Source: Halieaceae bacterium (lineage in GTDB: Bacteria; Pseudomonadota; Gammaproteobacteria; Pseudomonadales; Halieaceae). Taken from it: a DNA stretch of 64,000 bases. The notes below the pieces were generated by a model. The model worked only from the letters and a program-made list of their open reading frames with translations, was not told the origin of the DNA and searched no databases. Of this stretch, positions 1 to 64,000 are shown one piece after another (position 1 is the first letter of the stretch; each line of letters begins with the position of its first letter). The stretch is taken from positions 1 to 64,000 of the forward strand of contig CACNSR010000010.1 in the NCBI GenBank assembly GCA_902623175.1, given 5' to 3'. Both the position numbers and the translations under genes were made by a program.

Positions 1-1
1 T

Positions 2-30
2 GCTGGAGCCTGTCGCCCGAGGGCTCCAGC
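2..30. terminator. Perfect inverted repeat GCTGGAGCC/GGCTCCAGC, terminator-like hairpin
   Basis: 9-bp perfect arms at 2-10 and 22-30; no strong T-run follows, so the terminator role is uncertain. Confidence 0.4.
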
Positions 31-118
31 TTCAGTTGGATATGAGGTGCTTTGAGCCTCACTATCACATTTGAGACCCGAAAGGTGGGTCATTAGTTTC
101 GACTGGAGGGTAGAGACC

Positions 119-556
119 ATGTCCTCAACGTCAGTTAGCCCTGACACAGCCAATGTGGCTGCAGCACAAGTTTCAAGGCAAGTGACTCAATCATCGGCCT
201 CGCCACAAAAAGTGGCCGTGGAAAATCCTGTTCCAGAGATTCAAGCGGAAGCTTCGCTTAAGGAGTCGATCCGCTCGGTCGCGGAGACGGCTGACTCTGA
301 ACGCGAGCATACTCTCCGGTCCATTACAAACGTCGCGGATGATATCAAGGAAGCCATCGAAACCCTGAATGACGCACTCGCAAAGGCACCTACCAAAGCC
401 ATCATCTCGCATGACGACCAGCTTAATCGCTACATTGTTAAGATTGCCGATGAACGCTCTGGTGAGGTTATTAGAGAGGTGCCGAGTGAGGCTGTGCTGA
501 AATTTGCGAGGAATCTTCAGGAAATTAAAGGCTTACTTTTTGATAAGGCGCTCTAG
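119..556 (+). CDS. flaG: FlaG-family flagellar protein
   Basis: C-terminal NRYIVKIADERSGEVIREVPSEAVLKFARNLQEIKGLLFDKAL is FlaG-like; start placed at internal Met (MSSTSVSPD) at 119 of the 71..556 ORF. Confidence 0.85.
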   Translation: MSSTSVSPDTANVAAAQVSRQVTQSSASPQKVAVENPVPEIQAEASLKESIRSVAETADSEREHTLRSITNVADDIKEAIETLNDALAKAPTKAIISHDDQLNRYIVKIADERSGEVIREVPSEAVLKFARNLQEIKGLLFDKAL

Positions 557-949
557 TCTGAATGGCGGGGCTAGCACAGGTCGCTCGTACCGAGTATTTA
601 TAAAAAGCACCAGGCTCGTTGCCCTGATCTTGCTCGATGTCGCTGCGGGGACACACAATAGGTTCTGTAAAAATTCGGCGTTGCAGTGTCTCTAAACGCG
701 ACGTCTGTAAACCCCAAAACTGTCGAAAATTACTAATCCTATGCAGCGCTTCAGAGCTGACCTTCGCAAGCTCCGCCGCAGCGTAACTTTGTTGCCGTGA
801 TCAAATTTGCAATGAAGGCAAAGCCGTTTTGCATACCTAAAAGGGCCTTCTTCGATGATTAATGTAGCCTAGAAAACCAGTAAGCCGCCATGGGCAGATT
901 AACAGTTCAGCTCACCTAAACCCATGCAAATTGAAAATAGTGTATTTCT

Positions 950-2491
950 CTAAACTCCAGGAAACGCTTGCGGGTGATCACTAATAAAACTGTCGCAGAT
1001 AACATTTTTTGAATCGCCCGTATAAAGTTCACCCGCCACGGCGTTCAAAAATGACTTCTGTCTGCCGGTGAGCTGATCATCAAAGCAATCGCCGTTTACC
1101 CTCTTCTCAAATTCAGCGACCGCTCTTCTAATATCCTCTGGGCTATTATTTTCATATCGATAACCATAATCCGCGAGTTGTTTTCCTGAGAAGCATAATT
1201 GAATGGGTGAGGTATTCGCATCCCCCAATTTTCGTCCGTTGCATATGTCTGTAACGCTAATTAATTTATCTCCCTGATAAAGGAGCTTAGGAATATAGTG
1301 GCAGTGCTTTGGATAATTACGTATTGCGGGGGCGGCATTCACTGCGAGCATCGGCGTATCGAATAAAGCTGAAATTCCAAAAGGCCCCGCATAGGTGCAC
1401 AGGAAAAACGCACTAACACTCAATAGAAAAACCTCAACCATGTCGCCGCAATCGGGATCTCTGTTGACGCATAGATCTAGATAGTGCGGGGAGGAAAAAT
1501 CAAGCTCTTGATTAGTATCCGCGCCAATCCTAACTACTTTATAACCCTTTTGAATCAAATCCTCGACACAATCACGGTAAGTGGAAATATCTGCATCCCT
1601 AAAATCGTGATAAGAAAAATCAGTTCCCGAAAACCGGCGCTGCATGTACGCGCTATCTCTCATATGTAAACAAACCACCCGATCATCGGCATGAATACCA
1701 AATGCATGCAGGTAATCCTTCGCAATTTTCTCTGCGTCTTCGTTTATGGCAAGGCACGGCGGATAATTGTTGTAGATTCGGATCAAATTATTGAAACCGA
1801 CCCTCGCAATTTCGTTATTCGACACCCCCCGGACAGTTAATTTTAAATCGTAAGGAAATTCGGCGAACGCGTCATCAGCCAACAATAGAGGGCGGCTCAC
1901 GTAAAGACGGTAGAAAAATTCAGACTCTACAATTACCGACACCTGACCCAATAGTTTATACAAGTAGGAATTAGCAGGCTCGATACTTGGGGTTGAAATA
2001 AATAGATATAGACAACCTTCCTCTTGCTCACTTTTGGCGCGCGCCCAAGGTTCGACTTCCATGCACATATGACCAACTCTGCCGGTCGTCATGACATTTA
2101 GCCTGACATGAGTGTATTTGGGGTCGATCTGACTCAGTAGCGCGCTCTTAAGCGCCTGGCAATCTTTGTTATCTGGCTCTATGCTTAACGCGTAAGTCAA
2201 AGACAACAACGCCTCTAAAACCTGACCACGCTCCGTGTATGCTCTGTGAAGCAAGGTAAAGCCAACCACATTTGTGCTGTTAGCAAGTACAAACCGCTGG
2301 ATTAAATTTAAGTCTTCTGTAGCCCTCCCCAATTTTTCTAGGGTATGCAATAAAAGGAGAAGATAATCACCATTATCAGGATCACGCTCGAGCAATCGCT
2401 GCGCCATGCTGAGCATTTTCACAGCATCTGATTCTTCGACAGCATGATTAAACTCATCGATTAACTGTTGAACCGTCATCCTCATCGTCAT
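950..2491 (-). CDS. TPR-containing putative glycosyltransferase, TIGR04372-like
   Basis: N-terminal TPR-like helices, then VVCLHMRDSAY...RDADISTYRDCVEDLIQKGYKVVRIG resembling TIGR04372 proteins. Confidence 0.65.
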   Translation of the reverse strand: MTMRMTVQQLIDEFNHAVEESDAVKMLSMAQRLLERDPDNGDYLLLLLHTLEKLGRATEDLNLIQRFVLANSTNVVGFTLLHRAYTERGQVLEALLSLTYALSIEPDNKDCQALKSALLSQIDPKYTHVRLNVMTTGRVGHMCMEVEPWARAKSEQEEGCLYLFISTPSIEPANSYLYKLLGQVSVIVESEFFYRLYVSRPLLLADDAFAEFPYDLKLTVRGVSNNEIARVGFNNLIRIYNNYPPCLAINEDAEKIAKDYLHAFGIHADDRVVCLHMRDSAYMQRRFSGTDFSYHDFRDADISTYRDCVEDLIQKGYKVVRIGADTNQELDFSSPHYLDLCVNRDPDCGDMVEVFLLSVSAFFLCTYAGPFGISALFDTPMLAVNAAPAIRNYPKHCHYIPKLLYQGDKLISVTDICNGRKLGDANTSPIQLCFSGKQLADYGYRYENNSPEDIRRAVAEFEKRVNGDCFDDQLTGRQKSFLNAVAGELYTGDSKNVICDSFISDHPQAFPGV

Positions 2492-2981
2492 TCAGCACCT
2501 TGTGTGAAGGTCGTCAGGCCAGGAGCAACCATAGTTTCTATTTGAGCAACGTGCGTCCACGCCTACATAGTCATGTCTTAGTCTTGGCTTTGCAAACGAG
2601 TTCCCCAACTGCAAGCCTCTCCCAATGCTGACAAGCTTCTCAGATTCATTCCAGGATTTTTTGGTGCTGCTACGACACACGCCTCGATGTCACCTGAGAC
2701 ATCATTATCCAATCTATTAAAAAAAGGCAAAAGCAGGGACATACAACGCCTATGAGGGAATCGTAGGCGTAGACTATTTGACGGTGAATATCCGGCATCG
2801 GTATCCCCGAAGCTTACGGATCTAATCGGATGGCAAGCATAGCGCTCGGGCTGCCTCGCAGGCTAAAAGCAACTTTCGACACTCAACACCATAAAGTGAG
2901 TTATGCTGCTTGCGAACTTTGCCTCTGGTAAGTCCACTACGTTGTTGACAATGTAGCGGGCGATGCACCGACGAGCACGTA

Positions 2982-3752
2982 ATGGAACCTTTAGACGCCG
3001 CAACACTGGCCGAGTCCTCCATCAAGATAGCGCGACATCAAGATGATGTGCATGCGGCCCTCGCCGGGGTTGTGCACGACTACTTTCCACTACCAGAAAG
3101 CGAATATTTTTCCATGGGGCTGGAAGAATACCGCGCCTTGATGCTGCAGGCTCAGTCGTGTCTAGTAAATAGTAATTTCATGTCGAGGATCGTAGACAGT
3201 ATCAAACCTACTTTAGAGGACTACTTAGGAACCGCTGATTTCTTGGTTCAGAGCAACCTTTACCTTCGAGCATCTAGACCTGATATGCCAAAGCACTATG
3301 AAAATATTGATTGGCATAGAGAGTCGTTTTACGGGCCTAACCTAGAGAAGTCAGTCAACATATGGACGCCGATTTTGGGTGTTAGCTCCAAAAACAGTCT
3401 CAGATATATCCCAAAGAGCCATGTTATTCCCGACGACCAAATCATAACCTACAATGAAGGCACCTCAGTTACGCCTCGTTACTCAACCGGTCATAAGCTG
3501 GGGTTCAATTATGATCCGAAGGTAATACACAGCGGCGTAGATCTCGAAACCGCCCAAACATTGGTTGTGCCTGACAAATCTAGTGCCATATTCAGTGGCA
3601 ACCTCATACATGGCGCGGCTATCAATCTGGATTCGCAGATTAGATTTAGCACTGATTTTCAGGTGATTAGAAAAGCCGACTACTCAGTCAACAATAAGAA
3701 ATTCCACTTTAGTTCGGGCAAGCCATATTTTACTGACATTGAAAGTCACTAA
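2982..3752 (+). CDS. Phytanoyl-CoA dioxygenase (PhyH)-like Fe(II)/2OG oxygenase
   Basis: DWHRESFYGPNLEKSVNIWTPILG and distal SGNLIHGAAINLDSQIRFSTDFQV fit the PhyH H-x-D/E...H layout. Confidence 0.7.
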   Translation: MEPLDAATLAESSIKIARHQDDVHAALAGVVHDYFPLPESEYFSMGLEEYRALMLQAQSCLVNSNFMSRIVDSIKPTLEDYLGTADFLVQSNLYLRASRPDMPKHYENIDWHRESFYGPNLEKSVNIWTPILGVSSKNSLRYIPKSHVIPDDQIITYNEGTSVTPRYSTGHKLGFNYDPKVIHSGVDLETAQTLVVPDKSSAIFSGNLIHGAAINLDSQIRFSTDFQVIRKADYSVNNKKFHFSSGKPYFTDIESH

Positions 3753-3809
3753 CATGAAGTTATCGAAACAGACCTTAAAAAATAGGACGCTGCCTGAGAG
3801 CGTTTATCG

Positions 3810-4550
3810 GTGCTAGAAAGCAAGAAAGACATTAGTCATATCATTTTTGGGGGCACTAGCGGTATCGGAGCGCTTCTGGCTAAGAAGCTATCGGAGCGAG
3901 GTTTAGGAGTGGCCATCACAGGCCGACAGCCTGAAGCCAAGGTTTCGGGTGGGATTTCATACTTGCAAGCAAACTTTGCTGATAGTAGCGACTATGAAAC
4001 AGTAAAATGCTATCTAAGGCGTCAGCCTGCTTTATCCCATTTCATATTCAACGTGGGAGGCTCATTTGGGCGCCACGAGCGATTTCCGTCGGTAGAAAAC
4101 TTTCAGTACCTGGCATACTGTAATCTTCTTTACATAATGGAGATTATTAATTTTTTAATAGAAACAGACACAATAAAAAACAAAAACTTTTCGTTCATGC
4201 TGACAACTGCATCAGAGAACTTAACTGGTAACCCGGCCTATGCCATCCTTAAAAAATCTCTACTGGATCTGACCATTGTTTTAGAAAGACATTTTAGCGA
4301 ATCAGGGGTTGGAATTGCTCGGATATTATTGCCCCTCATTTTGTATGAAGACCGCTATTTGGCGTCGGAATACCTCAAATTAAATTCGGATCAAGCTCGT
4401 AAAACTTTTATAGAAGATAACTTAGATGGGTTTCCACCAGCTCGACCCGACAAGATCTCAGAGGAGATCGTCGAATTAATACTTAGGCTTGATAGGGCGC
4501 AGCCGCTCGAAGCCACATGGGCAATTTCTAAGGGCGGACGTTATGGATAG
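3810..4550 (+). CDS. Short-chain dehydrogenase/reductase (SDR) family protein
   Basis: IIFGGTSGIGALLAKKLSERGLGVAITGR Rossmann motif; GTG start. Confidence 0.75.
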   Translation: MLESKKDISHIIFGGTSGIGALLAKKLSERGLGVAITGRQPEAKVSGGISYLQANFADSSDYETVKCYLRRQPALSHFIFNVGGSFGRHERFPSVENFQYLAYCNLLYIMEIINFLIETDTIKNKNFSFMLTTASENLTGNPAYAILKKSLLDLTIVLERHFSESGVGIARILLPLILYEDRYLASEYLKLNSDQARKTFIEDNLDGFPPARPDKISEEIVELILRLDRAQPLEATWAISKGGRYG

Positions 4551-5313
4551 GTCCTGTATTAAAGTCGTTGAAGAATTTAACACCCACGGTTTTGCGAAGG
4601 TCCAGCTTCGAAGCCTCGCGCAGCTCCGAGAAGTCAGACGCCAATATGCTGAGCTAATGCGCAAATTAAGCGATCAAAAGAGTATGGAGGATTGTTTACC
4701 GACAGCACTAGAGCGATGTCATGAATTACCTTTGCGTACGGACTTAAATACGTTTCGCTTGAAGCTAATTAGCGAGCTGAACGACATAGCCGGCTTCAAT
4801 TCCCAGTTGTTCCTAGACCCTCTACCCAAAATAGTTGAGCATCTCCTCGGTCCAGACCTGCTTATTCAAAGGCACGTCAACTTGGTCATACAAAGACCTC
4901 ATGATGTCGATAACGCAGAGCTGCACTCAGATTTCCCGACTAACAGCGCTTTCGAGGTTGTTGTTTGGGTTCCTATGGTAGATTGTGACAAAAGCAATGG
5001 CATGTACCTCCAGAACTTAGCCCAAACAAGAGCGATGATAAATGAGCTAGAAGAGTCAGAAGGTAAATCCTGGGCGCGAGTTAAAGCTAAAGTTGAAGAG
5101 GACGCAATTGCTGTCCCAGTTTCTTTTGGGGAATGCTTGATCTTCATGACAACGTTGTTTCATGGATCGAAGATCAACACAAGTAACGTGACGAGGACGT
5201 CCTTCAACTTTAGGCTTAAAGGGATGTTTTCTCCTTGTGGGCAAAAAGACCCCTTTAATTTCTGGGAAATAGCCAAGATTTCAGCCTTCACTAAAACTGC
5301 GCTAAGTTTCTAG
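4543..5313 (+). CDS. 2OG-Fe(II) oxygenase, PhyH/sporadic-carbohydrate-cluster type
   Basis: LHSDFPTNSAFEVVVWVPMVDCDKSNGMYL...FGECLIFMTTLFHGSKINTSNVTRTSFNFRLKG; likely start MDRSCIKVV at 4543 overlaps the SDR stop. Confidence 0.65.
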   Translation: MDRSCIKVVEEFNTHGFAKVQLRSLAQLREVRRQYAELMRKLSDQKSMEDCLPTALERCHELPLRTDLNTFRLKLISELNDIAGFNSQLFLDPLPKIVEHLLGPDLLIQRHVNLVIQRPHDVDNAELHSDFPTNSAFEVVVWVPMVDCDKSNGMYLQNLAQTRAMINELEESEGKSWARVKAKVEEDAIAVPVSFGECLIFMTTLFHGSKINTSNVTRTSFNFRLKGMFSPCGQKDPFNFWEIAKISAFTKTALSF

Positions 5314-5325
5314 GGCACAAGACTT

Positions 5326-5730
5326 ATGCAGTTGTATGCAATGCTTGATGGGGATTTCAACCCCCCAGCATTTGTGCAGCATCGTCTAATTAAGGAGTTC
5401 GCGGAGCACCGTGGATACACCATGGGATTCTATGGTGTTGAAGACCCCAGATATCGAAACGGTAGCCCTTATCTGTGCGCCAAGCTACCGCATATAATGG
5501 AGCACTACCGCGGAGTTATTTTCTACTCCATATTTCAATTGGATGGAGATGCCCTAGCAATGATAAAAGCCGTACATCAGTCCGGGCTCACTTGCCTTTT
5601 TGCCCTTCAAGGCCTTGAGGTACAGGACCTGCGGCCCGGGAACGAACTCTACATGCTACTCAGCGGGCTCACCTCTTCGCGCAATAGAAAAAGCACGCTT
5701 AATTTTAAAGGGCTGGCAGAGTCGAACTAA
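5326..5730 (+). CDS. LIC12192-like sporadic carbohydrate cluster protein (TIGR04323-like)
   Basis: 134 aa; VQHRLIKEFAEHRGYTMGFYGVEDP...LPHIMEHYRGVIFYSIFQL...GLTCLFALQGLEVQD matches the family pattern as remembered. Confidence 0.55.
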   Translation: MQLYAMLDGDFNPPAFVQHRLIKEFAEHRGYTMGFYGVEDPRYRNGSPYLCAKLPHIMEHYRGVIFYSIFQLDGDALAMIKAVHQSGLTCLFALQGLEVQDLRPGNELYMLLSGLTSSRNRKSTLNFKGLAESN

Positions 5731-5852
5731 ATGCAAATGAGCGACAGTCTGCGGTGTGAGATGGGCCCCACTCCCAAATTTATGGACTTGATGGCAGGTT
5801 AGCGGGGAGGCTTGTGCTACTTCAAAAAACCTTGTCCATATAGGATTGCTTA

Positions 5853-6020
5853 ATGACGATCTTTGAAAAAGCCTTGCAGCTTGCTTTCGAGGCAATGCAA
5901 GAAGAAGTTGAGCTTGCCACTGCGATCATCAAAAAAATCGATCTAAAACACATCGGCGCCGATAACGCGGATCGGAAAAGCCGCAATTCGATTGAGAGCC
6001 TAGAGCTTAACCCCACGTAA
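5853..6020 (+). CDS. Small ORF of unknown function (55 aa)
   Basis: ATG...TAA: MTIFEKALQLAFEAMQEEVELATAIIKKIDLKHIGADNADRKSRNSIESLELNPT; sits between co-directional genes; may be a remnant. Confidence 0.25.
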   Translation: MTIFEKALQLAFEAMQEEVELATAIIKKIDLKHIGADNADRKSRNSIESLELNPT

Positions 6021-6023
6021 GTT

Positions 6024-7037
6024 ATGAGGGCGCTAGTTCTAAAGAATAAGAACAAACTATCTATTGAAGAGAGGAAATTAGCAGCGCTGTCTGGCTTTGA
6101 CGTTTTGATTAAGGTCGAAGTGGCATGTGTTTGTGGCTCTGACTTCCGGCTCTTCAACCAAGAGAAAATACGCGACATTGTCTTGGGTCATGAATTTTCC
6201 GGGACTGTTTTGAGATCCGGAAAAGATGTCAAAGAAAAACTAATAGGCAAGAGAGTTACCGTATTTCCAATGTTTAGTTGCCTTGACTGTGAGTCATGTA
6301 AGAGCGGGCGACACAGGGACTGTGATAACAAGATCTCTCTTGGTTGGGATCGCGACGGAGCTTTTGCCAATGAGGTGGTAGTCGACTCTCGTTTTGTCAT
6401 TGAGCTGCCTGATGACATTTCATTTGAAGAAGGTGCTTTGGTAGAGCATTTATCGTGTGGCTATAGAGTAGCTCAAGAAATACTCAATACCGGTGTTGCT
6501 AAAAATAGCCCCATTGCAATATTCGGAGACGGCCCTATTGGGTTAAGTAATATTTTGTTTTTAAAACAATTGGATTTTAATAATATCAGTGTCGTTGGTC
6601 GCTATGATTCTCGTTTAAAGCTTGCATGTGAGTTCGGTGCTTCGCTCGTAACTAAAGACATACAGACAATTCGTAATAGTGAAGTGCTGTTAGTTAGTGC
6701 CCCAAATGGAAGCGATCTGCTGGAGCTGATCAGTAGAAATCCTATTCATTATATTGTTCCCCAAACACGCATAAAGGAAGCAGAAGTTTTAAATGAAATC
6801 CTAAGGCGAAATATCAAAATGGGTAGAGGGTTTGCCTACTTTAAAGATGATTTTTATCGGGTGATTAATTTTTTACAGGGAAATAAAGAGCTTTCGAAAA
6901 AAATGCTTTCCAGAGAAATGACTATTTATGAATTCGCGAATGAGGTTAATTTTTCATCATTAAAAAAACCCGAGTATAAAATTTTTCTTAGACCCAACAA
7001 AAATTATGCCAACGGTCTGGAGCTCCACAGATCTTGA
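6024..7037 (+). CDS. Zinc-binding alcohol dehydrogenase-like (MDR) family protein
   Basis: CVCGSDFRLFNQEKIRDIVLGHEFSGTV, CLDCESCKSGRHRDCDN structural-zinc-like cysteines, IAIFGDGPIGL nucleotide-binding motif. Confidence 0.8.
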   Translation: MRALVLKNKNKLSIEERKLAALSGFDVLIKVEVACVCGSDFRLFNQEKIRDIVLGHEFSGTVLRSGKDVKEKLIGKRVTVFPMFSCLDCESCKSGRHRDCDNKISLGWDRDGAFANEVVVDSRFVIELPDDISFEEGALVEHLSCGYRVAQEILNTGVAKNSPIAIFGDGPIGLSNILFLKQLDFNNISVVGRYDSRLKLACEFGASLVTKDIQTIRNSEVLLVSAPNGSDLLELISRNPIHYIVPQTRIKEAEVLNEILRRNIKMGRGFAYFKDDFYRVINFLQGNKELSKKMLSREMTIYEFANEVNFSSLKKPEYKIFLRPNKNYANGLELHRS

Positions 7038-7210
7038 TTTCTTCATCGGAGCCTCTTGTGCTCATTTCCTCAGAAAACTTCAATTCACGCATGCTCAGAT
7101 GACAGCGGAATGGACGCTATCGCCTTTGGGCCGAGCGCGATAAGGCCACAGTCTGGCTGTTGCTGTACTTCGATTGCAAATGGCCGACCAGAACCTAAAG
7201 TCCAGCCGAC

Positions 7211-7425
7211 TCAACCCTTTGCTGCGACGACGTCAATAAGCATGGACTTACTCAGCTCAGCGGCGGCAAGTAGCGTCTTGAAGCACGCATTCTCGGTGCC
7301 GACAGCTCGGGGCCGGTTTGCTTCGGACGCCTCCATCTCACTGTGCTTCGACTTCTATCCGTAAAAGCTTCATACCGAAAATCCGCACTGGCGCACAAAA
7401 TCCGCTGCCCTGGCTTCTTACTCAT
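7211..7425 (-). pseudogene. Decayed IS3-family transposase orfA relic
   Basis: Minus strand with frameshift and stops reads MSKK...ADFVRQCGFSV*SFYG*KSKHSEMEASEANRPRAVGTENACFKTLLAAAELSKSMLIDVVAAKG*, resembling the OrfA pattern CRxHGxSxxxFYxWKxKxGGMExSEAKRLRxLExENxxLKxLLAEAELDKxML. Confidence 0.7.
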
Positions 7426-7699
7426 GCACTTACTGAAAGCCAATGGTCCAATTTCCGGTGTATCGCCTGCTCTTCACTGTGAGACCTCCCGTGTGTCAGG
7501 GTATCGGGAACTCTCTCACAGACTTTGATTGCCTTTTCCGGGCGGAGGCCAGTGTAGTTATGGTGCGCAAACCAACCAAGCTTTCACTGCAGCTGTGAGC
7601 AATAAAAATACGGGCTCCGTTTTAATCCCTCTCATAAAGCAGTCTGGAGCGAGTGCAAGGTTTGTGTACCTGAATAGCTTCCGGTTACCAATGCGCCTC

Positions 7700-8485
7700 T
7701 TATGGTGTGAGCAATTGCCGGGCGACCTGCGACCCATCGAGAAACGAAAATCCGTTGTCCAAATCTATAATTTGCCCAGAAACACCTATAGCTGAGGACA
7801 AAATGAAGTTTGCAAAGAACGTACCTACTGACTCGCTAGTCAAAAGCGTCCCGATCGGCGCAGCTTGCTCCAGCCCGTCTAACGTTGCGGGGATTGAATT
7901 CCAGTATGTCATCGCGCGCTCTTTTAAAACTGTGGATCCGATTCTGATCGCATTGATATCGATCCGATCCTTCCCATAAAGTGCCGCGAGATAACGAGTA
8001 AGTGCTTCTTGACCTGCCTTTACCACGTGATAATACAGGTCCTGGTCGAGCAATACCTTTTGTGCAGCCGGAGATGAACTGAGTAGCACCCCCACGTGAT
8101 CGGCAGCCGCTTTTTTAGATTTGACAACTTCTAGTGCTTCTCTGATGCTCCAGAGCTCAACTGCGCAGTGTCGTTCAAAAGACTCAACATCAGGGGGTCG
8201 GTAGCGCTGCAGGAATATAAGTGCATTCAGGTTCACCTGTCGATCTGAGTTGTAAACCTTTTCGAGTAAATTTGAAGTTGCTCCCTCAATCTCGAGGTCC
8301 GCTTCCATCAGCGAAAGATTGGCTTGGCCTTCGACAGACTCCTCTAAGTCATTGTCGATATGTCGGGTAACCAGCATTACCTTTTGACGGAGAGAGATAT
8401 GGCGCGCGCAAGCGATCGCAATGGGGGACCGGCCACCAAAAACGATCGCAACTGGCGCGCCTGATGGCTCTGGGGAATTATCCAT
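7700..8485 (-). CDS. SDR family oxidoreductase
   Basis: VAIVFGGRSPIAIACARHISLRQKVMLVTRH; YYHVVKAGQEALTRYLA; VSGQIIDLDNGFSFLD C-terminus. Confidence 0.65.
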   Translation of the reverse strand: MDNSPEPSGAPVAIVFGGRSPIAIACARHISLRQKVMLVTRHIDNDLEESVEGQANLSLMEADLEIEGATSNLLEKVYNSDRQVNLNALIFLQRYRPPDVESFERHCAVELWSIREALEVVKSKKAAADHVGVLLSSSPAAQKVLLDQDLYYHVVKAGQEALTRYLAALYGKDRIDINAIRIGSTVLKERAMTYWNSIPATLDGLEQAAPIGTLLTSESVGTFFANFILSSAIGVSGQIIDLDNGFSFLDGSQVARQLLTP

Positions 8486-9758
8486 TAAAAACGTCCTTGG
8501 AATATGAAGGGAAGGGCATTATTACTGAGCCCTGAAAATGCAGACGAATGAGGTTGTCGACGATCTTGGGACCATGTTGCCAGGCAAGAATGATCACTAG
8601 AGCACCTGGATTCTCTGTCAGTATTCTTGGTGAGGCCACCTCACAACCTGTGCCTGGCGCGTAGAGGCCGTGCCTTGTGTCGTTGTCATCAATAATAAAA
8701 TCTAAAGATGATTCGATGCTGAGCGCATAACACAGGGTTGTGGTGCTGTGAGATGCACCGTATCCAATTACCCGATTACCCTTAGAGCGTGCCTCCTCAA
8801 TCGAGGATCGCACCGATTGGCCTGTCTTTGCCAGATGCTCTTGCACTCTTAACCACTGAGCATCCCTCGGAGTGTCGAGCCATATTTCACGTTTCAGCAT
8901 TGTTTCGAAGATAATCGACGTCGAATGGTCGCGAGAGCTCTTTTGCATTTCAAGATAGAGCGAGCCACCTTTCTGCGGGGTTTCTCGACAATGAGTAATC
9001 GTCAGTCCCGCTTTTTCTGCCAGTGCCTGAAGATCTTGACATGAGTAATAACTGAGATGCTCATGATAAACGTAATCGAACATTGACACCGCGAGCTGCG
9101 CCGGATGGTAACCAGTTAACACTGTTGTCACTGTGTTGTCGTCTATAAGCGAGGCTATATCACAAAGTATTTCATGGGGATTAGGCAAATTTGCAAAAAC
9201 ATAGTTCAAAGAAATAACTCGTGGGGTTTGGGTAAGCAGCCCCGAGTGGAGCACGTTCGGTAGGGTGAAATAGTCGTTTATCACTGGTATACCCCGACTT
9301 TTGGAAATAGCCGCGGGTGTTGGTGCTGGCTCAACACCTAAAAGGCTGCATCCGATGTCGCCAAAGTAACTAAGCCAGGAGCCGTCGTTTGCCCCAATGT
9401 CAAGTATCAAGTCGTCAGAACAGATTTGGTGTCGGGCAAGGAGGTCAGAAATGATTTCTGAAAAAATCTCCGCTAGCCCGGGGCTTTTTCCGGAATTAAA
9501 CAAGTAATGTTTGTAGCTATCCTCGGGATCTGTCGAGTAAGGAATGAAGCTATGTCCACAAGATTGGCACCTATCGACCTGTAAAGGATAAATCTTTAAT
9601 GCCTTGGCCTCGCTTGAATCATCACAAAATCTGTCGCCCAATGGTGTATGAGGGAGCGATAAGACTGTTCTCCGGTTGGTAGAGTCACAGATCGGGCAAG
9701 GACGATAAGTAAGTGCTGAAGCATCAATACTCATAAGCATCGCCCCGATGTTCGACAC
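8478..9758 (-). CDS. Class I SAM-dependent C-methyltransferase-like protein with N-terminal zinc motif
   Basis: CPICDS...RCQSCGHSF; LILDIGANDGSWLSYFGDIGCSLLGVEPA; YHEHLSYYS; C-terminal domain typical of sugar C-methyltransferases. Confidence 0.8.
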   Translation of the reverse strand: MSNIGAMLMSIDASALTYRPCPICDSTNRRTVLSLPHTPLGDRFCDDSSEAKALKIYPLQVDRCQSCGHSFIPYSTDPEDSYKHYLFNSGKSPGLAEIFSEIISDLLARHQICSDDLILDIGANDGSWLSYFGDIGCSLLGVEPAPTPAAISKSRGIPVINDYFTLPNVLHSGLLTQTPRVISLNYVFANLPNPHEILCDIASLIDDNTVTTVLTGYHPAQLAVSMFDYVYHEHLSYYSCQDLQALAEKAGLTITHCRETPQKGGSLYLEMQKSSRDHSTSIIFETMLKREIWLDTPRDAQWLRVQEHLAKTGQSVRSSIEEARSKGNRVIGYGASHSTTTLCYALSIESSLDFIIDDNDTRHGLYAPGTGCEVASPRILTENPGALVIILAWQHGPKIVDNLIRLHFQGSVIMPFPSYSKDVFNG

Positions 9759-10881
9759 AAAAGTTTGTTAGAGACGTTAGCTGATGCCCGGCCGCTTTGG
9801 GGAACATCGTCCTCAGCCTATCGTAAAGTTCTGGGGCACGACCCTCGCTTACCGCCACCAAAATGCAAGTCGGTTTGGATCGCTCGACGTCGCGAAGCGC
9901 TTTTACCGGGGTTTGTGATAACCCCAAAGTTCGACCATGTTTGCCCGGATCGTCATCTAAAATCGCCTCGATATGCGACGCAGCTTCGCCCAAAACGTCA
10001 ACAAATAGCCCAGCTACGTGATTGGCGCCAAACAACAGTACCGTCGATTGCCTGCTCAAATTGCAGAGCCTTCTCTTGATGAACTGAATCTGACAAGGCA
10101 GTCCGTTTAAAAATCTCTCTGCGGATCTGTCAATCGGCAGAGTGGTATGCCTCGCCTGCCTTGATGAGGAGCGTTTTACAAATGTTAAGCAGACTTGCTC
10201 ACCCTCACTTTCCGTTACCTGACTACTGAGTATCTCGAATCCGCTATTGTGAAGCGCGGCGTGGAGCGTCGTCTCAGTAAAGTACGCGCAATGCTCTTCC
10301 CACAACTGAGTCAAATCGCCTCGATTCAAAAGTTGCCCGCATTCGGGAACCTCGATTAGACAGGTACCCTGTTCGCCAGCGATGGACCATAAGCCTCCTA
10401 AAAAAGAGTCTAGATTGCGCGCATGTTCTAGAAGATGCCTTACTATGAGAATGCTTCCCGTAGCGATCGTAGCTCCAACTCTGCGCTCGCTGACTAATTT
10501 TTGTGCCTCTAAAGGGTGGGCGCCAGGCATTAGGACTTGATTGGCTGCGTCCCAGTCATGACATTCACTGACTAAGTTAACGAGAGACCAATCTTTATCG
10601 GTGAGACCGATGACTTGAGGCATAAGTGGATGACTCTCGGACTCATCGCAGGCCTCCTCAATCATGTTTGCGGCAAGCGCAAGGTGCGCCTCAGGCTCTT
10701 TATGCTGAGCATCACAGACTGCCTCCAATAGCCCGATATCACTTTCGGGCAAAAGTAAAAGACAGCCGGAGTAGGGGTTAATTTTGAACTGAAAATTAAA
10801 ACAAGAGGGTCGTCCTTGGCCCTTGTCAATAAGTTGTGATGATGGTGATAGCTGAAGTTGCATTCTTGTGCCGACAATCAA
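9724..10881 (-). CDS. C-methyltransferase-like protein (divergent)
   Basis: SILIVRHLLEHARNLDSFLGGLWSIAGEQGTCLIEVPECGQLL...EEHCAYFTETTLHAAL; start may be 10881 or 10863. Confidence 0.6.
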   Translation of the reverse strand: MIVGTRMQLQLSPSSQLIDKGQGRPSCFNFQFKINPYSGCLLLLPESDIGLLEAVCDAQHKEPEAHLALAANMIEEACDESESHPLMPQVIGLTDKDWSLVNLVSECHDWDAANQVLMPGAHPLEAQKLVSERRVGATIATGSILIVRHLLEHARNLDSFLGGLWSIAGEQGTCLIEVPECGQLLNRGDLTQLWEEHCAYFTETTLHAALHNSGFEILSSQVTESEGEQVCLTFVKRSSSRQARHTTLPIDRSAERFLNGLPCQIQFIKRRLCNLSRQSTVLLFGANHVAGLFVDVLGEAASHIEAILDDDPGKHGRTLGLSQTPVKALRDVERSKPTCILVAVSEGRAPELYDRLRTMFPKAAGHQLTSLTNFCVEHRGDAYEY

Positions 10882-10921
10882 TCTTTGGGTAAGCGTGAAA
10901 TATCAGGAGCTAAGTTCTCCT

Positions 10922-11410
10922 TCATATATAAACGGTTGAATTTTTATTGAAGGGGCCTGAAGTGGTTTCAAGGAAAACGGAGTCACAGTGCATAACCACG
11001 TCATGGACCACATTTTTTGCGACAAAACAAAATAAATCTCCTGAATTTTCCCGACTTTCGTCAGATAATCTCAGTGACCGCACGTTCTCTCCACTTTGAT
11101 CGTATATGCGCACTGATAGGCTTCCTTGTATGATCTGTATGTATTCATCTTTTTCAGAATGCGCGTGCTTTCGAACTTCGTGCTCAACCGCGTGATAGAC
11201 CAGCATCACTTGTAAAGGCGAGGAATCATTTTTGTGGAAACAAATTCTCGCCTGAGTCAGGTTGAGGCGATCTGCCTCAGCTTTCAGTAGTCGTACAAAA
11301 AAAAGTTTGTTGACGGAGAAATCTGAATAGTCGCCTATAAACCGGAGCGTCCCAGTGGTAGGGTCTTCACAAGAGACATCATGACTTTTGTAAACAGGTA
11401 AATCGGTCAT
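10922..11410 (-). CDS. WbuC-like cupin-fold protein
   Basis: ARICFHKNDSSPLQVMLVYHAVEHEVRKHAHSEKDEYIQIIQGSLSVRIYD...FLETTSGPF. Confidence 0.6.
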   Translation of the reverse strand: MTDLPVYKSHDVSCEDPTTGTLRFIGDYSDFSVNKLFFVRLLKAEADRLNLTQARICFHKNDSSPLQVMLVYHAVEHEVRKHAHSEKDEYIQIIQGSLSVRIYDQSGENVRSLRLSDESRENSGDLFCFVAKNVVHDVVMHCDSVFLETTSGPFNKNSTVYI

Positions 11411-11414
11411 ATTT

Positions 11415-12173
11415 TTAGTGAATGGGATTGGTTGGCACTAGAAGTGTGAACTCAATACTACACCGGCACCTGCTAGCGGTATTTACAGCTCCTCCATGTA
11501 ATAGTCTGTCATGAAATATGACGCCGTAACCGGGTGGCGGAGACAACAAAGTAAGAGAAGAGGGATCCAGTTGCGTCTTCAGCATGGGTTTTGTGATACC
11601 CCCAGATACAGTGCCCTCCCACTCAAGATCTTCCCGTAAATGCGAGCCCGGTTGAACTAAAAGCCCATTTAGGCCTGGCGCCGTCTCGACAGCAATCCAA
11701 ACCTTAACTCTCCCTAGCCCGCTCATATCGTGACCAAAGTTGTCATTGAGCTCCCAAAACCAAGCATCGCGATGCATCGGTCCGATATCGTCCTTAGCCC
11801 CTGGTCGAGTTAATCGCCAATAGTAGTTGCCCCTCCCCAGCAGCTCCTCGTCACTGGTTTTTGATGATCCAAACGAGTTGCACAAAGCCATAATACCGGC
11901 GGTGCTTTCTATCCAGGCCGTGTCTGCGTCGCTCAGGATACGGTTGGCTTTGATCCACGTGGATCCATGTGATTCTTTGGGACCAAGCTTGTGATAAACC
12001 GAAAGCGGGTCGTCTTCTTTTTTTAAGAGTCGGTATGCTTCTGAGTCACACTTGGCTAGTACGTCAATGATTTGCGCATTGATGCGATTACGCAAGGAAA
12101 TTACTTCGCTATCGCTAAAGATCCGACATACAGAATATCCAGATTCCAAATGTGGCCAAATCATCGCACGCAA
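11415..12173 (-). CDS. Phytanoyl-CoA dioxygenase-like Fe(II)/2OG oxygenase
   Basis: MHRDAWFWELNDNFG...VKVWIAVETAPGLNGLLVQPGSHLRE...VIFHDRLLHGGAVNTASRCRCSIEF. Confidence 0.75.
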   Translation of the reverse strand: MRAMIWPHLESGYSVCRIFSDSEVISLRNRINAQIIDVLAKCDSEAYRLLKKEDDPLSVYHKLGPKESHGSTWIKANRILSDADTAWIESTAGIMALCNSFGSSKTSDEELLGRGNYYWRLTRPGAKDDIGPMHRDAWFWELNDNFGHDMSGLGRVKVWIAVETAPGLNGLLVQPGSHLREDLEWEGTVSGGITKPMLKTQLDPSSLTLLSPPPGYGVIFHDRLLHGGAVNTASRCRCSIEFTLLVPTNPIH

Positions 12174-12301
12174 GTCTCAAAATCCAGAAACCCGCAAAGA
12201 TATAACATCAGCCAGTTACCGTCTCGGATGCGCTCTACCCCCTGCAATAGAACTAGGGAGCATTTGTGTATTCCTGTTGAAGTGCTGCACTAGTAATAGC
12301 T

Positions 12302-12589
12302 CTAGCAGACCGTTTCCGAGACCGATTGAAACAGTCCTGCTGAGGTCTGTGATTTGCAATAGAGCGAGCAGTTGAACGGAGTCTTGGCGGTAATCAGATT
12401 CAGCTTGAAAAACGCTATCGCTCTTTTTTTGGGGTCAGCGTACTGCAGATCGATCGGTCCTGTGGAGCCGGTTTCCATCCATCTAGCTAAAGGTGCTTGC
12501 CCGCCTATGTCAGCTAAGGTGATTGTGCGTTGAAGCATTAGATTCCTGAAGAAAACGGCATCAGAAGGGGAAACGATTTTTCTATCCAT
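12302..12589 (-). CDS. Small hypothetical protein, possible truncated FkbM-like methyltransferase
   Basis: 95 aa, TITLADIGGQAPLARWME...DPKKRA...SLYCKSQTSAGLFQ; only weak resemblance to the FkbM N-terminus. Confidence 0.3.
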   Translation of the reverse strand: MDRKIVSPSDAVFFRNLMLQRTITLADIGGQAPLARWMETGSTGPIDLQYADPKKRAIAFFKLNLITAKTPFNCSLYCKSQTSAGLFQSVSETVC

Positions 12590-12638
12590 AACTCTTCCGC
12601 CAAACCTCTGTAAACAGCAATCAGAGAATATTTATTTG

Positions 12639-14099
12639 CTACATTGTTCGTTCTAAATTTTCTAGTGCACTAAAAAACTCACTGGCTTGTATCGGCACAT
12701 TCCCCACTCGGGAAACTTGCATTGAAGCTGCTGCACTACCTAAAAGAGCTGCGACCCAATGAGAAGCGCCTGCCGCCAAAGCCATACCTGTGGCAGCAAG
12801 CATAGAATCACCCGCTCCAGCGACGTCTACGGGTTGGGGATTTAAAGCGGCCAAATTGCTGGTGGCTATGATGCCTTTCGGTGACTTGCTATGGACAATT
12901 ATACCGTCCGCACCGAGCTTCAAGATAATGTTGTCGCACTGTGTGGAAGTGCGCAGTTTTTCGGCAATTCTCGCCAAACCACTGTCTTTGTCTCGGAGAC
13001 CGATCCGGGCTTCGCGCTCTGTCGCGCAGACAAGATCAATGCCTTTGAAACGCGTAATGTCGCCGACTTGCGAAGATGACTGACTATCTACAGCTACGAC
13101 AGTGCCCTCGCTCGAAGCTATGGAGATGCACTTTTCCACTAGTTCCTGTGGTAAACATCCGTAGTTAAAATCCGACAGGATGAGTAGATCGCAGTCTGAA
13201 ATCGCGTCTTCGAAGGTCGCAAGCAGCTTCTTTTGAAGATCAAGGGAGATAGAGTTTTGATGAAGCTTACTTACCCTCAGAAGTGTGGTGTCGTCGGCGC
13301 GAAACCTTTGTTTGAGAGTGGTTGGTCTGCCGGCATCAACTACGTGCTGTAATTCGACACCTTGTCGCTTCAACATGCTCGCGGCAAATTCTCCTGTTTC
13401 GTCGGTGCCTAGAACCGTCAGAAGAACTGTTGATGCTCCCAGACTAGCCGCATGCGCTGCGACGATGCCCGAGCCACCAAGAAATTGCTTGCGGTCAACG
13501 GGGGTAACCACAAGCGAAGGGTCCTCCTGAGACATGCCAAGCGCCTCGCAAGTTATGTACTCATCAACAATTACATCGCCGAAGACACAAACTTTGAGTT
13601 GCTGGAATTTTTGAAGCGCTTGCTCAATTTGACCACTGTTTATCTTGTGTCGCCGCAGATACGGCTTCGAAAGGTCTGCAAGCAGTAAGTTGGGCGATGA
13701 AGTATCTGGCCGCATCATATTGATTACCGAGAGTGGTAATTCAGATGAGCCGAAAATTAGTTGGCCGCCGTATTCTGCAAGGACGGCTGCTTCGACATTG
13801 TCCTGGTGCTCAAATTCTCGCCCTTTTACAACAATGTCTGGCCGTAATTCACGAATGAAGGCTTCGAGTGGCGTCTCTATCAGTATTACTTGATCTGCCC
13901 AGCCGCTTGCTCGCAATGCTTCGACCCGAAAGGACTCGTCGATGAACACTCCGCCACCAGCCAATCTGTCGCTATAAACACCAACTATTAACCTTTTGCC
14001 CAGCTCTCTGGCGAGGGCGAATAATCGGATATGTCCGGCATGTATGACATTGAAGTTGCCAGAAATGAGCACTACCGGATGTGATATCTCGGTATTCAT
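12639..14099 (-). CDS. Bifunctional nucleotidyltransferase (N-terminal) / PfkB-type sugar kinase (C-terminal), HldE-like with reversed domain order
   Basis: SGNFNVIHAGHIRLF cytidylyltransferase motif near N-terminus; VCVFGDVIVDEY...GGSGIVAAHAASLGA...NPQPVDVAGAGDSMLAA PfkB motifs in C-terminal part. Confidence 0.8.
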   Translation of the reverse strand: MNTEISHPVVLISGNFNVIHAGHIRLFALARELGKRLIVGVYSDRLAGGGVFIDESFRVEALRASGWADQVILIETPLEAFIRELRPDIVVKGREFEHQDNVEAAVLAEYGGQLIFGSSELPLSVINMMRPDTSSPNLLLADLSKPYLRRHKINSGQIEQALQKFQQLKVCVFGDVIVDEYITCEALGMSQEDPSLVVTPVDRKQFLGGSGIVAAHAASLGASTVLLTVLGTDETGEFAASMLKRQGVELQHVVDAGRPTTLKQRFRADDTTLLRVSKLHQNSISLDLQKKLLATFEDAISDCDLLILSDFNYGCLPQELVEKCISIASSEGTVVAVDSQSSSQVGDITRFKGIDLVCATEREARIGLRDKDSGLARIAEKLRTSTQCDNIILKLGADGIIVHSKSPKGIIATSNLAALNPQPVDVAGAGDSMLAATGMALAAGASHWVAALLGSAAASMQVSRVGNVPIQASEFFSALENLERTM

Positions 14100-15148
14100 C
14101 AGGTTATGTTGCTACCGTTTGGCAATAGTATAGGTCTGAGGAGTTTGCCTTCGTAGAATAGATCAATAGCCACGTTGATCTCACCAAGGGAGAATTTATC
14201 CGTCATCAACGCTTCCAAAGGGACCTTCGCCTCTGTGAAAAGTTGTGCGAGCTTGGGAATATCGATATCCGGTGCTATCCCACCGCCCCAGCTACCGTTA
14301 ATTTTTTTTCCGGTGATTAACTGATGCGGATCGATAGAGATATGCTGCCCTGCCGGGGGGTGAGAGGCGAACAGTAACGCACCAGATCTAGCCTTGATGA
14401 GCGAAAAACCTAACTCGATAGTTCTTGTTGATCCCGCGGCTTCAATACAAAAATCTGCGCCATTTGGGAGATGGTCGGTTACTGCTGCAAAAACACTCTC
14501 TTCAGATTTATAGTGAATCGCAGTCGCGCCTAACGACGCCGCCAGCTCAACTTTTTGAGAGTCAGTATCAATGGCTAGAATTCGTTTCACGCCGGTGGCA
14601 AGCAGAGCCAGAACGGCTGACATACCGATACCGCCAAGGCCTAGCACGATCACGGAATCGTGCGCCTTTGGCTCTAACTCATTGAGTACCATTCCTGAGC
14701 CGGTCGCAAGCGCACAACCAAATAGCACTGCAATATCCATATCCAGTTGGTTAGGTTTTGGTACAACGCGATTTTCAGAGACAATAGAGTAGTCACTAAA
14801 GGTGGTGACAGGCCCCGCATTAATTGTCCTACCGCCATGGGAATATTGAGGCGTAGCGGACTCGATGCCAGAAGATTTGATCCAAGTCAGAATGACATCG
14901 TCGCCCGGTGCAACTTTTGACACGCCCGCCCCTACATCAACCACCGTGCCCGATGCTTCATGGCCGAGTAGATGAGGAAGCCATTTGTCAGGCCCCCGGT
15001 GACCGCCAATCTCCATCAGCTGGCTACGGCAGATTGCGCTGTAAGCAACTTTTACCAGTACCTGGCCGCGTTGTAGTGGAGGGATATCGAGCTCCATCAG
15101 CTGAAGCGGTTGTCCACACTGCTCCAAAACAGCCGCGGTCATTTTCAT
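14099..15148 (-). CDS. Zinc-dependent alcohol dehydrogenase (MDR)
   Basis: AICRSQLMEIGGHRGPDKWLPHLLGHEASGTVVDVGAGV; VIVLGLGGIGMSAVLALLATG. Confidence 0.8.
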   Translation of the reverse strand: MKMTAAVLEQCGQPLQLMELDIPPLQRGQVLVKVAYSAICRSQLMEIGGHRGPDKWLPHLLGHEASGTVVDVGAGVSKVAPGDDVILTWIKSSGIESATPQYSHGGRTINAGPVTTFSDYSIVSENRVVPKPNQLDMDIAVLFGCALATGSGMVLNELEPKAHDSVIVLGLGGIGMSAVLALLATGVKRILAIDTDSQKVELAASLGATAIHYKSEESVFAAVTDHLPNGADFCIEAAGSTRTIELGFSLIKARSGALLFASHPPAGQHISIDPHQLITGKKINGSWGGGIAPDIDIPKLAQLFTEAKVPLEALMTDKFSLGEINVAIDLFYEGKLLRPILLPNGSNIT

Positions 15149-15191
15149 AAGGTGGCGCCCAATGCGTTAGCCTCCTAGCATAACGCGATCT

Positions 15192-17237
15192 TCAGAAAGG
15201 GCCAGTAAATGTGGCGTCTGGCTGGTCATGCGCGCTTCTATGCTCTATCGCTTCGGTATTGAGAGTGGGCTTGTTCAGGGCGCCCAGCGCCGCGTTAGCG
15301 ATAGTGTGGGCATTGGGGTAGTAGCCTTTGGCAAACGCATGCGAAGTTGGCGCCGGATAGTCCGGGAGACTCACCCTGACGGGTGCAGCCAGTAACGTGT
15401 CAAAGAGTTTCTCGTTAACCCTCGCCGAGAGCTCACTGGCCACTCCCGCCACGGGAGTTGCATGATCTGCGATCAGCACAAGCCGTGTTTTCTCAACAGA
15501 AGCAAGAAGAGTCGTGTAGTCGATTGGTCGCACACTGCGCAAATCAACTACCTCTGCATTGATGCCGTGCTCCGCCAGCAATTCGGCCGCGCGCAGGCAT
15601 TCGAGTGTCATATAAGAAATACCAATCAGGGTGACGTCTGTGCCCGCGCGCCTGACCATCGCTTTATCTAGCGGTACTATGTAACCCGCCTCCGGCACCC
15701 GATCTTTTACGCCGTAAAGCCAGCGGTGCTCGAGGATTACTACCGGATTCTCATCCCTCACAGCCGCAATCAACATGCCCTTGGCATCGTAAGCGGTTGC
15801 CGGCATCACCACTCTCAGCCCGGGCACATGCGCAAACCAAGCGTGCAACGCCTGACTATGTTGTGGCCCCTGGCCCCAGCCCCGACCGATAATCATCCGG
15901 ATTACCATTGGGGCACTCATATGCCCGCCAAACATGTAATGCCACTTGGCGGCCTGATTCACAATCTGGTCGATGGATACCAGCGCAAAGTCCACTCGCT
16001 GGTGTGTCAGAATAGGCCGTTGCCCCGTCACAGCACTACCCAAGGCTACTCCAGTTAACGCGTTTTCAGAGATCGGTACGTCAAATACTTTCCCTTCGCC
16101 AAATCGCTCCGGCAACCCCAGGGTGGAGCCAAAGATTCCCTTAGGGTCGGGCACACCTAGTCCCATCAAATACACGCCATCAATGTGCTCCAGCGCATAT
16201 GCTTGAGCTTCGTTCAATGCTTCGGCATAGGTAACAAAGCGGTCTGAGGTGGTGTCTGGGGTGTGCAAGTTCGCGGATCTATCACTTGCATAAACATATT
16301 GGCCCAAATCATCAGTATTTGGAAACGGGCTGCTTTTAGCAAAGTCAAAAGCGGCATCAATTTCTGCAGTAATAGTCTTTTCAAGCGCGTTCCTGATCTC
16401 GGGGGCAATCGCTTCCTCAAGCTGCTTCAGGGCATCGCGGGTCCGCCAGGCGTCGATTTCAGCCTGTGGCCGGTAACCGAGGTTATCATCTTCGTCGGGG
16501 CCGCAGTGCTCTACCCAACGGTATACTGGCACTTCTAAAAAGCTGGGTTGCGATGTTTTACGGGTCAGCGAAATTAATTCCGCCGCTTGGTAGAAAACGG
16601 ATAATGCGTCGTCGCCCATTACCGATTCGGCGGTTAATCCGTGACTTTTGGCCAGCTCACATAACCCGCGGCCCGCAGGCTGCCTAATGGATAAAGGGGA
16701 ATACACCGAATACAGATTATTTTCACATACAAATAAAATGGGGAGCTGATGCACCGCTGCAAAGTTCATGCTCTCGTGTGCCGCGCCGGTCTCCATGGCG
16801 CCATCACCCAAAAAGACAACCACAATTTTGTCTAAATTTCGTTGCTTTATCGTGAGAGCGGCACCTACCGCGATGGGTATTGAACTGCCCACGATGGGAG
16901 TCGCACCAATAAATCCGGCCCCGATATCGGTAAGGTGCATAGATCCACCAAAGCCCTGTGAGCATCCCGTGGCTTTGCCGTACAACTCTGCGATCATTTT
17001 TTTAAGGTCACCCCCTTTGGCTAGATAGTGGGCGTGGCTACGGTGACCTGAAAAAACGTGATCGTGACGAGTCAGTGATTCACACACGGCCGCCGCCGCT
17101 ACCTCTTGGCCAATGCTCAAATGCACGGGGCAGCGCATTTCTTGGTTTTTATATTCCCGCGCAATAGCTTGCTCAATCAGGCGTATTCTGCGCATGGAGC
17201 GGTAAAGTGCTTGCTGCAAATGAGCGCCATCACTCAT
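15192..17237 (-). CDS. Fused TPP-dependent dehydrogenase E1 alpha-beta protein
   Basis: E1 alpha TPP motif GDGAMETGAAHESMNFAAVHQLPILFVCENN, then E1 beta (FVTYAEALNEAQAYAL...VFDVPISENALTGVALGSAVTG...GRGWGQGPQHSQ...DLRSVRPID) in one ORF; start set to MSDGAHLQ at 17237. Confidence 0.85.
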   Translation of the reverse strand: MSDGAHLQQALYRSMRRIRLIEQAIAREYKNQEMRCPVHLSIGQEVAAAAVCESLTRHDHVFSGHRSHAHYLAKGGDLKKMIAELYGKATGCSQGFGGSMHLTDIGAGFIGATPIVGSSIPIAVGAALTIKQRNLDKIVVVFLGDGAMETGAAHESMNFAAVHQLPILFVCENNLYSVYSPLSIRQPAGRGLCELAKSHGLTAESVMGDDALSVFYQAAELISLTRKTSQPSFLEVPVYRWVEHCGPDEDDNLGYRPQAEIDAWRTRDALKQLEEAIAPEIRNALEKTITAEIDAAFDFAKSSPFPNTDDLGQYVYASDRSANLHTPDTTSDRFVTYAEALNEAQAYALEHIDGVYLMGLGVPDPKGIFGSTLGLPERFGEGKVFDVPISENALTGVALGSAVTGQRPILTHQRVDFALVSIDQIVNQAAKWHYMFGGHMSAPMVIRMIIGRGWGQGPQHSQALHAWFAHVPGLRVVMPATAYDAKGMLIAAVRDENPVVILEHRWLYGVKDRVPEAGYIVPLDKAMVRRAGTDVTLIGISYMTLECLRAAELLAEHGINAEVVDLRSVRPIDYTTLLASVEKTRLVLIADHATPVAGVASELSARVNEKLFDTLLAAPVRVSLPDYPAPTSHAFAKGYYPNAHTIANAALGALNKPTLNTEAIEHRSAHDQPDATFTGPF

Positions 17238-17929
17238 GGCATAAACCAATAAAAATCGCCTGCGTAGCCAACTTCGGTAAAGTACGCCCTCCAATCATCA
17301 ATGCTTTTGATGGTTTTGGCGGTTAAGTTCCACGCTAGCATGGCCTCTTGCTCCTCGGGATTACGAAAGGCGTCCACAGTGATAAATGTGTGTTTTCGCG
17401 AGACCCTGGTCACCTCGGAAAATGCTTGGGCGAGGGCAGCACCCTCGAGGTTATGGAGCGTGTTAATGGAAATCACAAGGTCAAAAGCATCGTCTTCGTA
17501 GGGAAGATCGGTGGCATTGCCCTCGGTCAGGTAGGGTTTCATTTCGGGCATGGCCTGCTCGATGGCATAGGCGCTAATATCCAATCCGCGAACGTAGATA
17601 TCGGGTATCAAGCGCAATATATCGAAGAGCATAAACCCCTTTGCGCACCCCACGTCTAAAACGCGAGACCCCGCTTTAAGATCGTAGAACTCCTGCAGGG
17701 TGGGTATTACCGGCTCCCAAAAACGTGGATGGTAGTGAAAGCCACCGTAACCGTGTCGTCGATCGCCATCAAAAAAAGCTTTGCCAAATTGGCGGGCAAT
17801 TTCACGATCGCTCTCTGTCTTTTGATCGCTCCTCGCGGCGATGTCACGTTTGCTTTTTGGATAATGCTCGAGCAAATCGACCTCTCGGCCGAGCTGAAAC
17901 CTCTCTGTTACTTGGTGATTGTTATCCAT
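17234..17929 (-). CDS. Class I SAM-dependent methyltransferase
   Basis: SRVLDVGCAKGFMLFDILRLIPDIYVRGLDIS; LPYEDDAFDLVISINTLHNL. Confidence 0.8.
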   Translation of the reverse strand: MDNNHQVTERFQLGREVDLLEHYPKSKRDIAARSDQKTESDREIARQFGKAFFDGDRRHGYGGFHYHPRFWEPVIPTLQEFYDLKAGSRVLDVGCAKGFMLFDILRLIPDIYVRGLDISAYAIEQAMPEMKPYLTEGNATDLPYEDDAFDLVISINTLHNLEGAALAQAFSEVTRVSRKHTFITVDAFRNPEEQEAMLAWNLTAKTIKSIDDWRAYFTEVGYAGDFYWFMP

Positions 17930-18869
17930 TGGCCAAGCCGAGAGAGGCCATCCACTTCACCGTATGATTCTGCTCAGAGTCGACCAGCTCTCCCTTGGCG
18001 AATGCATTACTGAGCTCATCGACAGCGTGACCAATTGAAAACAACGGCTTGAAGCCCGTATTCAGAAGCTTGTCTGAGTTTTGTCTGTAGGATCTTGGAT
18101 CATTCGAAGGGGTCGTGGTGATCGGTGCGCCCGTTTTGCTGGCAATCATTTTGGCCAACTGCTTGATGCTGATGTTTTCGAAACCCGCATTGTAGTTTCC
18201 CGAGGGGAGGTCGGGATGAGTCAAGAAATGCTCGTAAACCCTGGCCATATCCTGAATATGAATGTTGGGCCGCACTTGATCGCCGCCGAATACCGTAATC
18301 TTTTGATTCGCCAGCGCTTGAAAACTGAGCATATTGACCGATACATCTAACCGCATACGTGGAGACAATCCGCAGACTGTGGCGGGCCTGATGTTATGTA
18401 TAGCCATCTCTCCCGCGTAGCTCAACAATACGCGCTCCGCCACCATTTTCGTTTTGTTGTAGGTTGATATGGGGAGCAGCTCGAGATCTTCGGTCACCTG
18501 TTCTTCTCGTTTTATGCCGTACACACTACCCGAGCTGGCATAGATAAACTGCGAGACTCCCGCACGTACTGCCAGGGTGGCCAGTTGTTGAGAAGCCAGC
18601 ACATTCACCTCCCAAGAGAGCATTGGATTCAGATCAACGCTTGGATCGTTTGCAATATTGGCGAGGTGGATAATTGCGTCTACCCCGATGAAATCTGTTG
18701 CGCTTATATCTCTGATGTCGCCCTTTACTGAGGTTAGCCGAGGGTGCGTTGGAAGATGGTTACCAAACCACTGTGTATCAATCACTCGCACCTGATGATC
18801 TTGAGCCAACAGATGCGGTACCAGCACACTACCCACATAACCGCACCCCCCTGTGATCAGTAACTGCAT
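17922..18869 (-). CDS. NAD-dependent epimerase/dehydratase
   Basis: MQLLITGGCGYVGSVLVPHLL; YASSGSVYG; YNKTK catalytic motif. Confidence 0.85.
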   Translation of the reverse strand: MQLLITGGCGYVGSVLVPHLLAQDHQVRVIDTQWFGNHLPTHPRLTSVKGDIRDISATDFIGVDAIIHLANIANDPSVDLNPMLSWEVNVLASQQLATLAVRAGVSQFIYASSGSVYGIKREEQVTEDLELLPISTYNKTKMVAERVLLSYAGEMAIHNIRPATVCGLSPRMRLDVSVNMLSFQALANQKITVFGGDQVRPNIHIQDMARVYEHFLTHPDLPSGNYNAGFENISIKQLAKMIASKTGAPITTTPSNDPRSYRQNSDKLLNTGFKPLFSIGHAVDELSNAFAKGELVDSEQNHTVKWMASLGLANG

Positions 18870-18872
18870 GAG

Positions 18873-19862
18873 TCATTTCCTGTGTTGGTAGGCCAGCGGT
18901 TCGGTTATCAAAAAGGGCAAACGTGCTTCGGCCCACTGTTTCACACCGTCAATACCGCTGTCGAGGTTGGTTTGTGGTGTCCAGCCCAATTCGCGCTGTA
19001 TCTTGCTGCTATCGAGTAGGTAAGAGTCGTCCTTGCCCAGCCGTTCCTCCGATTGCTGCGCCACTTCATCGAGTGAGAGGTCAAAGGTCGCGGCAACGCG
19101 TTCTACTAACTCTCTGATAGCGATCGGCTCGGTGTTTGAGAGGTGGTACGCCTCTCCCGGCACGCCATTGAGCGCTATTTGCTCCGTACCGCTGCAAACA
19201 TCGTCTATGTGAATAAAGCATCGCTGCGAATGACCACCACCGTGCAGATCGAGTTTTGTGCCAGTCAGCGCGGCCATTAACGCTCTTGGAATAATGCGGT
19301 ATAGCTGCTGGCCGGCGCCGTAAACATTGGCAGCGCGAGTAAATATGGCGGGGAAGCCATAGGCCTTAAAAAAACTCAGCAAGTGCAAGTCGCAGGCGGC
19401 TCTTGATACCGCATAGGGGGAGCTAGGTGCAAACTGGAAGTGCTCGCTCGTCCAGCCCTCGGTGTGGCCATACACCTCGGGAGTAGAAATATGCAGATAT
19501 CGCTTTATAAACGGCATTCGCCTGAGCTGATCATGCAGCGCGACCTGTGCAACCACATTGGTTTGATACCAATCCTCTGGAGACAGCCAGCTTTCACCCA
19601 CCATGCCCTGAGCCGCAAAATTGACGACGCATTCTGGTCGAGTGTCTGACACGAGCGCGCAGATTTGAGCCAGGTCCCGATTGAGGTCCAACTGCTGAAA
19701 TTGAAATCGCGACGCGTCGCAACTAGACCAACGATACGGTAGATAGGCCTCATGAGGTTCTGCTGAGCGGCTGATACCGATCACTTCATTGCCACGATCC
19801 AGCAGATGCCTGACAAAACTGGCACCGCTGAAGGAATTGCTGCCAACGATTAGATATTTCAT
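18873..19862 (-). CDS. GDP-mannose 4,6-dehydratase-like NAD-dependent epimerase/dehydratase
   Basis: YLIVGSNSFSGASFVRHLLDRGNEVIGISRS; ISTPEVYGHTEGW; SPYAVSRAACDLH. Confidence 0.8.
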   Translation of the reverse strand: MKYLIVGSNSFSGASFVRHLLDRGNEVIGISRSAEPHEAYLPYRWSSCDASRFQFQQLDLNRDLAQICALVSDTRPECVVNFAAQGMVGESWLSPEDWYQTNVVAQVALHDQLRRMPFIKRYLHISTPEVYGHTEGWTSEHFQFAPSSPYAVSRAACDLHLLSFFKAYGFPAIFTRAANVYGAGQQLYRIIPRALMAALTGTKLDLHGGGHSQRCFIHIDDVCSGTEQIALNGVPGEAYHLSNTEPIAIRELVERVAATFDLSLDEVAQQSEERLGKDDSYLLDSSKIQRELGWTPQTNLDSGIDGVKQWAEARLPFLITEPLAYQHRK

Positions 19863-20722
19863 GTGGGCTGCTCAATACGGACGCTGTGTCTGGCCAGCCG
19901 CTCCAGCTCGCGATGTATTTCATGTTGGTTAAATCGGTGTTGCCAATCATCGCTAAGTTGAGGCGTGAATGGGTGCGGCGGGTCGGATTGTGCAGCAAGC
20001 AGAGAGGGAATGGTCCCGATGTCTCGATGAATGCCCGCGTGATGCCAACAGGCAATGCGACCCATGAACGCGGGAATTAGTTGTGTGCTGATGTCGTTAA
20101 CGGTTGGGTTTTGATTCAGCCAATTGATGAGCTCGGGCTCGATTGCATACACAGCAGCATTAGCACGATTCCCGGGTGGTTCAGTTTGCTTCTCATGAAA
20201 ACCGATTAACGTGTTGTTCGAATCGGTTTCAACGATGCCGCACTGTGTCGGCGCATCGGTGTCAAAAGTCATCATGGTCATTAATATGCCACGGCCAGTC
20301 GCACTGCGGTGATAATCAACGAAAGCCTCAAGATCACAGTCTGACCAGTTGTCTGCATGAATTACCAAGAGCGTTTTGCCTGACGCGCGGCCCTGATTCG
20401 CAATGGCTCTTAGAGACCCCGCGGTTCCAAGAAGATCATGTTCCTCAAAGGTTTGCACTCGGGCCGCATAACAAGGACGGCGAACGTATTCACCCACTTC
20501 GCGCTTAAGGTAATGAAGGTTAACGATGGTGTTTAAAGTGCCCATTTGCTGGATGCTCGCAAGCCAGTAATCGAGGAGCGGTCTGCCATGAACCGGCATC
20601 AAACACTTTGGCCATTTATCAGAAAGCGGTTTGAGCCGGGTGCCCAGCCCGGCCGCAAGGAGGATCACGACTGCTGAGAGCTCTACCGGGTTATTGATCT
20701 GCGTGTTCCGCAATGAAGTCAA
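19859..20722 (-). CDS. HddC/ManC-like sugar-phosphate nucleotidyltransferase
   Basis: VILLAAGLGTRLKPLSDKWPKCLMPVHGRPLLDYWL. Confidence 0.8.
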   Translation of the reverse strand: MTSLRNTQINNPVELSAVVILLAAGLGTRLKPLSDKWPKCLMPVHGRPLLDYWLASIQQMGTLNTIVNLHYLKREVGEYVRRPCYAARVQTFEEHDLLGTAGSLRAIANQGRASGKTLLVIHADNWSDCDLEAFVDYHRSATGRGILMTMMTFDTDAPTQCGIVETDSNNTLIGFHEKQTEPPGNRANAAVYAIEPELINWLNQNPTVNDISTQLIPAFMGRIACWHHAGIHRDIGTIPSLLAAQSDPPHPFTPQLSDDWQHRFNQHEIHRELERLARHSVRIEQPT

Positions 20723-21239
20723 CCATCGACAGTAGCCAAATATGGTGCGTCATCTCTACCGTGTTGTAGTGTGATGAGTCCACCCATAAATTGATGTCAC
20801 CCATCTTCCGAAGCGGATTGGTGGCATCGAAGCCCGTGAGCGTCATAATTTTCATGCGCTGCCGTCGCGCTTCTTTTGCTGCGTTAAGTAAATTGAGCGA
20901 CTGACCACTGCTACTAATGAGCACAGCAAGATCTGCCGACTCGCCATAGGCCTTGAGCGCCTCCTCCAGCCAGCGCTCATAGCCGTAGTCGTTAGCGAAA
21001 CAAGTTATTAGGTCAGCTTCGTTAAAGTTAATCGCTCTGATCTTCGCCGCTTTCAACAGGTCTACTGTTACATGGCTAGCCATGGCAGCACTGCCGCCAT
21101 TACCTGCCAGAATAATGCGGCCACCCGCCCTACTCGTATCCCCAAATAATTTGGCTCCCTCAGCCAATATTTGCGTCTCGCTACTGCGTATGTGAGTCGC
21201 AATGCGTCCAAAATATTGATCAAAATAGGAATTGGTCAT
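20691..21239 (-). CDS. SIS-domain sugar isomerase, GmhA-like
   Basis: GGRIILAGNGGSAAMASHVTVDLLK; LISSSGQSLNLLNAAKEAR. Confidence 0.8.
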   Translation of the reverse strand: MTNSYFDQYFGRIATHIRSSETQILAEGAKLFGDTSRAGGRIILAGNGGSAAMASHVTVDLLKAAKIRAINFNEADLITCFANDYGYERWLEEALKAYGESADLAVLISSSGQSLNLLNAAKEARRQRMKIMTLTGFDATNPLRKMGDINLWVDSSHYNTVEMTHHIWLLSMVDFIAEHADQ

Positions 21240-21457
21240 AAAGTTCCTTCATTCGGACCGGGACCATGGGCAAGCAACAGACTATCGGATAGCAATATTG
21301 TGCATCTGTATTAGCGATCCAGATAATGCCTCACTGACTCATCTCTGCTCAAATTAACGTCATTGACTATCACTACAATTCATTCAAGGCGTAACTCATT
21401 GTGGCGCGAAAATTTTTTTGTTTCCGACCACCGCCGGGAGGCGAGACGGAGGAGTGA

Positions 21458-22321
21458 TTATTGCAACAACTGCAATACCGTCCCCGGCAATTCATTTGCC
21501 TGCGCAAGCATTGCCGTTCCCGCCTGCTGGATGATTTGCGTTCTGGCGAGTTCCGAGGTCGCCTCAGCGTAATCAGTATCCATAATGCGGCTGCGGGTCA
21601 CCTCTGCATTAGTCACAACGTTAGTGAGGTTATCAACCGCATGAATCAGTCGATTTTGCGTGGCGCCAAATTTTGCCCTCTGAGTCGATACCGCTGTCAT
21701 GGCCAGGTCCAATTTGCCAATGGCGCCGCTGGCCACCGTGATCGCGGAGGCAATAGTCGCCGCAGACAGTGTCTTGGAGGCCAATCCAGAGAGGCTTCCA
21801 GTAGAGTCGGTGAAGTTTCCAAAAGTTACAGCGACGGTTTGAGCAGCGTTCATACCCACCTGATAAGACACAGATGATAGGCCTGCGGTAGAAGCCCCTG
21901 CATTGCCGTTCAAAATTGGTCGCCCGTTCCACTCAGTATTAGTAGCAATTCTGTCAACTTCTGCGCGAAGCGCAGTAAACTCTGCATTGAGATAAGAGCG
22001 ATCAGAGGAGTCAGTGGTACCAGTGCCAGACTGCAGCGCAAGCTCCCGCATTCTTTGCAGCATCGCTGTAATTTCGTCGAGTGCGCCCTCTGCAGTTTGC
22101 ACCATGCTAACCGCGTCATGAGCATTGCGAATGGCTTGATCAAGGCCCCGTATCTGAGACGTCATCCTTGTAGATATCGCCAATCCCGCCGCGTTATCAG
22201 ATGCCGAATTGATCTTTTTGCCTGTAGAAAGTTGCTCCATTGCGTTGCCAAGCGCCCGCTCATTTTTTGCAAGCGCGGCCTGCGCAATAGAGGCTGCGAT
22301 GTTGGTATTTACAACAGCCAT
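21458..22321 (-). CDS. fliC: Flagellin
   Basis: N-terminal MAVVNTNIAASIAQAALAKNERALGNAMEQLSTGKKINSASDNAAGLAISTRM and C-terminal RSRIMDTDYAEATSELARTQIIQQAGTAMLAQANELPGTVLQLLQ; 287 aa. Confidence 0.97.
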   Translation of the reverse strand: MAVVNTNIAASIAQAALAKNERALGNAMEQLSTGKKINSASDNAAGLAISTRMTSQIRGLDQAIRNAHDAVSMVQTAEGALDEITAMLQRMRELALQSGTGTTDSSDRSYLNAEFTALRAEVDRIATNTEWNGRPILNGNAGASTAGLSSVSYQVGMNAAQTVAVTFGNFTDSTGSLSGLASKTLSAATIASAITVASGAIGKLDLAMTAVSTQRAKFGATQNRLIHAVDNLTNVVTNAEVTRSRIMDTDYAEATSELARTQIIQQAGTAMLAQANELPGTVLQLLQ

Positions 22322-22428
22322 AATCTAGGACCCTATTTCTCGTAGTTCTGACGCGTTTTAAGGCACCGCGTCCTTCAGTTGTTCTCGGCGCAGCTATGGA
22401 AAGCCAAAACCGACTTCTCATACTAAGA

Positions 22429-22444
22429 AGCATGAAACGTGCCA
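22429..22444 (-). promoter_or_regulatory. Putative sigma54 promoter for flagellin
   Basis: Minus strand TGGCACGTTTCATGCT vs consensus TGGCACG-N4-TTGCW (one mismatch); ~108 nt upstream of flagellin start. Confidence 0.7.
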
Positions 22445-22727
22445 TAAATGAGTGCAAAAAGCGTAAAGCCGTGAAGACAAGCAAATTCGCAAAAAATCGG
22501 GAATGCTGTAATTTCGTTACAAATGACGGCAATTAGGCGCAATTCCGCAAGATTTACTATCTTTTTAATTGCGCGAGAATTATCGGAAGATCGCCTTCAT
22601 TAACAATTGCAGCACTGGGCCAATCGATGCGGCATCAGATTGCCGGTTATGGCAGCTGGAAAACGCTGGTAAAGTAGGGATTGGAAACCGGGGGTCTTTT
22701 AGGCGCCACCTCACACCGACTATGACG

Positions 22728-23426
22728 TTAAGCATTGCGGCGATCAGACAGGTAAATCCGGGCTCGCTCAAGGTCGCTTGGCTCATCGATATCAACCGAT
22801 GCCTCCCGAGACATAAGGTATCCCAAAGTTTCCGGTGAGACGAAAGATCTCGCAGCAATTAGCCAATCAATTTCAGCAATGTAAATAGCCCCGTTTAGTG
22901 AATAGGCAGCTGGCAGATCCTGCCGCCGCATCGATACGCTTGAGTCGATTTTCAGGAAAGCGTCGAGACGAGAATCTGCCGCCATTGAATAGACGAGGAA
23001 AGGATGATCCCTCGCCTCGGATACCGACACTGCAGTAGCGGCACCCTTAGCGATCAACAGCTCTAGGCAGTTATCTATGTCGGATGCCTCTCTCAGAGGT
23101 GAGGTCGGCTGCAGTACAACCACGAGGTCAAACCCCGAAGTTCTGTCGATGACATCTAGCACGACATCAATTGTCTTGGCGTCATCGGTCGCAAGTTCGG
23201 CTGGACGCAAAAAAGGCACGTTGCAACCTGCGGCCTTTGCCATCGAACAAATACGCTCATTATCCGAAGAAAGAATAACGTGATCGATATATCGAGACGA
23301 ACTCGCCGCTTCAATGGTCCAGTTAATCAGTGGTTTGCCCATCAAGGACACAGTATTTTTGTTTGGAATGCCTTTAGATCCACCCCTGGCGGGGATCACT
23401 GCCAGCACTTTCTTGTTTTCTATCAC
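22728..23426 (-). CDS. legF: Acylneuraminate (legionaminate-type) cytidylyltransferase
   Basis: VLAVIPARGGSKGIPNKNTVSLMGKPLINWTIEAA; VLQPTSPLR. Confidence 0.85.
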   Translation of the reverse strand: MIENKKVLAVIPARGGSKGIPNKNTVSLMGKPLINWTIEAASSSRYIDHVILSSDNERICSMAKAAGCNVPFLRPAELATDDAKTIDVVLDVIDRTSGFDLVVVLQPTSPLREASDIDNCLELLIAKGAATAVSVSEARDHPFLVYSMAADSRLDAFLKIDSSVSMRRQDLPAAYSLNGAIYIAEIDWLIAARSFVSPETLGYLMSREASVDIDEPSDLERARIYLSDRRNA

Positions 23427-23458
23427 CGCGCGTCGCTTTCTGATTAAAGGCGGACAAT

Positions 23459-24520
23459 TCAGCCGCTGGAAATCTTTAGCGGCGTCGAACGAGCGGTTTT
23501 CAAATCATCGGGCCGCCCTACATCCAGCCAGGGTTCATACATGGGATATGCAACCACCCGCGCGCCTTGATCAGAAAGCATCTCAAATACCGTGGGCATG
23601 TCGCAGTAACCGCCTTTAGGCAGCATTTGCAGCACTGCAGGAGATAGTGCGTAAACCCCGGCGTTAACATGGCTTCTCAAAACCGGTTTCTCAGAGAATC
23701 CCTTAATTTCCAAGCCTTCCATCTCCACAACACCAAATGGATTAGTCCACTCGTGCAGCTTCACCGCCATAACCGCCTGTGCATCGTGCTGATTCAAAAA
23801 GCTCAAAAGCTCTGTGTAATCAATGTCCGTGAGCACATCACCATTGGATACAACAAAATCTCTCTGTGGCGCTTGCTCAATCAAACTGAGTGCCCCAGCC
23901 GTGCCCAATGGCTCATGCTCTTCAATGTATTCAACCTTGATGCCAAATTGCCGGCCATCACCAAAAAAGTCTCTGATCATTTCACCGTAATAGTTGATGC
24001 AGAAGATGAAATGCCTGAAACCCTGGCCGCGGGCGCGCTCCACAATGTGCTGTAGCATTGGCTTACCGGCGATTTCCAACATCGGTTTGGGGCAGGTTTC
24101 GGTAAAGGGCCGCAAGCGCTTACCCAAGCCCCCGACCATGAGCACCATGACATGGTCATGATCTTCGGCGGGGCCCAACTCATCCCAGAGGTATAAGCCA
24201 ACCACGCGCCCCTCATCGTCTACACTGGGAACCTGCGCCACTTTGTTGGCACGCATCAGCGCACGGACTGTGGTCCAGTCCGTGTTCTCAGGGACCACCA
24301 GGGGGTTGCGGTTAATGACCTCGGCCACACAGTCATCCATCGACAACCCCCGGAGCAAGCCCCGTCTAAGGTCCCCGTCTGTAATCAAGCCAATTAAGCC
24401 GCCCTCTTCGTCGACGCAAATGCATAACTTGATCGCAACATCGTTCAAGTTTTGAAACGCCTGTTGAAACGTTGCATGTTGAGAAATTACGGCTTTTCGC
24501 CAGTTCACCGCTTCAATCAC
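23459..24520 (-). CDS. ptmE: CBS-domain sugar-phosphate nucleotidyltransferase, PtmE-like
   Basis: N-terminal CBS-pair (GLITDGDLRRGL) then VLMVGGLGKRLRPFTETCPKPMLEIAGKPMLQHIVE. Confidence 0.8.
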   Translation of the reverse strand: MIEAVNWRKAVISQHATFQQAFQNLNDVAIKLCICVDEEGGLIGLITDGDLRRGLLRGLSMDDCVAEVINRNPLVVPENTDWTTVRALMRANKVAQVPSVDDEGRVVGLYLWDELGPAEDHDHVMVLMVGGLGKRLRPFTETCPKPMLEIAGKPMLQHIVERARGQGFRHFIFCINYYGEMIRDFFGDGRQFGIKVEYIEEHEPLGTAGALSLIEQAPQRDFVVSNGDVLTDIDYTELLSFLNQHDAQAVMAVKLHEWTNPFGVVEMEGLEIKGFSEKPVLRSHVNAGVYALSPAVLQMLPKGGYCDMPTVFEMLSDQGARVVAYPMYEPWLDVGRPDDLKTARSTPLKISSG

Positions 24521-25707
24521 ACTGCTACCCTCCCAACCTCGTCTGAGGTGGTATTGAGGTCATGAAAGCGTTTGTTGCCACACCGCGGCTCCCACGCGTC
24601 AATCACAGCCACCGTGAGCTTGGCCGCACCGCCCTGACCGTAGGGATTTTGGATCCCTTTACCGTTTCGCGAGCGCGTCTCTGGCCGAAGCAGCACACCT
24701 AACGCATTAAGAATCGCGGTCCGGTTAGGTGCGCAATCGATGACGCTCGCGGCTTTAAGACGGCCATCCTGGCGGGCCCCGATATTTACGGTCCCCACTC
24801 CGAAAGCCGGCGCCTCGATGAGTCCTGAGGATGAATTACCCACAACGCCCGCAGACAGCGAAAGCACGGACAAATAAAGCGTCTGTCCCAGAGAGGTATG
24901 TTGACAAGCTCGCGGTGAGTGCTGCCTCACAAATTCCTGAACGAGGTCAAACAAACCGCGACCACCCACATCGGCATTGGGCATAGTGAAGACGAGAGAC
25001 GCGTCCACCTGCTCCAACGCAGCCAGCAACTCTGTCATTTGTGACTGCGCGCTGGTGCCGACGCGTCCCGTCTCTGGGTGGAAGGTAATCAGCAAAGTAG
25101 TATCGCCTAGCGCAAAGCCAAGCCGCTCCTCTACCTCGGTACGCCCCAACAAAGGGGTATTAAGCGCCGTGTCGACGCCAAAGCCGCCCACGTTCCAGAC
25201 CGTTTCGGGCGCCTCACCGAGCTGAATCACGCGCTGCCGATAATCTTCCGCCGCGGTAAAGTGCAAACTCGACATCTTGGTGATGGCATGACGAATTGTG
25301 TCATCCAATGACCCCACCGTAATCTCCCCACCATGCAAATGGGCTATCGGGATGCCAGCAAATGTGGCGCTGGATGCAGCCGCAAAAATCTCGAAGCGGT
25401 CGCCGAGTAGCAACACGAGATCGGGCTTCAACACCGCAAATGCGTCCGCGAACCCGGTCATCGCCAAGCCAACCGATTTGGTGACAGCGACCTCGGTATC
25501 GGCGCCGACCAGCATTTCAACTTTCCAGTCGATATCGAATCCATCGGCTTCGATGTGTCGCCAGGTGTAACCAAACTCGCTCGCGAGATGCATGCCAGTG
25601 GCAATCACCTGTAGCACGCAATGTTGAGAGTCTCGTAGCCCCGCCATCACGCACCGCAGTAAGCCGTAATCCGCGCGAGAACCCGTCACCACGCAGACCT
25701 TTTTCAT
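24517..25707 (-). CDS. legG: UDP/GDP-sugar 2-epimerase (hydrolysing), NeuC/LegG-like
   Basis: VCVVTGSRADYGLLRCVM; LLLGDRFEIFAAASSATFAGIPIAHLHGGE; GNSSSGLIEAPAFG. Confidence 0.88.
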   Translation of the reverse strand: MKKVCVVTGSRADYGLLRCVMAGLRDSQHCVLQVIATGMHLASEFGYTWRHIEADGFDIDWKVEMLVGADTEVAVTKSVGLAMTGFADAFAVLKPDLVLLLGDRFEIFAAASSATFAGIPIAHLHGGEITVGSLDDTIRHAITKMSSLHFTAAEDYRQRVIQLGEAPETVWNVGGFGVDTALNTPLLGRTEVEERLGFALGDTTLLITFHPETGRVGTSAQSQMTELLAALEQVDASLVFTMPNADVGGRGLFDLVQEFVRQHSPRACQHTSLGQTLYLSVLSLSAGVVGNSSSGLIEAPAFGVGTVNIGARQDGRLKAASVIDCAPNRTAILNALGVLLRPETRSRNGKGIQNPYGQGGAAKLTVAVIDAWEPRCGNKRFHDLNTTSDEVGRVAV

Positions 25708-26744
25708 AGCTCGATCACCTCGTCGGGCTTAAAAGGCCGAGAGGCTCGCTTACCAATCACGCCGTCCCATAACATGGGCGAGAGGCCGGTAGCGGGGCGC
25801 TTAACCGTCAAGTTTTCTTCAGAGAAAACCTCGTCAGCGCTAATGGCCCTAGCAGCAACAATTGATTTGCGAACCAATTGAATATTATTGCGCTCGCTGG
25901 CGGTGCATTGTTTTTGCGCACTTCCCAACGCACACTCAATCCGCCGTATCCCCCGTATCATTGCCTTAAGTGCGTCTGGCTCGAGGCTGGCACTGTGATC
26001 CGGGCCGGGAAGATTTTTGTCTAGCGTAAAGTGCTTTTCAACCACCGAAGCGCCCATGGCAACCGCGGCGATGGCCACATCGATGCCATCGGTGTGATCA
26101 GAGTAACCAACCGCCACACCAAAGGTATCTGCCATGGCATGCATAGCCCGGAGATTCACCTCTTCGATGGGGGCGGGATACTCCGTTGTGCAGTGTAATA
26201 AGGTGATCTTGTCTTTCGGTAGGCCTGCCGCCTCCAAGCATGCGATTGCTTCGCTTATCTCGTCCAAGTCAGCCATCCCCGTGGACATAATCACGTCTTT
26301 CTGAAACGAAGCGATACGCCTGAGGTAGGGGAGATTTGTGATCTCGCCGGAAGGCACTTTGAACCGCTTAGCACCGATGCGAGCGAGGAAGTCGAGGCTT
26401 TCTAAATCGAACGCCGTTGAGAAGAACCCAATGTCGCGGGCCTCGCAATGCGCGATTAAGGTCATGTGGTCTTGCTCGCTGAGCTGCAACCGCTGCAACA
26501 TCGCCAATTGCCCGGAACAAAATGAGTTTTCGCAATCTGACGCTTCCGCCTGATATGCCGCCAACTCAGCATTGGCGGTAGCCAGGGCATTGGCGTCAAA
26601 CGTCTGAAATTTCACGAGATCCGCGCCCGCATCTGCCGCCACATCGATAAGTCGAAACGCCTGTTCGATGTTGCCGTCGTGGTTAACACCCGCCTCGGCA
26701 ATAATCAGCACGCGATTGGTTCTGGAGTCAGCCATGGGCGACAC
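25704..26744 (-). CDS. legI: N-acetylneuraminate/legionaminate synthase (NeuB/LegI-like)
   Basis: VLIIAEAGVNHDGNIEQAFRLIDVAADAGADLVKFQTF; GYSDHTDG; C-terminal SAF-like domain. Confidence 0.9.
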   Translation of the reverse strand: MSPMADSRTNRVLIIAEAGVNHDGNIEQAFRLIDVAADAGADLVKFQTFDANALATANAELAAYQAEASDCENSFCSGQLAMLQRLQLSEQDHMTLIAHCEARDIGFFSTAFDLESLDFLARIGAKRFKVPSGEITNLPYLRRIASFQKDVIMSTGMADLDEISEAIACLEAAGLPKDKITLLHCTTEYPAPIEEVNLRAMHAMADTFGVAVGYSDHTDGIDVAIAAVAMGASVVEKHFTLDKNLPGPDHSASLEPDALKAMIRGIRRIECALGSAQKQCTASERNNIQLVRKSIVAARAISADEVFSEENLTVKRPATGLSPMLWDGVIGKRASRPFKPDEVIEL

Positions 26745-27363
26745 CCCGGTGCCCGCTTGAGGGTGAGCAAGTTGTTGACATACCGGATCGCACTACTGTG
26801 CCGGCGGGGATAATCGCTCCCTCATCAATTTCGATATCGTTGTGTAAGACCGCACCCGACCCGATGAAGCACCTTGGGCCAATCTTGACGCCGCCATTTA
26901 CTCGGGCACCCGTGGCGATGTGGGTGTGATCTCCTATCGCTACGTCGTGCTCCAGAAGCGCCATGGAATTCACTATGCAATTTTCTCCGACCCGGCAGGC
27001 CGAATTGACCACTGCACCGTGCATGACCATAGTTCCCGCGCCGATATCGGCTTGGCGAGAACAGTAGGCATTGGGAGAGACAATCACAGGTAGGGAGGCG
27101 CCCACTTTTTTCGCCGCAGCAAAGGCGCGCTCCCTGATCGCTGACGTCTTAATTTGCCCTATAGTGACGAGCACACCAACACCTTTACCCATCAGATCCG
27201 CTAATGCATCGTCAGTTCCCAGTATTGGATAGCCCATCACGTCGCTACCTTCAAAAGCAGGATCCTCAAGCACGCCAATAATTTGGTGACTTCCCTCCGA
27301 CTCGATCACATCGATGGCGGATCGACAATGGCCCCCACCACCCATCAGAATCAAATCACTCAT
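26728..27363 (-). CDS. legH: NeuD/PglD-type sugar O/N-acyltransferase (LegH-like)
   Basis: LILMGGGGHCRSAIDVIES plus hexapeptide-repeat C-terminal half. Confidence 0.8.
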   Translation of the reverse strand: MSDLILMGGGGHCRSAIDVIESEGSHQIIGVLEDPAFEGSDVMGYPILGTDDALADLMGKGVGVLVTIGQIKTSAIRERAFAAAKKVGASLPVIVSPNAYCSRQADIGAGTMVMHGAVVNSACRVGENCIVNSMALLEHDVAIGDHTHIATGARVNGGVKIGPRCFIGSGAVLHNDIEIDEGAIIPAGTVVRSGMSTTCSPSSGHRGVAHG

Positions 27364-28625
27364 GGCAACAACTCCGCCAGCTTGGCCGAGGAGGGCAGAT
27401 TAATAATCCGCTCAGCCAGAGACTCGGTATTGGGGAGTAGGGCACGAGGAGCATCTGCATAAATGTCGAGGGTATGCATCGGTTCCCACACAGGCCTGGC
27501 CATGAACCCCGCATCATTGAGTGCCTGAACTATCACGTCACGGCTAGCGGCAGCGTGAGGCTCGAGCAACAATGTGTTCAACCAGTAATTGGAAACCGTA
27601 TGCTCGGGCTCTCGCACGATTCGCAGATCAGGGTGCCCGGCAAACCCGTCGATATAAGCCATGGCGAGCACTCGTTTCCTAGCGATGCGATCAGAGAGTT
27701 CCTGTAGCTGTGATACGCCAAGGGCCGCATTGATATTGGGCATTCGGTAGTTATACCCAACCCTGTCATGCTCAAAAGCCCAGGGATGAGGGCGCTTGGC
27801 AGTGGTAGACAAATGCCGCGCCATGTCAGCGAGGTCGGCATTGTTTGTAAGGACCGCGCCACCCCCACCGGTTGTAATAATCTTATTACCGTTGAAGCTC
27901 ATTGCCCCTAGCAATCCCATGGCGGCGCACTGTCGCCCTTTGTATTGGCTACCCAACGCCTCAGCGGCATCTTCGATCACAGCGATGCCAAAAGAATCTG
28001 CCACTTCGATGAGTTCATCCATCGCCACGGGATGTCCAAAAACATGCACGGGCACGATCGCCGAGATAAGACGACCAGTTTCACGATTGAAAAATTGGCC
28101 CGCTTTGCTCTCGCCCACTTGATTCAAGTGCTGCCGAAGTGCCGCAGAGTCGATGCCCAACGTTTCCTCGTTGATATCTACAAAATGCGGTACTGCGTTC
28201 AAGTGACTCACCGCATTGGGTGTGGCGACAAACGTGAGGCTGGGCAGCAACACCTCCGTGTTGGCCTCGACACCGGCTACCCGCAGCGCCACCTCCAAAG
28301 CGGCGGTGCCGTTAACCATGGCAACAGCGTGGGCCACGTCACATTGCTCGGCGAGCCTCACCTCGAATTCACTAACAAAAGCACCCACAGAAGAAACAAA
28401 CGTCGAGCGAATGCACTCAAGCACCGTCGCCTCCGCTCGCTCCGAGAACTCGGGCTCGTGGAGCGCTATAGCACCGTCTCTAGCAGGAAAAAGTCCCTCC
28501 AGAATATCTGCGACTTCACTGGCAAGTTGCTCGGCATTGACCTGCGCATTCAGTTCGATGCGCGGCATCATAAGTTGTAAACGCTCGTCTTGTAGCGAGA
28601 CAGGTTGCTCGGGTTCTGAAACCAT
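27360..28625 (-). CDS. legC: DegT/DnrJ/EryC1 aminotransferase, LegC-like
   Basis: FVSSVGAFVSEFEVRLAEQCDVAHAVAMVNGTAALEVALRVAGV; FNGNKIITTGGGGAVLT PLP-Lys region. Confidence 0.88.
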   Translation of the reverse strand: MVSEPEQPVSLQDERLQLMMPRIELNAQVNAEQLASEVADILEGLFPARDGAIALHEPEFSERAEATVLECIRSTFVSSVGAFVSEFEVRLAEQCDVAHAVAMVNGTAALEVALRVAGVEANTEVLLPSLTFVATPNAVSHLNAVPHFVDINEETLGIDSAALRQHLNQVGESKAGQFFNRETGRLISAIVPVHVFGHPVAMDELIEVADSFGIAVIEDAAEALGSQYKGRQCAAMGLLGAMSFNGNKIITTGGGGAVLTNNADLADMARHLSTTAKRPHPWAFEHDRVGYNYRMPNINAALGVSQLQELSDRIARKRVLAMAYIDGFAGHPDLRIVREPEHTVSNYWLNTLLLEPHAAASRDVIVQALNDAGFMARPVWEPMHTLDIYADAPRALLPNTESLAERIINLPSSAKLAELLP

Positions 28626-29569
28626 TCTGCGGTCCGTTGCAGGCCGCGCTTCAGCCCCTCGTGGCCCTCAAATTCGGGGCTCCAACCGATCGAGTCACGC
28701 GCTTTCTTAGTGCAGGCAACTAGGCGCTCTACCTCCGAATTGGCGGGTCGTTCTCGCTCTTCTTGTTGCAGCACTTCTACCGAGGTGCCCATGACCTCGG
28801 CAATCAGCTTTACGATGTCTCGGATCGATATCTCGTATCCCGTTCCGATGTTGGTAACCTCACCAATACCCGAAGCGTGGCTCATGACCTGTATAAAACC
28901 GTTTGCCGTATCGGAAACAAACGTGAAGTCGCGGGTGGGATGTAGGGAGCCCAACTTGATCTGATTTTCACCCGCCGCGATTTGTCCAATCACAGTTGGA
29001 ATCACTGCCCGAGCCGACTGTCGCGGACCAAATGTATTGAAGGGCCGCAAGACGGAGACAGGTAGATCAAAAGATTTGTGAAATGACAGCGCTAACTGAT
29101 CCGCCGCGACCTTGGTGGCGGCGTAGGGTGATTGAGCATTGAGAGGATGATCCTCGGCTATTGGCACGCGCTGGGCTGTGCCATAGGTCTCCGACGTAGA
29201 AGTACACACCAAATGCTCAATGTTGTGTCGCCGCGCGGCCTGCAACACGTTGAGTGTGCCCGATACGTTGGTCTGCAAGTACGCGTCGGGGCTGTTGTAG
29301 CTAAAGGGGATGGCGATGAGCGCTGCCAGGTGCAAAACATGGCTACAGTCACTCGTAGCAGAATCAACCCCACTGGCATCACGGATATCACCAGATACGA
29401 CCTCCATCTGACTCAGTACTGTCTCGTCAATGCTGTCTAGCCAGCCCCAAGAGTTAAAGGCGTTGTAGTAAACAAACGCACGCACGTCATGGCCTGCTCT
29501 CACCAGCTGTTCGGTGAGATGCGAGCCAATAAATCCATCTGCGCCTGTTACCAATACCTTGTTTGCCAT
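28568..29569 (-). CDS. legB: NAD-dependent sugar 4,6-dehydratase, LegB-like
   Basis: KVLVTGADGFIGSHLTEQLVRAGHDVRAFVYYN; TSTSETYGTAQRVPI; SPYAATK. Confidence 0.88.
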   Translation of the reverse strand: MANKVLVTGADGFIGSHLTEQLVRAGHDVRAFVYYNAFNSWGWLDSIDETVLSQMEVVSGDIRDASGVDSATSDCSHVLHLAALIAIPFSYNSPDAYLQTNVSGTLNVLQAARRHNIEHLVCTSTSETYGTAQRVPIAEDHPLNAQSPYAATKVAADQLALSFHKSFDLPVSVLRPFNTFGPRQSARAVIPTVIGQIAAGENQIKLGSLHPTRDFTFVSDTANGFIQVMSHASGIGEVTNIGTGYEISIRDIVKLIAEVMGTSVEVLQQEERERPANSEVERLVACTKKARDSIGWSPEFEGHEGLKRGLQRTAEWFQNPSNLSRYKTSVYNL

Positions 29570-29695
29570 GATTTGATTGCCGTAAACCGCGTCCGCTTTT
29601 TGTCCTGCTCATGCGGTCTTTCTCGTAATTAGTCTCGAGGCTCGCACGGAGCATCGAAGCCACTTATTGGGGGGGCTCGCTACGACGAAACCGCA

Positions 29696-31162
29696 TTATT
29701 TGTTGAAGTTGCCCATATTGCTCCATGTGTCAGCAAGCGATTCCCGGGTACTGTTCAGTTGCTTCACCAGCGTCTCCATGACAGTAAACTGCGCCAGATA
29801 TCGCTCGTAGAGCGCTTCCATTCGAGTTTCAAGCTCAAGCAACTCCTTGCTGTAACTCGACAACTCTTTTCTGGTCGATTCGGTTCGTTGCGCAAAAATG
29901 CCATCGATGGAGTCCGTCAGTACTTCCATTTTCACAATCGCGTCTACAGCCAAGCCCTGTGACTGGCCGTCGTAACGAGACTGGTTGTTTGTTCCCGCTG
30001 ATAACATGATGGATATGTCGTCAAAACTGGTTGCGGCAACCGCGTCATAGGTTGTCTCGCTGAACTTCAGCTCCCCGTACTCAGTCAGCGTCACACCAAT
30101 GTCCCGAAGACCAGTGAACCCCCCAGAAGGCGTCGAAGAATCCTGAGTCACAGCGTTATAAATGGTGTCTCGAACTGTCCTAATTACAGAGAGATCTCTA
30201 GCAAGCGCGCCACCAACCTCCTCATCTTCCGAGTCAGGATCAGAAATCTCGGTTAGCGCAAACTGCACATCGTTATAGGTAGCCACTAGGGCCTTCAAGC
30301 TGTCCTTTAGTGTGGTTCGGTCGCTAACGACGTTAATAGCAGTGGTTGCACCACCTGTATGAGTCGCATTGAGCGATAGGGTGACCCCATTGATCACATC
30401 ACTAATCCTATTGGTGCTGCGAGTTACTGCGATGCCGTTGTAGGTAAGTGAGGCGTCAGCGGGATTCTGCAGTGACAAAGTGCCGCTATTGTCGGTGCTA
30501 TTACCGTTGCCACTGTCGTGAAAGCCCAGATCAGCATCCGAATGGGTAGAGCTCACCACGAAGGTGTTTGATGCGCCAGTCGCGCCGGTCAATATAATTC
30601 TGTAATTAGATCCACTGGAGTCCTCGGCGAGCAAGGTGGCATTAACGCCCGCGTCTGCCGCATTAATTGCGCTTACCAAACCCTGGGGCGTGTCGTTGCC
30701 GGCGGCAATGGACACTGTAGTAGCGCTGCCAGTGCCGGGCGTAATAGTCACCGTAAACGCGCTGCCTCCATTCAGAGCCTGCGTCTTGGAGCTGTACTGA
30801 TTAGATTTGTTTCTCTGTGCAGCAGCCAAGCTGGTGACACTGATGTCAGAGATGCCGCTCAGCGCCGAACCATCTGTTGCCGTAACCGACACCTTAGTTG
30901 TGTCAGAGCTCGTTGCAGTAGGTGTGGCTAGCTCACTGGCGTCGTTCAGTTTTTCAAACCGCTCAATCAGCGACTGCACGTTGAATTTAAGAACAGCCAG
31001 CCCGGAAATCTTCGCTTCAGCCGCCTCCTGCGAGGCAGAAATTTTTTCTTCGGCGGGCAATTTTTCAACGTCGGTCAGATCACGTGCGAGTTTGACAATA
31101 TCTATGCCGGAGCCGCCTCCCAGCGTCTGCATAACCGAAGATGCGATGTTGTCAGTGGCCAT
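29696..31162 (-). CDS. fliD: Flagellar hook-associated protein 2 (cap)
   Basis: GGGSGIDIVKLARDLTDVEKLPAEEKI start; DGIFAQRTESTRKELSSYSKELLELETRMEALYERYLAQFTVMETLVKQLNSTRESL end. Confidence 0.93.
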   Translation of the reverse strand: MATDNIASSVMQTLGGGSGIDIVKLARDLTDVEKLPAEEKISASQEAAEAKISGLAVLKFNVQSLIERFEKLNDASELATPTATSSDTTKVSVTATDGSALSGISDISVTSLAAAQRNKSNQYSSKTQALNGGSAFTVTITPGTGSATTVSIAAGNDTPQGLVSAINAADAGVNATLLAEDSSGSNYRIILTGATGASNTFVVSSTHSDADLGFHDSGNGNSTDNSGTLSLQNPADASLTYNGIAVTRSTNRISDVINGVTLSLNATHTGGATTAINVVSDRTTLKDSLKALVATYNDVQFALTEISDPDSEDEEVGGALARDLSVIRTVRDTIYNAVTQDSSTPSGGFTGLRDIGVTLTEYGELKFSETTYDAVAATSFDDISIMLSAGTNNQSRYDGQSQGLAVDAIVKMEVLTDSIDGIFAQRTESTRKELSSYSKELLELETRMEALYERYLAQFTVMETLVKQLNSTRESLADTWSNMGNFNK

Positions 31163-31194
31163 TTAATATCTCACTCTTGCCCTAATAACTGCTC

Positions 31195-32079
31195 TTAACG
31201 AATGTAATTAAACAAAGTGAGCTGGCTCAATTTCGCAAAGCTAGCCTGCAGTGCCTGGAGGGCTACCGACTCCTGGGTGAGTTCTGTAACAGCGGTTGCA
31301 TAGTCCAGATCCTCCTCACGCATCAGCAGTTCGTCTAAGCGAAACGTCGTGTCCTCAACAATTGAGCGCTGAGAGTCGACTTCTGCGATTCGCCCCGCCA
31401 TGGTGCCGTAGCTGACAGTAAGCTTGTCGTTGATTCCATTTACTGTGGTTAAGGCTGCCCTGACGCCAGCACCATTATCAGCATTGAGTTTCGTGACTAG
31501 ATCATCAAGGGCGGCGAAATCTGCTGTCGAAAATAGTTCTGGTCCGAGGGTATTTATCGTCATCTGTCGAACATCAGAGATGTTGACCTCAAATCTGCCG
31601 TAATCTCCGTTGTAGCTAACCGTGCCCGAGGAGCTCTCCACAAAAGCGGGGCTTGAAAACTTATTTCCAGAAAACAAGTAATTCCCGTTCAGGTCGCGCG
31701 TGTTAGTCAGGTTCAACAGCTCATCTCTCAGGCTCTTTACTTCCGCAGCAATAACCATCCGATCTGGCCCGCTCAGTGTGTCGTTACCGGCCTGAACGGT
31801 CAGCTCAGTGACGCGCTGCATAATTTGAGTCATTGACGTGAGGACGGTTTCCTCAGACGTTAAGCGTGTCTCCACAGCGTCAAGGTTTTTGCCGTAGACC
31901 GCTTGTCTCTCCTTCGCACTCTCCAAACGATTTATCAAATCCGATTTAGACGGATTATCACTGGGACTGAGTATCTGCTTACCGGAGCCCAACTTCGCTT
32001 GCATCTCAGCTACTTCATTTTGCCGAGTTTGCATCTGTTCGGCGTTAACTCTGTAGTACTGTGCTGTAGAAATTCTCAT
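31195..32079 (-). CDS. flgL: Flagellar hook-associated protein 3
   Basis: MRISTAQYYRVNAEQMQTRQNEVAEMQAKLGSGKQILSPSDNPS; flagellin-like C-terminus. Confidence 0.93.
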   Translation of the reverse strand: MRISTAQYYRVNAEQMQTRQNEVAEMQAKLGSGKQILSPSDNPSKSDLINRLESAKERQAVYGKNLDAVETRLTSEETVLTSMTQIMQRVTELTVQAGNDTLSGPDRMVIAAEVKSLRDELLNLTNTRDLNGNYLFSGNKFSSPAFVESSSGTVSYNGDYGRFEVNISDVRQMTINTLGPELFSTADFAALDDLVTKLNADNGAGVRAALTTVNGINDKLTVSYGTMAGRIAEVDSQRSIVEDTTFRLDELLMREEDLDYATAVTELTQESVALQALQASFAKLSQLTLFNYIR

Positions 32080-32086
32080 GACTCAA

Positions 32087-35000
32087 TCAACCTACTTGGA
32101 GCAACGTATCGAACAATCGCTGTGACATCTGAATAACCTGAGCCGAAGCTTGGTATGCCTGTTGGAAACGAATAAGGTTCGCGGCCTCCTCGTCCAAGTT
32201 GACGCCCACTTTGGAATCTCTGCTTTCCATGGCTTGATCCCTTATTACTGCCATGGCCTCCTTCCCCAGCTCTGCCATTTGCGCCCTAGAGCCAGCGCCC
32301 GCAACCAAGTCCCTGTAAGCCTCAGAAAAGGTCTGCCCAGCAATTACGGGCGATTTCCCGAGCTCTATGAGCCTAAGCACGTTCTCGTTGCTACCCAATC
32401 CGTCCGTATTATTTTCAACAGTAAAGGTGTCACCAGCTTTCGGAATTCCATCGAACTGGACTCTAATACCTTGGTAATCGATATCAGCCCCTGGCACGTA
32501 AAGTCTGTTTGCAACCACTGTGCTAGTAGCGGTGTCAGTGATGGTATAGACCGTATCTGAACTAAAAGTGACAACAAACTGGGACGCAGGATAGGTAGCC
32601 ACTCTCTCCGTTTGCGCGTCAGCGCGCGCTGTCGCCTGCACGCTGCCAGAACCTGTGATGAATATGGCCAAGTCGTCAGGCACTGGTCCGTCAACAATGA
32701 CCCCAGTGTCTAGGGCCATTCGGCCCAGATTAGCTGGGGTACCGGTGCCAGAGAGGGTCAGCTTGATCTCTGAAGGCGAATTTAGGCCTAAGTTGCGATT
32801 ATTTAAGTCGTTGAATCCAAAATCTATGTCTGGAGCAGAACTGGAGCCGGAAAGAGGGTTGCCATTGGCATCAACAGGCTTGTAGTTCGCCACTGTCGAG
32901 GACACCGAAATATCCCTACCAGCGGTAGTGGTATCGCGCAACGATATCCGATAGTTGGAGCCGTCAGCCAGCAAAACAGCGCTGACACCAGAAATGCCGT
33001 TTATCGCGTTTACTATGCCCTGCGGTGTATCACTGCCAGACGCCACTGAAACTGTTGTGGCACTGCCGCCGGTCGGCGTCACGGTAATGTTGAACCCTGT
33101 GCCTGAGTTCAGCGACTGGGACGGGGAAGTAAAGGTGTTCGAGAGAATTTCCTCTCCAACCGCTTTAATTTCGTAGTTGCCCTCATAAACGCCGGTTACC
33201 AAACCAAGAGCCGTCATCCCTGTGCTTCCACCAGAGAGGCCTAACTCGATATTTGCACCCTCATAACCTGAAACGTTGGAGAGTGTAATACCGTGCTCTG
33301 CCAGCCAGGCAGCCTGGACATTCGTTTGAGCCGACTTGTCGTTGATGGCCTGAATCATGCCGCCGATGGATGTGCTGTTCGTGTATGTAATGGCAACATT
33401 GTTAATCATCAGTCCAGCTTTGGCAGTATCTAAACTCTGCGTTTGAAGCTGGTTAAAAGCACTCGCTCGCACATTAACCGAGCCTAGTTTCTTAAACTCG
33501 TTGTTAAAGTAAGTGGCCATCTTGGCGGCAGACATGGTGCCACTTTCTGTTAGCGCGCCGAGCGCTATCGTTTGAGTAACGTTGCCATCCGCGTCCGCGG
33601 CTGCGTTGCTAGGATCATAGTATTTGGCGCTGAAATTCAGGGCGTTAGCCGCGATCAATGTCCCAGAGCCAGAAGCGGACACTTTTTTTGAGGTAATCAG
33701 AGCTGGCGCTACTACGCTCGCGGTCGTTCGAAGCCCTGTATCAGGGTCAACAATCGGAACTGAATTGCTTACAGTCTTGCCAGATACGCCAAATTGCACA
33801 GTGGTATCAAGGTACGCCGATGTTCCAGCTTTATTTAAATAAGTACTGCTGTATGAGCCTGCGCCAAACCCTGTGTCAAGAGACATAAGGGCATTAGCCT
33901 CGGAAGTGGTTAGAGCAGAGGTGCCTGCAACATGAACACCCTCCTTGGTGAGCACTTGAATTTGCTGGTCACCGTCTTTAGGAATATCGAAAAAAACTTC
34001 CGCCCCAACGGTTCCCTTTCCTATCTGAACAGCGGGTCTGAGACTATCAGCCTTCACAGTAAAATCGTTTCGTAATTCTGTTTTCGTGAAGTTGCCTAAT
34101 TTGTACCCAAACTGAAAACCGGTGGCCCGGTCCTTTTCTGGTATGACATTTAGGGAGGCTTCCGCCGATGAAGGATTGCTCGCTCCAGGCTTCTGCCGCA
34201 TCATTGAAGCGGCAGCAACCCTATTAACGTCACTCACTAACAACTCAAAAGTTTTGGCTGGGCGGTCCTTGGGATAAAAAATAACAACATCGCCATTTGC
34301 TGGATCGCCGACGAGCGAAAAGGTCATCCCCAAGGCGCTTTGATTCTCTCCTGAAGCTACTTGGCCAAGGCGCTCCCTAGTGAGCAGGTTAAGGATATCC
34401 CACGTATCTGTAGCCTCACGGTAGATAAGCTCTAGAGCTTCCGTAGGCGCTGCTAGGGGATTTGTCACACTGGCTGCAACAGATAGCGCTCCATTTACAG
34501 TTTCCAAAGAAGCTTCAAATGTTGTGTTAGCTCTAAAAAGATCTCCACCGAAGTCGCCATTTGCGTCAAGTCCGACCCGATGAACCGTATTTACTTCCTC
34601 GGAAACTGTCCGCGCCAAGAAGTCCAACCCAATTCGGACAGGTCGAAGTACCTCTGTCCTAAATGCTAGCGCGCCTCCGATTGAACCGCTTGGCGATCTG
34701 GGAAGGGGCCGCTTTGCGCCATAAGGATCCAAAACAAGGCGAAGATCAGAACCGTCAGATTTATCGTTGGAAAAGATTTCGACCTGTTTCGAATCGTTCG
34801 CTGTCACTATCTCGTAACCACGACCCGTACCACCAAAGTTGACTTGAACTTGCCCGTTCGGTAGTTCCAGAACACCCAGTTTTGCCAAAGCTGACATTTG
34901 CCTTAGCAACGCATCTCTCTCATCGAGGACACCGGGAGGCTGATCCGAAACTCGGGATTTTCTATTCAACTGGTTATTAACTTTCTCGAGCTGGGTAGAC

Positions 35001-35515
35001 AGGGCATTTAACTCGTCCACAGACTGTCGGAAAGCCAGCTCGGACTCAGCAGCTATGTTGTCTATTTGGGCTGAGACGTCATTAAATCTCGCAGCTAAAA
35101 CACCTCCTGTGTTCAGAAAATCTGTCCTCAGGGGTTTTGAGCCGGGATCAGTGCTCAGTTGCTCAGCAGCATTGAAGAAATCATCTAGCGCAGAACTAAT
35201 GCTGACGGTGCCAGACCCCATGATGTCTATTATTCGGTTGGTATACTCGATAACAGGGTCATTGACCTCTAAGTCACTAGTAGCATCGCGAAGAGCTCGC
35301 TCTGTAAATTCATCGTAGGCTCTGGCGACAGCCTCAGCTTGCGCCCCAGATCCAAAGCTAAAAACGCCCTCTTCGACCGGAAAACTCTCGCCAATCTTGA
35401 GTTCCCGCCGAGAATAGCCCGGAGTATTGACGTTAGCGATATTGTTACTGGTGGTGGCCAGCGCCTGCCGATAGGCATTCACCGCCCCGCTACCAATTGC
35501 GAGGATATCAACCAT
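32087..35515 (-). CDS. flgK: Flagellar hook-associated protein 1, oversized (1142 aa)
   Basis: IGSGAVNAYRQALATTSNNIANVNTPGYSRREL; C-terminal GVNLDEEAANLIRFQQAYQASAQVIQMSQRLFDTLLQVG. Confidence 0.95.
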   Translation of the reverse strand: MVDILAIGSGAVNAYRQALATTSNNIANVNTPGYSRRELKIGESFPVEEGVFSFGSGAQAEAVARAYDEFTERALRDATSDLEVNDPVIEYTNRIIDIMGSGTVSISSALDDFFNAAEQLSTDPGSKPLRTDFLNTGGVLAARFNDVSAQIDNIAAESELAFRQSVDELNALSTQLEKVNNQLNRKSRVSDQPPGVLDERDALLRQMSALAKLGVLELPNGQVQVNFGGTGRGYEIVTANDSKQVEIFSNDKSDGSDLRLVLDPYGAKRPLPRSPSGSIGGALAFRTEVLRPVRIGLDFLARTVSEEVNTVHRVGLDANGDFGGDLFRANTTFEASLETVNGALSVAASVTNPLAAPTEALELIYREATDTWDILNLLTRERLGQVASGENQSALGMTFSLVGDPANGDVVIFYPKDRPAKTFELLVSDVNRVAAASMMRQKPGASNPSSAEASLNVIPEKDRATGFQFGYKLGNFTKTELRNDFTVKADSLRPAVQIGKGTVGAEVFFDIPKDGDQQIQVLTKEGVHVAGTSALTTSEANALMSLDTGFGAGSYSSTYLNKAGTSAYLDTTVQFGVSGKTVSNSVPIVDPDTGLRTTASVVAPALITSKKVSASGSGTLIAANALNFSAKYYDPSNAAADADGNVTQTIALGALTESGTMSAAKMATYFNNEFKKLGSVNVRASAFNQLQTQSLDTAKAGLMINNVAITYTNSTSIGGMIQAINDKSAQTNVQAAWLAEHGITLSNVSGYEGANIELGLSGGSTGMTALGLVTGVYEGNYEIKAVGEEILSNTFTSPSQSLNSGTGFNITVTPTGGSATTVSVASGSDTPQGIVNAINGISGVSAVLLADGSNYRISLRDTTTAGRDISVSSTVANYKPVDANGNPLSGSSSAPDIDFGFNDLNNRNLGLNSPSEIKLTLSGTGTPANLGRMALDTGVIVDGPVPDDLAIFITGSGSVQATARADAQTERVATYPASQFVVTFSSDTVYTITDTATSTVVANRLYVPGADIDYQGIRVQFDGIPKAGDTFTVENNTDGLGSNENVLRLIELGKSPVIAGQTFSEAYRDLVAGAGSRAQMAELGKEAMAVIRDQAMESRDSKVGVNLDEEAANLIRFQQAYQASAQVIQMSQRLFDTLLQVG

Positions 35516-35531
35516 CTATCGAGGCCTCGCT

Positions 35532-35900
35532 TTAGCGCACAGAGGCGAGCGATTGGTATGCACTCACCCCCATGCCTTTGCGTGCTGTTGCGACTCCACC
35601 AGGGTTCTCTAGTTGCTGAACTAACCAGTCGGTAATCCCAATTCCCTGAGATTTAGCCAGTGAAGACGAGAGTTCAGCATCAAACATCTCCTCATAGCTA
35701 TCGCCAGCACTTGACTCCCATAGCCCACTTTTTAAGCCCTCGCTTGCATCGCGCATGGACTTCAGCATCATTTGAATGAAGAAAGCTTCAAACTGCTGAC
35801 CAGCTTCTCGCGCTGCCGAAATTTGGTCTTTCTCCGCTCTCGCTCGCAACTTTGCGAGGCCTTGAAAGTCGCTGTAGCTTGAAACCACATTGTCCATCAA
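35532..35900 (-). CDS. flgJ: FlgJ rod-cap domain protein without muramidase domain
   Basis: AAREAGQQFEAFFIQMMLKSMRDAS...EEMFDAELSSSLAKSQGIGITDWLVQQL; ORF stops at 122 aa. Confidence 0.9.
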   Translation of the reverse strand: MMDNVVSSYSDFQGLAKLRARAEKDQISAAREAGQQFEAFFIQMMLKSMRDASEGLKSGLWESSAGDSYEEMFDAELSSSLAKSQGIGITDWLVQQLENPGGVATARKGMGVSAYQSLASVR

Positions 35901-37057
35901 ATCACCACCAACTCAGCCTTCAGGCTACCGGCACTCTTGAGTGCCTCTAAAATAGCAATGAGTGATGTTGTCGAGGCGCCGCTTTGATTAATGGCATCGA
36001 CTATATCCCTGAGATCAACAGTCTCGTTAATTAGACCGGCGCCCAAAGTATCTTCAGACACCTCTATTGAAGAATTAGCGACATCACTAGTCTCGGCACC
36101 TTCGCCGCTGAATGGGCCTGGCTGCGATACCTCATTCAACGTGGAAACGCTGACGTTCACAGTACCGTGGGACACCGCGGCTGCGGAAATCTTTACTTGT
36201 TGATTAATGACTACCGTCCCGGTCCTTGAGTTGATCACCACCTTGGCCGCGGGAATACCAGGTTCCACGTCCAGATTCTCGATCATGCCGACAAAACTTA
36301 CCCTCTCCGAGAGCCCAACAGGCGCGCGGACCGCGAGGGAAACTCCGTCCATCGCAAAAGCAGTGCCTGCACCAAAAACCTCATTTATCTTCTCGGTGAT
36401 GGCTGCCGTGGTGGAGAAATCGTTGCTATTGACGTTAAAAATTAGACGATCACTCTTATCAAAGGAGTTATCCACCTGGCGCTCAACTGTAGCGCCGTCG
36501 GGAATGCGCCCCGAGGTCGGAATACCAATCTGTATGCTGGTGCCATTTTGCTCTTCCATGACACCAGTCACAGTCAATGGGCCCTGAGCCACCGCATAGG
36601 TCTGACCGTCAATGCCACGCAGCTCTGTCATCACCAGATTACCGCCGCGCAGACTGGTAGCCGTACCCAGCGCCGCCACATTCACATCTACTACCTGACC
36701 TGGCTTGGCGAAGGGCGGCAAAGTGGCTGTGACCATGACAGCTGCGACGTTATCAACCTGAATCGGTCGGCCTCGGGATTGCTGCAAATCATAATCATCG
36801 TAGGGGTTGGTTGTAACGCCTAGACTCTCAAGAATCGCTTTCAGGCTCTGCCCTGTGAAGGTCGGGTCCTTGCCATCACCGGTGCCGGCGAGACCCACGA
36901 CCAAGCCGTAGCCCACCAACTGGTTACCGCGCACGCCGCCGACATTGGTCAGATCCTTAACCCTGTCTGCCTGAGCCGTGTTCGCCACCAGCGACATGAT
37001 GAAGGCGCTGACCCAGAGAATAATGTGGTTGTGCATTTTCATACGCAGGCGCCCCAT
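35897..37057 (-). CDS. flgI: Flagellar P-ring protein
   Basis: RVKDLTNVGGVRGNQLVGYGLVVGLAGTGDG. Confidence 0.96.
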   Translation of the reverse strand: MGRLRMKMHNHIILWVSAFIMSLVANTAQADRVKDLTNVGGVRGNQLVGYGLVVGLAGTGDGKDPTFTGQSLKAILESLGVTTNPYDDYDLQQSRGRPIQVDNVAAVMVTATLPPFAKPGQVVDVNVAALGTATSLRGGNLVMTELRGIDGQTYAVAQGPLTVTGVMEEQNGTSIQIGIPTSGRIPDGATVERQVDNSFDKSDRLIFNVNSNDFSTTAAITEKINEVFGAGTAFAMDGVSLAVRAPVGLSERVSFVGMIENLDVEPGIPAAKVVINSRTGTVVINQQVKISAAAVSHGTVNVSVSTLNEVSQPGPFSGEGAETSDVANSSIEVSEDTLGAGLINETVDLRDIVDAINQSGASTTSLIAILEALKSAGSLKAELVVI

Positions 37058-37741
37058 TTACAGTGGCCAGTACTTAAACAGCAACTGGGTAATCCATCCC
37101 GGCTGAGTTGATTCAGCTAAGTTGCCGGTTCCCCGGTATGAGATTTGTGCCTGAGCCATACGCATTGACGACACCGTGTTGTCTGGCTGAACATCCCGCG
37201 CACGAACAACTCCTCGTATCTGTATAAATTCTGCACCCTCGGTGAGCGAAAGCTGCTTTCGACCCTCAACAATAAGATTTCCGTTGGGTAATACCTCAGA
37301 AACCATGGCGGTAATAACGCCAGAAAGCGCATTCGCTTGAGCAGCCGAACCGATACCCTCTGAACCAATCTCTGCTTCGTTCAGGTCAATATCACCGCGG
37401 ACATCTCCCCAGAAACCGTTGGGAGACAACAAAGAGTTGGTCCAGCTGCTAGATAGCGCGTCATTCGTTGCAACACGCTCAGTAATCAGCGAAGTGTTTC
37501 TCGATGCTTGTGTGGATTCATTTAGGACAACTGTGATGATGTCGCCCACACGCCACTGCCGTTGTCCCTGAAATAGAGACATATGCATGCTGTTACCCAA
37601 GATCGAGCCAGTGGGTAACGCATCAGCGGCAGGCTCAAGCGGCCTGATCGGCGCAAAGTCACTGTTAACCTCCAACGGTGGCTTTGAGGCGCAGGCTGCG
37701 AGACCAAAAACCGCAAGCAAAAAAGCAATTGTGCGCATCAT
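37058..37741 (-). CDS. flgH: Flagellar L-ring lipoprotein
   Basis: lipobox LAACAS; RQWRVGDIITVVLNESTQASR; GVVRARDVQPDNTVSS. Confidence 0.95.
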   Translation of the reverse strand: MMRTIAFLLAVFGLAACASKPPLEVNSDFAPIRPLEPAADALPTGSILGNSMHMSLFQGQRQWRVGDIITVVLNESTQASRNTSLITERVATNDALSSSWTNSLLSPNGFWGDVRGDIDLNEAEIGSEGIGSAAQANALSGVITAMVSEVLPNGNLIVEGRKQLSLTEGAEFIQIRGVVRARDVQPDNTVSSMRMAQAQISYRGTGNLAESTQPGWITQLLFKYWPL

Positions 37742-37753
37742 CGAATCAGCTCA

Positions 37754-38539
37754 TTAAAGATTTTGGTTCAGGAACCGCAACATGCCATCCGCCGCGGAAA
37801 TCGCTTTCGAGTTCACTTCATAGGCCCGCTGGGTTTCAATCATGCTGACCATCTCTGCCACCACATTGACATTCGAAGCCTCTAGCGAGCCCTGCGCCAA
37901 TTCTCCAAAACCAGCCAACCCTGGCGTACCGACCTCTACAGGGCCACTAGCAGTGGTCTCACGGTAGAGATTGCGACCAATTGGTTGTAAGCCGGCTTCG
38001 TTAATAAAGCGTGAAACCTGAATTGTGCCGATCTGACTGCTACCCCCACCACCGGCTAGCTCGACGCTTACTGTGCCGTCGCGACCGATAGTTATGGCCG
38101 CGGCATTGTTAGGAATGTTCACAGCAGGGACTAGTTGTTGACCATTAGCTGTCACTAGCTGACCTTGATCGTTGAGTTTGAAAGAACCATCACGGGTGTA
38201 GGCAAAGGTGCCGTCTGCCTGAAGGATCTGAAACAAACCCCGGCCAAGAATCGCCACATCAAGTGCATTCTCCGTGGACATCATATTGCCCTGCTCGTGC
38301 AATTTTTCAGTAGCGATGATTCTGGAGCCGGTGCCCATCATTAACCCAGTGGGCGCGATAGTCTGAGCATCCGCAGAAGCACCAGGCTGTCTAATGTTTT
38401 GATATAGGAGATCCTCAAACACTGCTCGATCGCGTTTAAAGGCAACGGTGTTGACATTTGCCAAATTGTTGGCAATGACCGTCATGCGCTTTTGCATTGC
38501 GGTCAAACCTGTTTTCGCTACCCAAACTGATGCATCCAT
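37754..38539 (-). CDS. flgG: Distal rod protein
   Basis: WVAKTGLTAMQKRMTVIANNLANVNTVAFKRDRAVFEDLLYQ. Confidence 0.95.
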   Translation of the reverse strand: MDASVWVAKTGLTAMQKRMTVIANNLANVNTVAFKRDRAVFEDLLYQNIRQPGASADAQTIAPTGLMMGTGSRIIATEKLHEQGNMMSTENALDVAILGRGLFQILQADGTFAYTRDGSFKLNDQGQLVTANGQQLVPAVNIPNNAAAITIGRDGTVSVELAGGGGSSQIGTIQVSRFINEAGLQPIGRNLYRETTASGPVEVGTPGLAGFGELAQGSLEASNVNVVAEMVSMIETQRAYEVNSKAISAADGMLRFLNQNL

Positions 38540-38557
38540 CTGTCTTTCTCCTTACGA

Positions 38558-39322
38558 CTACGCGTACCGCATCATGGTGGTACCGGAGTCATCTAATTCC
38601 TTCATTTCACTGATCATTTTGATCTTGATTTCAAACGACCGAGACATGTCCATGAATCCCACAAGCTGCTCAGCCACATTTATGGACGATCCCTCAAGCG
38701 ACCCAGGCTGCACCTCGGGAACCGAGGGCCCACCCTGAAAGTCGCCTCCCTTACCACGTTGGGCAAGTGGTTCGTAAAGACCATCTGTGCGACGCACCAT
38801 GCGAATTCCTGTCGCATCACGCAGGAAAAGGTTCCCAACAATAGTCGGTGGCGCATCCGGCTGAACAGGATCTGTAGCGGTGACCGTGCCATCGTTAGTG
38901 ATCGCCAGCTCGACGCCAACCGGCACGGTAATTGGCCCTCCACCATCGCCGAGCACAGTGTGACCGTTAGCCGTTGACAGCAAGCCCGACTGATCGACCA
39001 AGAGGTCACCTCTGCGGGTAAAAGCCACCTGCCCATTGGGAGCCTGTGCGCCAAGCAGCGTTCCACCTTTTAAGTAGATGTCTAGTTTGCGTCCCGTAGT
39101 AATTAACGGGCCTTGGTCAATGACCAGCTCATCATTGGATCGATTCATTGGCACGAATCGCGTGTTTAAGCCCGGACCCGCCACTTGCGACGTTTCCGTT
39201 GCAAACTGAATCGACTGCTTGAACCCCACCGTAGAGGCATTCGCCAAGGCATTCGCGTATTTCAGCTTCATATGATCGAGCTGCTTCAGGGACGCCATCG
39301 CGGTAAAAACTAAACGATCCAT
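38558..39322 (-). CDS. flgF: Proximal rod protein
   Basis: MDRLVFTAMASLKQLDHMKLKYANALANASTVGFKQSIQF. Confidence 0.9.
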   Translation of the reverse strand: MDRLVFTAMASLKQLDHMKLKYANALANASTVGFKQSIQFATETSQVAGPGLNTRFVPMNRSNDELVIDQGPLITTGRKLDIYLKGGTLLGAQAPNGQVAFTRRGDLLVDQSGLLSTANGHTVLGDGGGPITVPVGVELAITNDGTVTATDPVQPDAPPTIVGNLFLRDATGIRMVRRTDGLYEPLAQRGKGGDFQGGPSVPEVQPGSLEGSSINVAEQLVGFMDMSRSFEIKIKMISEMKELDDSGTTMMRYA

Positions 39323-39342
39323 TTTTATTCAGTCCTTAAGAA

Positions 39343-42300
39343 TTAACCGCGCATCTGGATGATGGTTTGCGTCAAGGTCGAACTAGTTTCAATCGCTTTC
39401 GCGTTGGCTTGGAAGTTTCGCTGGGCGGTGATCAGTGCCACCAGCTCGGCTGTCAGATCAACGTTAGAGCGTTCCGTAGCGCCAGCACGGATGGTTCCAA
39501 AACCAGCGGCGCCTGGTTCACCAAGCTTCGCATCGCCTGATTGAGATGTGGCAGTAAAACCGCTATTTCCAACCTGCCTCAACCCCTTGGGAGTCGCGAA
39601 GTTCGCGAGAATGATCTTCCCGAGTGACTTCTGAGAGCCGTTTGAGTAACTCGCTACCACCAGTCCGTCCTCTCCAATATTCACACCAACCAGATCGCCT
39701 TCCGGCGCACCGTTTTGTGACTGGTTAAGTACTGCAAAGGGGCTGTTAAACTGAGTGCTGCCCTCATATGCAACGTTAATATCGTTACCGATAATGGTTG
39801 CAGACTCGAGTACCGATACTCCGATTGGTGACACCAACGTACCACTGGTGTCAAAAGTCAGTTCTCCACGATCCAGAAAGATAGGGCTCCAGTTCGGAAT
39901 ATCGTTTTCATCGAAGGTTGCCTTATCCGTTGTTTCTAGGTATTTGCCGTTTCTGTCCTGGTAGACATACAGTGGTGTGGACGCACCCTGAGTATCAGGC
40001 TTCAGCGTAATGTAGGTAGAAGTGGTACCAAACGCTGGGTCGACGTCCTCAAGACCAAAGTCAGCGGAGCCAGCAACCTGAAGAAATGAATCATCCGTTG
40101 CCGTCGATCCTGTAAATCTCAGAGAACTGGTTGTCGCATCAAATTCAACTTTTACACCAGACACCTGATTGCCTAACTTATCCGCCATGAGGTTAATTTT
40201 GGTTTGGAGCTCTTTTACGAAATCGCCGATTGAGTACTGCTGCGGGGTCAACGAAATTTGAGCAGAAATATTGTCCACGATTACAGTGATTGACTGATTG
40301 GCGGCCGTCACCTCGAACGGTTTTGTTGCATCAATACCCATCTGGTTACCAACAACAACGGCTGGGGTGGAACTCTGTCCACGAACCGCCGGTCGGTTTG
40401 CAACCGCGGAAAGTGCCTGTGCAACTTGCCGAGTATTTTCAGATTCAGGTGTGCCAGCGGTGACGTCCAACCCGAAAAGTCTTTTACCGACGGCGTTAGA
40501 TGTCGCGGCATTTCCATTTGTATCCGTAGTCGCAACGTTCCGTATCGCGATACTGGATCCGTCACCTGTAGTGCCGGATGACATAACAAAAGAACCGTCA
40601 ACAAAGGAGACTGTAACCCCGTAACGCTGGTTTCGTGTCTCCTGCATCAAGTCACCAGCCGGCAACATGGACTTGGTCAGTACCACAGCATTATCGCCGT
40701 CAGCAGACACAAGCTGAGCTTGAGTGCTTACTGCCGTTATTGCCGTGGCCCTGGCTTGCCTATCTGAAAATGCTGAGCTTGCGGCAAGGTTGTGGGCGCC
40801 AAACAGCTCACCTGTAATAGCCGTATCTGAAGTCAAGTGAATAGAATCGTCACCCGTCTGCGTTATACGCATCGCTTGACGGGCAAAGTCATACTCAAAC
40901 TTGAGGTCGTCGAAGGTTCTCGTAGTATCAGCGCCACTGATAACGTTCCCTGCGTCGCCGGCACCGACTGGATGATCCGAAGCCCCAACTCCGCCGCCAT
41001 CCATGTCATAGTTTCCAGCGAAATATTTGTTCATGGCGAACGCAAGCTCCTCAGGGGAGATCATGGTGCCGTTGGTTAATACAACGTCCCCAGCCTTTTG
41101 AGCAGCGATCAGAACGTCGGCTATCGGAACCCGCAGCTCACTTTGATTCGCTTCTCCGAGGTCTCGAGTGATATCAAGAGTGACAGCGGGTGATTTGGCT
41201 GCACCGTAGAGTTGCGCATCACTAGTACCGCCACCAGTGGCCGCGGTTAGATAGCCGGAAACGTCAAACTTTTTCCCGTCACCGAAGCGCTCCTGAATAA
41301 CTTTCGTCAACTCTGTCGCTATTTCTTGACCAGACAACTGATTAGTGCCGGCTTTATCAACCAGGTGCTCTAAGCCTATTGATGTAAACGCTGATCCATC
41401 CACGCTTATCTGAAATAGATTGCGTAAATTTGTTCGTGTGAAACTTGACAAATCCAAGCCATTAGATCCGCCAGCCAAAGAGAGTGCAGAAACATCGGTC
41501 GCATCTCCAGCTCTCAGTGTAAGGGCAGCTGGAGTTGACTTGACAGGATCTGACAGCATGTCAAAAGAGAATTTGCGGTAGTACGTACCCTGGGTTACCA
41601 AGAACTCCGAACTATTTGCTGCTGTCTTCTGCAGAAATTCTAATTCGGATTTTGTTTTTATCTCTCCGTACTTGTTAACGAAGAAAACGTCGCCACCGGT
41701 ATCCGACGCCTGAATTAATCCCGGAGTGATGAGTTCCCCATCAATATATACATGGGTCTGCCATTTGTTCAGCGGATCTTCCGAAGTTGCCGCCTGTGTT
41801 TTTACGTAGTAAACGGTTGCGAGATGCTGAGAACCAGAAGCCCCGAATACCGTCAGAGACGTCGTTCTGTGGTAGGTCTCTGGTTTATTTGGGTTGAACT
41901 CAAGAAGGATCGGTTCGACGTTAGACGGCAAGTTAAGGCCCAGCTCCACCTCGGTTGTAGCTCTGAATTCCGAAACTGTTTGGCGCGGAATAGCCAGAGC
42001 GCTCGGGGGTTGGCTGAAGTCTGCCTTATTTGTCGAATCGACTGGCAGTGACAACAATGCCTGCCCGGCCGAATTCACCATCTGATTCTGCTCATTGAGC
42101 ATAAATTGACCGTTGCGTGTAAAGGTCCGGCTGCCATCCGATGATTGCAGGGGGAAGAAACCGTCGCCCGTGATCGCCAAGTCGAGAGAATTAGCAGAGA
42201 ACTGAACGAATCCCTGGCTGAATTCCTGGGCGACCTCCTTGAGTGCGACACCCTGACCAACCACGGCCGCTGCTCGTTGCAATGGCGACGTTGCAAATAT

Positions 42301-42423
42301 GTCACCAAAACTTGCGGTAGACCGTTTAAAGCCGGCAGTAGCCGCGTTAGCGATGTTGTTGGACGTGACTGCCAGCTCGGTAGTGGCTGCGTTTAGTCCT
42401 GTGAGAGAAGTGTAAAACGACAT
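39343..42423 (-). CDS. flgE: Flagellar hook protein, oversized (1026 aa)
   Basis: MSFYTSLTGLNAATTELAVTSNNIANAATAGFKRSTASFGDIF; C-terminal RSNVDLTAELVALITAQRNFQANAKAIETSSTLTQTIIQMRG. Confidence 0.95.
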   Translation of the reverse strand: MSFYTSLTGLNAATTELAVTSNNIANAATAGFKRSTASFGDIFATSPLQRAAAVVGQGVALKEVAQEFSQGFVQFSANSLDLAITGDGFFPLQSSDGSRTFTRNGQFMLNEQNQMVNSAGQALLSLPVDSTNKADFSQPPSALAIPRQTVSEFRATTEVELGLNLPSNVEPILLEFNPNKPETYHRTTSLTVFGASGSQHLATVYYVKTQAATSEDPLNKWQTHVYIDGELITPGLIQASDTGGDVFFVNKYGEIKTKSELEFLQKTAANSSEFLVTQGTYYRKFSFDMLSDPVKSTPAALTLRAGDATDVSALSLAGGSNGLDLSSFTRTNLRNLFQISVDGSAFTSIGLEHLVDKAGTNQLSGQEIATELTKVIQERFGDGKKFDVSGYLTAATGGGTSDAQLYGAAKSPAVTLDITRDLGEANQSELRVPIADVLIAAQKAGDVVLTNGTMISPEELAFAMNKYFAGNYDMDGGGVGASDHPVGAGDAGNVISGADTTRTFDDLKFEYDFARQAMRITQTGDDSIHLTSDTAITGELFGAHNLAASSAFSDRQARATAITAVSTQAQLVSADGDNAVVLTKSMLPAGDLMQETRNQRYGVTVSFVDGSFVMSSGTTGDGSSIAIRNVATTDTNGNAATSNAVGKRLFGLDVTAGTPESENTRQVAQALSAVANRPAVRGQSSTPAVVVGNQMGIDATKPFEVTAANQSITVIVDNISAQISLTPQQYSIGDFVKELQTKINLMADKLGNQVSGVKVEFDATTSSLRFTGSTATDDSFLQVAGSADFGLEDVDPAFGTTSTYITLKPDTQGASTPLYVYQDRNGKYLETTDKATFDENDIPNWSPIFLDRGELTFDTSGTLVSPIGVSVLESATIIGNDINVAYEGSTQFNSPFAVLNQSQNGAPEGDLVGVNIGEDGLVVASYSNGSQKSLGKIILANFATPKGLRQVGNSGFTATSQSGDAKLGEPGAAGFGTIRAGATERSNVDLTAELVALITAQRNFQANAKAIETSSTLTQTIIQMRG

Positions 42424-42441
42424 GTTTCAGCTCCTGCTAGT

Positions 42442-43128
42442 TTATTCTGCGATTGTTTGAATTTCGGCTAAGGACACCGTGTCACCACCCAGGAGTTGAA
42501 GGTCAAGTTGTTGACCTGCTGGGTTCCAAGAGACGCTACTTACAGTCTCTAAAATCGACACGGGGGCTATTTGCATTCGGCCATCTTTGATGGCGCTTGC
42601 AGTAATTTGGTATGTATCAACGGGTAGTTGATTGCCGTCCGAGTCCTGACCGGACCAAGCGAAGCGATGTTCGCCAGGTTCCAGCTCTCCGACGTTCTGC
42701 CTGAACACCAACTCACTGTTTTGGTTATAGACACTCATTGTTAGCATGTCCGCACCATCCTGCACGCTGACAAGCGTTTCAGTAGGTCGGCTACCACCTC
42801 CCTGACCGAATCCACCAGCTACGGCGACGCGCTTTCCGACGAGAGTTGATCCAGTGAGCAATGACTGCTCACGAAGATTCCCTACCAGCCGCTCTAAAGA
42901 CGCCTGCATGCCTTTAATGCCCTCAACTGACGAGAACTGTGCCAGCTGAGCAACAAACGCCTCATTCTCCATCGGATCTAAGGGGTTCTGATTTTTGAGT
43001 TGCGCGGTAAACAACTGCAAAAACGCGTCGCGCCCCAGCATGTCGCCGTCCTCTCCATCCTTATAGATGGCATTGGCTTGCTGAGTCTGGTACTGCTCAG
43101 TGGTCAAGATAGAATCAATGGCTGACAA
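42442..43128 (-). CDS. flgD: Hook scaffolding protein
   Basis: MLGRDAFLQLFTAQLKNQNPLDPMENEAFVAQLAQFSSVEGI. Confidence 0.95.
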   Translation of the reverse strand: MSAIDSILTTEQYQTQQANAIYKDGEDGDMLGRDAFLQLFTAQLKNQNPLDPMENEAFVAQLAQFSSVEGIKGMQASLERLVGNLREQSLLTGSTLVGKRVAVAGGFGQGGGSRPTETLVSVQDGADMLTMSVYNQNSELVFRQNVGELEPGEHRFAWSGQDSDGNQLPVDTYQITASAIKDGRMQIAPVSILETVSSVSWNPAGQQLDLQLLGGDTVSLAEIQTIAE

Positions 43129-43159
43129 GACTTTCTCTCCTAGTGCTCAGTTTCAGAAG

Positions 43160-43585
43160 TCACGACTTCATTACTTCCAGCGTGCGCATCATCATTTGCT
43201 TCGCTGCGTTTATGACTTCGATATTGTTTCGATAGGATCTAGCAGCGGCGGTCATCTCGACCATCTCTGACACCTCGTTGACGTTGCTCTGATAAATGTA
43301 TCCGTTAGCATCCGCGGAGGGGTTGCCTGGATCGTATGACCTGGGGGGAGGGGTAGGGTCGTCCGCTATGTTTACAACCTGCAGGGAGCCAGCGTAGCGA
43401 GTCTGGTCTCCGACAGTCTGATCTTCTAGTAAAGTTCTAAACACGGCTCGCTTGGCCTTATACGCAGCCTCCTCGGTCGCTGCAGTGTTCGCCGCGTTAG
43501 CGAGGTTCGACGCCGTTGTGTTCATGCGTACTAGTTGCGCTGCCAGAGCGCTCCCCGCAATTCCAAAAACTTTATCCATAGACAT
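43160..43585 (-). CDS. flgC: Flagellar rod protein FlgC
   Basis: FGIAGSALAAQLVRMNTTASNLANAANTAATEEAAYKAKRAVF; SNVNEVSEMVEMTAAARSYRNNIEVINAAKQMMMRTLEV. Confidence 0.95.
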   Translation of the reverse strand: MSMDKVFGIAGSALAAQLVRMNTTASNLANAANTAATEEAAYKAKRAVFRTLLEDQTVGDQTRYAGSLQVVNIADDPTPPPRSYDPGNPSADANGYIYQSNVNEVSEMVEMTAAARSYRNNIEVINAAKQMMMRTLEVMKS

Positions 43586-43588
43586 CGC

Positions 43589-43966
43589 TTACTCTCCTTT
43601 CAATGCGCGCTTGTAGCTGGACACGCGGCCCTGAAGAAAATCAAGAGTTGCCTGGTACTCCACAGAGGCTTTACCGAATTTGGCTTGCTCAAGCCCTATC
43701 TCGACAGTGTTGCCATCTACGGCCGTGTTATAAGGGACGGAGAACACCTCTCCGTTGTCCGAGTGGCCAGGTCCATTACGGTGAGACGCGTGTGTTGTGA
43801 GAAGACCGGCCGTCTCTAATCTCCAGCCGAGCACGGTACGAAAATCTATATCTTTGGCTTTGAACCCAGGGGTATCGGCGTTTGCAATATTGGTGGATAG
43901 CACTTCCATTCTGCGCGCCTTGAGCTGCAGAGCCTCACTGTGAATGCCATATAGTTTGTCCAACAT
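43589..43966 (-). CDS. flgB: Flagellar rod protein FlgB
   Basis: RMEVLSTNIANADTPGFKAKDIDF; EIGLEQAKFGKASVEYQATLDFL. Confidence 0.93.
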   Translation of the reverse strand: MLDKLYGIHSEALQLKARRMEVLSTNIANADTPGFKAKDIDFRTVLGWRLETAGLLTTHASHRNGPGHSDNGEVFSVPYNTAVDGNTVEIGLEQAKFGKASVEYQATLDFLQGRVSSYKRALKGE

Positions 43967-44005
43967 GTCTGCTTACCGAGAGTTGTGACTATTCACTTTG
44001 TGACT

Positions 44006-44021
44006 TGCAGAATCTGTGCCA
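44006..44021 (-). promoter_or_regulatory. Putative sigma54 promoter for flgB operon
   Basis: Minus strand TGGCACAGATTCTGCA vs TGGCAC-N5-TTGCA (one mismatch in -12 box); ~40 nt upstream of flgB. Confidence 0.7.
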
Positions 44022-44069
44022 AAAACTTTATGTATCTGTTTTTGCTGATTTTTATGTAATTTTAGTCGT

Positions 44070-45140
44070 GTGAGAGAGGGTTTTCTGATGAAAAGCGGCA
44101 AAAGCATGCCGGTGGTTGAGTCCGAGCTTATTAGTCATACTCGCCCAGTGAACTGGAGTCGCAACATATCAACTAATGCCTCTGCATCTGCCCCGGCAAT
44201 CGAATGGTGCCGATGGTATTGGCGCGACCGAAGCCGCGGGTGGTTAGCATTAGCTGCGCTCGGTAGCTTCCTCATGATCCCTCTCGGATACGCCAGCACA
44301 GATCAGACCATAATTAAGGAAAATGCCACTAGGCAGATACAGGAAGCCGCTGCGCAAGCTTTTCATACCGATCCTGGCAACGTAGAGGTCAGACTGGCCG
44401 ACAAGCGCCTAGTGCTCCCAAATTGTGGCCAACCATTTGACGTACGCTTTCCCTTCAGCGACCGTGCCACCGTGCAGCTTGATTGCGTAAATCCCAAGTG
44501 GCGGGGATTCATTCAAATCCGGCTGAAAGAGGGCGTAACCGCCTTTCGCTACAACCTACCGTTAAATAAGGGGGCAATGCTCAAGCGTAGCCATGTAACT
44601 CGCCATCCGGTGGCGCCCGACGACAGCATTTCCAATCGCATCGTAGTTCTGGAAGACGTACTCGATCTCACCTTGCGAGAGGGGGTACAGGCCGGAGACA
44701 TTTTATTGGAGAGTCATTTCATAGCATCGCCACTCTCTGGCTATAAGGCTCCTGCGGCGAAAGATGTGGGCGCTTGGGTGGCAACGCAAATTATCCCTAG
44801 AGGGAATAGGTTAGATGAAAATACATTCTCCTGGGAAATTATTGAGGGCAGAGCGCCCACGGATCTCATTCATTCCGGGGTAGATTTCGCTATGTTGGAG
44901 GCGCTTCGTGACATTATGCCGGGTGACAAATTGCGGCGATCTGCGGTTAAAATGGCGCCAGCAGTTCATAAAAACGAGGAAGTTCAAGTATTTATCATCC
45001 GTGGCGCACTGAGGGTGACTAATCTGGTACGCATCAGTCGTGACGCCACTATTGGAGAATCGATTGACGTGGTCAATGTTGAATCAGGCAGGCCTCTAAA
45101 GGCCAGAGTGACGGGAATTGGCCAAGTAGAAATTTTATGA
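44070..45140 (+). CDS. flgA: Flagellar P-ring assembly chaperone FlgA
   Basis: C-terminal SAF/FlgA fold: PGDKLRRSAVKMAPAVHKNEEVQVFIIRGALRVTNLVRISRDATIGESIDVVNVESGRPLKARVTGIGQVEI; start could be 44088. Confidence 0.88.
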   Translation: MREGFLMKSGKSMPVVESELISHTRPVNWSRNISTNASASAPAIEWCRWYWRDRSRGWLALAALGSFLMIPLGYASTDQTIIKENATRQIQEAAAQAFHTDPGNVEVRLADKRLVLPNCGQPFDVRFPFSDRATVQLDCVNPKWRGFIQIRLKEGVTAFRYNLPLNKGAMLKRSHVTRHPVAPDDSISNRIVVLEDVLDLTLREGVQAGDILLESHFIASPLSGYKAPAAKDVGAWVATQIIPRGNRLDENTFSWEIIEGRAPTDLIHSGVDFAMLEALRDIMPGDKLRRSAVKMAPAVHKNEEVQVFIIRGALRVTNLVRISRDATIGESIDVVNVESGRPLKARVTGIGQVEIL

Positions 45141-45149
45141 ATCGAATGT

Positions 45150-45176
45150 TAAAGTTCCGGGGTCAGACGCCGATAT
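45150..45176 (+). promoter_or_regulatory. Putative sigma28 (FliA) promoter for flgMN
   Basis: TAAAGTTC-CGGGGTCAGAC-GCCGATAT vs TAAAGTTT-N11-GCCGATAA. Confidence 0.8.
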
Positions 45177-45243
45177 TTTGATTGAAAAAGGACAATTCTG
45201 CTGCCGGGTCGTCTGGGTGGCAGGGTTAATAGGAGGTTGAGCG

Positions 45244-45549
45244 ATGCCCAGCATCACTGAAACTATGCGAAGCACGGTGCCGGAAGCAACCGGTAAAAAA
45301 GACCTGCGCGCAGAAAAAGCCTCGACCCCAACACCAGAATTGCAGAACCCTGAGGCCGATGCTGCATCGGGCGCGCCAGTTGATCAGGTTGAGCTAAGCG
45401 AGTCTGTTGAGCGCGCCATAGATGATGCTAAATTCGATGCTGCAAAAGTAGAAGCGTTACGGCTCGCCATTATGGAAGGCAATTACCCTCTCGACGCAAA
45501 ACGCATCGCAGAGAACATGCTCGATCTGGAGCGAATGATCGGTTCCTGA
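45244..45549 (+). CDS. flgM: Anti-sigma28 factor FlgM
   Basis: VDQVELSESVERAIDDAKFDAAKVEALRLAIMEGNYPLDAKRIAENMLDLERMI. Confidence 0.92.
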   Translation: MPSITETMRSTVPEATGKKDLRAEKASTPTPELQNPEADAASGAPVDQVELSESVERAIDDAKFDAAKVEALRLAIMEGNYPLDAKRIAENMLDLERMIGS

Positions 45550-45573
45550 AGCAGCCCGCGTCTCCCCGCTTAC

Positions 45574-46017
45574 ATGACTCCAACTCAGCAGAATCCTAGC
45601 GCGGATATGCTTCGTGATGGGATGCACAAGGCCAACGCACTTGCCGCTTTATTGCAGGAAGAACTGGCACTTCTAACAGCGGGAGACATAGACAGCTTCG
45701 AGGCGCTTCAGAGCCGGAAAGCCGAGATCCTGGAATCATTGTCAGCTCTAGTGCCCACCCTGTCTGGCGAGGTCCCGATAGAAGAAGGGCCCGATGCCGG
45801 CACGAGCACCGCACTGATAGACGATATCAAGGAGGTTCTTGCGACCTGCCGCGATGTTCACCTAAAGAACGCTATTTTGATTGATCGAAAAATAGAGGCA
45901 ACGCGTTCCGCACTAGAGGTCTTAAGGTCAAGCCGATCGGCGGACACAGGTGAGACTTACGACAAGCTCGGCAGAATCAAACGGGGTTATAGCCGAGACA
46001 GACAGACCGACGTCTAA
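45574..46017 (+). CDS. flgN: FlgN-family export chaperone
   Basis: Small helical protein directly after flgM; ANALAALLQEELALLTAGDIDSFEALQSRKAEILESL. Confidence 0.82.
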   Translation: MTPTQQNPSADMLRDGMHKANALAALLQEELALLTAGDIDSFEALQSRKAEILESLSALVPTLSGEVPIEEGPDAGTSTALIDDIKEVLATCRDVHLKNAILIDRKIEATRSALEVLRSSRSADTGETYDKLGRIKRGYSRDRQTDV

Positions 46018-46044
46018 CTCCCCCCGCAATCTCTGCTGGGCTAA

Positions 46045-46317
46045 CTAGCCCCTTCCGGGCTCATCACCTCTCAGCCAGAAAACCCAAGACAGAACCACTG
46101 CAACAGCGCGATATAGAGACTCAGGCACTTCTTCACCGATGTCTACGCCGCTAAGCAAACGTTGCAGGGTTTCGTCTTCGATAACAGGTAGCCCCAATTC
46201 AAACGCGGCATCAATGATCGACATCGCCTCTTCACCCTCGCCTTTCGCAAGAATGCTAGGTGCCTCTCGCTTTCCGTACTCAAGCGCGATGGCCTTGATT
46301 TCATCGAGTTCTCTCAT
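46045..46317 (-). CDS. FlhB C-terminal-domain-like protein (FlhX-type)
   Basis: KAIALEYGKREAPSILAKGEGEEAMSIIDAAFELGLPVIEDETLQRLLSGVDIGEEVPESLYRAVAVVLSWVFWL resembles the FlhB cytoplasmic domain but lacks the NPTH region and TM domain. Confidence 0.8.
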   Translation of the reverse strand: MRELDEIKAIALEYGKREAPSILAKGEGEEAMSIIDAAFELGLPVIEDETLQRLLSGVDIGEEVPESLYRAVAVVLSWVFWLRGDEPGRG

Positions 46318-47384
46318 ACCGACGAGTCCAACCGGTCGCCCAATCCCGAGACAGGGGATACGCTGAGGGGCTCCCTAAGGGTATCTCGAGCCTGGTTGAA
46401 GACAGCAAAGTGCTCGAGCTGTAGGCCAAAGTCCGCCACCTCTGCAAACAGCTCTGCACGGGAATCTCGCGCACGGGCAAATACGGTCGGGTCCGTTAAC
46501 CAGGCATCAAGGGTCACCCTGTTGGCAGGCGCGTGCTCTACTCGCAACCACACATCAGAGTTCTCAGCGAACTGGGTATAAAAATTAATGATCCACGTTG
46601 GGCTGCCTGGCGGATTGCCCCTGGGCCCTCGCTGCAGATTAAGCTCTACAGGCGCGCCATTTAGCCAGGCCAGAATATCGGCATTGATGACATCGGAGCG
46701 CAATGCTGCAACCAAGCGATCTTGGCGGTTATCAATCTCGGTCAGAAGCCCTCTGGCACGCTCCTTGGTGGCCTGATCTGTGCCAAAGCCCAACAAGCGC
46801 ATGAGTAATGAGGGCAGCGCCGCCTCACGAGCACCGCCCTCGCTCAGAGGCGGCAATTGCAGCACACCACCCCGAACCAAAAGCTCCCTAGCGCGAGCAA
46901 TTTGCGCCTCAATCGACATCGCCGGGCTCAATATCAGCCCTATTCCAGCGAAAGCGGCGGCGAGCGAAGCAGGCATAGCCCGAATTGAATCGGGATTCAT
47001 TAATTGCTGGAGTACAGAAGCTGGCGTACCTGAAAATTGCGTCGTAGCCGGCGTGGCGGTGGCGGTGGTTGGCGGAGTAGGCGTGGCAGCAGCGGCTGGC
47101 ACCGGGCGCAAAACCGTCGCGCCATCAGGCGTCAACTGCACCCTGAAGAAGATACTTTGGCCTGCGTAACGTCTGAAAAAATCGGGGGCCAGCAGCGGTT
47201 GCGCTACACCGGCTAAATTAATGAACAGCTGTCCTCGATCAATCGATACCAGCCCTTTCACAATCTGAAAGTTGGCAAGCCCTAATTCCCGTGGCCCTGG
47301 CTGATCGATGCGCAAGCTCGCCGTGCCCTCCAGAAAAATGGGGGTCGGGCGTACCGTCATATTAAGGAGCTCTGGCCCAAGCAT
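46314..47384 (-). CDS. FliK-like hook-length control family protein
   Basis: Pro/Thr/Ala-rich middle linker (PTPPTTATATPATT), C-terminal PTWIINFYTQFAENSDVWLRVEHAPANRVTLDAWLTDPTVFARARDSRAELFAEVADFGLQLEHFAVF; overlaps the FlhB-like gene. Confidence 0.6.
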   Translation of the reverse strand: MLGPELLNMTVRPTPIFLEGTASLRIDQPGPRELGLANFQIVKGLVSIDRGQLFINLAGVAQPLLAPDFFRRYAGQSIFFRVQLTPDGATVLRPVPAAAATPTPPTTATATPATTQFSGTPASVLQQLMNPDSIRAMPASLAAAFAGIGLILSPAMSIEAQIARARELLVRGGVLQLPPLSEGGAREAALPSLLMRLLGFGTDQATKERARGLLTEIDNRQDRLVAALRSDVINADILAWLNGAPVELNLQRGPRGNPPGSPTWIINFYTQFAENSDVWLRVEHAPANRVTLDAWLTDPTVFARARDSRAELFAEVADFGLQLEHFAVFNQARDTLREPLSVSPVSGLGDRLDSSV

Positions 47385-47416
47385 CGCGCGGTTACTCGAG
47401 GGTTAATCGGTGCTCA

Positions 47417-47890
47417 CTATGGAAAGCGAATCCAGTCCTCATCGCTTGAACGATGTTGTTGGCGATCTTTCTTACCCGGCACGACATAGGCCATAACGTC
47501 TGCCACCGTAGGCATACGTAAGTTGGCGCCTGCCATCATCCAATGGGCATTTCCCCGACGAAACGCCGCCTTATTATTCTTCACAATTACTTTTTTCATG
47601 ACATCATGGTTTACGCCCGTATCGCCCAGATGCACTGCCATGATTTCACTGAGTGTGTCCCCGGGCTGAACTTTGTACACGCCGTTGACGACCGAGCCGG
47701 CCGATGACGAGTACACTGAAGCACTCACTCCAGAAGGCGTTTTTGCTTCAAAGTCGTTCTCGCCGATAAACGCTCGCAGACGAGCGACATCGTTATCTGA
47801 AATAACGGATTGAGCCCACGTAATCTGTGCGACCGTAAGGGTTATCAGAGTAACGCAAGCAGTTAACCATGTGCGAACAATTATTTTCAT
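47417..47890 (-). CDS. Secreted FimV/LysM-like protein
   Basis: Signal peptide; VYKVQPGDTLSEIMAVHLGDTGVNHDVMKKVIVKNNKAAFRRGNAHWMMAGANLRMPT. Confidence 0.7.
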   Translation of the reverse strand: MKIIVRTWLTACVTLITLTVAQITWAQSVISDNDVARLRAFIGENDFEAKTPSGVSASVYSSSAGSVVNGVYKVQPGDTLSEIMAVHLGDTGVNHDVMKKVIVKNNKAAFRRGNAHWMMAGANLRMPTVADVMAYVVPGKKDRQQHRSSDEDWIRFP

Positions 47891-47904
47891 GTTTGCTTTC
47901 CTTT

Positions 47905-49068
47905 TTAAGGCAAAGTACCCAACAGTTCTCCCTGAGATACGAGCGCGCCCTCCCCGGCAGGCAGGGGCTCAGCCTGTGCCCGATTGTCGTCTGCTCGAAC
48001 CACCTTCAACATCAGCAGAGTATCCAGCGTCATATCACTCACAACGTTATTCACCATGAGTTCGCGGTCACCCACCAGTAACCAGGTGCCCTCTGTGACT
48101 CCACGCATTCGTCCGGCGTCAACACTGAAGCGATCTGGCCCGTCTCGGCTGACCATAAACAAACGAGGCAAACACTTGGTCGCATCGGTAAACTCCCCGG
48201 TAGCGTCTGATACCCAATCTGCGAGATCTTCCTGGTCTTGCTCCATCACCCACTCACCTGACTGAAAGGCGCGGTATGCCCCGGTATTAACCAAGGCTTG
48301 AAAATCACCCAGCGGGCTTCTCGCCGCTGGCTGCGCGAATGAGAGCGTAATCGCGAACTTTACGGGCTTGGACTTGGACGAAATGACATAGATCATCGAC
48401 GACAGACCGGGATGATTGATGTAGAAATCATTCTCTTCCCGATCGTCTACAAGCATTCGCACAGACACCGATACGGCAAAGTCCGGCGCAGGACCGTCTG
48501 ACCAGTCTCCGACCAGCGCCCGCGCATAAGTTGTGTTCTGATAGCTGTCGGGCTTTGGACCTACGGGCGCGAGCACACGGAAGCCTTCAGCACTAAGGCT
48601 CCGCTCCAGAGCTGAAACCAGTAGTACCTCTTGTTGTTGCTGTAGCGTGCCCTCGGAGGCTTGCCTAATCGGGGGAGACACCAACCGAATCGCCACTACG
48701 CCAGAATTGCGGCCTTGGTCCGTCCAAAGTTGGCAACGCGCTGCGTCGGACACCTGCGCAGCCTCCAGAGACTGCTCACCGCCCATGGCGTCCAGATAGC
48801 TCTCAACCTGCACACCCCGCACATCCGCCTCGCTGGAGAACATGGCGCGCTCATGTAATCGGCCCTGGTCATCAATGTAGGCAACCCCCTTCACACGCGC
48901 CCCTGATTCCAATGCCGCATCCAGAGCGCGCTGCTTGAAGGCAGAAAGATACGCAGAAGCCTCCGCATCATTGAACAATGCCTGGGAGCCATCCTGTGAC
49001 CAAACAGTAGGGGTCTTCAGGATACAGCTGCCGATCAACCAGATCGCTAAAAACTTCCCACTTTCCAC
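47905..49068 (-). CDS. flgT: FlgT-like flagellar H-ring protein
   Basis: FKQRALDAALESGARVKGVAYIDDQGRLHERAMFSSEADVRGVQVESYL; C-terminal ring-like domain; adjacent to flgP. Confidence 0.72.
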   Translation of the reverse strand: MESGKFLAIWLIGSCILKTPTVWSQDGSQALFNDAEASAYLSAFKQRALDAALESGARVKGVAYIDDQGRLHERAMFSSEADVRGVQVESYLDAMGGEQSLEAAQVSDAARCQLWTDQGRNSGVVAIRLVSPPIRQASEGTLQQQQEVLLVSALERSLSAEGFRVLAPVGPKPDSYQNTTYARALVGDWSDGPAPDFAVSVSVRMLVDDREENDFYINHPGLSSMIYVISSKSKPVKFAITLSFAQPAARSPLGDFQALVNTGAYRAFQSGEWVMEQDQEDLADWVSDATGEFTDATKCLPRLFMVSRDGPDRFSVDAGRMRGVTEGTWLLVGDRELMVNNVVSDMTLDTLLMLKVVRADDNRAQAEPLPAGEGALVSQGELLGTLP

Positions 49069-49086
49069 GTGAAATGCTCCGCCCTA

Positions 49087-49572
49087 TCAGGACCTCGATG
49101 CCATTACGGCGCGCTCGAGGTACAGCACTCTCAGGTCATTAACGATACTCTTATCAAGCGACATTGTGACCTCATAAGTATCGGTGCCGCGCGGCTCAAT
49201 TTGCACCAAATTGGCACCGTAAACAACGCCCTCTACCCGTGCGCGAAAACTATCGCTGCGAACGACCATGTCAGCCACGGTTGTCGTGGAATCGAGGTAC
49301 TGACCATAAACCTGCTCTGTCAAGCCTCTGTACGCATCGAGTTTGGCCGCGCGGATCGCCAGCAATCTCCGCTGGGCGGGGATATCGCTAGGCTGCACAT
49401 CGATCACCGCATACCCGGTAGCCGTCAGCGTATCTCGTCGCTCAACCATGGGCTCGACAAACGATGCGTCTGGCTCAAAATTCAAATAAGCCAGCGTTTC
49501 GAGCGTTTCGCAGCCGTTAAGTAAAGCAAAAACCAGAAGTGCCGACCATCCAATAAAAAATTTGCGCATCAC
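49087..49572 (-). CDS. flgP: FlgP-like LPP20-family lipoprotein
   Basis: lipobox LLNGC; GYAVIDVQPSDIPAQRRLLAIRAAKLDAYRGLTEQVYGQYLDSTTTVADMVVRSDSFRARVEG. Confidence 0.85.
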   Translation of the reverse strand: MMRKFFIGWSALLVFALLNGCETLETLAYLNFEPDASFVEPMVERRDTLTATGYAVIDVQPSDIPAQRRLLAIRAAKLDAYRGLTEQVYGQYLDSTTTVADMVVRSDSFRARVEGVVYGANLVQIEPRGTDTYEVTMSLDKSIVNDLRVLYLERAVMASRS

Positions 49573-49672
49573 GTTCCTCCAGGCTGCCGCCTACCTTCTC
49601 TTGACAGTGACAGACTGGGTACAACCAGCTACTGCTGGGTGCGTCCTTTTTTCGGTCACGCTCTGAAGTGAA

Positions 49673-49699
49673 TTATCGGCCAATTCAGGCCGTGCTTTA
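49673..49699 (-). promoter_or_regulatory. Putative sigma28 promoter for flgP-flgT
   Basis: Minus strand TAAAGCAC-GGCCTGAATTG-GCCGATAA; perfect -10 box, 5/8 -35 box. Confidence 0.65.
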
Positions 49700-49784
49700 C
49701 CCTTGTCAAACGGATTAGATAAGCCGAACCCACCGCTGCGGATAATCAATTTTCAGGGAAAGAACCATTTCGTCTCGCCAAACT

Positions 49785-49800
49785 TGGTACGGAACTTGCA
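49785..49800 (+). promoter_or_regulatory. Putative sigma54 promoter for flhA operon
   Basis: TGGTACGGAACTTGCA vs TGGCACG-N4-TTGCA (one mismatch); 55 nt upstream of flhA. Confidence 0.65.
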
Positions 49801-49821
49801 GCCACTGTAGCTACCAGTGGC
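49801..49821. repeat. Inverted repeat GCCACTG-TAGCTAC-CAGTGGC in flhA leader
   Basis: 7-bp perfect arms with 7-nt loop, directly after the putative -12 box. Confidence 0.6.
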
Positions 49822-49854
49822 CAAATTGGCTGAAATTAAGGGAGGTAGCGGACT

Positions 49855-51975
49855 GTGGAAGCCATGCTGTCAAATTTCCGACAGTTTTCCGACCGCTTAA
49901 CGTGGTTCAGCGCGAAAAGTGTCGGTGCGCCGACACTGGTGCTGCTCATTCTGGCGCTATTGGTTGTGCCATTACCCGCTTTTGTACTCGACGTTCTGTT
50001 CACATTCAACATTATGGTCGGTCTGTTAATGGTGATGATCACCCTTAACACGCGGAAGCCGCTCGAATTCTCATCCTTCCCATCTGTCCTGCTGATCGCC
50101 ACCTTGCTGCGGCTAGGGCTGAACGTGGCCTCGACACGGGTCGTGCTCGTGGAAGGGCACACTGGCACCGACGCGGCGGGTAAAGTCATTGAGTCTTTCG
50201 GTGAGTTTGTAATTGCGGGTAACTATGTTGTCGGTTTCATCATTTTCTTGATCTTGATGATCATCAACTTCATCGTGGTGACCAAAGGTGCTGGCAGAGT
50301 ATCCGAGGTTATCGCGCGCTTCACTCTGGATTCTATGCCGGGCAAGCAGATGGCGATTGACGCGGATCTTAATGCGGGCATTATCGATCAGGAAGCGGCC
50401 AAGCAACGCCGAAACGAGCTCACTCAGGAGTCCGACTTTTACGGTTCGATGGACGGTGCATCGAAGTTCGTTCGCGGTGATGCCATCGCCGGCATCCTCA
50501 TTCTGATTATCAATATCGTTGGCGGTTTGATCGTCGGCACGACACAGCATGATCTGAACCTGAGCGAAGCAGGGCGGATATACGTATTGCTGACCATTGG
50601 TGATGGTCTGGTCGCCCAGATCCCCTCTCTTCTTTTGTCACTCTCGACCGCCATTCTGGTCACACGGGTGACTACCGATGAAAGTATGACAGAGCAGGCG
50701 TCCAAGCAGGTCGCAGATGCTAATGGTGTATTCATTGCCTCTGGAATTGTGACGCTCCTGGGGCTCGTCCCAGGTATGCCCCACTTTGTCTTCTTGCCCC
50801 TGGGTGCTGCTGGCATTGGTCTGGGCTACTACATCAGGCAGCAGGCAGCTGAGCAACAAAAAAAGGCCGTGAACGCCGAGGCAGCCGCCGAGGTCGAACC
50901 CGCCAATCGTGAGTTAGATTGGGAGGATATTGATCAGGTAGAAGTCATTGCACTGGACATTGGCTACGGATTGGTGCCGCTTGCCAATACGCAATCAGGT
51001 GGGCAACTGTTGACGCGGATCCGTGGCATTCGCAAGAAGCTCTCTGCCGAATTAGGTTTTCTGATTCAGCCGATTCGAATCAGGGATAATCTCGACCTCA
51101 AGCCCGAGGTCTATCAAATCTCCCTTCACGGGGTCGTCCGCGGCTCCGGTGACGTGCGTGTCGGCAAGCTGCTTGCGATCAACGGCTCAGACACGCCCGC
51201 GCCCATTGAAGGGGAGCCGACAACCGAGCCCGCTTTTGGACTGGATGCGCTGTGGATTGAGTCATCCCAAGCTGAATTGGCCCGAGGGCTAGGCTACACA
51301 GTAGTCGACGCACCCACGGCTATAGCTACCCACATAAATGCCGTCATTCGAGAGAGCGCCAGCGAGCTACTGGGCCAGGACGAAACTCAGCAACTTCTTG
51401 ACAAGGTCGCTATTCGCTATCCAAAGCTGGTGAGCAGTTTGGTGCCAGATTTGCTGCCGCTTTCGACAGTGACACAGGTGCTGCAGAATCTTTTGGCTGA
51501 ATCCGTGCCGGTTAAAGATATGCGAAATATCATCGATACACTGACAGCGCACGCCAAAGAGAACCAAGACGCTAGCCACCTCACCTCGCTGGTGAGACCT
51601 AAGCTGGGCAGGTTAATTTGTCAGCCGCTTGTGGATGAGACCGGCACGCTGACCGTGATCACGCTTGCGCCTGACCTGGAAAAACTGCTCGAGAGCAGTC
51701 ACGCCGGGACAGAAACCGATCACATTACGCTGGATCCGACGCTTGCCAACTCGATGATTGAGAGCTTGAGGGCAGAAGCAGAGAAGATACAGGATACCGG
51801 GACAGTCGCGACACTGGTGGTTTCTCCGGGATTAAGGAGCTGGATGTCTCGCTTCGTTCGCGTTCGCGTGCCAGATCTGACGGTGCTCTCCTACACCGAG
51901 ATACCTGATGATCAACGCATCCAAGTACAGTCTAGCATCGGTGGAGAGACGGCCATCGAAGGGGAAACGGAGTAA
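49855..51975 (+). CDS. flhA: Flagellar export apparatus protein FlhA
   Basis: FTFNIMVGLLMVMITLNTRKPLEFSSFPSVLLIATLLRLGLNVASTRVVLVEGH; TLDSMPGKQMAIDADLNAGII. Confidence 0.97.
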   Translation: MEAMLSNFRQFSDRLTWFSAKSVGAPTLVLLILALLVVPLPAFVLDVLFTFNIMVGLLMVMITLNTRKPLEFSSFPSVLLIATLLRLGLNVASTRVVLVEGHTGTDAAGKVIESFGEFVIAGNYVVGFIIFLILMIINFIVVTKGAGRVSEVIARFTLDSMPGKQMAIDADLNAGIIDQEAAKQRRNELTQESDFYGSMDGASKFVRGDAIAGILILIINIVGGLIVGTTQHDLNLSEAGRIYVLLTIGDGLVAQIPSLLLSLSTAILVTRVTTDESMTEQASKQVADANGVFIASGIVTLLGLVPGMPHFVFLPLGAAGIGLGYYIRQQAAEQQKKAVNAEAAAEVEPANRELDWEDIDQVEVIALDIGYGLVPLANTQSGGQLLTRIRGIRKKLSAELGFLIQPIRIRDNLDLKPEVYQISLHGVVRGSGDVRVGKLLAINGSDTPAPIEGEPTTEPAFGLDALWIESSQAELARGLGYTVVDAPTAIATHINAVIRESASELLGQDETQQLLDKVAIRYPKLVSSLVPDLLPLSTVTQVLQNLLAESVPVKDMRNIIDTLTAHAKENQDASHLTSLVRPKLGRLICQPLVDETGTLTVITLAPDLEKLLESSHAGTETDHITLDPTLANSMIESLRAEAEKIQDTGTVATLVVSPGLRSWMSRFVRVRVPDLTVLSYTEIPDDQRIQVQSSIGGETAIEGETE

Positions 51976-51981
51976 TAGATC

Positions 51982-52767
51982 ATGCGACTTGAAGTATTAG
52001 AAGCGCCAGACCACAGCGCGTGTATGGAGCAACTGAGTAACCGCCACGGGGCTGATTGCTTGGTCGTGCACAGCTTTAGGGTCGACAGGCGTTACCGCGT
52101 TGTGGTGGCACTGGAAACTGAATCTCCTCAAAATGCTGATCTAGTGGAAACCGCAGTGAAAAACGTTGTTTCAGGCTCACGCCTTCGTTGGGATACCCTC
52201 GTCGATGGAGCGCCCACCTCCTCTGATGAGCAAATCGATAACAGGCCAGTTATTACAAATCTACCGAACCACGAAATAGCAGCACCAAACCCCGCACCCG
52301 AAATCAGCTCCGGTCTGTTGGAGCTTGCTGCCCGTGTGAAGGCGTTGGAGGCCGCTCACCAGCCTGCTGTCCTTGAACCCGAGTCCGAGGAGTTTCGAGC
52401 GGCAGTTTTTTCCGACGTACTCGCGGATGCCGTTGCACAGCGAGCGAGGGAGCCGGCACCAGGAGGTGAGGTGACCACGGCGGACAACTTGGCGCTTGGG
52501 AATACTTCCCCGGCACAAACCTCGATGGCGATATCCCGCTTCCCGTCACCGGTTAATGCACTAGTTGATCGAGTAGAGCCCTCTCTCTCGGTTACACTAG
52601 ATGACGCGGACTGGGCAGAGGAGGCTCCGATACCCAGAGTGTTTACCTCAGCGGGTGCAGAGGGCTTTGCAAGCCTGCTGATGGAATGTGTTGCCGATTC
52701 TCGGAAAAGCCTACCCCTTTCTGGCCAGACTCAGCTTAAAATGGCCGCAGGGCATAGTATCCTCTAG
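51982..52767 (+). CDS. FlhF N-domain-like protein lacking the SRP-type GTPase domain
   Basis: MRLEVLEAPDHSACMEQLSNRHGADCLVVHSFRVDRRYRVVVALE resembles the FlhF N-terminus; sits between flhA and flhG; no P-loop in 261 aa. Confidence 0.6.
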   Translation: MRLEVLEAPDHSACMEQLSNRHGADCLVVHSFRVDRRYRVVVALETESPQNADLVETAVKNVVSGSRLRWDTLVDGAPTSSDEQIDNRPVITNLPNHEIAAPNPAPEISSGLLELAARVKALEAAHQPAVLEPESEEFRAAVFSDVLADAVAQRAREPAPGGEVTTADNLALGNTSPAQTSMAISRFPSPVNALVDRVEPSLSVTLDDADWAEEAPIPRVFTSAGAEGFASLLMECVADSRKSLPLSGQTQLKMAAGHSIL

Positions 52768-52817
52768 GTGACTGACCGACCCAGCGGGCGACACTCACAG
52801 AGACGAGAGACATTATC

Positions 52818-53603
52818 ATGCGTGTAATTGGTGTTACCAGCGGTAAGGGAGGTGTTGGCAAGACAACGGTCTCGGTGAACCTCGCTGCCGAGCTCGCCAA
52901 ACGCGGCAAGAAAGTGGTTTTACTCGATGGTGATCTGGGTCTAAGCAATGCTCAGATCCTTCTAAACGCCAGAGTAGAGTACAGCTACGGACACGTCCTG
53001 TCGGGTCAGAAGACCCTCGAAGAAATCATGGTGCAATCTGAATATGGCGTCACTTTGGTGCCAGGTTCCAGTGGGTCATCTGCGCTCGCAAGGCTGACAC
53101 GCCTGCAACTACTGGGTTTAATTCATGCGCTGTCAGCGCTAGATGACTGCGATTACCTCGTGGTGGATACCGCCGCGGGCATCAGTGACAATGTCACTGT
53201 CTTGTTTGGTGCCTGTGACATTAAACTGCTATTAATACAAAATGAGCCCTCGTCGATCGCTGATGCTTATGCGACGGTCAAAGTGTTACAGCAGGAGTTC
53301 AACCTCTCAGACATCATGCTGACGCCGGTTCAGGTGACCAACGAGAGAGAGTCTGAGAATATTCACAAGCGTATTAACAAAGTGACTGCGCAATTCCTCG
53401 GGCTATCTCTCGAGTATGCAACCGGGATTCGCAAAGACCCTGTCGTCCTCAACTCGGCAAGGCTTGGGCAACCGGCGATCCTTCACGCGCCAGAGAGCGA
53501 CATTGCCAAAGACATTAGACGACTGGTCGACGTGATCACCGAGGCAGCAAGCAAACCCGCCGGCTCCAGCGATATCAGGATATCGGTAGGCGCAAAGGGC
53601 TAG
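52818..53603 (+). CDS. flhG: FlhG/FleN MinD-like ATPase
   Basis: [64 protein letters not shown]. Confidence 0.93.
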
Positions 53604-53606
53604 ACC

Positions 53607-54326
53607 ATGTCAAAGGGCTATCAGGCATATGCTGACGCGTTATCGCAAGCCGAGCCAAGCGGCAAAAACGCCGCGGTGCTCCAGCATATCGGCCTGGTGC
53701 ACAAAACTGCATTACATATCAAAGCCCGTTTACCTGAACACGTAGAACTCGAAGAACTTGTTCAAATCGGCATGGTCGGGTTACTCGAGGCCGCCAAATC
53801 TTATGACGCCTCACAGGGCGCAGACCTCGGCACATTTGCCAGCAAACGCATCCGCGGCGCCATTTTGGACGAGGTAAGAAAGCGGTCACCTTTGTCACGG
53901 ACTGACAGCTCGAACATGAAAGCCGAAGAGCAGGTGGTCGAGCAGTTTATGGCCAAGCACGGCAGGCCGCCCACAGCGAGTGAAGTCGCCACAGAATTGG
54001 ATACCTCATTAGAGGATTATCAGAAGCAGCGAGACCGATCGCAGAAATTCAGAACCACTTCACTTGCTGAGCTAGAGGACAACGGACAGGCGCCACTTTC
54101 TGAATCGGCCAGCCCTGAACAAGAAGTCGAAGCGGCAGACACCAGTGAATGGCTTGCCAGCGAGATCCGTGAACTCCCCGAGCGAGAGCAGATTGTGCTT
54201 TCTCTATACTACAACGAAGAGATGAATTTAAAAGAAATTGGCGCGATTATTGGGGTTACCGAATCACGGGTGAGTCAGATTCTCACCAAGGTAGTGGGCA
54301 AATTGCGCGACCGGGTCGCGTTTTAA
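53607..54326 (+). CDS. fliA: RNA polymerase sigma28 factor FliA
   Basis: HVELEELVQIGMVGLLEAAKSYDASQGADLGTFASKRIRGAILDEVRKRSPLSR; region 4 MNLKEIGAIIGVTESRVSQI. Confidence 0.96.
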   Translation: MSKGYQAYADALSQAEPSGKNAAVLQHIGLVHKTALHIKARLPEHVELEELVQIGMVGLLEAAKSYDASQGADLGTFASKRIRGAILDEVRKRSPLSRTDSSNMKAEEQVVEQFMAKHGRPPTASEVATELDTSLEDYQKQRDRSQKFRTTSLAELEDNGQAPLSESASPEQEVEAADTSEWLASEIRELPEREQIVLSLYYNEEMNLKEIGAIIGVTESRVSQILTKVVGKLRDRVAF

Positions 54327-54341
54327 GGTATTGGCTAGATC

Positions 54342-54824
54342 ATGTTTGGAAAAAAATCAAAACTTGAACGTGTCAAAGCAGATGCGAGAGCTGATTACCT
54401 AAAATGTGCCGTATTGGATCCTGATGATCGATTGCATCGCGTGTTCTCAGCGAGAATTGCCCAGCGGGCCCGGCTCAACTTGGACAAAATTTTTGTGCAG
54501 GGCGCCAAAGCTGAGGAGAAGCGTCAACTCGAGCTCGCAGAGGCAATCAAGGCAGGCGCTGATCTGCCGCCGAGGATTGTTCACGAAGGTTATAACCAAT
54601 TACAGGGGGTCTCAGGCACTGTGATCTCCTGGGTGCCTGAGGAGCTGGCCAACAAAATGTTCAATCTCGGCGCTGATTATCAGATTACAGAAATCAGCGC
54701 TCACGAGGCTATGCAGCACGCAGATACGATTGCCGAGACTCTGGTTGAGGACTTGCAGACAAATCAGGTTATTCAGCTGCTAAACCTACTGCGAGAGGAC
54801 GACGTTGATGAGGCTGAAGAATAG
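54342..54824 (+). CDS. Hypothetical protein in flagellar operon
   Basis: 160-aa ORF co-directional and closely spaced after fliA; no family recognised. Confidence 0.75.
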   Translation: MFGKKSKLERVKADARADYLKCAVLDPDDRLHRVFSARIAQRARLNLDKIFVQGAKAEEKRQLELAEAIKAGADLPPRIVHEGYNQLQGVSGTVISWVPEELANKMFNLGADYQITEISAHEAMQHADTIAETLVEDLQTNQVIQLLNLLREDDVDEAEE

Positions 54825-54861
54825 GGCCCTGAGACTGATAAAAAAAGCAGGAACCTGAACC

Positions 54862-55500
54862 ATGTCTCTAGAGAACATTGTCATTGCCGTCTCACTCCTG
54901 CTGGGGATAGTACTCCTAATACTGATCATCTATCTCATTAGCCGGGTAAACGATCTCGAGGCCAAGGCTTTTTCCAGTCAAGGAACGATAAACCCGGCAG
55001 AAAAAAAAACCGAGAATGAGTCACAAAAGGTGTTTGGAGGTCTCAGCGGCCGCCAGCTTTGGGATGAATGGGTATCGATAGCGAATGGTGGCGATGATCA
55101 GTATGGCATCAAAGGAGACCGCGACCGCTTTCTAGCCCTACTTGAACTCCATGTCCGCTCGCTCATTAAAGCCGGAATGGAACATGGCGCCACGGGTACT
55201 AATGAACAACCCTCAAACCCCCTCAAGATCAAGATGCTACGAGGAGAATTCGAGTCTTACCTGCCGTCCTCTCAGGCAAGCCGCCTCTACGAGCTTGGTC
55301 AGGAATTCGGTTCTAGCGAGGATGCCCAACAGCGCGCGGCCTTGGGGGCAGCGTTGACCGAGACCGTTGATGCAGTCTCGATGGGTATTGATGCCGGCTC
55401 CTCTTTTGTCGAGGGCGCCATGCGCGATGTATTAATCAACCCTTCGGAGTCCGAGTCGAAGCAGGAGTTAGTCCCCTCGGATAATCCTGACAACGTCTAA
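54862..55500 (+). CDS. Hypothetical single-pass membrane protein
   Basis: N-terminal hydrophobic segment IVIAVSLLLGIVLLILIIYLI; no family recognised. Confidence 0.75.
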   Translation: MSLENIVIAVSLLLGIVLLILIIYLISRVNDLEAKAFSSQGTINPAEKKTENESQKVFGGLSGRQLWDEWVSIANGGDDQYGIKGDRDRFLALLELHVRSLIKAGMEHGATGTNEQPSNPLKIKMLRGEFESYLPSSQASRLYELGQEFGSSEDAQQRAALGAALTETVDAVSMGIDAGSSFVEGAMRDVLINPSESESKQELVPSDNPDNV

Positions 55501-55537
55501 CTTTTTTCATTTTGCAATAGCCCGGCCGCCGAGCAGT

Positions 55538-56365
55538 CTATTCCCGCACAGCACTGGGGGGAAAGACGATCGCCCCCTCTGGGTAAACTTTCTCGGATAC
55601 CTGCGCTGGCTCTTCGATGCCATCGCTGCGCATCTGGGCTTGCTGCAGGGCTAGCTGCGCCTCAAACAGATCGGTGAGCTTATCTCGCTCAATCTCAATG
55701 AGTGTGGACACTTCGCGCTTTAGTGCGGCGACGTCTCCAAAACCTGACTCCAATTGCCTCACCCGTCTCGCCAACTCCGACAACTGCTCAGACTGCTTTT
55801 GCAATTGAGCCACCATCGCGCGGCTTGACTCTACGCCACTTCGAGTCACCTCACTGGTATCGATCACAGTTGAATTCACTCCGGCCATGGAAGCTTCCAT
55901 TTGCTCAGCCAAAATCCTACCATCCTGTTCTACCTGACCAATTGCTTCAGCCAGCTGCGCTTGCCCCTCGTCCAGCATGGTTAGCTTCTGATCAAGCACA
56001 ACCATCCGGTCAAGTGCAGAGTTCATGTTCACGACACGCTTGGTAATAGACAAGGTTGCGGCCTGCAGCGCCTCCACCTGACCCGACAACCGACCGCCCG
56101 CCACCATCAGTAGCACAGCACAAAGGAATACCACCACGGCAGCGCCCCCGGCGAGTCGTTTGGCGTAAAACTCCATCTTCCTGTTGGCCTGGCCAGCTGA
56201 GTCAAGCGCTCTATCCAGTCGCGTGTGAGTGTCAGCGTTAAGCTGTGCCATCGCATCGCTTACCGGGTTGGGTTGAGTCGACACGCCGTTATTCACGCTC
56301 TTCTGGCGGGGCAAAGTCAGTTCGTCGTCCGCTCCCGGGTTTTCTTCATCTACCATGTCAAGCAT
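55538..56365 (-). CDS. Hypothetical membrane-anchored coiled-coil protein
   Basis: TM segment GGAAVVVFLCAVLLMVAGG followed by long heptad-rich region. Confidence 0.75.
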   Translation of the reverse strand: MLDMVDEENPGADDELTLPRQKSVNNGVSTQPNPVSDAMAQLNADTHTRLDRALDSAGQANRKMEFYAKRLAGGAAVVVFLCAVLLMVAGGRLSGQVEALQAATLSITKRVVNMNSALDRMVVLDQKLTMLDEGQAQLAEAIGQVEQDGRILAEQMEASMAGVNSTVIDTSEVTRSGVESSRAMVAQLQKQSEQLSELARRVRQLESGFGDVAALKREVSTLIEIERDKLTDLFEAQLALQQAQMRSDGIEEPAQVSEKVYPEGAIVFPPSAVRE

Positions 56366-56381
56366 CTCCGTCTTGGGGGAA

Positions 56382-56408
56382 TTATCGGTCTTTTCCCCGA
56401 TATTTTTA
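56382..56408 (-). promoter_or_regulatory. Possible sigma28 promoter upstream of coiled-coil membrane protein gene
   Basis: Minus strand TAAAAATA-TCGGGGAAAAG-ACCGATAA; -10 box 7/8, weaker -35. Confidence 0.4.
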
Positions 56409-57371
56409 GCGCGGAATCTTTGCCAGAAGCTGCTCCAGCCAGACCATCAGTTGGTCCCACAAAGGTGTCGCAATGGCCTGGCCTGCTTCCCAAATCGGCG
56501 GGTGCAAAGCACCAGCAACCGCCAGAAATAGCGCGACTGAGAGCACCACAATCAGGCTCGCGGATATCAGCGACCCCACTCGGGGGAGCAAGGCAGCCCA
56601 GTTAACCCTGATTTTGAGACCTTTTTTCCGCTCCTCCTCAGGCTGATCACCGCACGCTGTGATCTCCGGCGAATCGGGAGATTGTAAAGGGACGGTCGCG
56701 ACAGACTTGGACTCGTCGTAATCCAATACGCTGTGCCTGGGGGCATCATCAACCGACAAACCCGCTGTTTCTGAGGCCAAGCTGTACCACTGTGAATACG
56801 TTAGAGAGGGCAGCATTTCGAGGAGAGCACCCCTCTCGTGGCACTCATTGAGATACCGCTCCATTGCCGCTCTATCCAATGGCGTGAGTCGGATGAGTTT
56901 ATTACGCGACTTGAGCGACAACTGCTGGAGCGCCGAAGCGTCATGATTGTCGATCGTTGAAAAAGCCAACATCCCGACATTGGAACCCGGAAAGGTATTG
57001 ACCAGAGACTCACAAGCCATCCACTCCTCGCCCGCATTTGGTCCAAAATCCGGCATCACGATGATATGGCGCTCGTTAGCTTGCTGGTTGCGGGCCTCCT
57101 CAATGCTAAAATCCGCCAAAACAGTATTAAACAAGGCCACAATGTCATCCACCTTCGGAGACATCATGCGATGCAACTGCAGTCCCGGCTCGAGTTTCAG
57201 CTGGTGGTAAAGGGCAAGGAAACAGGCGTCAATGTGGAATTCTTCCTCGCCCACAATGAAAACGTTGGACATATCCGTTAACAGGGCATCGCGCGCTGAA
57301 GCCAGAATACTTTCATCATCCGGGTGAGGCAGCGAGTTCAGTATCGGGGCATCTGTCGGGTCTGATGTCAT
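56406..57371 (-). CDS. Hypothetical protein, possible DamX/ExeA-like degenerate P-loop protein with C-terminal TM segment
   Basis: NVFIVGEEEFHIDACFLALYHQL resembles a P-loop context without GxGKS; TM LISASLIVVLSVALFLAVAGAL. Confidence 0.55.
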   Translation of the reverse strand: MTSDPTDAPILNSLPHPDDESILASARDALLTDMSNVFIVGEEEFHIDACFLALYHQLKLEPGLQLHRMMSPKVDDIVALFNTVLADFSIEEARNQQANERHIIVMPDFGPNAGEEWMACESLVNTFPGSNVGMLAFSTIDNHDASALQQLSLKSRNKLIRLTPLDRAAMERYLNECHERGALLEMLPSLTYSQWYSLASETAGLSVDDAPRHSVLDYDESKSVATVPLQSPDSPEITACGDQPEEERKKGLKIRVNWAALLPRVGSLISASLIVVLSVALFLAVAGALHPPIWEAGQAIATPLWDQLMVWLEQLLAKIPR

Positions 57372-57412
57372 CTAATGAAACACTCGGCTCAATGGTGAAC
57401 TATCAACAAGGC

Positions 57413-58576
57413 TTACTGGTCATACACTTCAGAGCGCCGCCCCTCGGAGTCAAATACCATGCTGTCTGGCACTCTGGGGACCGGCTTGTCGCGCAGGCTG
57501 CTCGAACGGTTGATACTATTGATATTAAATATGTAGGCAATGACCTGAGCAACTGCCTCGAAGAGCGGCTCCGGAATGAAAGCCTCAATCTCCGTAGTGA
57601 AAAAGAGCGCCCTCGCCAAAACCGGAGACTGAAACAGCGGCACGCCTTCTTCGCTGGCTCTTTCACGAATGCGCTCTGCCATGACATCCGTGCCTTTTGC
57701 CACCACTTTCGGTGGATCCTCAGAGGAGGGGTCGTAAGTCAGAGCGACTGCAAAATGCTCCGGGTTGGTAATTACTACATCGGCCTCTGCGATCGCCTCG
57801 AGCATCCTAGCAGCCGACACCTCCCGCTGCTTCTGACGAATCCGCTGTTTAACCTCAGGCGAGCCTTCGGTGTCCTTGCGCTCGTCTTTGACCTCCCTCA
57901 AGGACATCTTCATCTTTTGATTATGCTGGTAGACCTGATACGGGGCATCGATCAGAGCAATGATGATCAGCGTGCTCGAAGCGACGAGAAAAGCCGTCGT
58001 GAGAATCGAGGCAGATACTGTGAGACCGGGCTCCAGTGCCATTAGCGAGATCTCCGCAAATTCCGTGATCGACGCGTCGATCAAGAGATAGGTCACACCA
58101 CCGACCAAGAGAAACTTCGCAATGGATTTTCCGAGGTTTACCAACGCCTGTATCCCAAACATGCGTTTAAAACCCGCAATGGGGTTGAACTTGGAAGCCT
58201 TGGGTTGCAGTGACTTCCAGCTGAAGTTGTAACCCCCGATCAAACCGGAGCAAGCCAGCACCACCACGCCCGTCAGGATCAGTATCGGTAAAATCGAAAA
58301 CAACGCCTCGACCATGGCATCAGCCAGGCGGGCGGCAGCGACCTGCGGCTCCAGTACAGCGAGGGAGTCAAATACAAGGCCCTGAGCAAAAATGTTGGCC
58401 ACGTTCCCCAGCAGAGAACTACCAAACAAATAGATATAAATCGCCACACTGATCACCGAAGCTGCGATCGTGATTTCAGTCGAGCGAGCAATCTGCCCTT
58501 CTTCTCTCGCTTTACTGAGACGTCGGGCGGTGGGCTCCTCTGTTTTTTCTTGGCTCTCGTCCTGCTGATCTGCCAT
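57413..58576 (-). CDS. flhB: Flagellar export switch protein FlhB
   Basis: EKTEEPTARRLSKAREEGQIARSTE; VITNPEHFAVALTYD; start set to MADQQDESQ at 58576. Confidence 0.95.
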   Translation of the reverse strand: MADQQDESQEKTEEPTARRLSKAREEGQIARSTEITIAASVISVAIYIYLFGSSLLGNVANIFAQGLVFDSLAVLEPQVAAARLADAMVEALFSILPILILTGVVVLACSGLIGGYNFSWKSLQPKASKFNPIAGFKRMFGIQALVNLGKSIAKFLLVGGVTYLLIDASITEFAEISLMALEPGLTVSASILTTAFLVASSTLIIIALIDAPYQVYQHNQKMKMSLREVKDERKDTEGSPEVKQRIRQKQREVSAARMLEAIAEADVVITNPEHFAVALTYDPSSEDPPKVVAKGTDVMAERIRERASEEGVPLFQSPVLARALFFTTEIEAFIPEPLFEAVAQVIAYIFNINSINRSSSLRDKPVPRVPDSMVFDSEGRRSEVYDQ

Positions 58577-59346
58577 CAGGTTACCGCCCAGATGTTCTGT
58601 GCCCTCTGGAAGGCCTCCAGCCACAACCATTCAATACGATGGCCAATATTCACCAAATACACCAAAAAAAGAACCATGCCCGCCAGCACCATCGCCGGAA
58701 ATCCGACGGCAAAAATATTGAGCGCAGGTGCCGCCCGCGTCACGATCCCGATACAGAGGTTGACCAACATCATAGTCAACATAATGGGCAGCGCTATCAG
58801 CACCCCCCCGAGGAAGACCATCGCTGTCCATTCGGTGAAGTTAACAATGGTCTCGACAAAGTTAATTTGGCCGCCTATGGGCATCACCTGAAAACTCATC
58901 AGTATCAGCTCTATCAAGATCAGATGACCGCCAATGGAGAGGAATATTAGGGTCGACAACACCACCAGAAACGAGGCAAGAACTGGTACACGACCGATAT
59001 TGGGATCCACCGTTTGCGCCATACCAAGACCCATACTCATCGACAATGTCTGGCCCGCTACAACCAAGGCGGCATTCACGACTTGTAGCACGGCCGCAAA
59101 AAGTAGCCCTACCAGAAGCTCGCGGATGATCAACATCAAGCCCGCCGCACTGACGGGATCTATCACCGGCAAGTCTAGGGTAGGGTAGATAAAGATCGTA
59201 AGCACCACGGCGAGAGCAACACGAATGCGAATTGAAACGACCTTTAGAGACACCAGCGGCGCCGCGAGGAGCAGCGCCGAGATGCGCAATAGTGGAATTA
59301 AGCCCGTGGTAAGAATCAGGACGACATCATCAAGAATTAGATTCAT
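58576..59346 (-). CDS. fliR: Flagellar export protein FliR
   Basis: LIPLLRISALLLAAPLVSLKVVSIRIRVALAVVLTIFIYP; likely start MNLILDDVV at 59346. Confidence 0.93.
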   Translation of the reverse strand: MNLILDDVVLILTTGLIPLLRISALLLAAPLVSLKVVSIRIRVALAVVLTIFIYPTLDLPVIDPVSAAGLMLIIRELLVGLLFAAVLQVVNAALVVAGQTLSMSMGLGMAQTVDPNIGRVPVLASFLVVLSTLIFLSIGGHLILIELILMSFQVMPIGGQINFVETIVNFTEWTAMVFLGGVLIALPIMLTMMLVNLCIGIVTRAAPALNIFAVGFPAMVLAGMVLFLVYLVNIGHRIEWLWLEAFQRAQNIWAVT

Positions 59347-59615
59347 CGAGTGAAAATTTGCGGGATCATGTCGAAGATCGAGATAAACATCTCGGACAGA
59401 ATTGTGAGTTGCCAATCGCCGAATATTAGTAGCGCCGCAACCAAAGCCGCCAATTTGGGGATAAAACTCAGCGTCATTTCCTGAATAGATGTGGCCGCTT
59501 GAAATACGCCGATAATCAGACCCACCGACAGTGCAATGATCAACACCGGCCCCGCTACGTATATGACGGTCCAGATCGCTTCTCTACCAATACCGATGAC
59601 TTCTGTCGTCTCCAT
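59343..59615 (-). CDS. fliQ: Flagellar export protein FliQ
   Basis: 90 aa; LSVGLIIGVFQAATSIQEMTLSFIPKLAAL. Confidence 0.95.
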   Translation of the reverse strand: METTEVIGIGREAIWTVIYVAGPVLIIALSVGLIIGVFQAATSIQEMTLSFIPKLAALVAALLIFGDWQLTILSEMFISIFDMIPQIFTR

Positions 59616-59626
59616 ATCAACCGGTC

Positions 59627-60361
59627 CTATACATAACTGCCAGTCAGCGAAGTCATCAGCAGCATCCAGCCATCGACCATCACAAACAACAGAAGTTTGA
59701 AAGGCAATGAGATGATCATGGGAGACAGCATCATCATACCCATGGACATCAGTACGCTGGCGACAACCATATCAATAATGATGAAAGGGATATAAAGCAT
59801 GAATCCAATGGTGAACGCGCTCTTTAGTTCTGAAGTAATAAAAGCCGGCACAAGGACAGTCAGCGGTGTCTCGATCGGCGAGGTGATATCCGGGTTATCT
59901 GCGATACTGACAAAGGTCTGCAGATCCTTTTCTCGGGTTTGGCGCAACATAAAATCCTTCATAGGGATCTGCGCCGCCTCGATCGCCGGCTCCAGTTCCA
60001 TCTCGTCATTACTGTAGGGCGCGATTGCGTCGTCATAAACCTGCGTGAACACAGGTGCCATGATAAAGATAGTGAGGAAGAGTGCGATGCCTAACAGAAT
60101 TTGGTTAGGTGGGGTCTGAGCGGTACCCAGTGCCTGCCTGAGCAGTGATAAAACGATAATGATCCGCGTAAAGCTGGTCATCATCAGCAGAATTGACGGT
60201 AGCAGAGTGAGTACCGTCATCAGGCCAAGTAGCTGCAACGTGACTGAATATTCGGTCTCGCCCGCCTGGCCTTGCACCGCGCTCAAAATAGGGATGGTGC
60301 CCTGTGCCGAAGCGTCAGTCGCTGACAAGAACATCAGCAAGAGCAGCAAGAATCTGAACAT
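59627..60361 (-). CDS. fliP: Flagellar export protein FliP
   Basis: LLMMTSFTRIIIVLSLLRQALGTAQTPPNQILLGIALFLTIFIMAPV. Confidence 0.96.
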   Translation of the reverse strand: MFRFLLLLLMFLSATDASAQGTIPILSAVQGQAGETEYSVTLQLLGLMTVLTLLPSILLMMTSFTRIIIVLSLLRQALGTAQTPPNQILLGIALFLTIFIMAPVFTQVYDDAIAPYSNDEMELEPAIEAAQIPMKDFMLRQTREKDLQTFVSIADNPDITSPIETPLTVLVPAFITSELKSAFTIGFMLYIPFIIIDMVVASVLMSMGMMMLSPMIISLPFKLLLFVMVDGWMLLMTSLTGSYV

Positions 60362-60426
60362 TAGCCCCCCAAGTCGATGGGCCCGGTTCTGCTCCCGCCC
60401 CCGCGGCGGAATTGAGTCAGCCTGGC

Positions 60427-60732
60427 CTACTCAGCACCGCAACTTGCCGATTCTGGGGGCCCAAGTGCGTCGTTCCCATTAACATCAGCAGGCCACTTTG
60501 CAATGGTGTTGATATTAGCTGGAGTTGCACCAATTAAGAACCGTTCATTGTCGACTTCTACCAATACTAACTCGGCAGAGCGGTTCAGACGAACACGCCC
60601 AGTAATGCGGATGGGTAGCCAACTCCGACTCGAGCCTTGCACACGACGCAGTGTCCAAAAGCTAACCGCCATTGCGACCGCCACCACAAAAAGGGCAGTC
60701 ACCCACCTGACCCAACTTAGCTCCTCAGCCAC
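60427..60732 (-). CDS. fliO: Flagellar protein FliO
   Basis: Single TM plus RVRLNRSAELVLVEVDNERFLIGATPANI; position between fliN and fliP. Confidence 0.85.
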   Translation of the reverse strand: MAEELSWVRWVTALFVVAVAMAVSFWTLRRVQGSSRSWLPIRITGRVRLNRSAELVLVEVDNERFLIGATPANINTIAKWPADVNGNDALGPPESASCGAE

Positions 60733-60748
60733 AAGTTGTTACCGGAAC

Positions 60749-61084
60749 TCAGAGTTTTTCGACGCGGTCTTCTGAAGGCAGGATGCGAGTGAGCCTCACA
60801 CCGTAACGATCGTTAACTAGGACTACCTCCCCCTGCGCGACCACTGTATTGTTCACAAGAAGATCCAGAGGCTCGCCAGCGTTTCGCTCCAGCTCGATAA
60901 CGCTACCCTGCTTGAGTCGCAGCAAATCGCGAATCTTTAGGCGCGTTCGTCCCACCTCTACAGAGAGCGTAACGGGAACACTCTGGAGTACATCAGCGCT
61001 AACCATGGCGTCAAAACCCGGGCTCTCAGCATCCTCACTGAGCTGATCCAGCGACACGTCGGCAGTTTCCTCTTCTTCACTCAT
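60749..61084 (-). CDS. fliN: Flagellar motor switch protein FliN
   Basis: VPVTLSVEVGRTRLKIRDLLRLKQGSVIELERNAGEPLDLLVNNTVVAQGEVVLVNDRYGVRLTRIL. Confidence 0.96.
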   Translation of the reverse strand: MSEEEETADVSLDQLSEDAESPGFDAMVSADVLQSVPVTLSVEVGRTRLKIRDLLRLKQGSVIELERNAGEPLDLLVNNTVVAQGEVVLVNDRYGVRLTRILPSEDRVEKL

Positions 61085-61118
61085 GAATATCTCCTAACGG
61101 TGTTCGAGCAAATGTTGA

Positions 61119-62123
61119 CTAGCTCTCCGCCAGCTCAACGGCCTGAAGCAATCGTGCCGCCGTATAGCCATTTGCAGTACCTACCTCAGCCTCAAACAAC
61201 GGAATGTCGTCCACCAATACGCGCGCTAAATCAAACTTGCGCAGATCTAATAAATCGCCCACCTGCATTTTATTGAAGTCGCCAAGCGTCATTTCGACCT
61301 CACCCAAAATAACGCGATGTTCGAGCTCGGCGTCAGAGGCCGCACCGGCCAGCTCTCGAGCCCACACATCATGATCTACGGACGGATCTTCGGAATCCTG
61401 GACTCGACCCCTGAGCACGTCACGAATAGGCTTTAGAGTTGCAAAGGGATAAACCACATCAATTGTGCCGCGCTCCTTATTAGACAGCTCCACCTCGAGG
61501 TGGCACACAATAACGAGATCGTTCTCATCGACAATTTGCACAAACTGCGGATTAATTTCGGAGCCGATGTGCTCGCACTGAATCTCCATGATGGGAGACC
61601 AGGCTTCATGTATGGAGGCGAAGACCACCTCGAGCATAATGTTGATAATACGGGTCTCGGTCGGGGTGAACATCCGGCCCGGGGGTAGCCCCTCAATACC
61701 GCGCCCAAACCCGCCAAAAAAGTTATCGAGCGAGGCAAAGATCACGTTGGGGTCAATGACCACCATCGACGTGCCGCGCAGCCCGGACAAGCGAACCGTA
61801 TTTACGGATAGCGGTGCCTTCAAGTCCTGCAAATATTCAGAGAATGGGAGCGTCTTGACCCGGTCGGCAGTAATTCGCGGGCTGGTCCGCAGTACCTCGA
61901 GCAACCCCATCCGCAAGTGACGTGTGAACCGTTCGGTGATCATATCCACCGCAGCCAAATTGATACCAATAGTGGTATCTTCCGTCACCAAATTGTGAGG
62001 GCGAATCTCTGCACTGAGGGCAGCCTCAGGGTCAATCAGAGAGGCTGAATCATCATCAAACCCCTCGTCAGAGGCCAATGCATTGAGCTCCTCTTCGGAA
62101 AGTCTGCTGCTATCTTCGGCCAT
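61119..62123 (-). CDS. fliM: Flagellar motor switch protein FliM
   Basis: LSEEELNALA; GLRGTSMVVIDPNVIFASLDNFFGG; FTPTETRIINIML. Confidence 0.96.
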   Translation of the reverse strand: MAEDSSRLSEEELNALASDEGFDDDSASLIDPEAALSAEIRPHNLVTEDTTIGINLAAVDMITERFTRHLRMGLLEVLRTSPRITADRVKTLPFSEYLQDLKAPLSVNTVRLSGLRGTSMVVIDPNVIFASLDNFFGGFGRGIEGLPPGRMFTPTETRIINIMLEVVFASIHEAWSPIMEIQCEHIGSEINPQFVQIVDENDLVIVCHLEVELSNKERGTIDVVYPFATLKPIRDVLRGRVQDSEDPSVDHDVWARELAGAASDAELEHRVILGEVEMTLGDFNKMQVGDLLDLRKFDLARVLVDDIPLFEAEVGTANGYTAARLLQAVELAES

Positions 62124-62150
62124 AACGCTTATTTCACCTGCTTATCTGGC

Positions 62151-62738
62151 TCACTGAACCACGAACTCAGTGAACATGACCTCTTCCACGCCGCCAAAAT
62201 CCTCATATCTCTCAAGCACTGAGTTCACCGCTATCTTGAGTTGCTCGGCGAGATCAGATCGAAAATTGGGTTCGGAAATCCGGGTTTCATCAATCTTGCG
62301 CATCACGTCCAACATTTCGGACCGGATGGCAAACTCGTGTTTCTCCATATTCGCGACAACCCGATCATCATAATGGGTCATAATTGCGACTTTAACCTGC
62401 ATCACCTTTCTGGAATTCACGATGTTCGCGACCAGCGGGCGCTCAATTTCCATATAGGTATTCTCGAAACGGGTCAGTTCTGGAGAATCGAGTGTCTCCT
62501 TGTCCGGGCCCTTGGCCAGCTCTTCCGCGCGGGCTCGCGCTTCTTCTGCGTCTAGTTCGAGCTGCTGCACAGTCGCTTCGATCCGCTCGGCAGAGTCGGG
62601 ATCGAAATATCCCACGAAATACATAGTCGCCAATATCGTAATGGCCAAGGCGACAATCACACCTACGCCAATCAGGATATAAGTCAGTATTGGCGATTTT
62701 TTTCCGCCTTCACCCGCTTCTAATTCTTCGTCAGCCAT
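62151..62738 (-). CDS. fliL: Flagellar basal body-associated protein FliL
   Basis: ILTYILIGVGVIVALAITILATMYFVGYF TM; C-terminal VLERYEDFGGVEEVMFTEFVVQ. Confidence 0.92.
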   Translation of the reverse strand: MADEELEAGEGGKKSPILTYILIGVGVIVALAITILATMYFVGYFDPDSAERIEATVQQLELDAEEARARAEELAKGPDKETLDSPELTRFENTYMEIERPLVANIVNSRKVMQVKVAIMTHYDDRVVANMEKHEFAIRSEMLDVMRKIDETRISEPNFRSDLAEQLKIAVNSVLERYEDFGGVEEVMFTEFVVQ

Positions 62739-62774
62739 GATGCTTATCCATCCTTATACGGGGCACGGTTCCCA

Positions 62775-63986
62775 TTATGCCCAAAAATCAATCGAATCCA
62801 GATCCAGTCCCAACTCTAGGTCCTCGGATACGGTATCCGATGCGTGCGCCAAGAGCATTTTGTCGTGATCCTGGGCGCCGGCATTATTAGTGCTCGCCTC
62901 GCGGCCCTGCGATTGACCCTGCTGCGCGTCTGACCCTACATGCAAGTTCGCCAAATTAACGCCACTTTGCTGCAGCGCATCGCGAAGGCGCGGGAGGGAG
63001 TCACCCAGAAGCTCTCTCGTCACCGCGTTCATGGTATTAATTTGTGCGTCTAGGCGACCGTCACGCATTTCCATGACAACATCGATCGCACCAAGCTCCC
63101 TCGGGTGAACGTTGAAAGTCAGCCGATAGTGGCCCGCCGCGATATTGGCCGCCAGACGTTGACCTAGCGCCTCAGAAAGCTGCCGTCCAGCAAGCTCTCG
63201 GGCTGCAAGGTTCTGGTTTGGCGTAAATTGATTTAACCGAGCAGCATCGGAGAGAGCTGATCGATCTGATCCAGTCAGAGCCTGTCTGAAAGATAGATCG
63301 CCCTGGCCTGCAACACGCGCCGCGGCTGCGTCAAACACATCGCCCTGCACCAAACCCGCAAAAGGCGTCGGTTGGGTGGCCAGGGTTACTGCTGGTTTAT
63401 CCGAAGCAGCAGCCAATCGTGCAAGGTCAAGGCTGCGAGCGCTCACAAGGTCACGCAGTGCCACAAGGGGTTCAGCCTTGGCGCCCTTCACTACCTCAGC
63501 GGCCACTGTGGCGTCTGTCTTCATGATCTCCGCCTTGCCATCGGTCGTCACGTTTACGCCACGCAGCGCGAATCGATCTAAGGTTGCGGCTTGTGGCAGC
63601 ACAGCCGCCTCACTCATGGGCTGAGGATTGGGCGCCATCACCTGAGCCAGCGCACTCGCTAGGTTCTGGGACGCCGGTTGTACGGTGTCAGATTGAGCGC
63701 CTGCAATGGCCAAAGCGATGGGTTGTGGTTGCGAAACTACACTGGCGCGCAACGCGTTGATTTCTGCCTCAGAAGCGCCCCCTAACATGGCGGGGATAGT
63801 CGCCAAGGGAGTTGTCGTGCTGGCCGGCACCTGCTGTGCAACTGCGAACGCCGGAGATCTCAGCGGATTCTCTGTAAATGCCCGTATGGCCTTGATGAGT
63901 TCAGGTGCTATCTGGGCTGACAGCTGTCGTACGGACCGATCCACACTTTCTGTATCTGCACGCCATTGAGCCAACTCGGGCGCCAC
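62775..63986 (-). CDS. fliK: Flagellar hook-length control protein FliK (possibly 5'-truncated by window edge)
   Basis: LTFNVHPRELGAIDVVMEMRDGRLDAQINTMNAVTRELLGDSLPRLRDALQQSGVNLANLHV. Confidence 0.88.
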   Translation of the reverse strand: MAPELAQWRADTESVDRSVRQLSAQIAPELIKAIRAFTENPLRSPAFAVAQQVPASTTTPLATIPAMLGGASEAEINALRASVVSQPQPIALAIAGAQSDTVQPASQNLASALAQVMAPNPQPMSEAAVLPQAATLDRFALRGVNVTTDGKAEIMKTDATVAAEVVKGAKAEPLVALRDLVSARSLDLARLAAASDKPAVTLATQPTPFAGLVQGDVFDAAAARVAGQGDLSFRQALTGSDRSALSDAARLNQFTPNQNLAARELAGRQLSEALGQRLAANIAAGHYRLTFNVHPRELGAIDVVMEMRDGRLDAQINTMNAVTRELLGDSLPRLRDALQQSGVNLANLHVGSDAQQGQSQGREASTNNAGAQDHDKMLLAHASDTVSEDLELGLDLDSIDFWA

Positions 63987-64000
63987 GCGTTGAACGATGT

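Follow-up and report, generated by a model that had tools for sequence, protein, structure and literature searches.

A clade of tagged, E2-free E1-like TPP enzymes in surface-glycan gene clusters, with a member in an accessory glycan island of a Halieaceae bacterium

In E1 enzymes, a 2-oxo acid is decarboxylated on TPP and the C2 unit is passed to lipoamide. The alphaKADH2 group of E1-like carboligases, which comprises AviB1/AviB2 of the avilamycin pathway, Plm8/9 (= Pau11/12) of paulomycin, KbDH-alpha/beta of kibdelomycin and the corresponding proteins of the aldgamycin and kosinostatin pathways, departs from this scheme in that these antibiotic-pathway proteins are described as adding C2 from pyruvate to ketosugars without an E2 (PMC12247030, PMC4802897, PMC4425429). 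Support for the C2 addition comes from feeding and knock-out experiments for aldgamycin, combinatorial biosynthesis with Plm8/9 and in vitro ketone coupling by KbDH (PMC12247030, PMC4802897, PMC4425429). According to a 2025 review, sugar-branching TPP enzymes of the E1 type have been described for antibiotic clusters and YerE-like enzymes for LPS; YerE itself (yersiniose, LPS) is placed in the decarboxylase (DC) superfamily, and split transketolases have been proposed to act on the sugars of miharamycin and amipurimycin (PMC12247030).

The E1-like protein considered here is encoded in a 64,000-nucleotide stretch from a Halieaceae bacterium (hereafter, the window). Like the alphaKADH2 systems, it combines E1-type alpha and beta parts and a location in a sugar cluster that lacks cognate E2 and E3 genes with the proposed addition of C2 to the carbonyl of a sugar; this likeness concerns gene layout and published descriptions. 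The alphaKADH2 enzymes have been described as alpha/beta subunit pairs from secondary-metabolite clusters, whereas the window E1 and those of its relatives that end in a conserved FTGPF tag belong to surface or flagellin glycan islands, are accompanied by SIS isomerases and nucleotidyltransferase-PfkB proteins, are single-chain in some cases and occur in many phyla. The preliminary description of the locus had chosen YerE as the analogue. Both enzymes are linked to TPP-dependent C2 branching of a surface-polysaccharide sugar, a role that is known for YerE and proposed for the window E1, but YerE is a DC superfamily member whereas the window E1 consists of E1_dh, Transket_pyr and Transketolase_C domains, which makes the alphaKADH2 group the better analogue.

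The single-chain E1-like protein

The E1 gene lies where the preliminary description had placed it, on the minus strand, which that description did not give; its 682 codons include the stop at 15192, so that the length of 682 residues reported there holds for the codon count, whereas the protein has 681 residues. The ATG at 17237 overlaps the methyltransferase stop by 4 bases, as is typical of coupled operons, and is therefore preferred over an upstream TTG that would yield 700 residues. The presence of complete E1 alpha and beta parts in one chain, also claimed previously, is borne out by three nearly complete Pfam profiles, E1_dh (residues 14-307, 1.8e-51), Transket_pyr (residues 335-509, 1.4e-31) and Transketolase_C (residues 525-646, 8.6e-31). 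These domain matches, together with 72% identity over the full length to an Akkermansiaceae MAG protein, are far beyond chance.

Within its own genome, the window E1 shares 34% (alpha) and 36% (beta) identity with the PDH E1. It misses the NCBIfam cut-offs for PDH E1 alpha (260 and 152 bits vs 394 and 411) and for PDH E1 beta (301 vs 454 and 295 vs 321 bits), as well as those for transketolase (83 vs 488 bits) and dxs (79 vs 466 bits). The DC superfamily layout is absent from the protein, in which TPP_enzyme_C gives only a weak overlap and TPP_enzyme_N no match.

Alignment shows that the TPP-binding and catalytic residues of canonical E1 enzymes are present in the window E1. The tagged clade and canonical E1s have 98 positions in common, including the GDG...ENN TPP motif, E391 and H460 of the beta part and H244 of the alpha part; by homology to E1 enzymes, these three residues are the activating glutamate, the beta-His and the histidine of the alpha-His loop, respectively. 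Another 61 positions are specific to the tagged E1s and include the GRGWGQGPQH and HQR motifs and the tail. The tag itself, LDxPDxxFTGPF (core DxPDxxFTGPF), forms the extreme C-terminus of nearly all close relatives and is absent from the canonical E1s compared.

Structure prediction, a check that the preliminary description had proposed, yielded an E1-like AlphaFold monomer model (pLDDT 87.9, pTM 0.89; two plasmid-record rows were left out of the alignment), in which the FTGPF tail is the poorly modelled part. The best PDB matches of the model are PDH/BCKDH E1 beta chains, followed by transketolases, which match over the whole chain with TMq 0.67 and about 14-19% identity. Thus, the window E1 resembles the alpha2beta2 E1s of the PDH and branched-chain type (PDB 1ni4, 1w85, 1umd) in fold, domain order and catalytic residues, and differs from them in the lack of E2 and E3, the scores below the family cut-offs, the separate clade, the tag and the altered motifs in the active-site region. 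With transketolases it has in common a related fold and, as proposed here, C2 transfer to sugars, but the low identity and the missed cut-off set it apart.

Operon, substrate clues and the accessory glycan island

The sugar enzymes reported around the E1 gene in the preliminary description were recovered as profile matches of the operon genes (Table 1). Successive spacings from the SIS isomerase (21239) to the kinase (12639) are -32, -4, 3, -8, -4, 43 and -1 bp; given this range, from -32 to 43 bp, the genes look like one translationally coupled operon.

Table 1. Coordinates of the E1 gene, its parts and associated features (window positions unless the viral contig is named)
Feature	Position	Strand	Remarks
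Single-chain E1 alpha-beta TPP enzyme	15192..17237	-	681 aa
E1 protein parts	alpha 1 to about 320; beta about 332-650; tag 670-681 (residues)		conserved C-terminal tag HDQPDATFTGPF
Second island gene group	7700..12173	-	PhyH dioxygenase, WbuC cupin, two C-methyltransferase-like proteins, SDR
Nucleotidyltransferase (RfaE2-like) + PfkB (HldE-like) kinase	12639..14099	-	recurrent E1 neighbour
Zn alcohol dehydrogenase (MDR family)	14099..15148	-	43 bp after E1; recurrent E1 neighbour
SAM methyltransferase	17234..17929	-	overlaps E1 start by 4 bp; recurrent E1 neighbour
SDR315, NAD-dependent epimerase/reductase-type SDR	17922..18869	-	recurrent E1 neighbour
SDR329, 4,6-dehydratase-like SDR	18873..19862	-	Pro-Glu where RmlB has Asp-Glu; recurrent E1 neighbour
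NTP_transferase-family sugar-1-phosphate nucleotidyltransferase	19859..20722	-
SIS-domain (GmhA-like) sugar-phosphate isomerase	20691..21239	-	first operon gene; metal-site residues changed
Flagellin	21458..22321	-	adjoins operon
Legionaminic-type nonulosonate genes	22728..29569	-	cytidylyltransferase, CBS-NTase, NeuC, NeuB, NeuD, LegC, LegB
Viral contig L129: SIS-E1 alpha ORF and tagged E1 beta	5419-6936 and 6869-8026	+

Several features of the neighbouring proteins bear on the nature of the substrate. At the metal site, the SIS proteins of the cassette have Asp and Glu in all 20 of 20 relatives, as against Glu (or Gln) and Gln in solved phosphoheptose isomerases; among the solved chains with Glu at the second position, one is presumably an engineered variant. 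Judging from these residues, the cassette isomerase may act on a ketose phosphate other than sedoheptulose 7-phosphate. At the Asp-Glu site of RmlB-type dehydratases, the SDR329 proteins carry Pro-Glu, or Ala-Glu in three of them, and the RmlB Asp is absent from all 33 of 33 aligned rows, so that a 4-keto-6-deoxy intermediate does not appear assured. Thus, the precursor may be other than an ordinary heptose and the intermediate other than an ordinary 4-keto-6-deoxy sugar, and the classic heptose pathway is weakened as an explanation by both substitutions. The nucleotidyltransferase-PfkB protein has its domains in the inverse order compared to HldE.

The E1 and the isomerase are physically joined in a viral contig of 126.8 kb (IMGVR_UViG_3300037316_000027 of IMG/VR, here L129), detected in a single-protein scan of viral sequences, in which one ORF encodes both a SIS isomerase and E1 alpha. 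This fusion is direct evidence that the E1 and a sugar isomerase act in one pathway there. The contig also encodes homologues of the nucleotidyltransferase-PfkB protein and SDR315, with an endolysin gene nearby, and both of its E1 halves are matched by PHROG 34187, a family of unknown function. An apparent fusion of SDR329 to E1 alpha in another locus (L034) was rejected: the match to E1 alpha begins no earlier than profile position 68, so that the E1 N-terminus is lacking, which likely reflects a deletion or an assembly fault.

The window is a flagellar region that encodes FlaG, flagellin, FliD, FlgL, FlgK, FlgI, hook, FlgA, FlhA, FlhB, FliM and FliK (FliD, FlgL and FlgK were identified by reading the sequence). 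A congener (G029) lacks the E1 block: FlaG directly adjoins flagellin there, without the roughly 20 kb that separate the two in the window (950-21239), and FlaG, two flagellins, the nonulosonate genes and FliD-FlgL-FlgK form one contiguous stretch. No tagged E1 was found in any of the 36 congeners searched, and a class-wide sample of 370 genomes contains only 4 others with any strong E1 match, none of which reaches the tag. Given this absence from congeners and rarity in the class, the E1 block is an accessory glycan island. The product of the block most likely decorates flagellin, with the protein encoded next to the operon as the likely glycan acceptor.

The core operon is followed, after 465 bp, by the second gene group of the island, which is not conserved with the E1 elsewhere. 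At the island edge, a TPR protein with a TIGR04372-family glycosyltransferase domain (950-2491, minus strand) is a candidate flagellin glycosyltransferase. Two PhyH-type dioxygenases and an SDR (2982-5730, plus strand) are encoded opposite to the sugar operon by genes that are more AT-rich than the flagellar genes.

E2 and E3 genes and the tagged E1 clade

In agreement with the preliminary description, the window contains no E2 or E3: the E2 (PF00198) matches of the genome are confined to three other contigs, and tblastn with the genome's own E2 and E3 proteins gave a best E=0.3 in the window. The genome-wide search for a cognate E2 that had been suggested there shows that every E2 found in this genome, a MAG estimated to be 85% complete from whose assembly genes could be absent, has a more natural partner than the window E1. 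On contig C26 there is a normal PDH operon that includes E1 alpha and E1 beta genes of its own; on C9, an E2 and an E3 lie immediately upstream of the succinyl-CoA synthetase genes and presumably form the 2-oxoglutarate dehydrogenase set; and the E2 of C11, which looks like an orphan, was rejected as a shared partner of the window E1 because it is adjoined by the C-terminus of another E1 beta at the contig edge.

A scan of 84,980 species genomes yielded 80 homologue loci, whose record titles include Pseudomonadota, Acidimicrobiales, Chloroflexi, Nitrospirae, Verrucomicrobia, Chlamydiae and others. In a tree built without the tail columns, the tagged proteins (about 70 loci) form one clade (SH-aLRT 98) that excludes the genome's own PDH E1. 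Within the stretch available for each locus, which differs in length between loci, E2 or E3 genes accompany none of the 72 E1s with such tails (69 tagged and 3 ending in GPF/GPY) but 14 of the 27 untagged ones; thus, the tag is associated with the lack of E2.

The preliminary description treated the single chain as the key feature. In most homologue loci, however, alpha and beta are adjacent separate genes, the single-chain state being combined with the tag in 12 loci, and it requires several changes on the tree (in a Magnetococcales group, in the window E1 with its Akkermansiaceae relative, and probably in L011), so that, on the tree topology, fusion arose more than once. Furthermore, an untagged single-chain E1 of 723 aa (L095, 1288-3456, plus strand) is directly followed by an E2. 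Because tagged relatives are mostly split and this fused protein sits beside an E2, fusion was rejected as a diagnostic character; what matters more is the family itself, tagged and E2-free, together with its gene cassette. The L095 protein is the fused E1 of a conventional complex and comes from the same taxonomic order as the window genome.

Among the 36 loci with long flanks, homologues of SDR315 and of SDR329 each occur near the E1 in 22, the PfkB kinase in 21, its nucleotidyltransferase domain in 20, the methyltransferase in 19, the SIS isomerase in 17 and the ADH in 13. Cultured bacteria that carry the cassette include Tistlia consotensis (L051) and Azospirillum oryzae (L090). At the thresholds used, six of these loci have no core neighbours (L027, L032, L085, L091, L092 and L106), and the last three are GPF/GPY-type outliers. 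On the Streptomyces plasmids L092 (9992-12038) and L106 (about 11946-14027), E1-like pairs end in F.GPY; the L092 proteins fall near but outside the tagged clade, in an unsure position, and these pairs possibly represent another E2-free use of the E1 family. Neither plasmid has recognised core sugar neighbours, and near the L092 pair are condensation-domain, acyl carrier protein and regulator genes. Some of the glycan clusters (L010-L089) contain several C-C bond-forming TPP enzymes, with an acetolactate-synthase-like enzyme in 13 loci and split transketolase halves in 10-12.

Predicted chemistry and alternative readings

C2 transfer to a sugar carbonyl is proposed because the window E1 has what carboligation needs and lacks what a dehydrogenase complex needs. 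By analogy with AviB1/B2 and KbDH, there is a reasonable probability that it is an E2-independent TPP carboligase that adds a C2 unit, probably derived from pyruvate, to a sugar intermediate. The ancestor of such an enzyme would be a 2-oxoacid dehydrogenase E1. TPP would be bound between the alpha and beta halves, in an active site of the usual E1 kind, where a 2-oxo acid, most likely pyruvate, would be decarboxylated to the hydroxyethyl-TPP carbanion; this carbanion would then attack the carbonyl of the sugar intermediate in place of E2-bound lipoamide. Most likely, the SIS isomerase, the kinase/nucleotidyltransferase and the SDRs of the operon provide the acceptor in the form of a nucleotide-activated ketosugar, and the product predicted to enter the flagellin glycan is a sugar that either carries an acetyl (then hydroxyethyl) branch or is longer by two carbons. 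TPP-dependent C-C bond formation on a sugar, as envisaged in the preliminary description, stands as the best reading of the E2-free clade, the sugar clusters, the SIS fusion and the precedents; acetyl transfer to an NDP-ketosugar is the more specific part that we infer.

The C2 unit might instead be added before activation. The E1 would then place it on an aldose phosphate, either as a ketol from hydroxypyruvate or a ketose or as an acetyl from pyruvate, to give an unusual ketose phosphate that is isomerised by the SIS protein, phosphorylated by the PfkB kinase and activated by the nucleotidyltransferase; LmbR/N/P/O make the lincomycin octose by a comparable extension, isomerisation, phosphorylation and activation. 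The viral SIS-E1 alpha ORF could mean that the E1 works at the sugar-phosphate stage, the SIS and PfkB proteins are among the commonest neighbours, and both the invariant change at the SIS metal site and the whole-chain fit to transketolase folds are compatible with such a route. However, by sequence the protein is nearest to the pyruvate-type E1 families, and its transketolase and DXS scores fall far short of the cut-offs; a pyruvate-derived 1-deoxyketose could not yield an aldose by isomerisation; the pentose phosphate pathway supplies ordinary ketose phosphates anyway; and the published E1-type carboligases use ketosugars. We therefore regard extension before activation as unlikely, and the NDP-ketosugar stage is preferred over the sugar-phosphate stage for the C2 transfer.

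The retained E1 catalytic residues, and the E2 and E3 genes on other contigs, would also suit an ordinary second E1 that shares these partners and lies in a sugar cluster by chance. We give this very little credence: the PDH E1 cut-offs are missed by far, the E2s of the genome have E1s of their own, no tagged member has E2 or E3 nearby, and the operon coupling and the SIS fusion in a relative tie the E1 to sugar enzymes. It is thus very unlikely that the window E1 serves in a conventional 2-oxoacid dehydrogenase complex. Only slightly more credence is due to an E1-like decarboxylase or acyl supplier, whose product, a small acyloin or aldehyde such as acetoin or else an acyl group, would be used to decorate the sugar, with no C-C bond being made on the sugar itself. 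A Zn-ADH is encoded next door, and the nearer untagged relatives include E1s with an adjacent E2 that we take to be of the acetoin type, but the tagged clade has no conserved E2, CoA-ligase or N-acyltransferase partner, and the fusion and the neighbours point to sugar-phosphate and nucleotide-sugar steps.

The tagged E1 group as a whole probably builds C-C bonds on unusual surface sugars by TPP chemistry. Searches of the literature on this cassette in flagellar or O-antigen clusters returned nothing relevant, and the literature found does not describe, for LPS or flagellar glycans, a sugar-building logic that combines an E1 with a modified SIS protein. As a tentative and on balance doubtful extension, the tagged E1 might be the core of an undescribed pathway that crosses phyla and is also present on a viral contig, in which the SIS protein, the nucleotidyltransferase-PfkB protein, the E1 and the SDRs would supply surface glycans with nucleotide sugars that have a higher carbon number or a C2 branch, the E1 and the modified SIS protein acting in successive steps.

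In the present analysis, surface-glycan clusters from many phyla, and also a viral contig, were found to encode members of one large clade that derives from E1 and is recognised by a diagnostic tag and a recurring gene cassette. Should the proposed chemistry be correct, branched or chain-extended sugars are predicted in many unstudied glycans, and annotations of these proteins as E1 subunits or transketolase C-terminal domain proteins would need correcting. Furthermore, the C-terminal tag would then offer a search handle for such glycans and the family a source of new C-C bond-forming biocatalysts.
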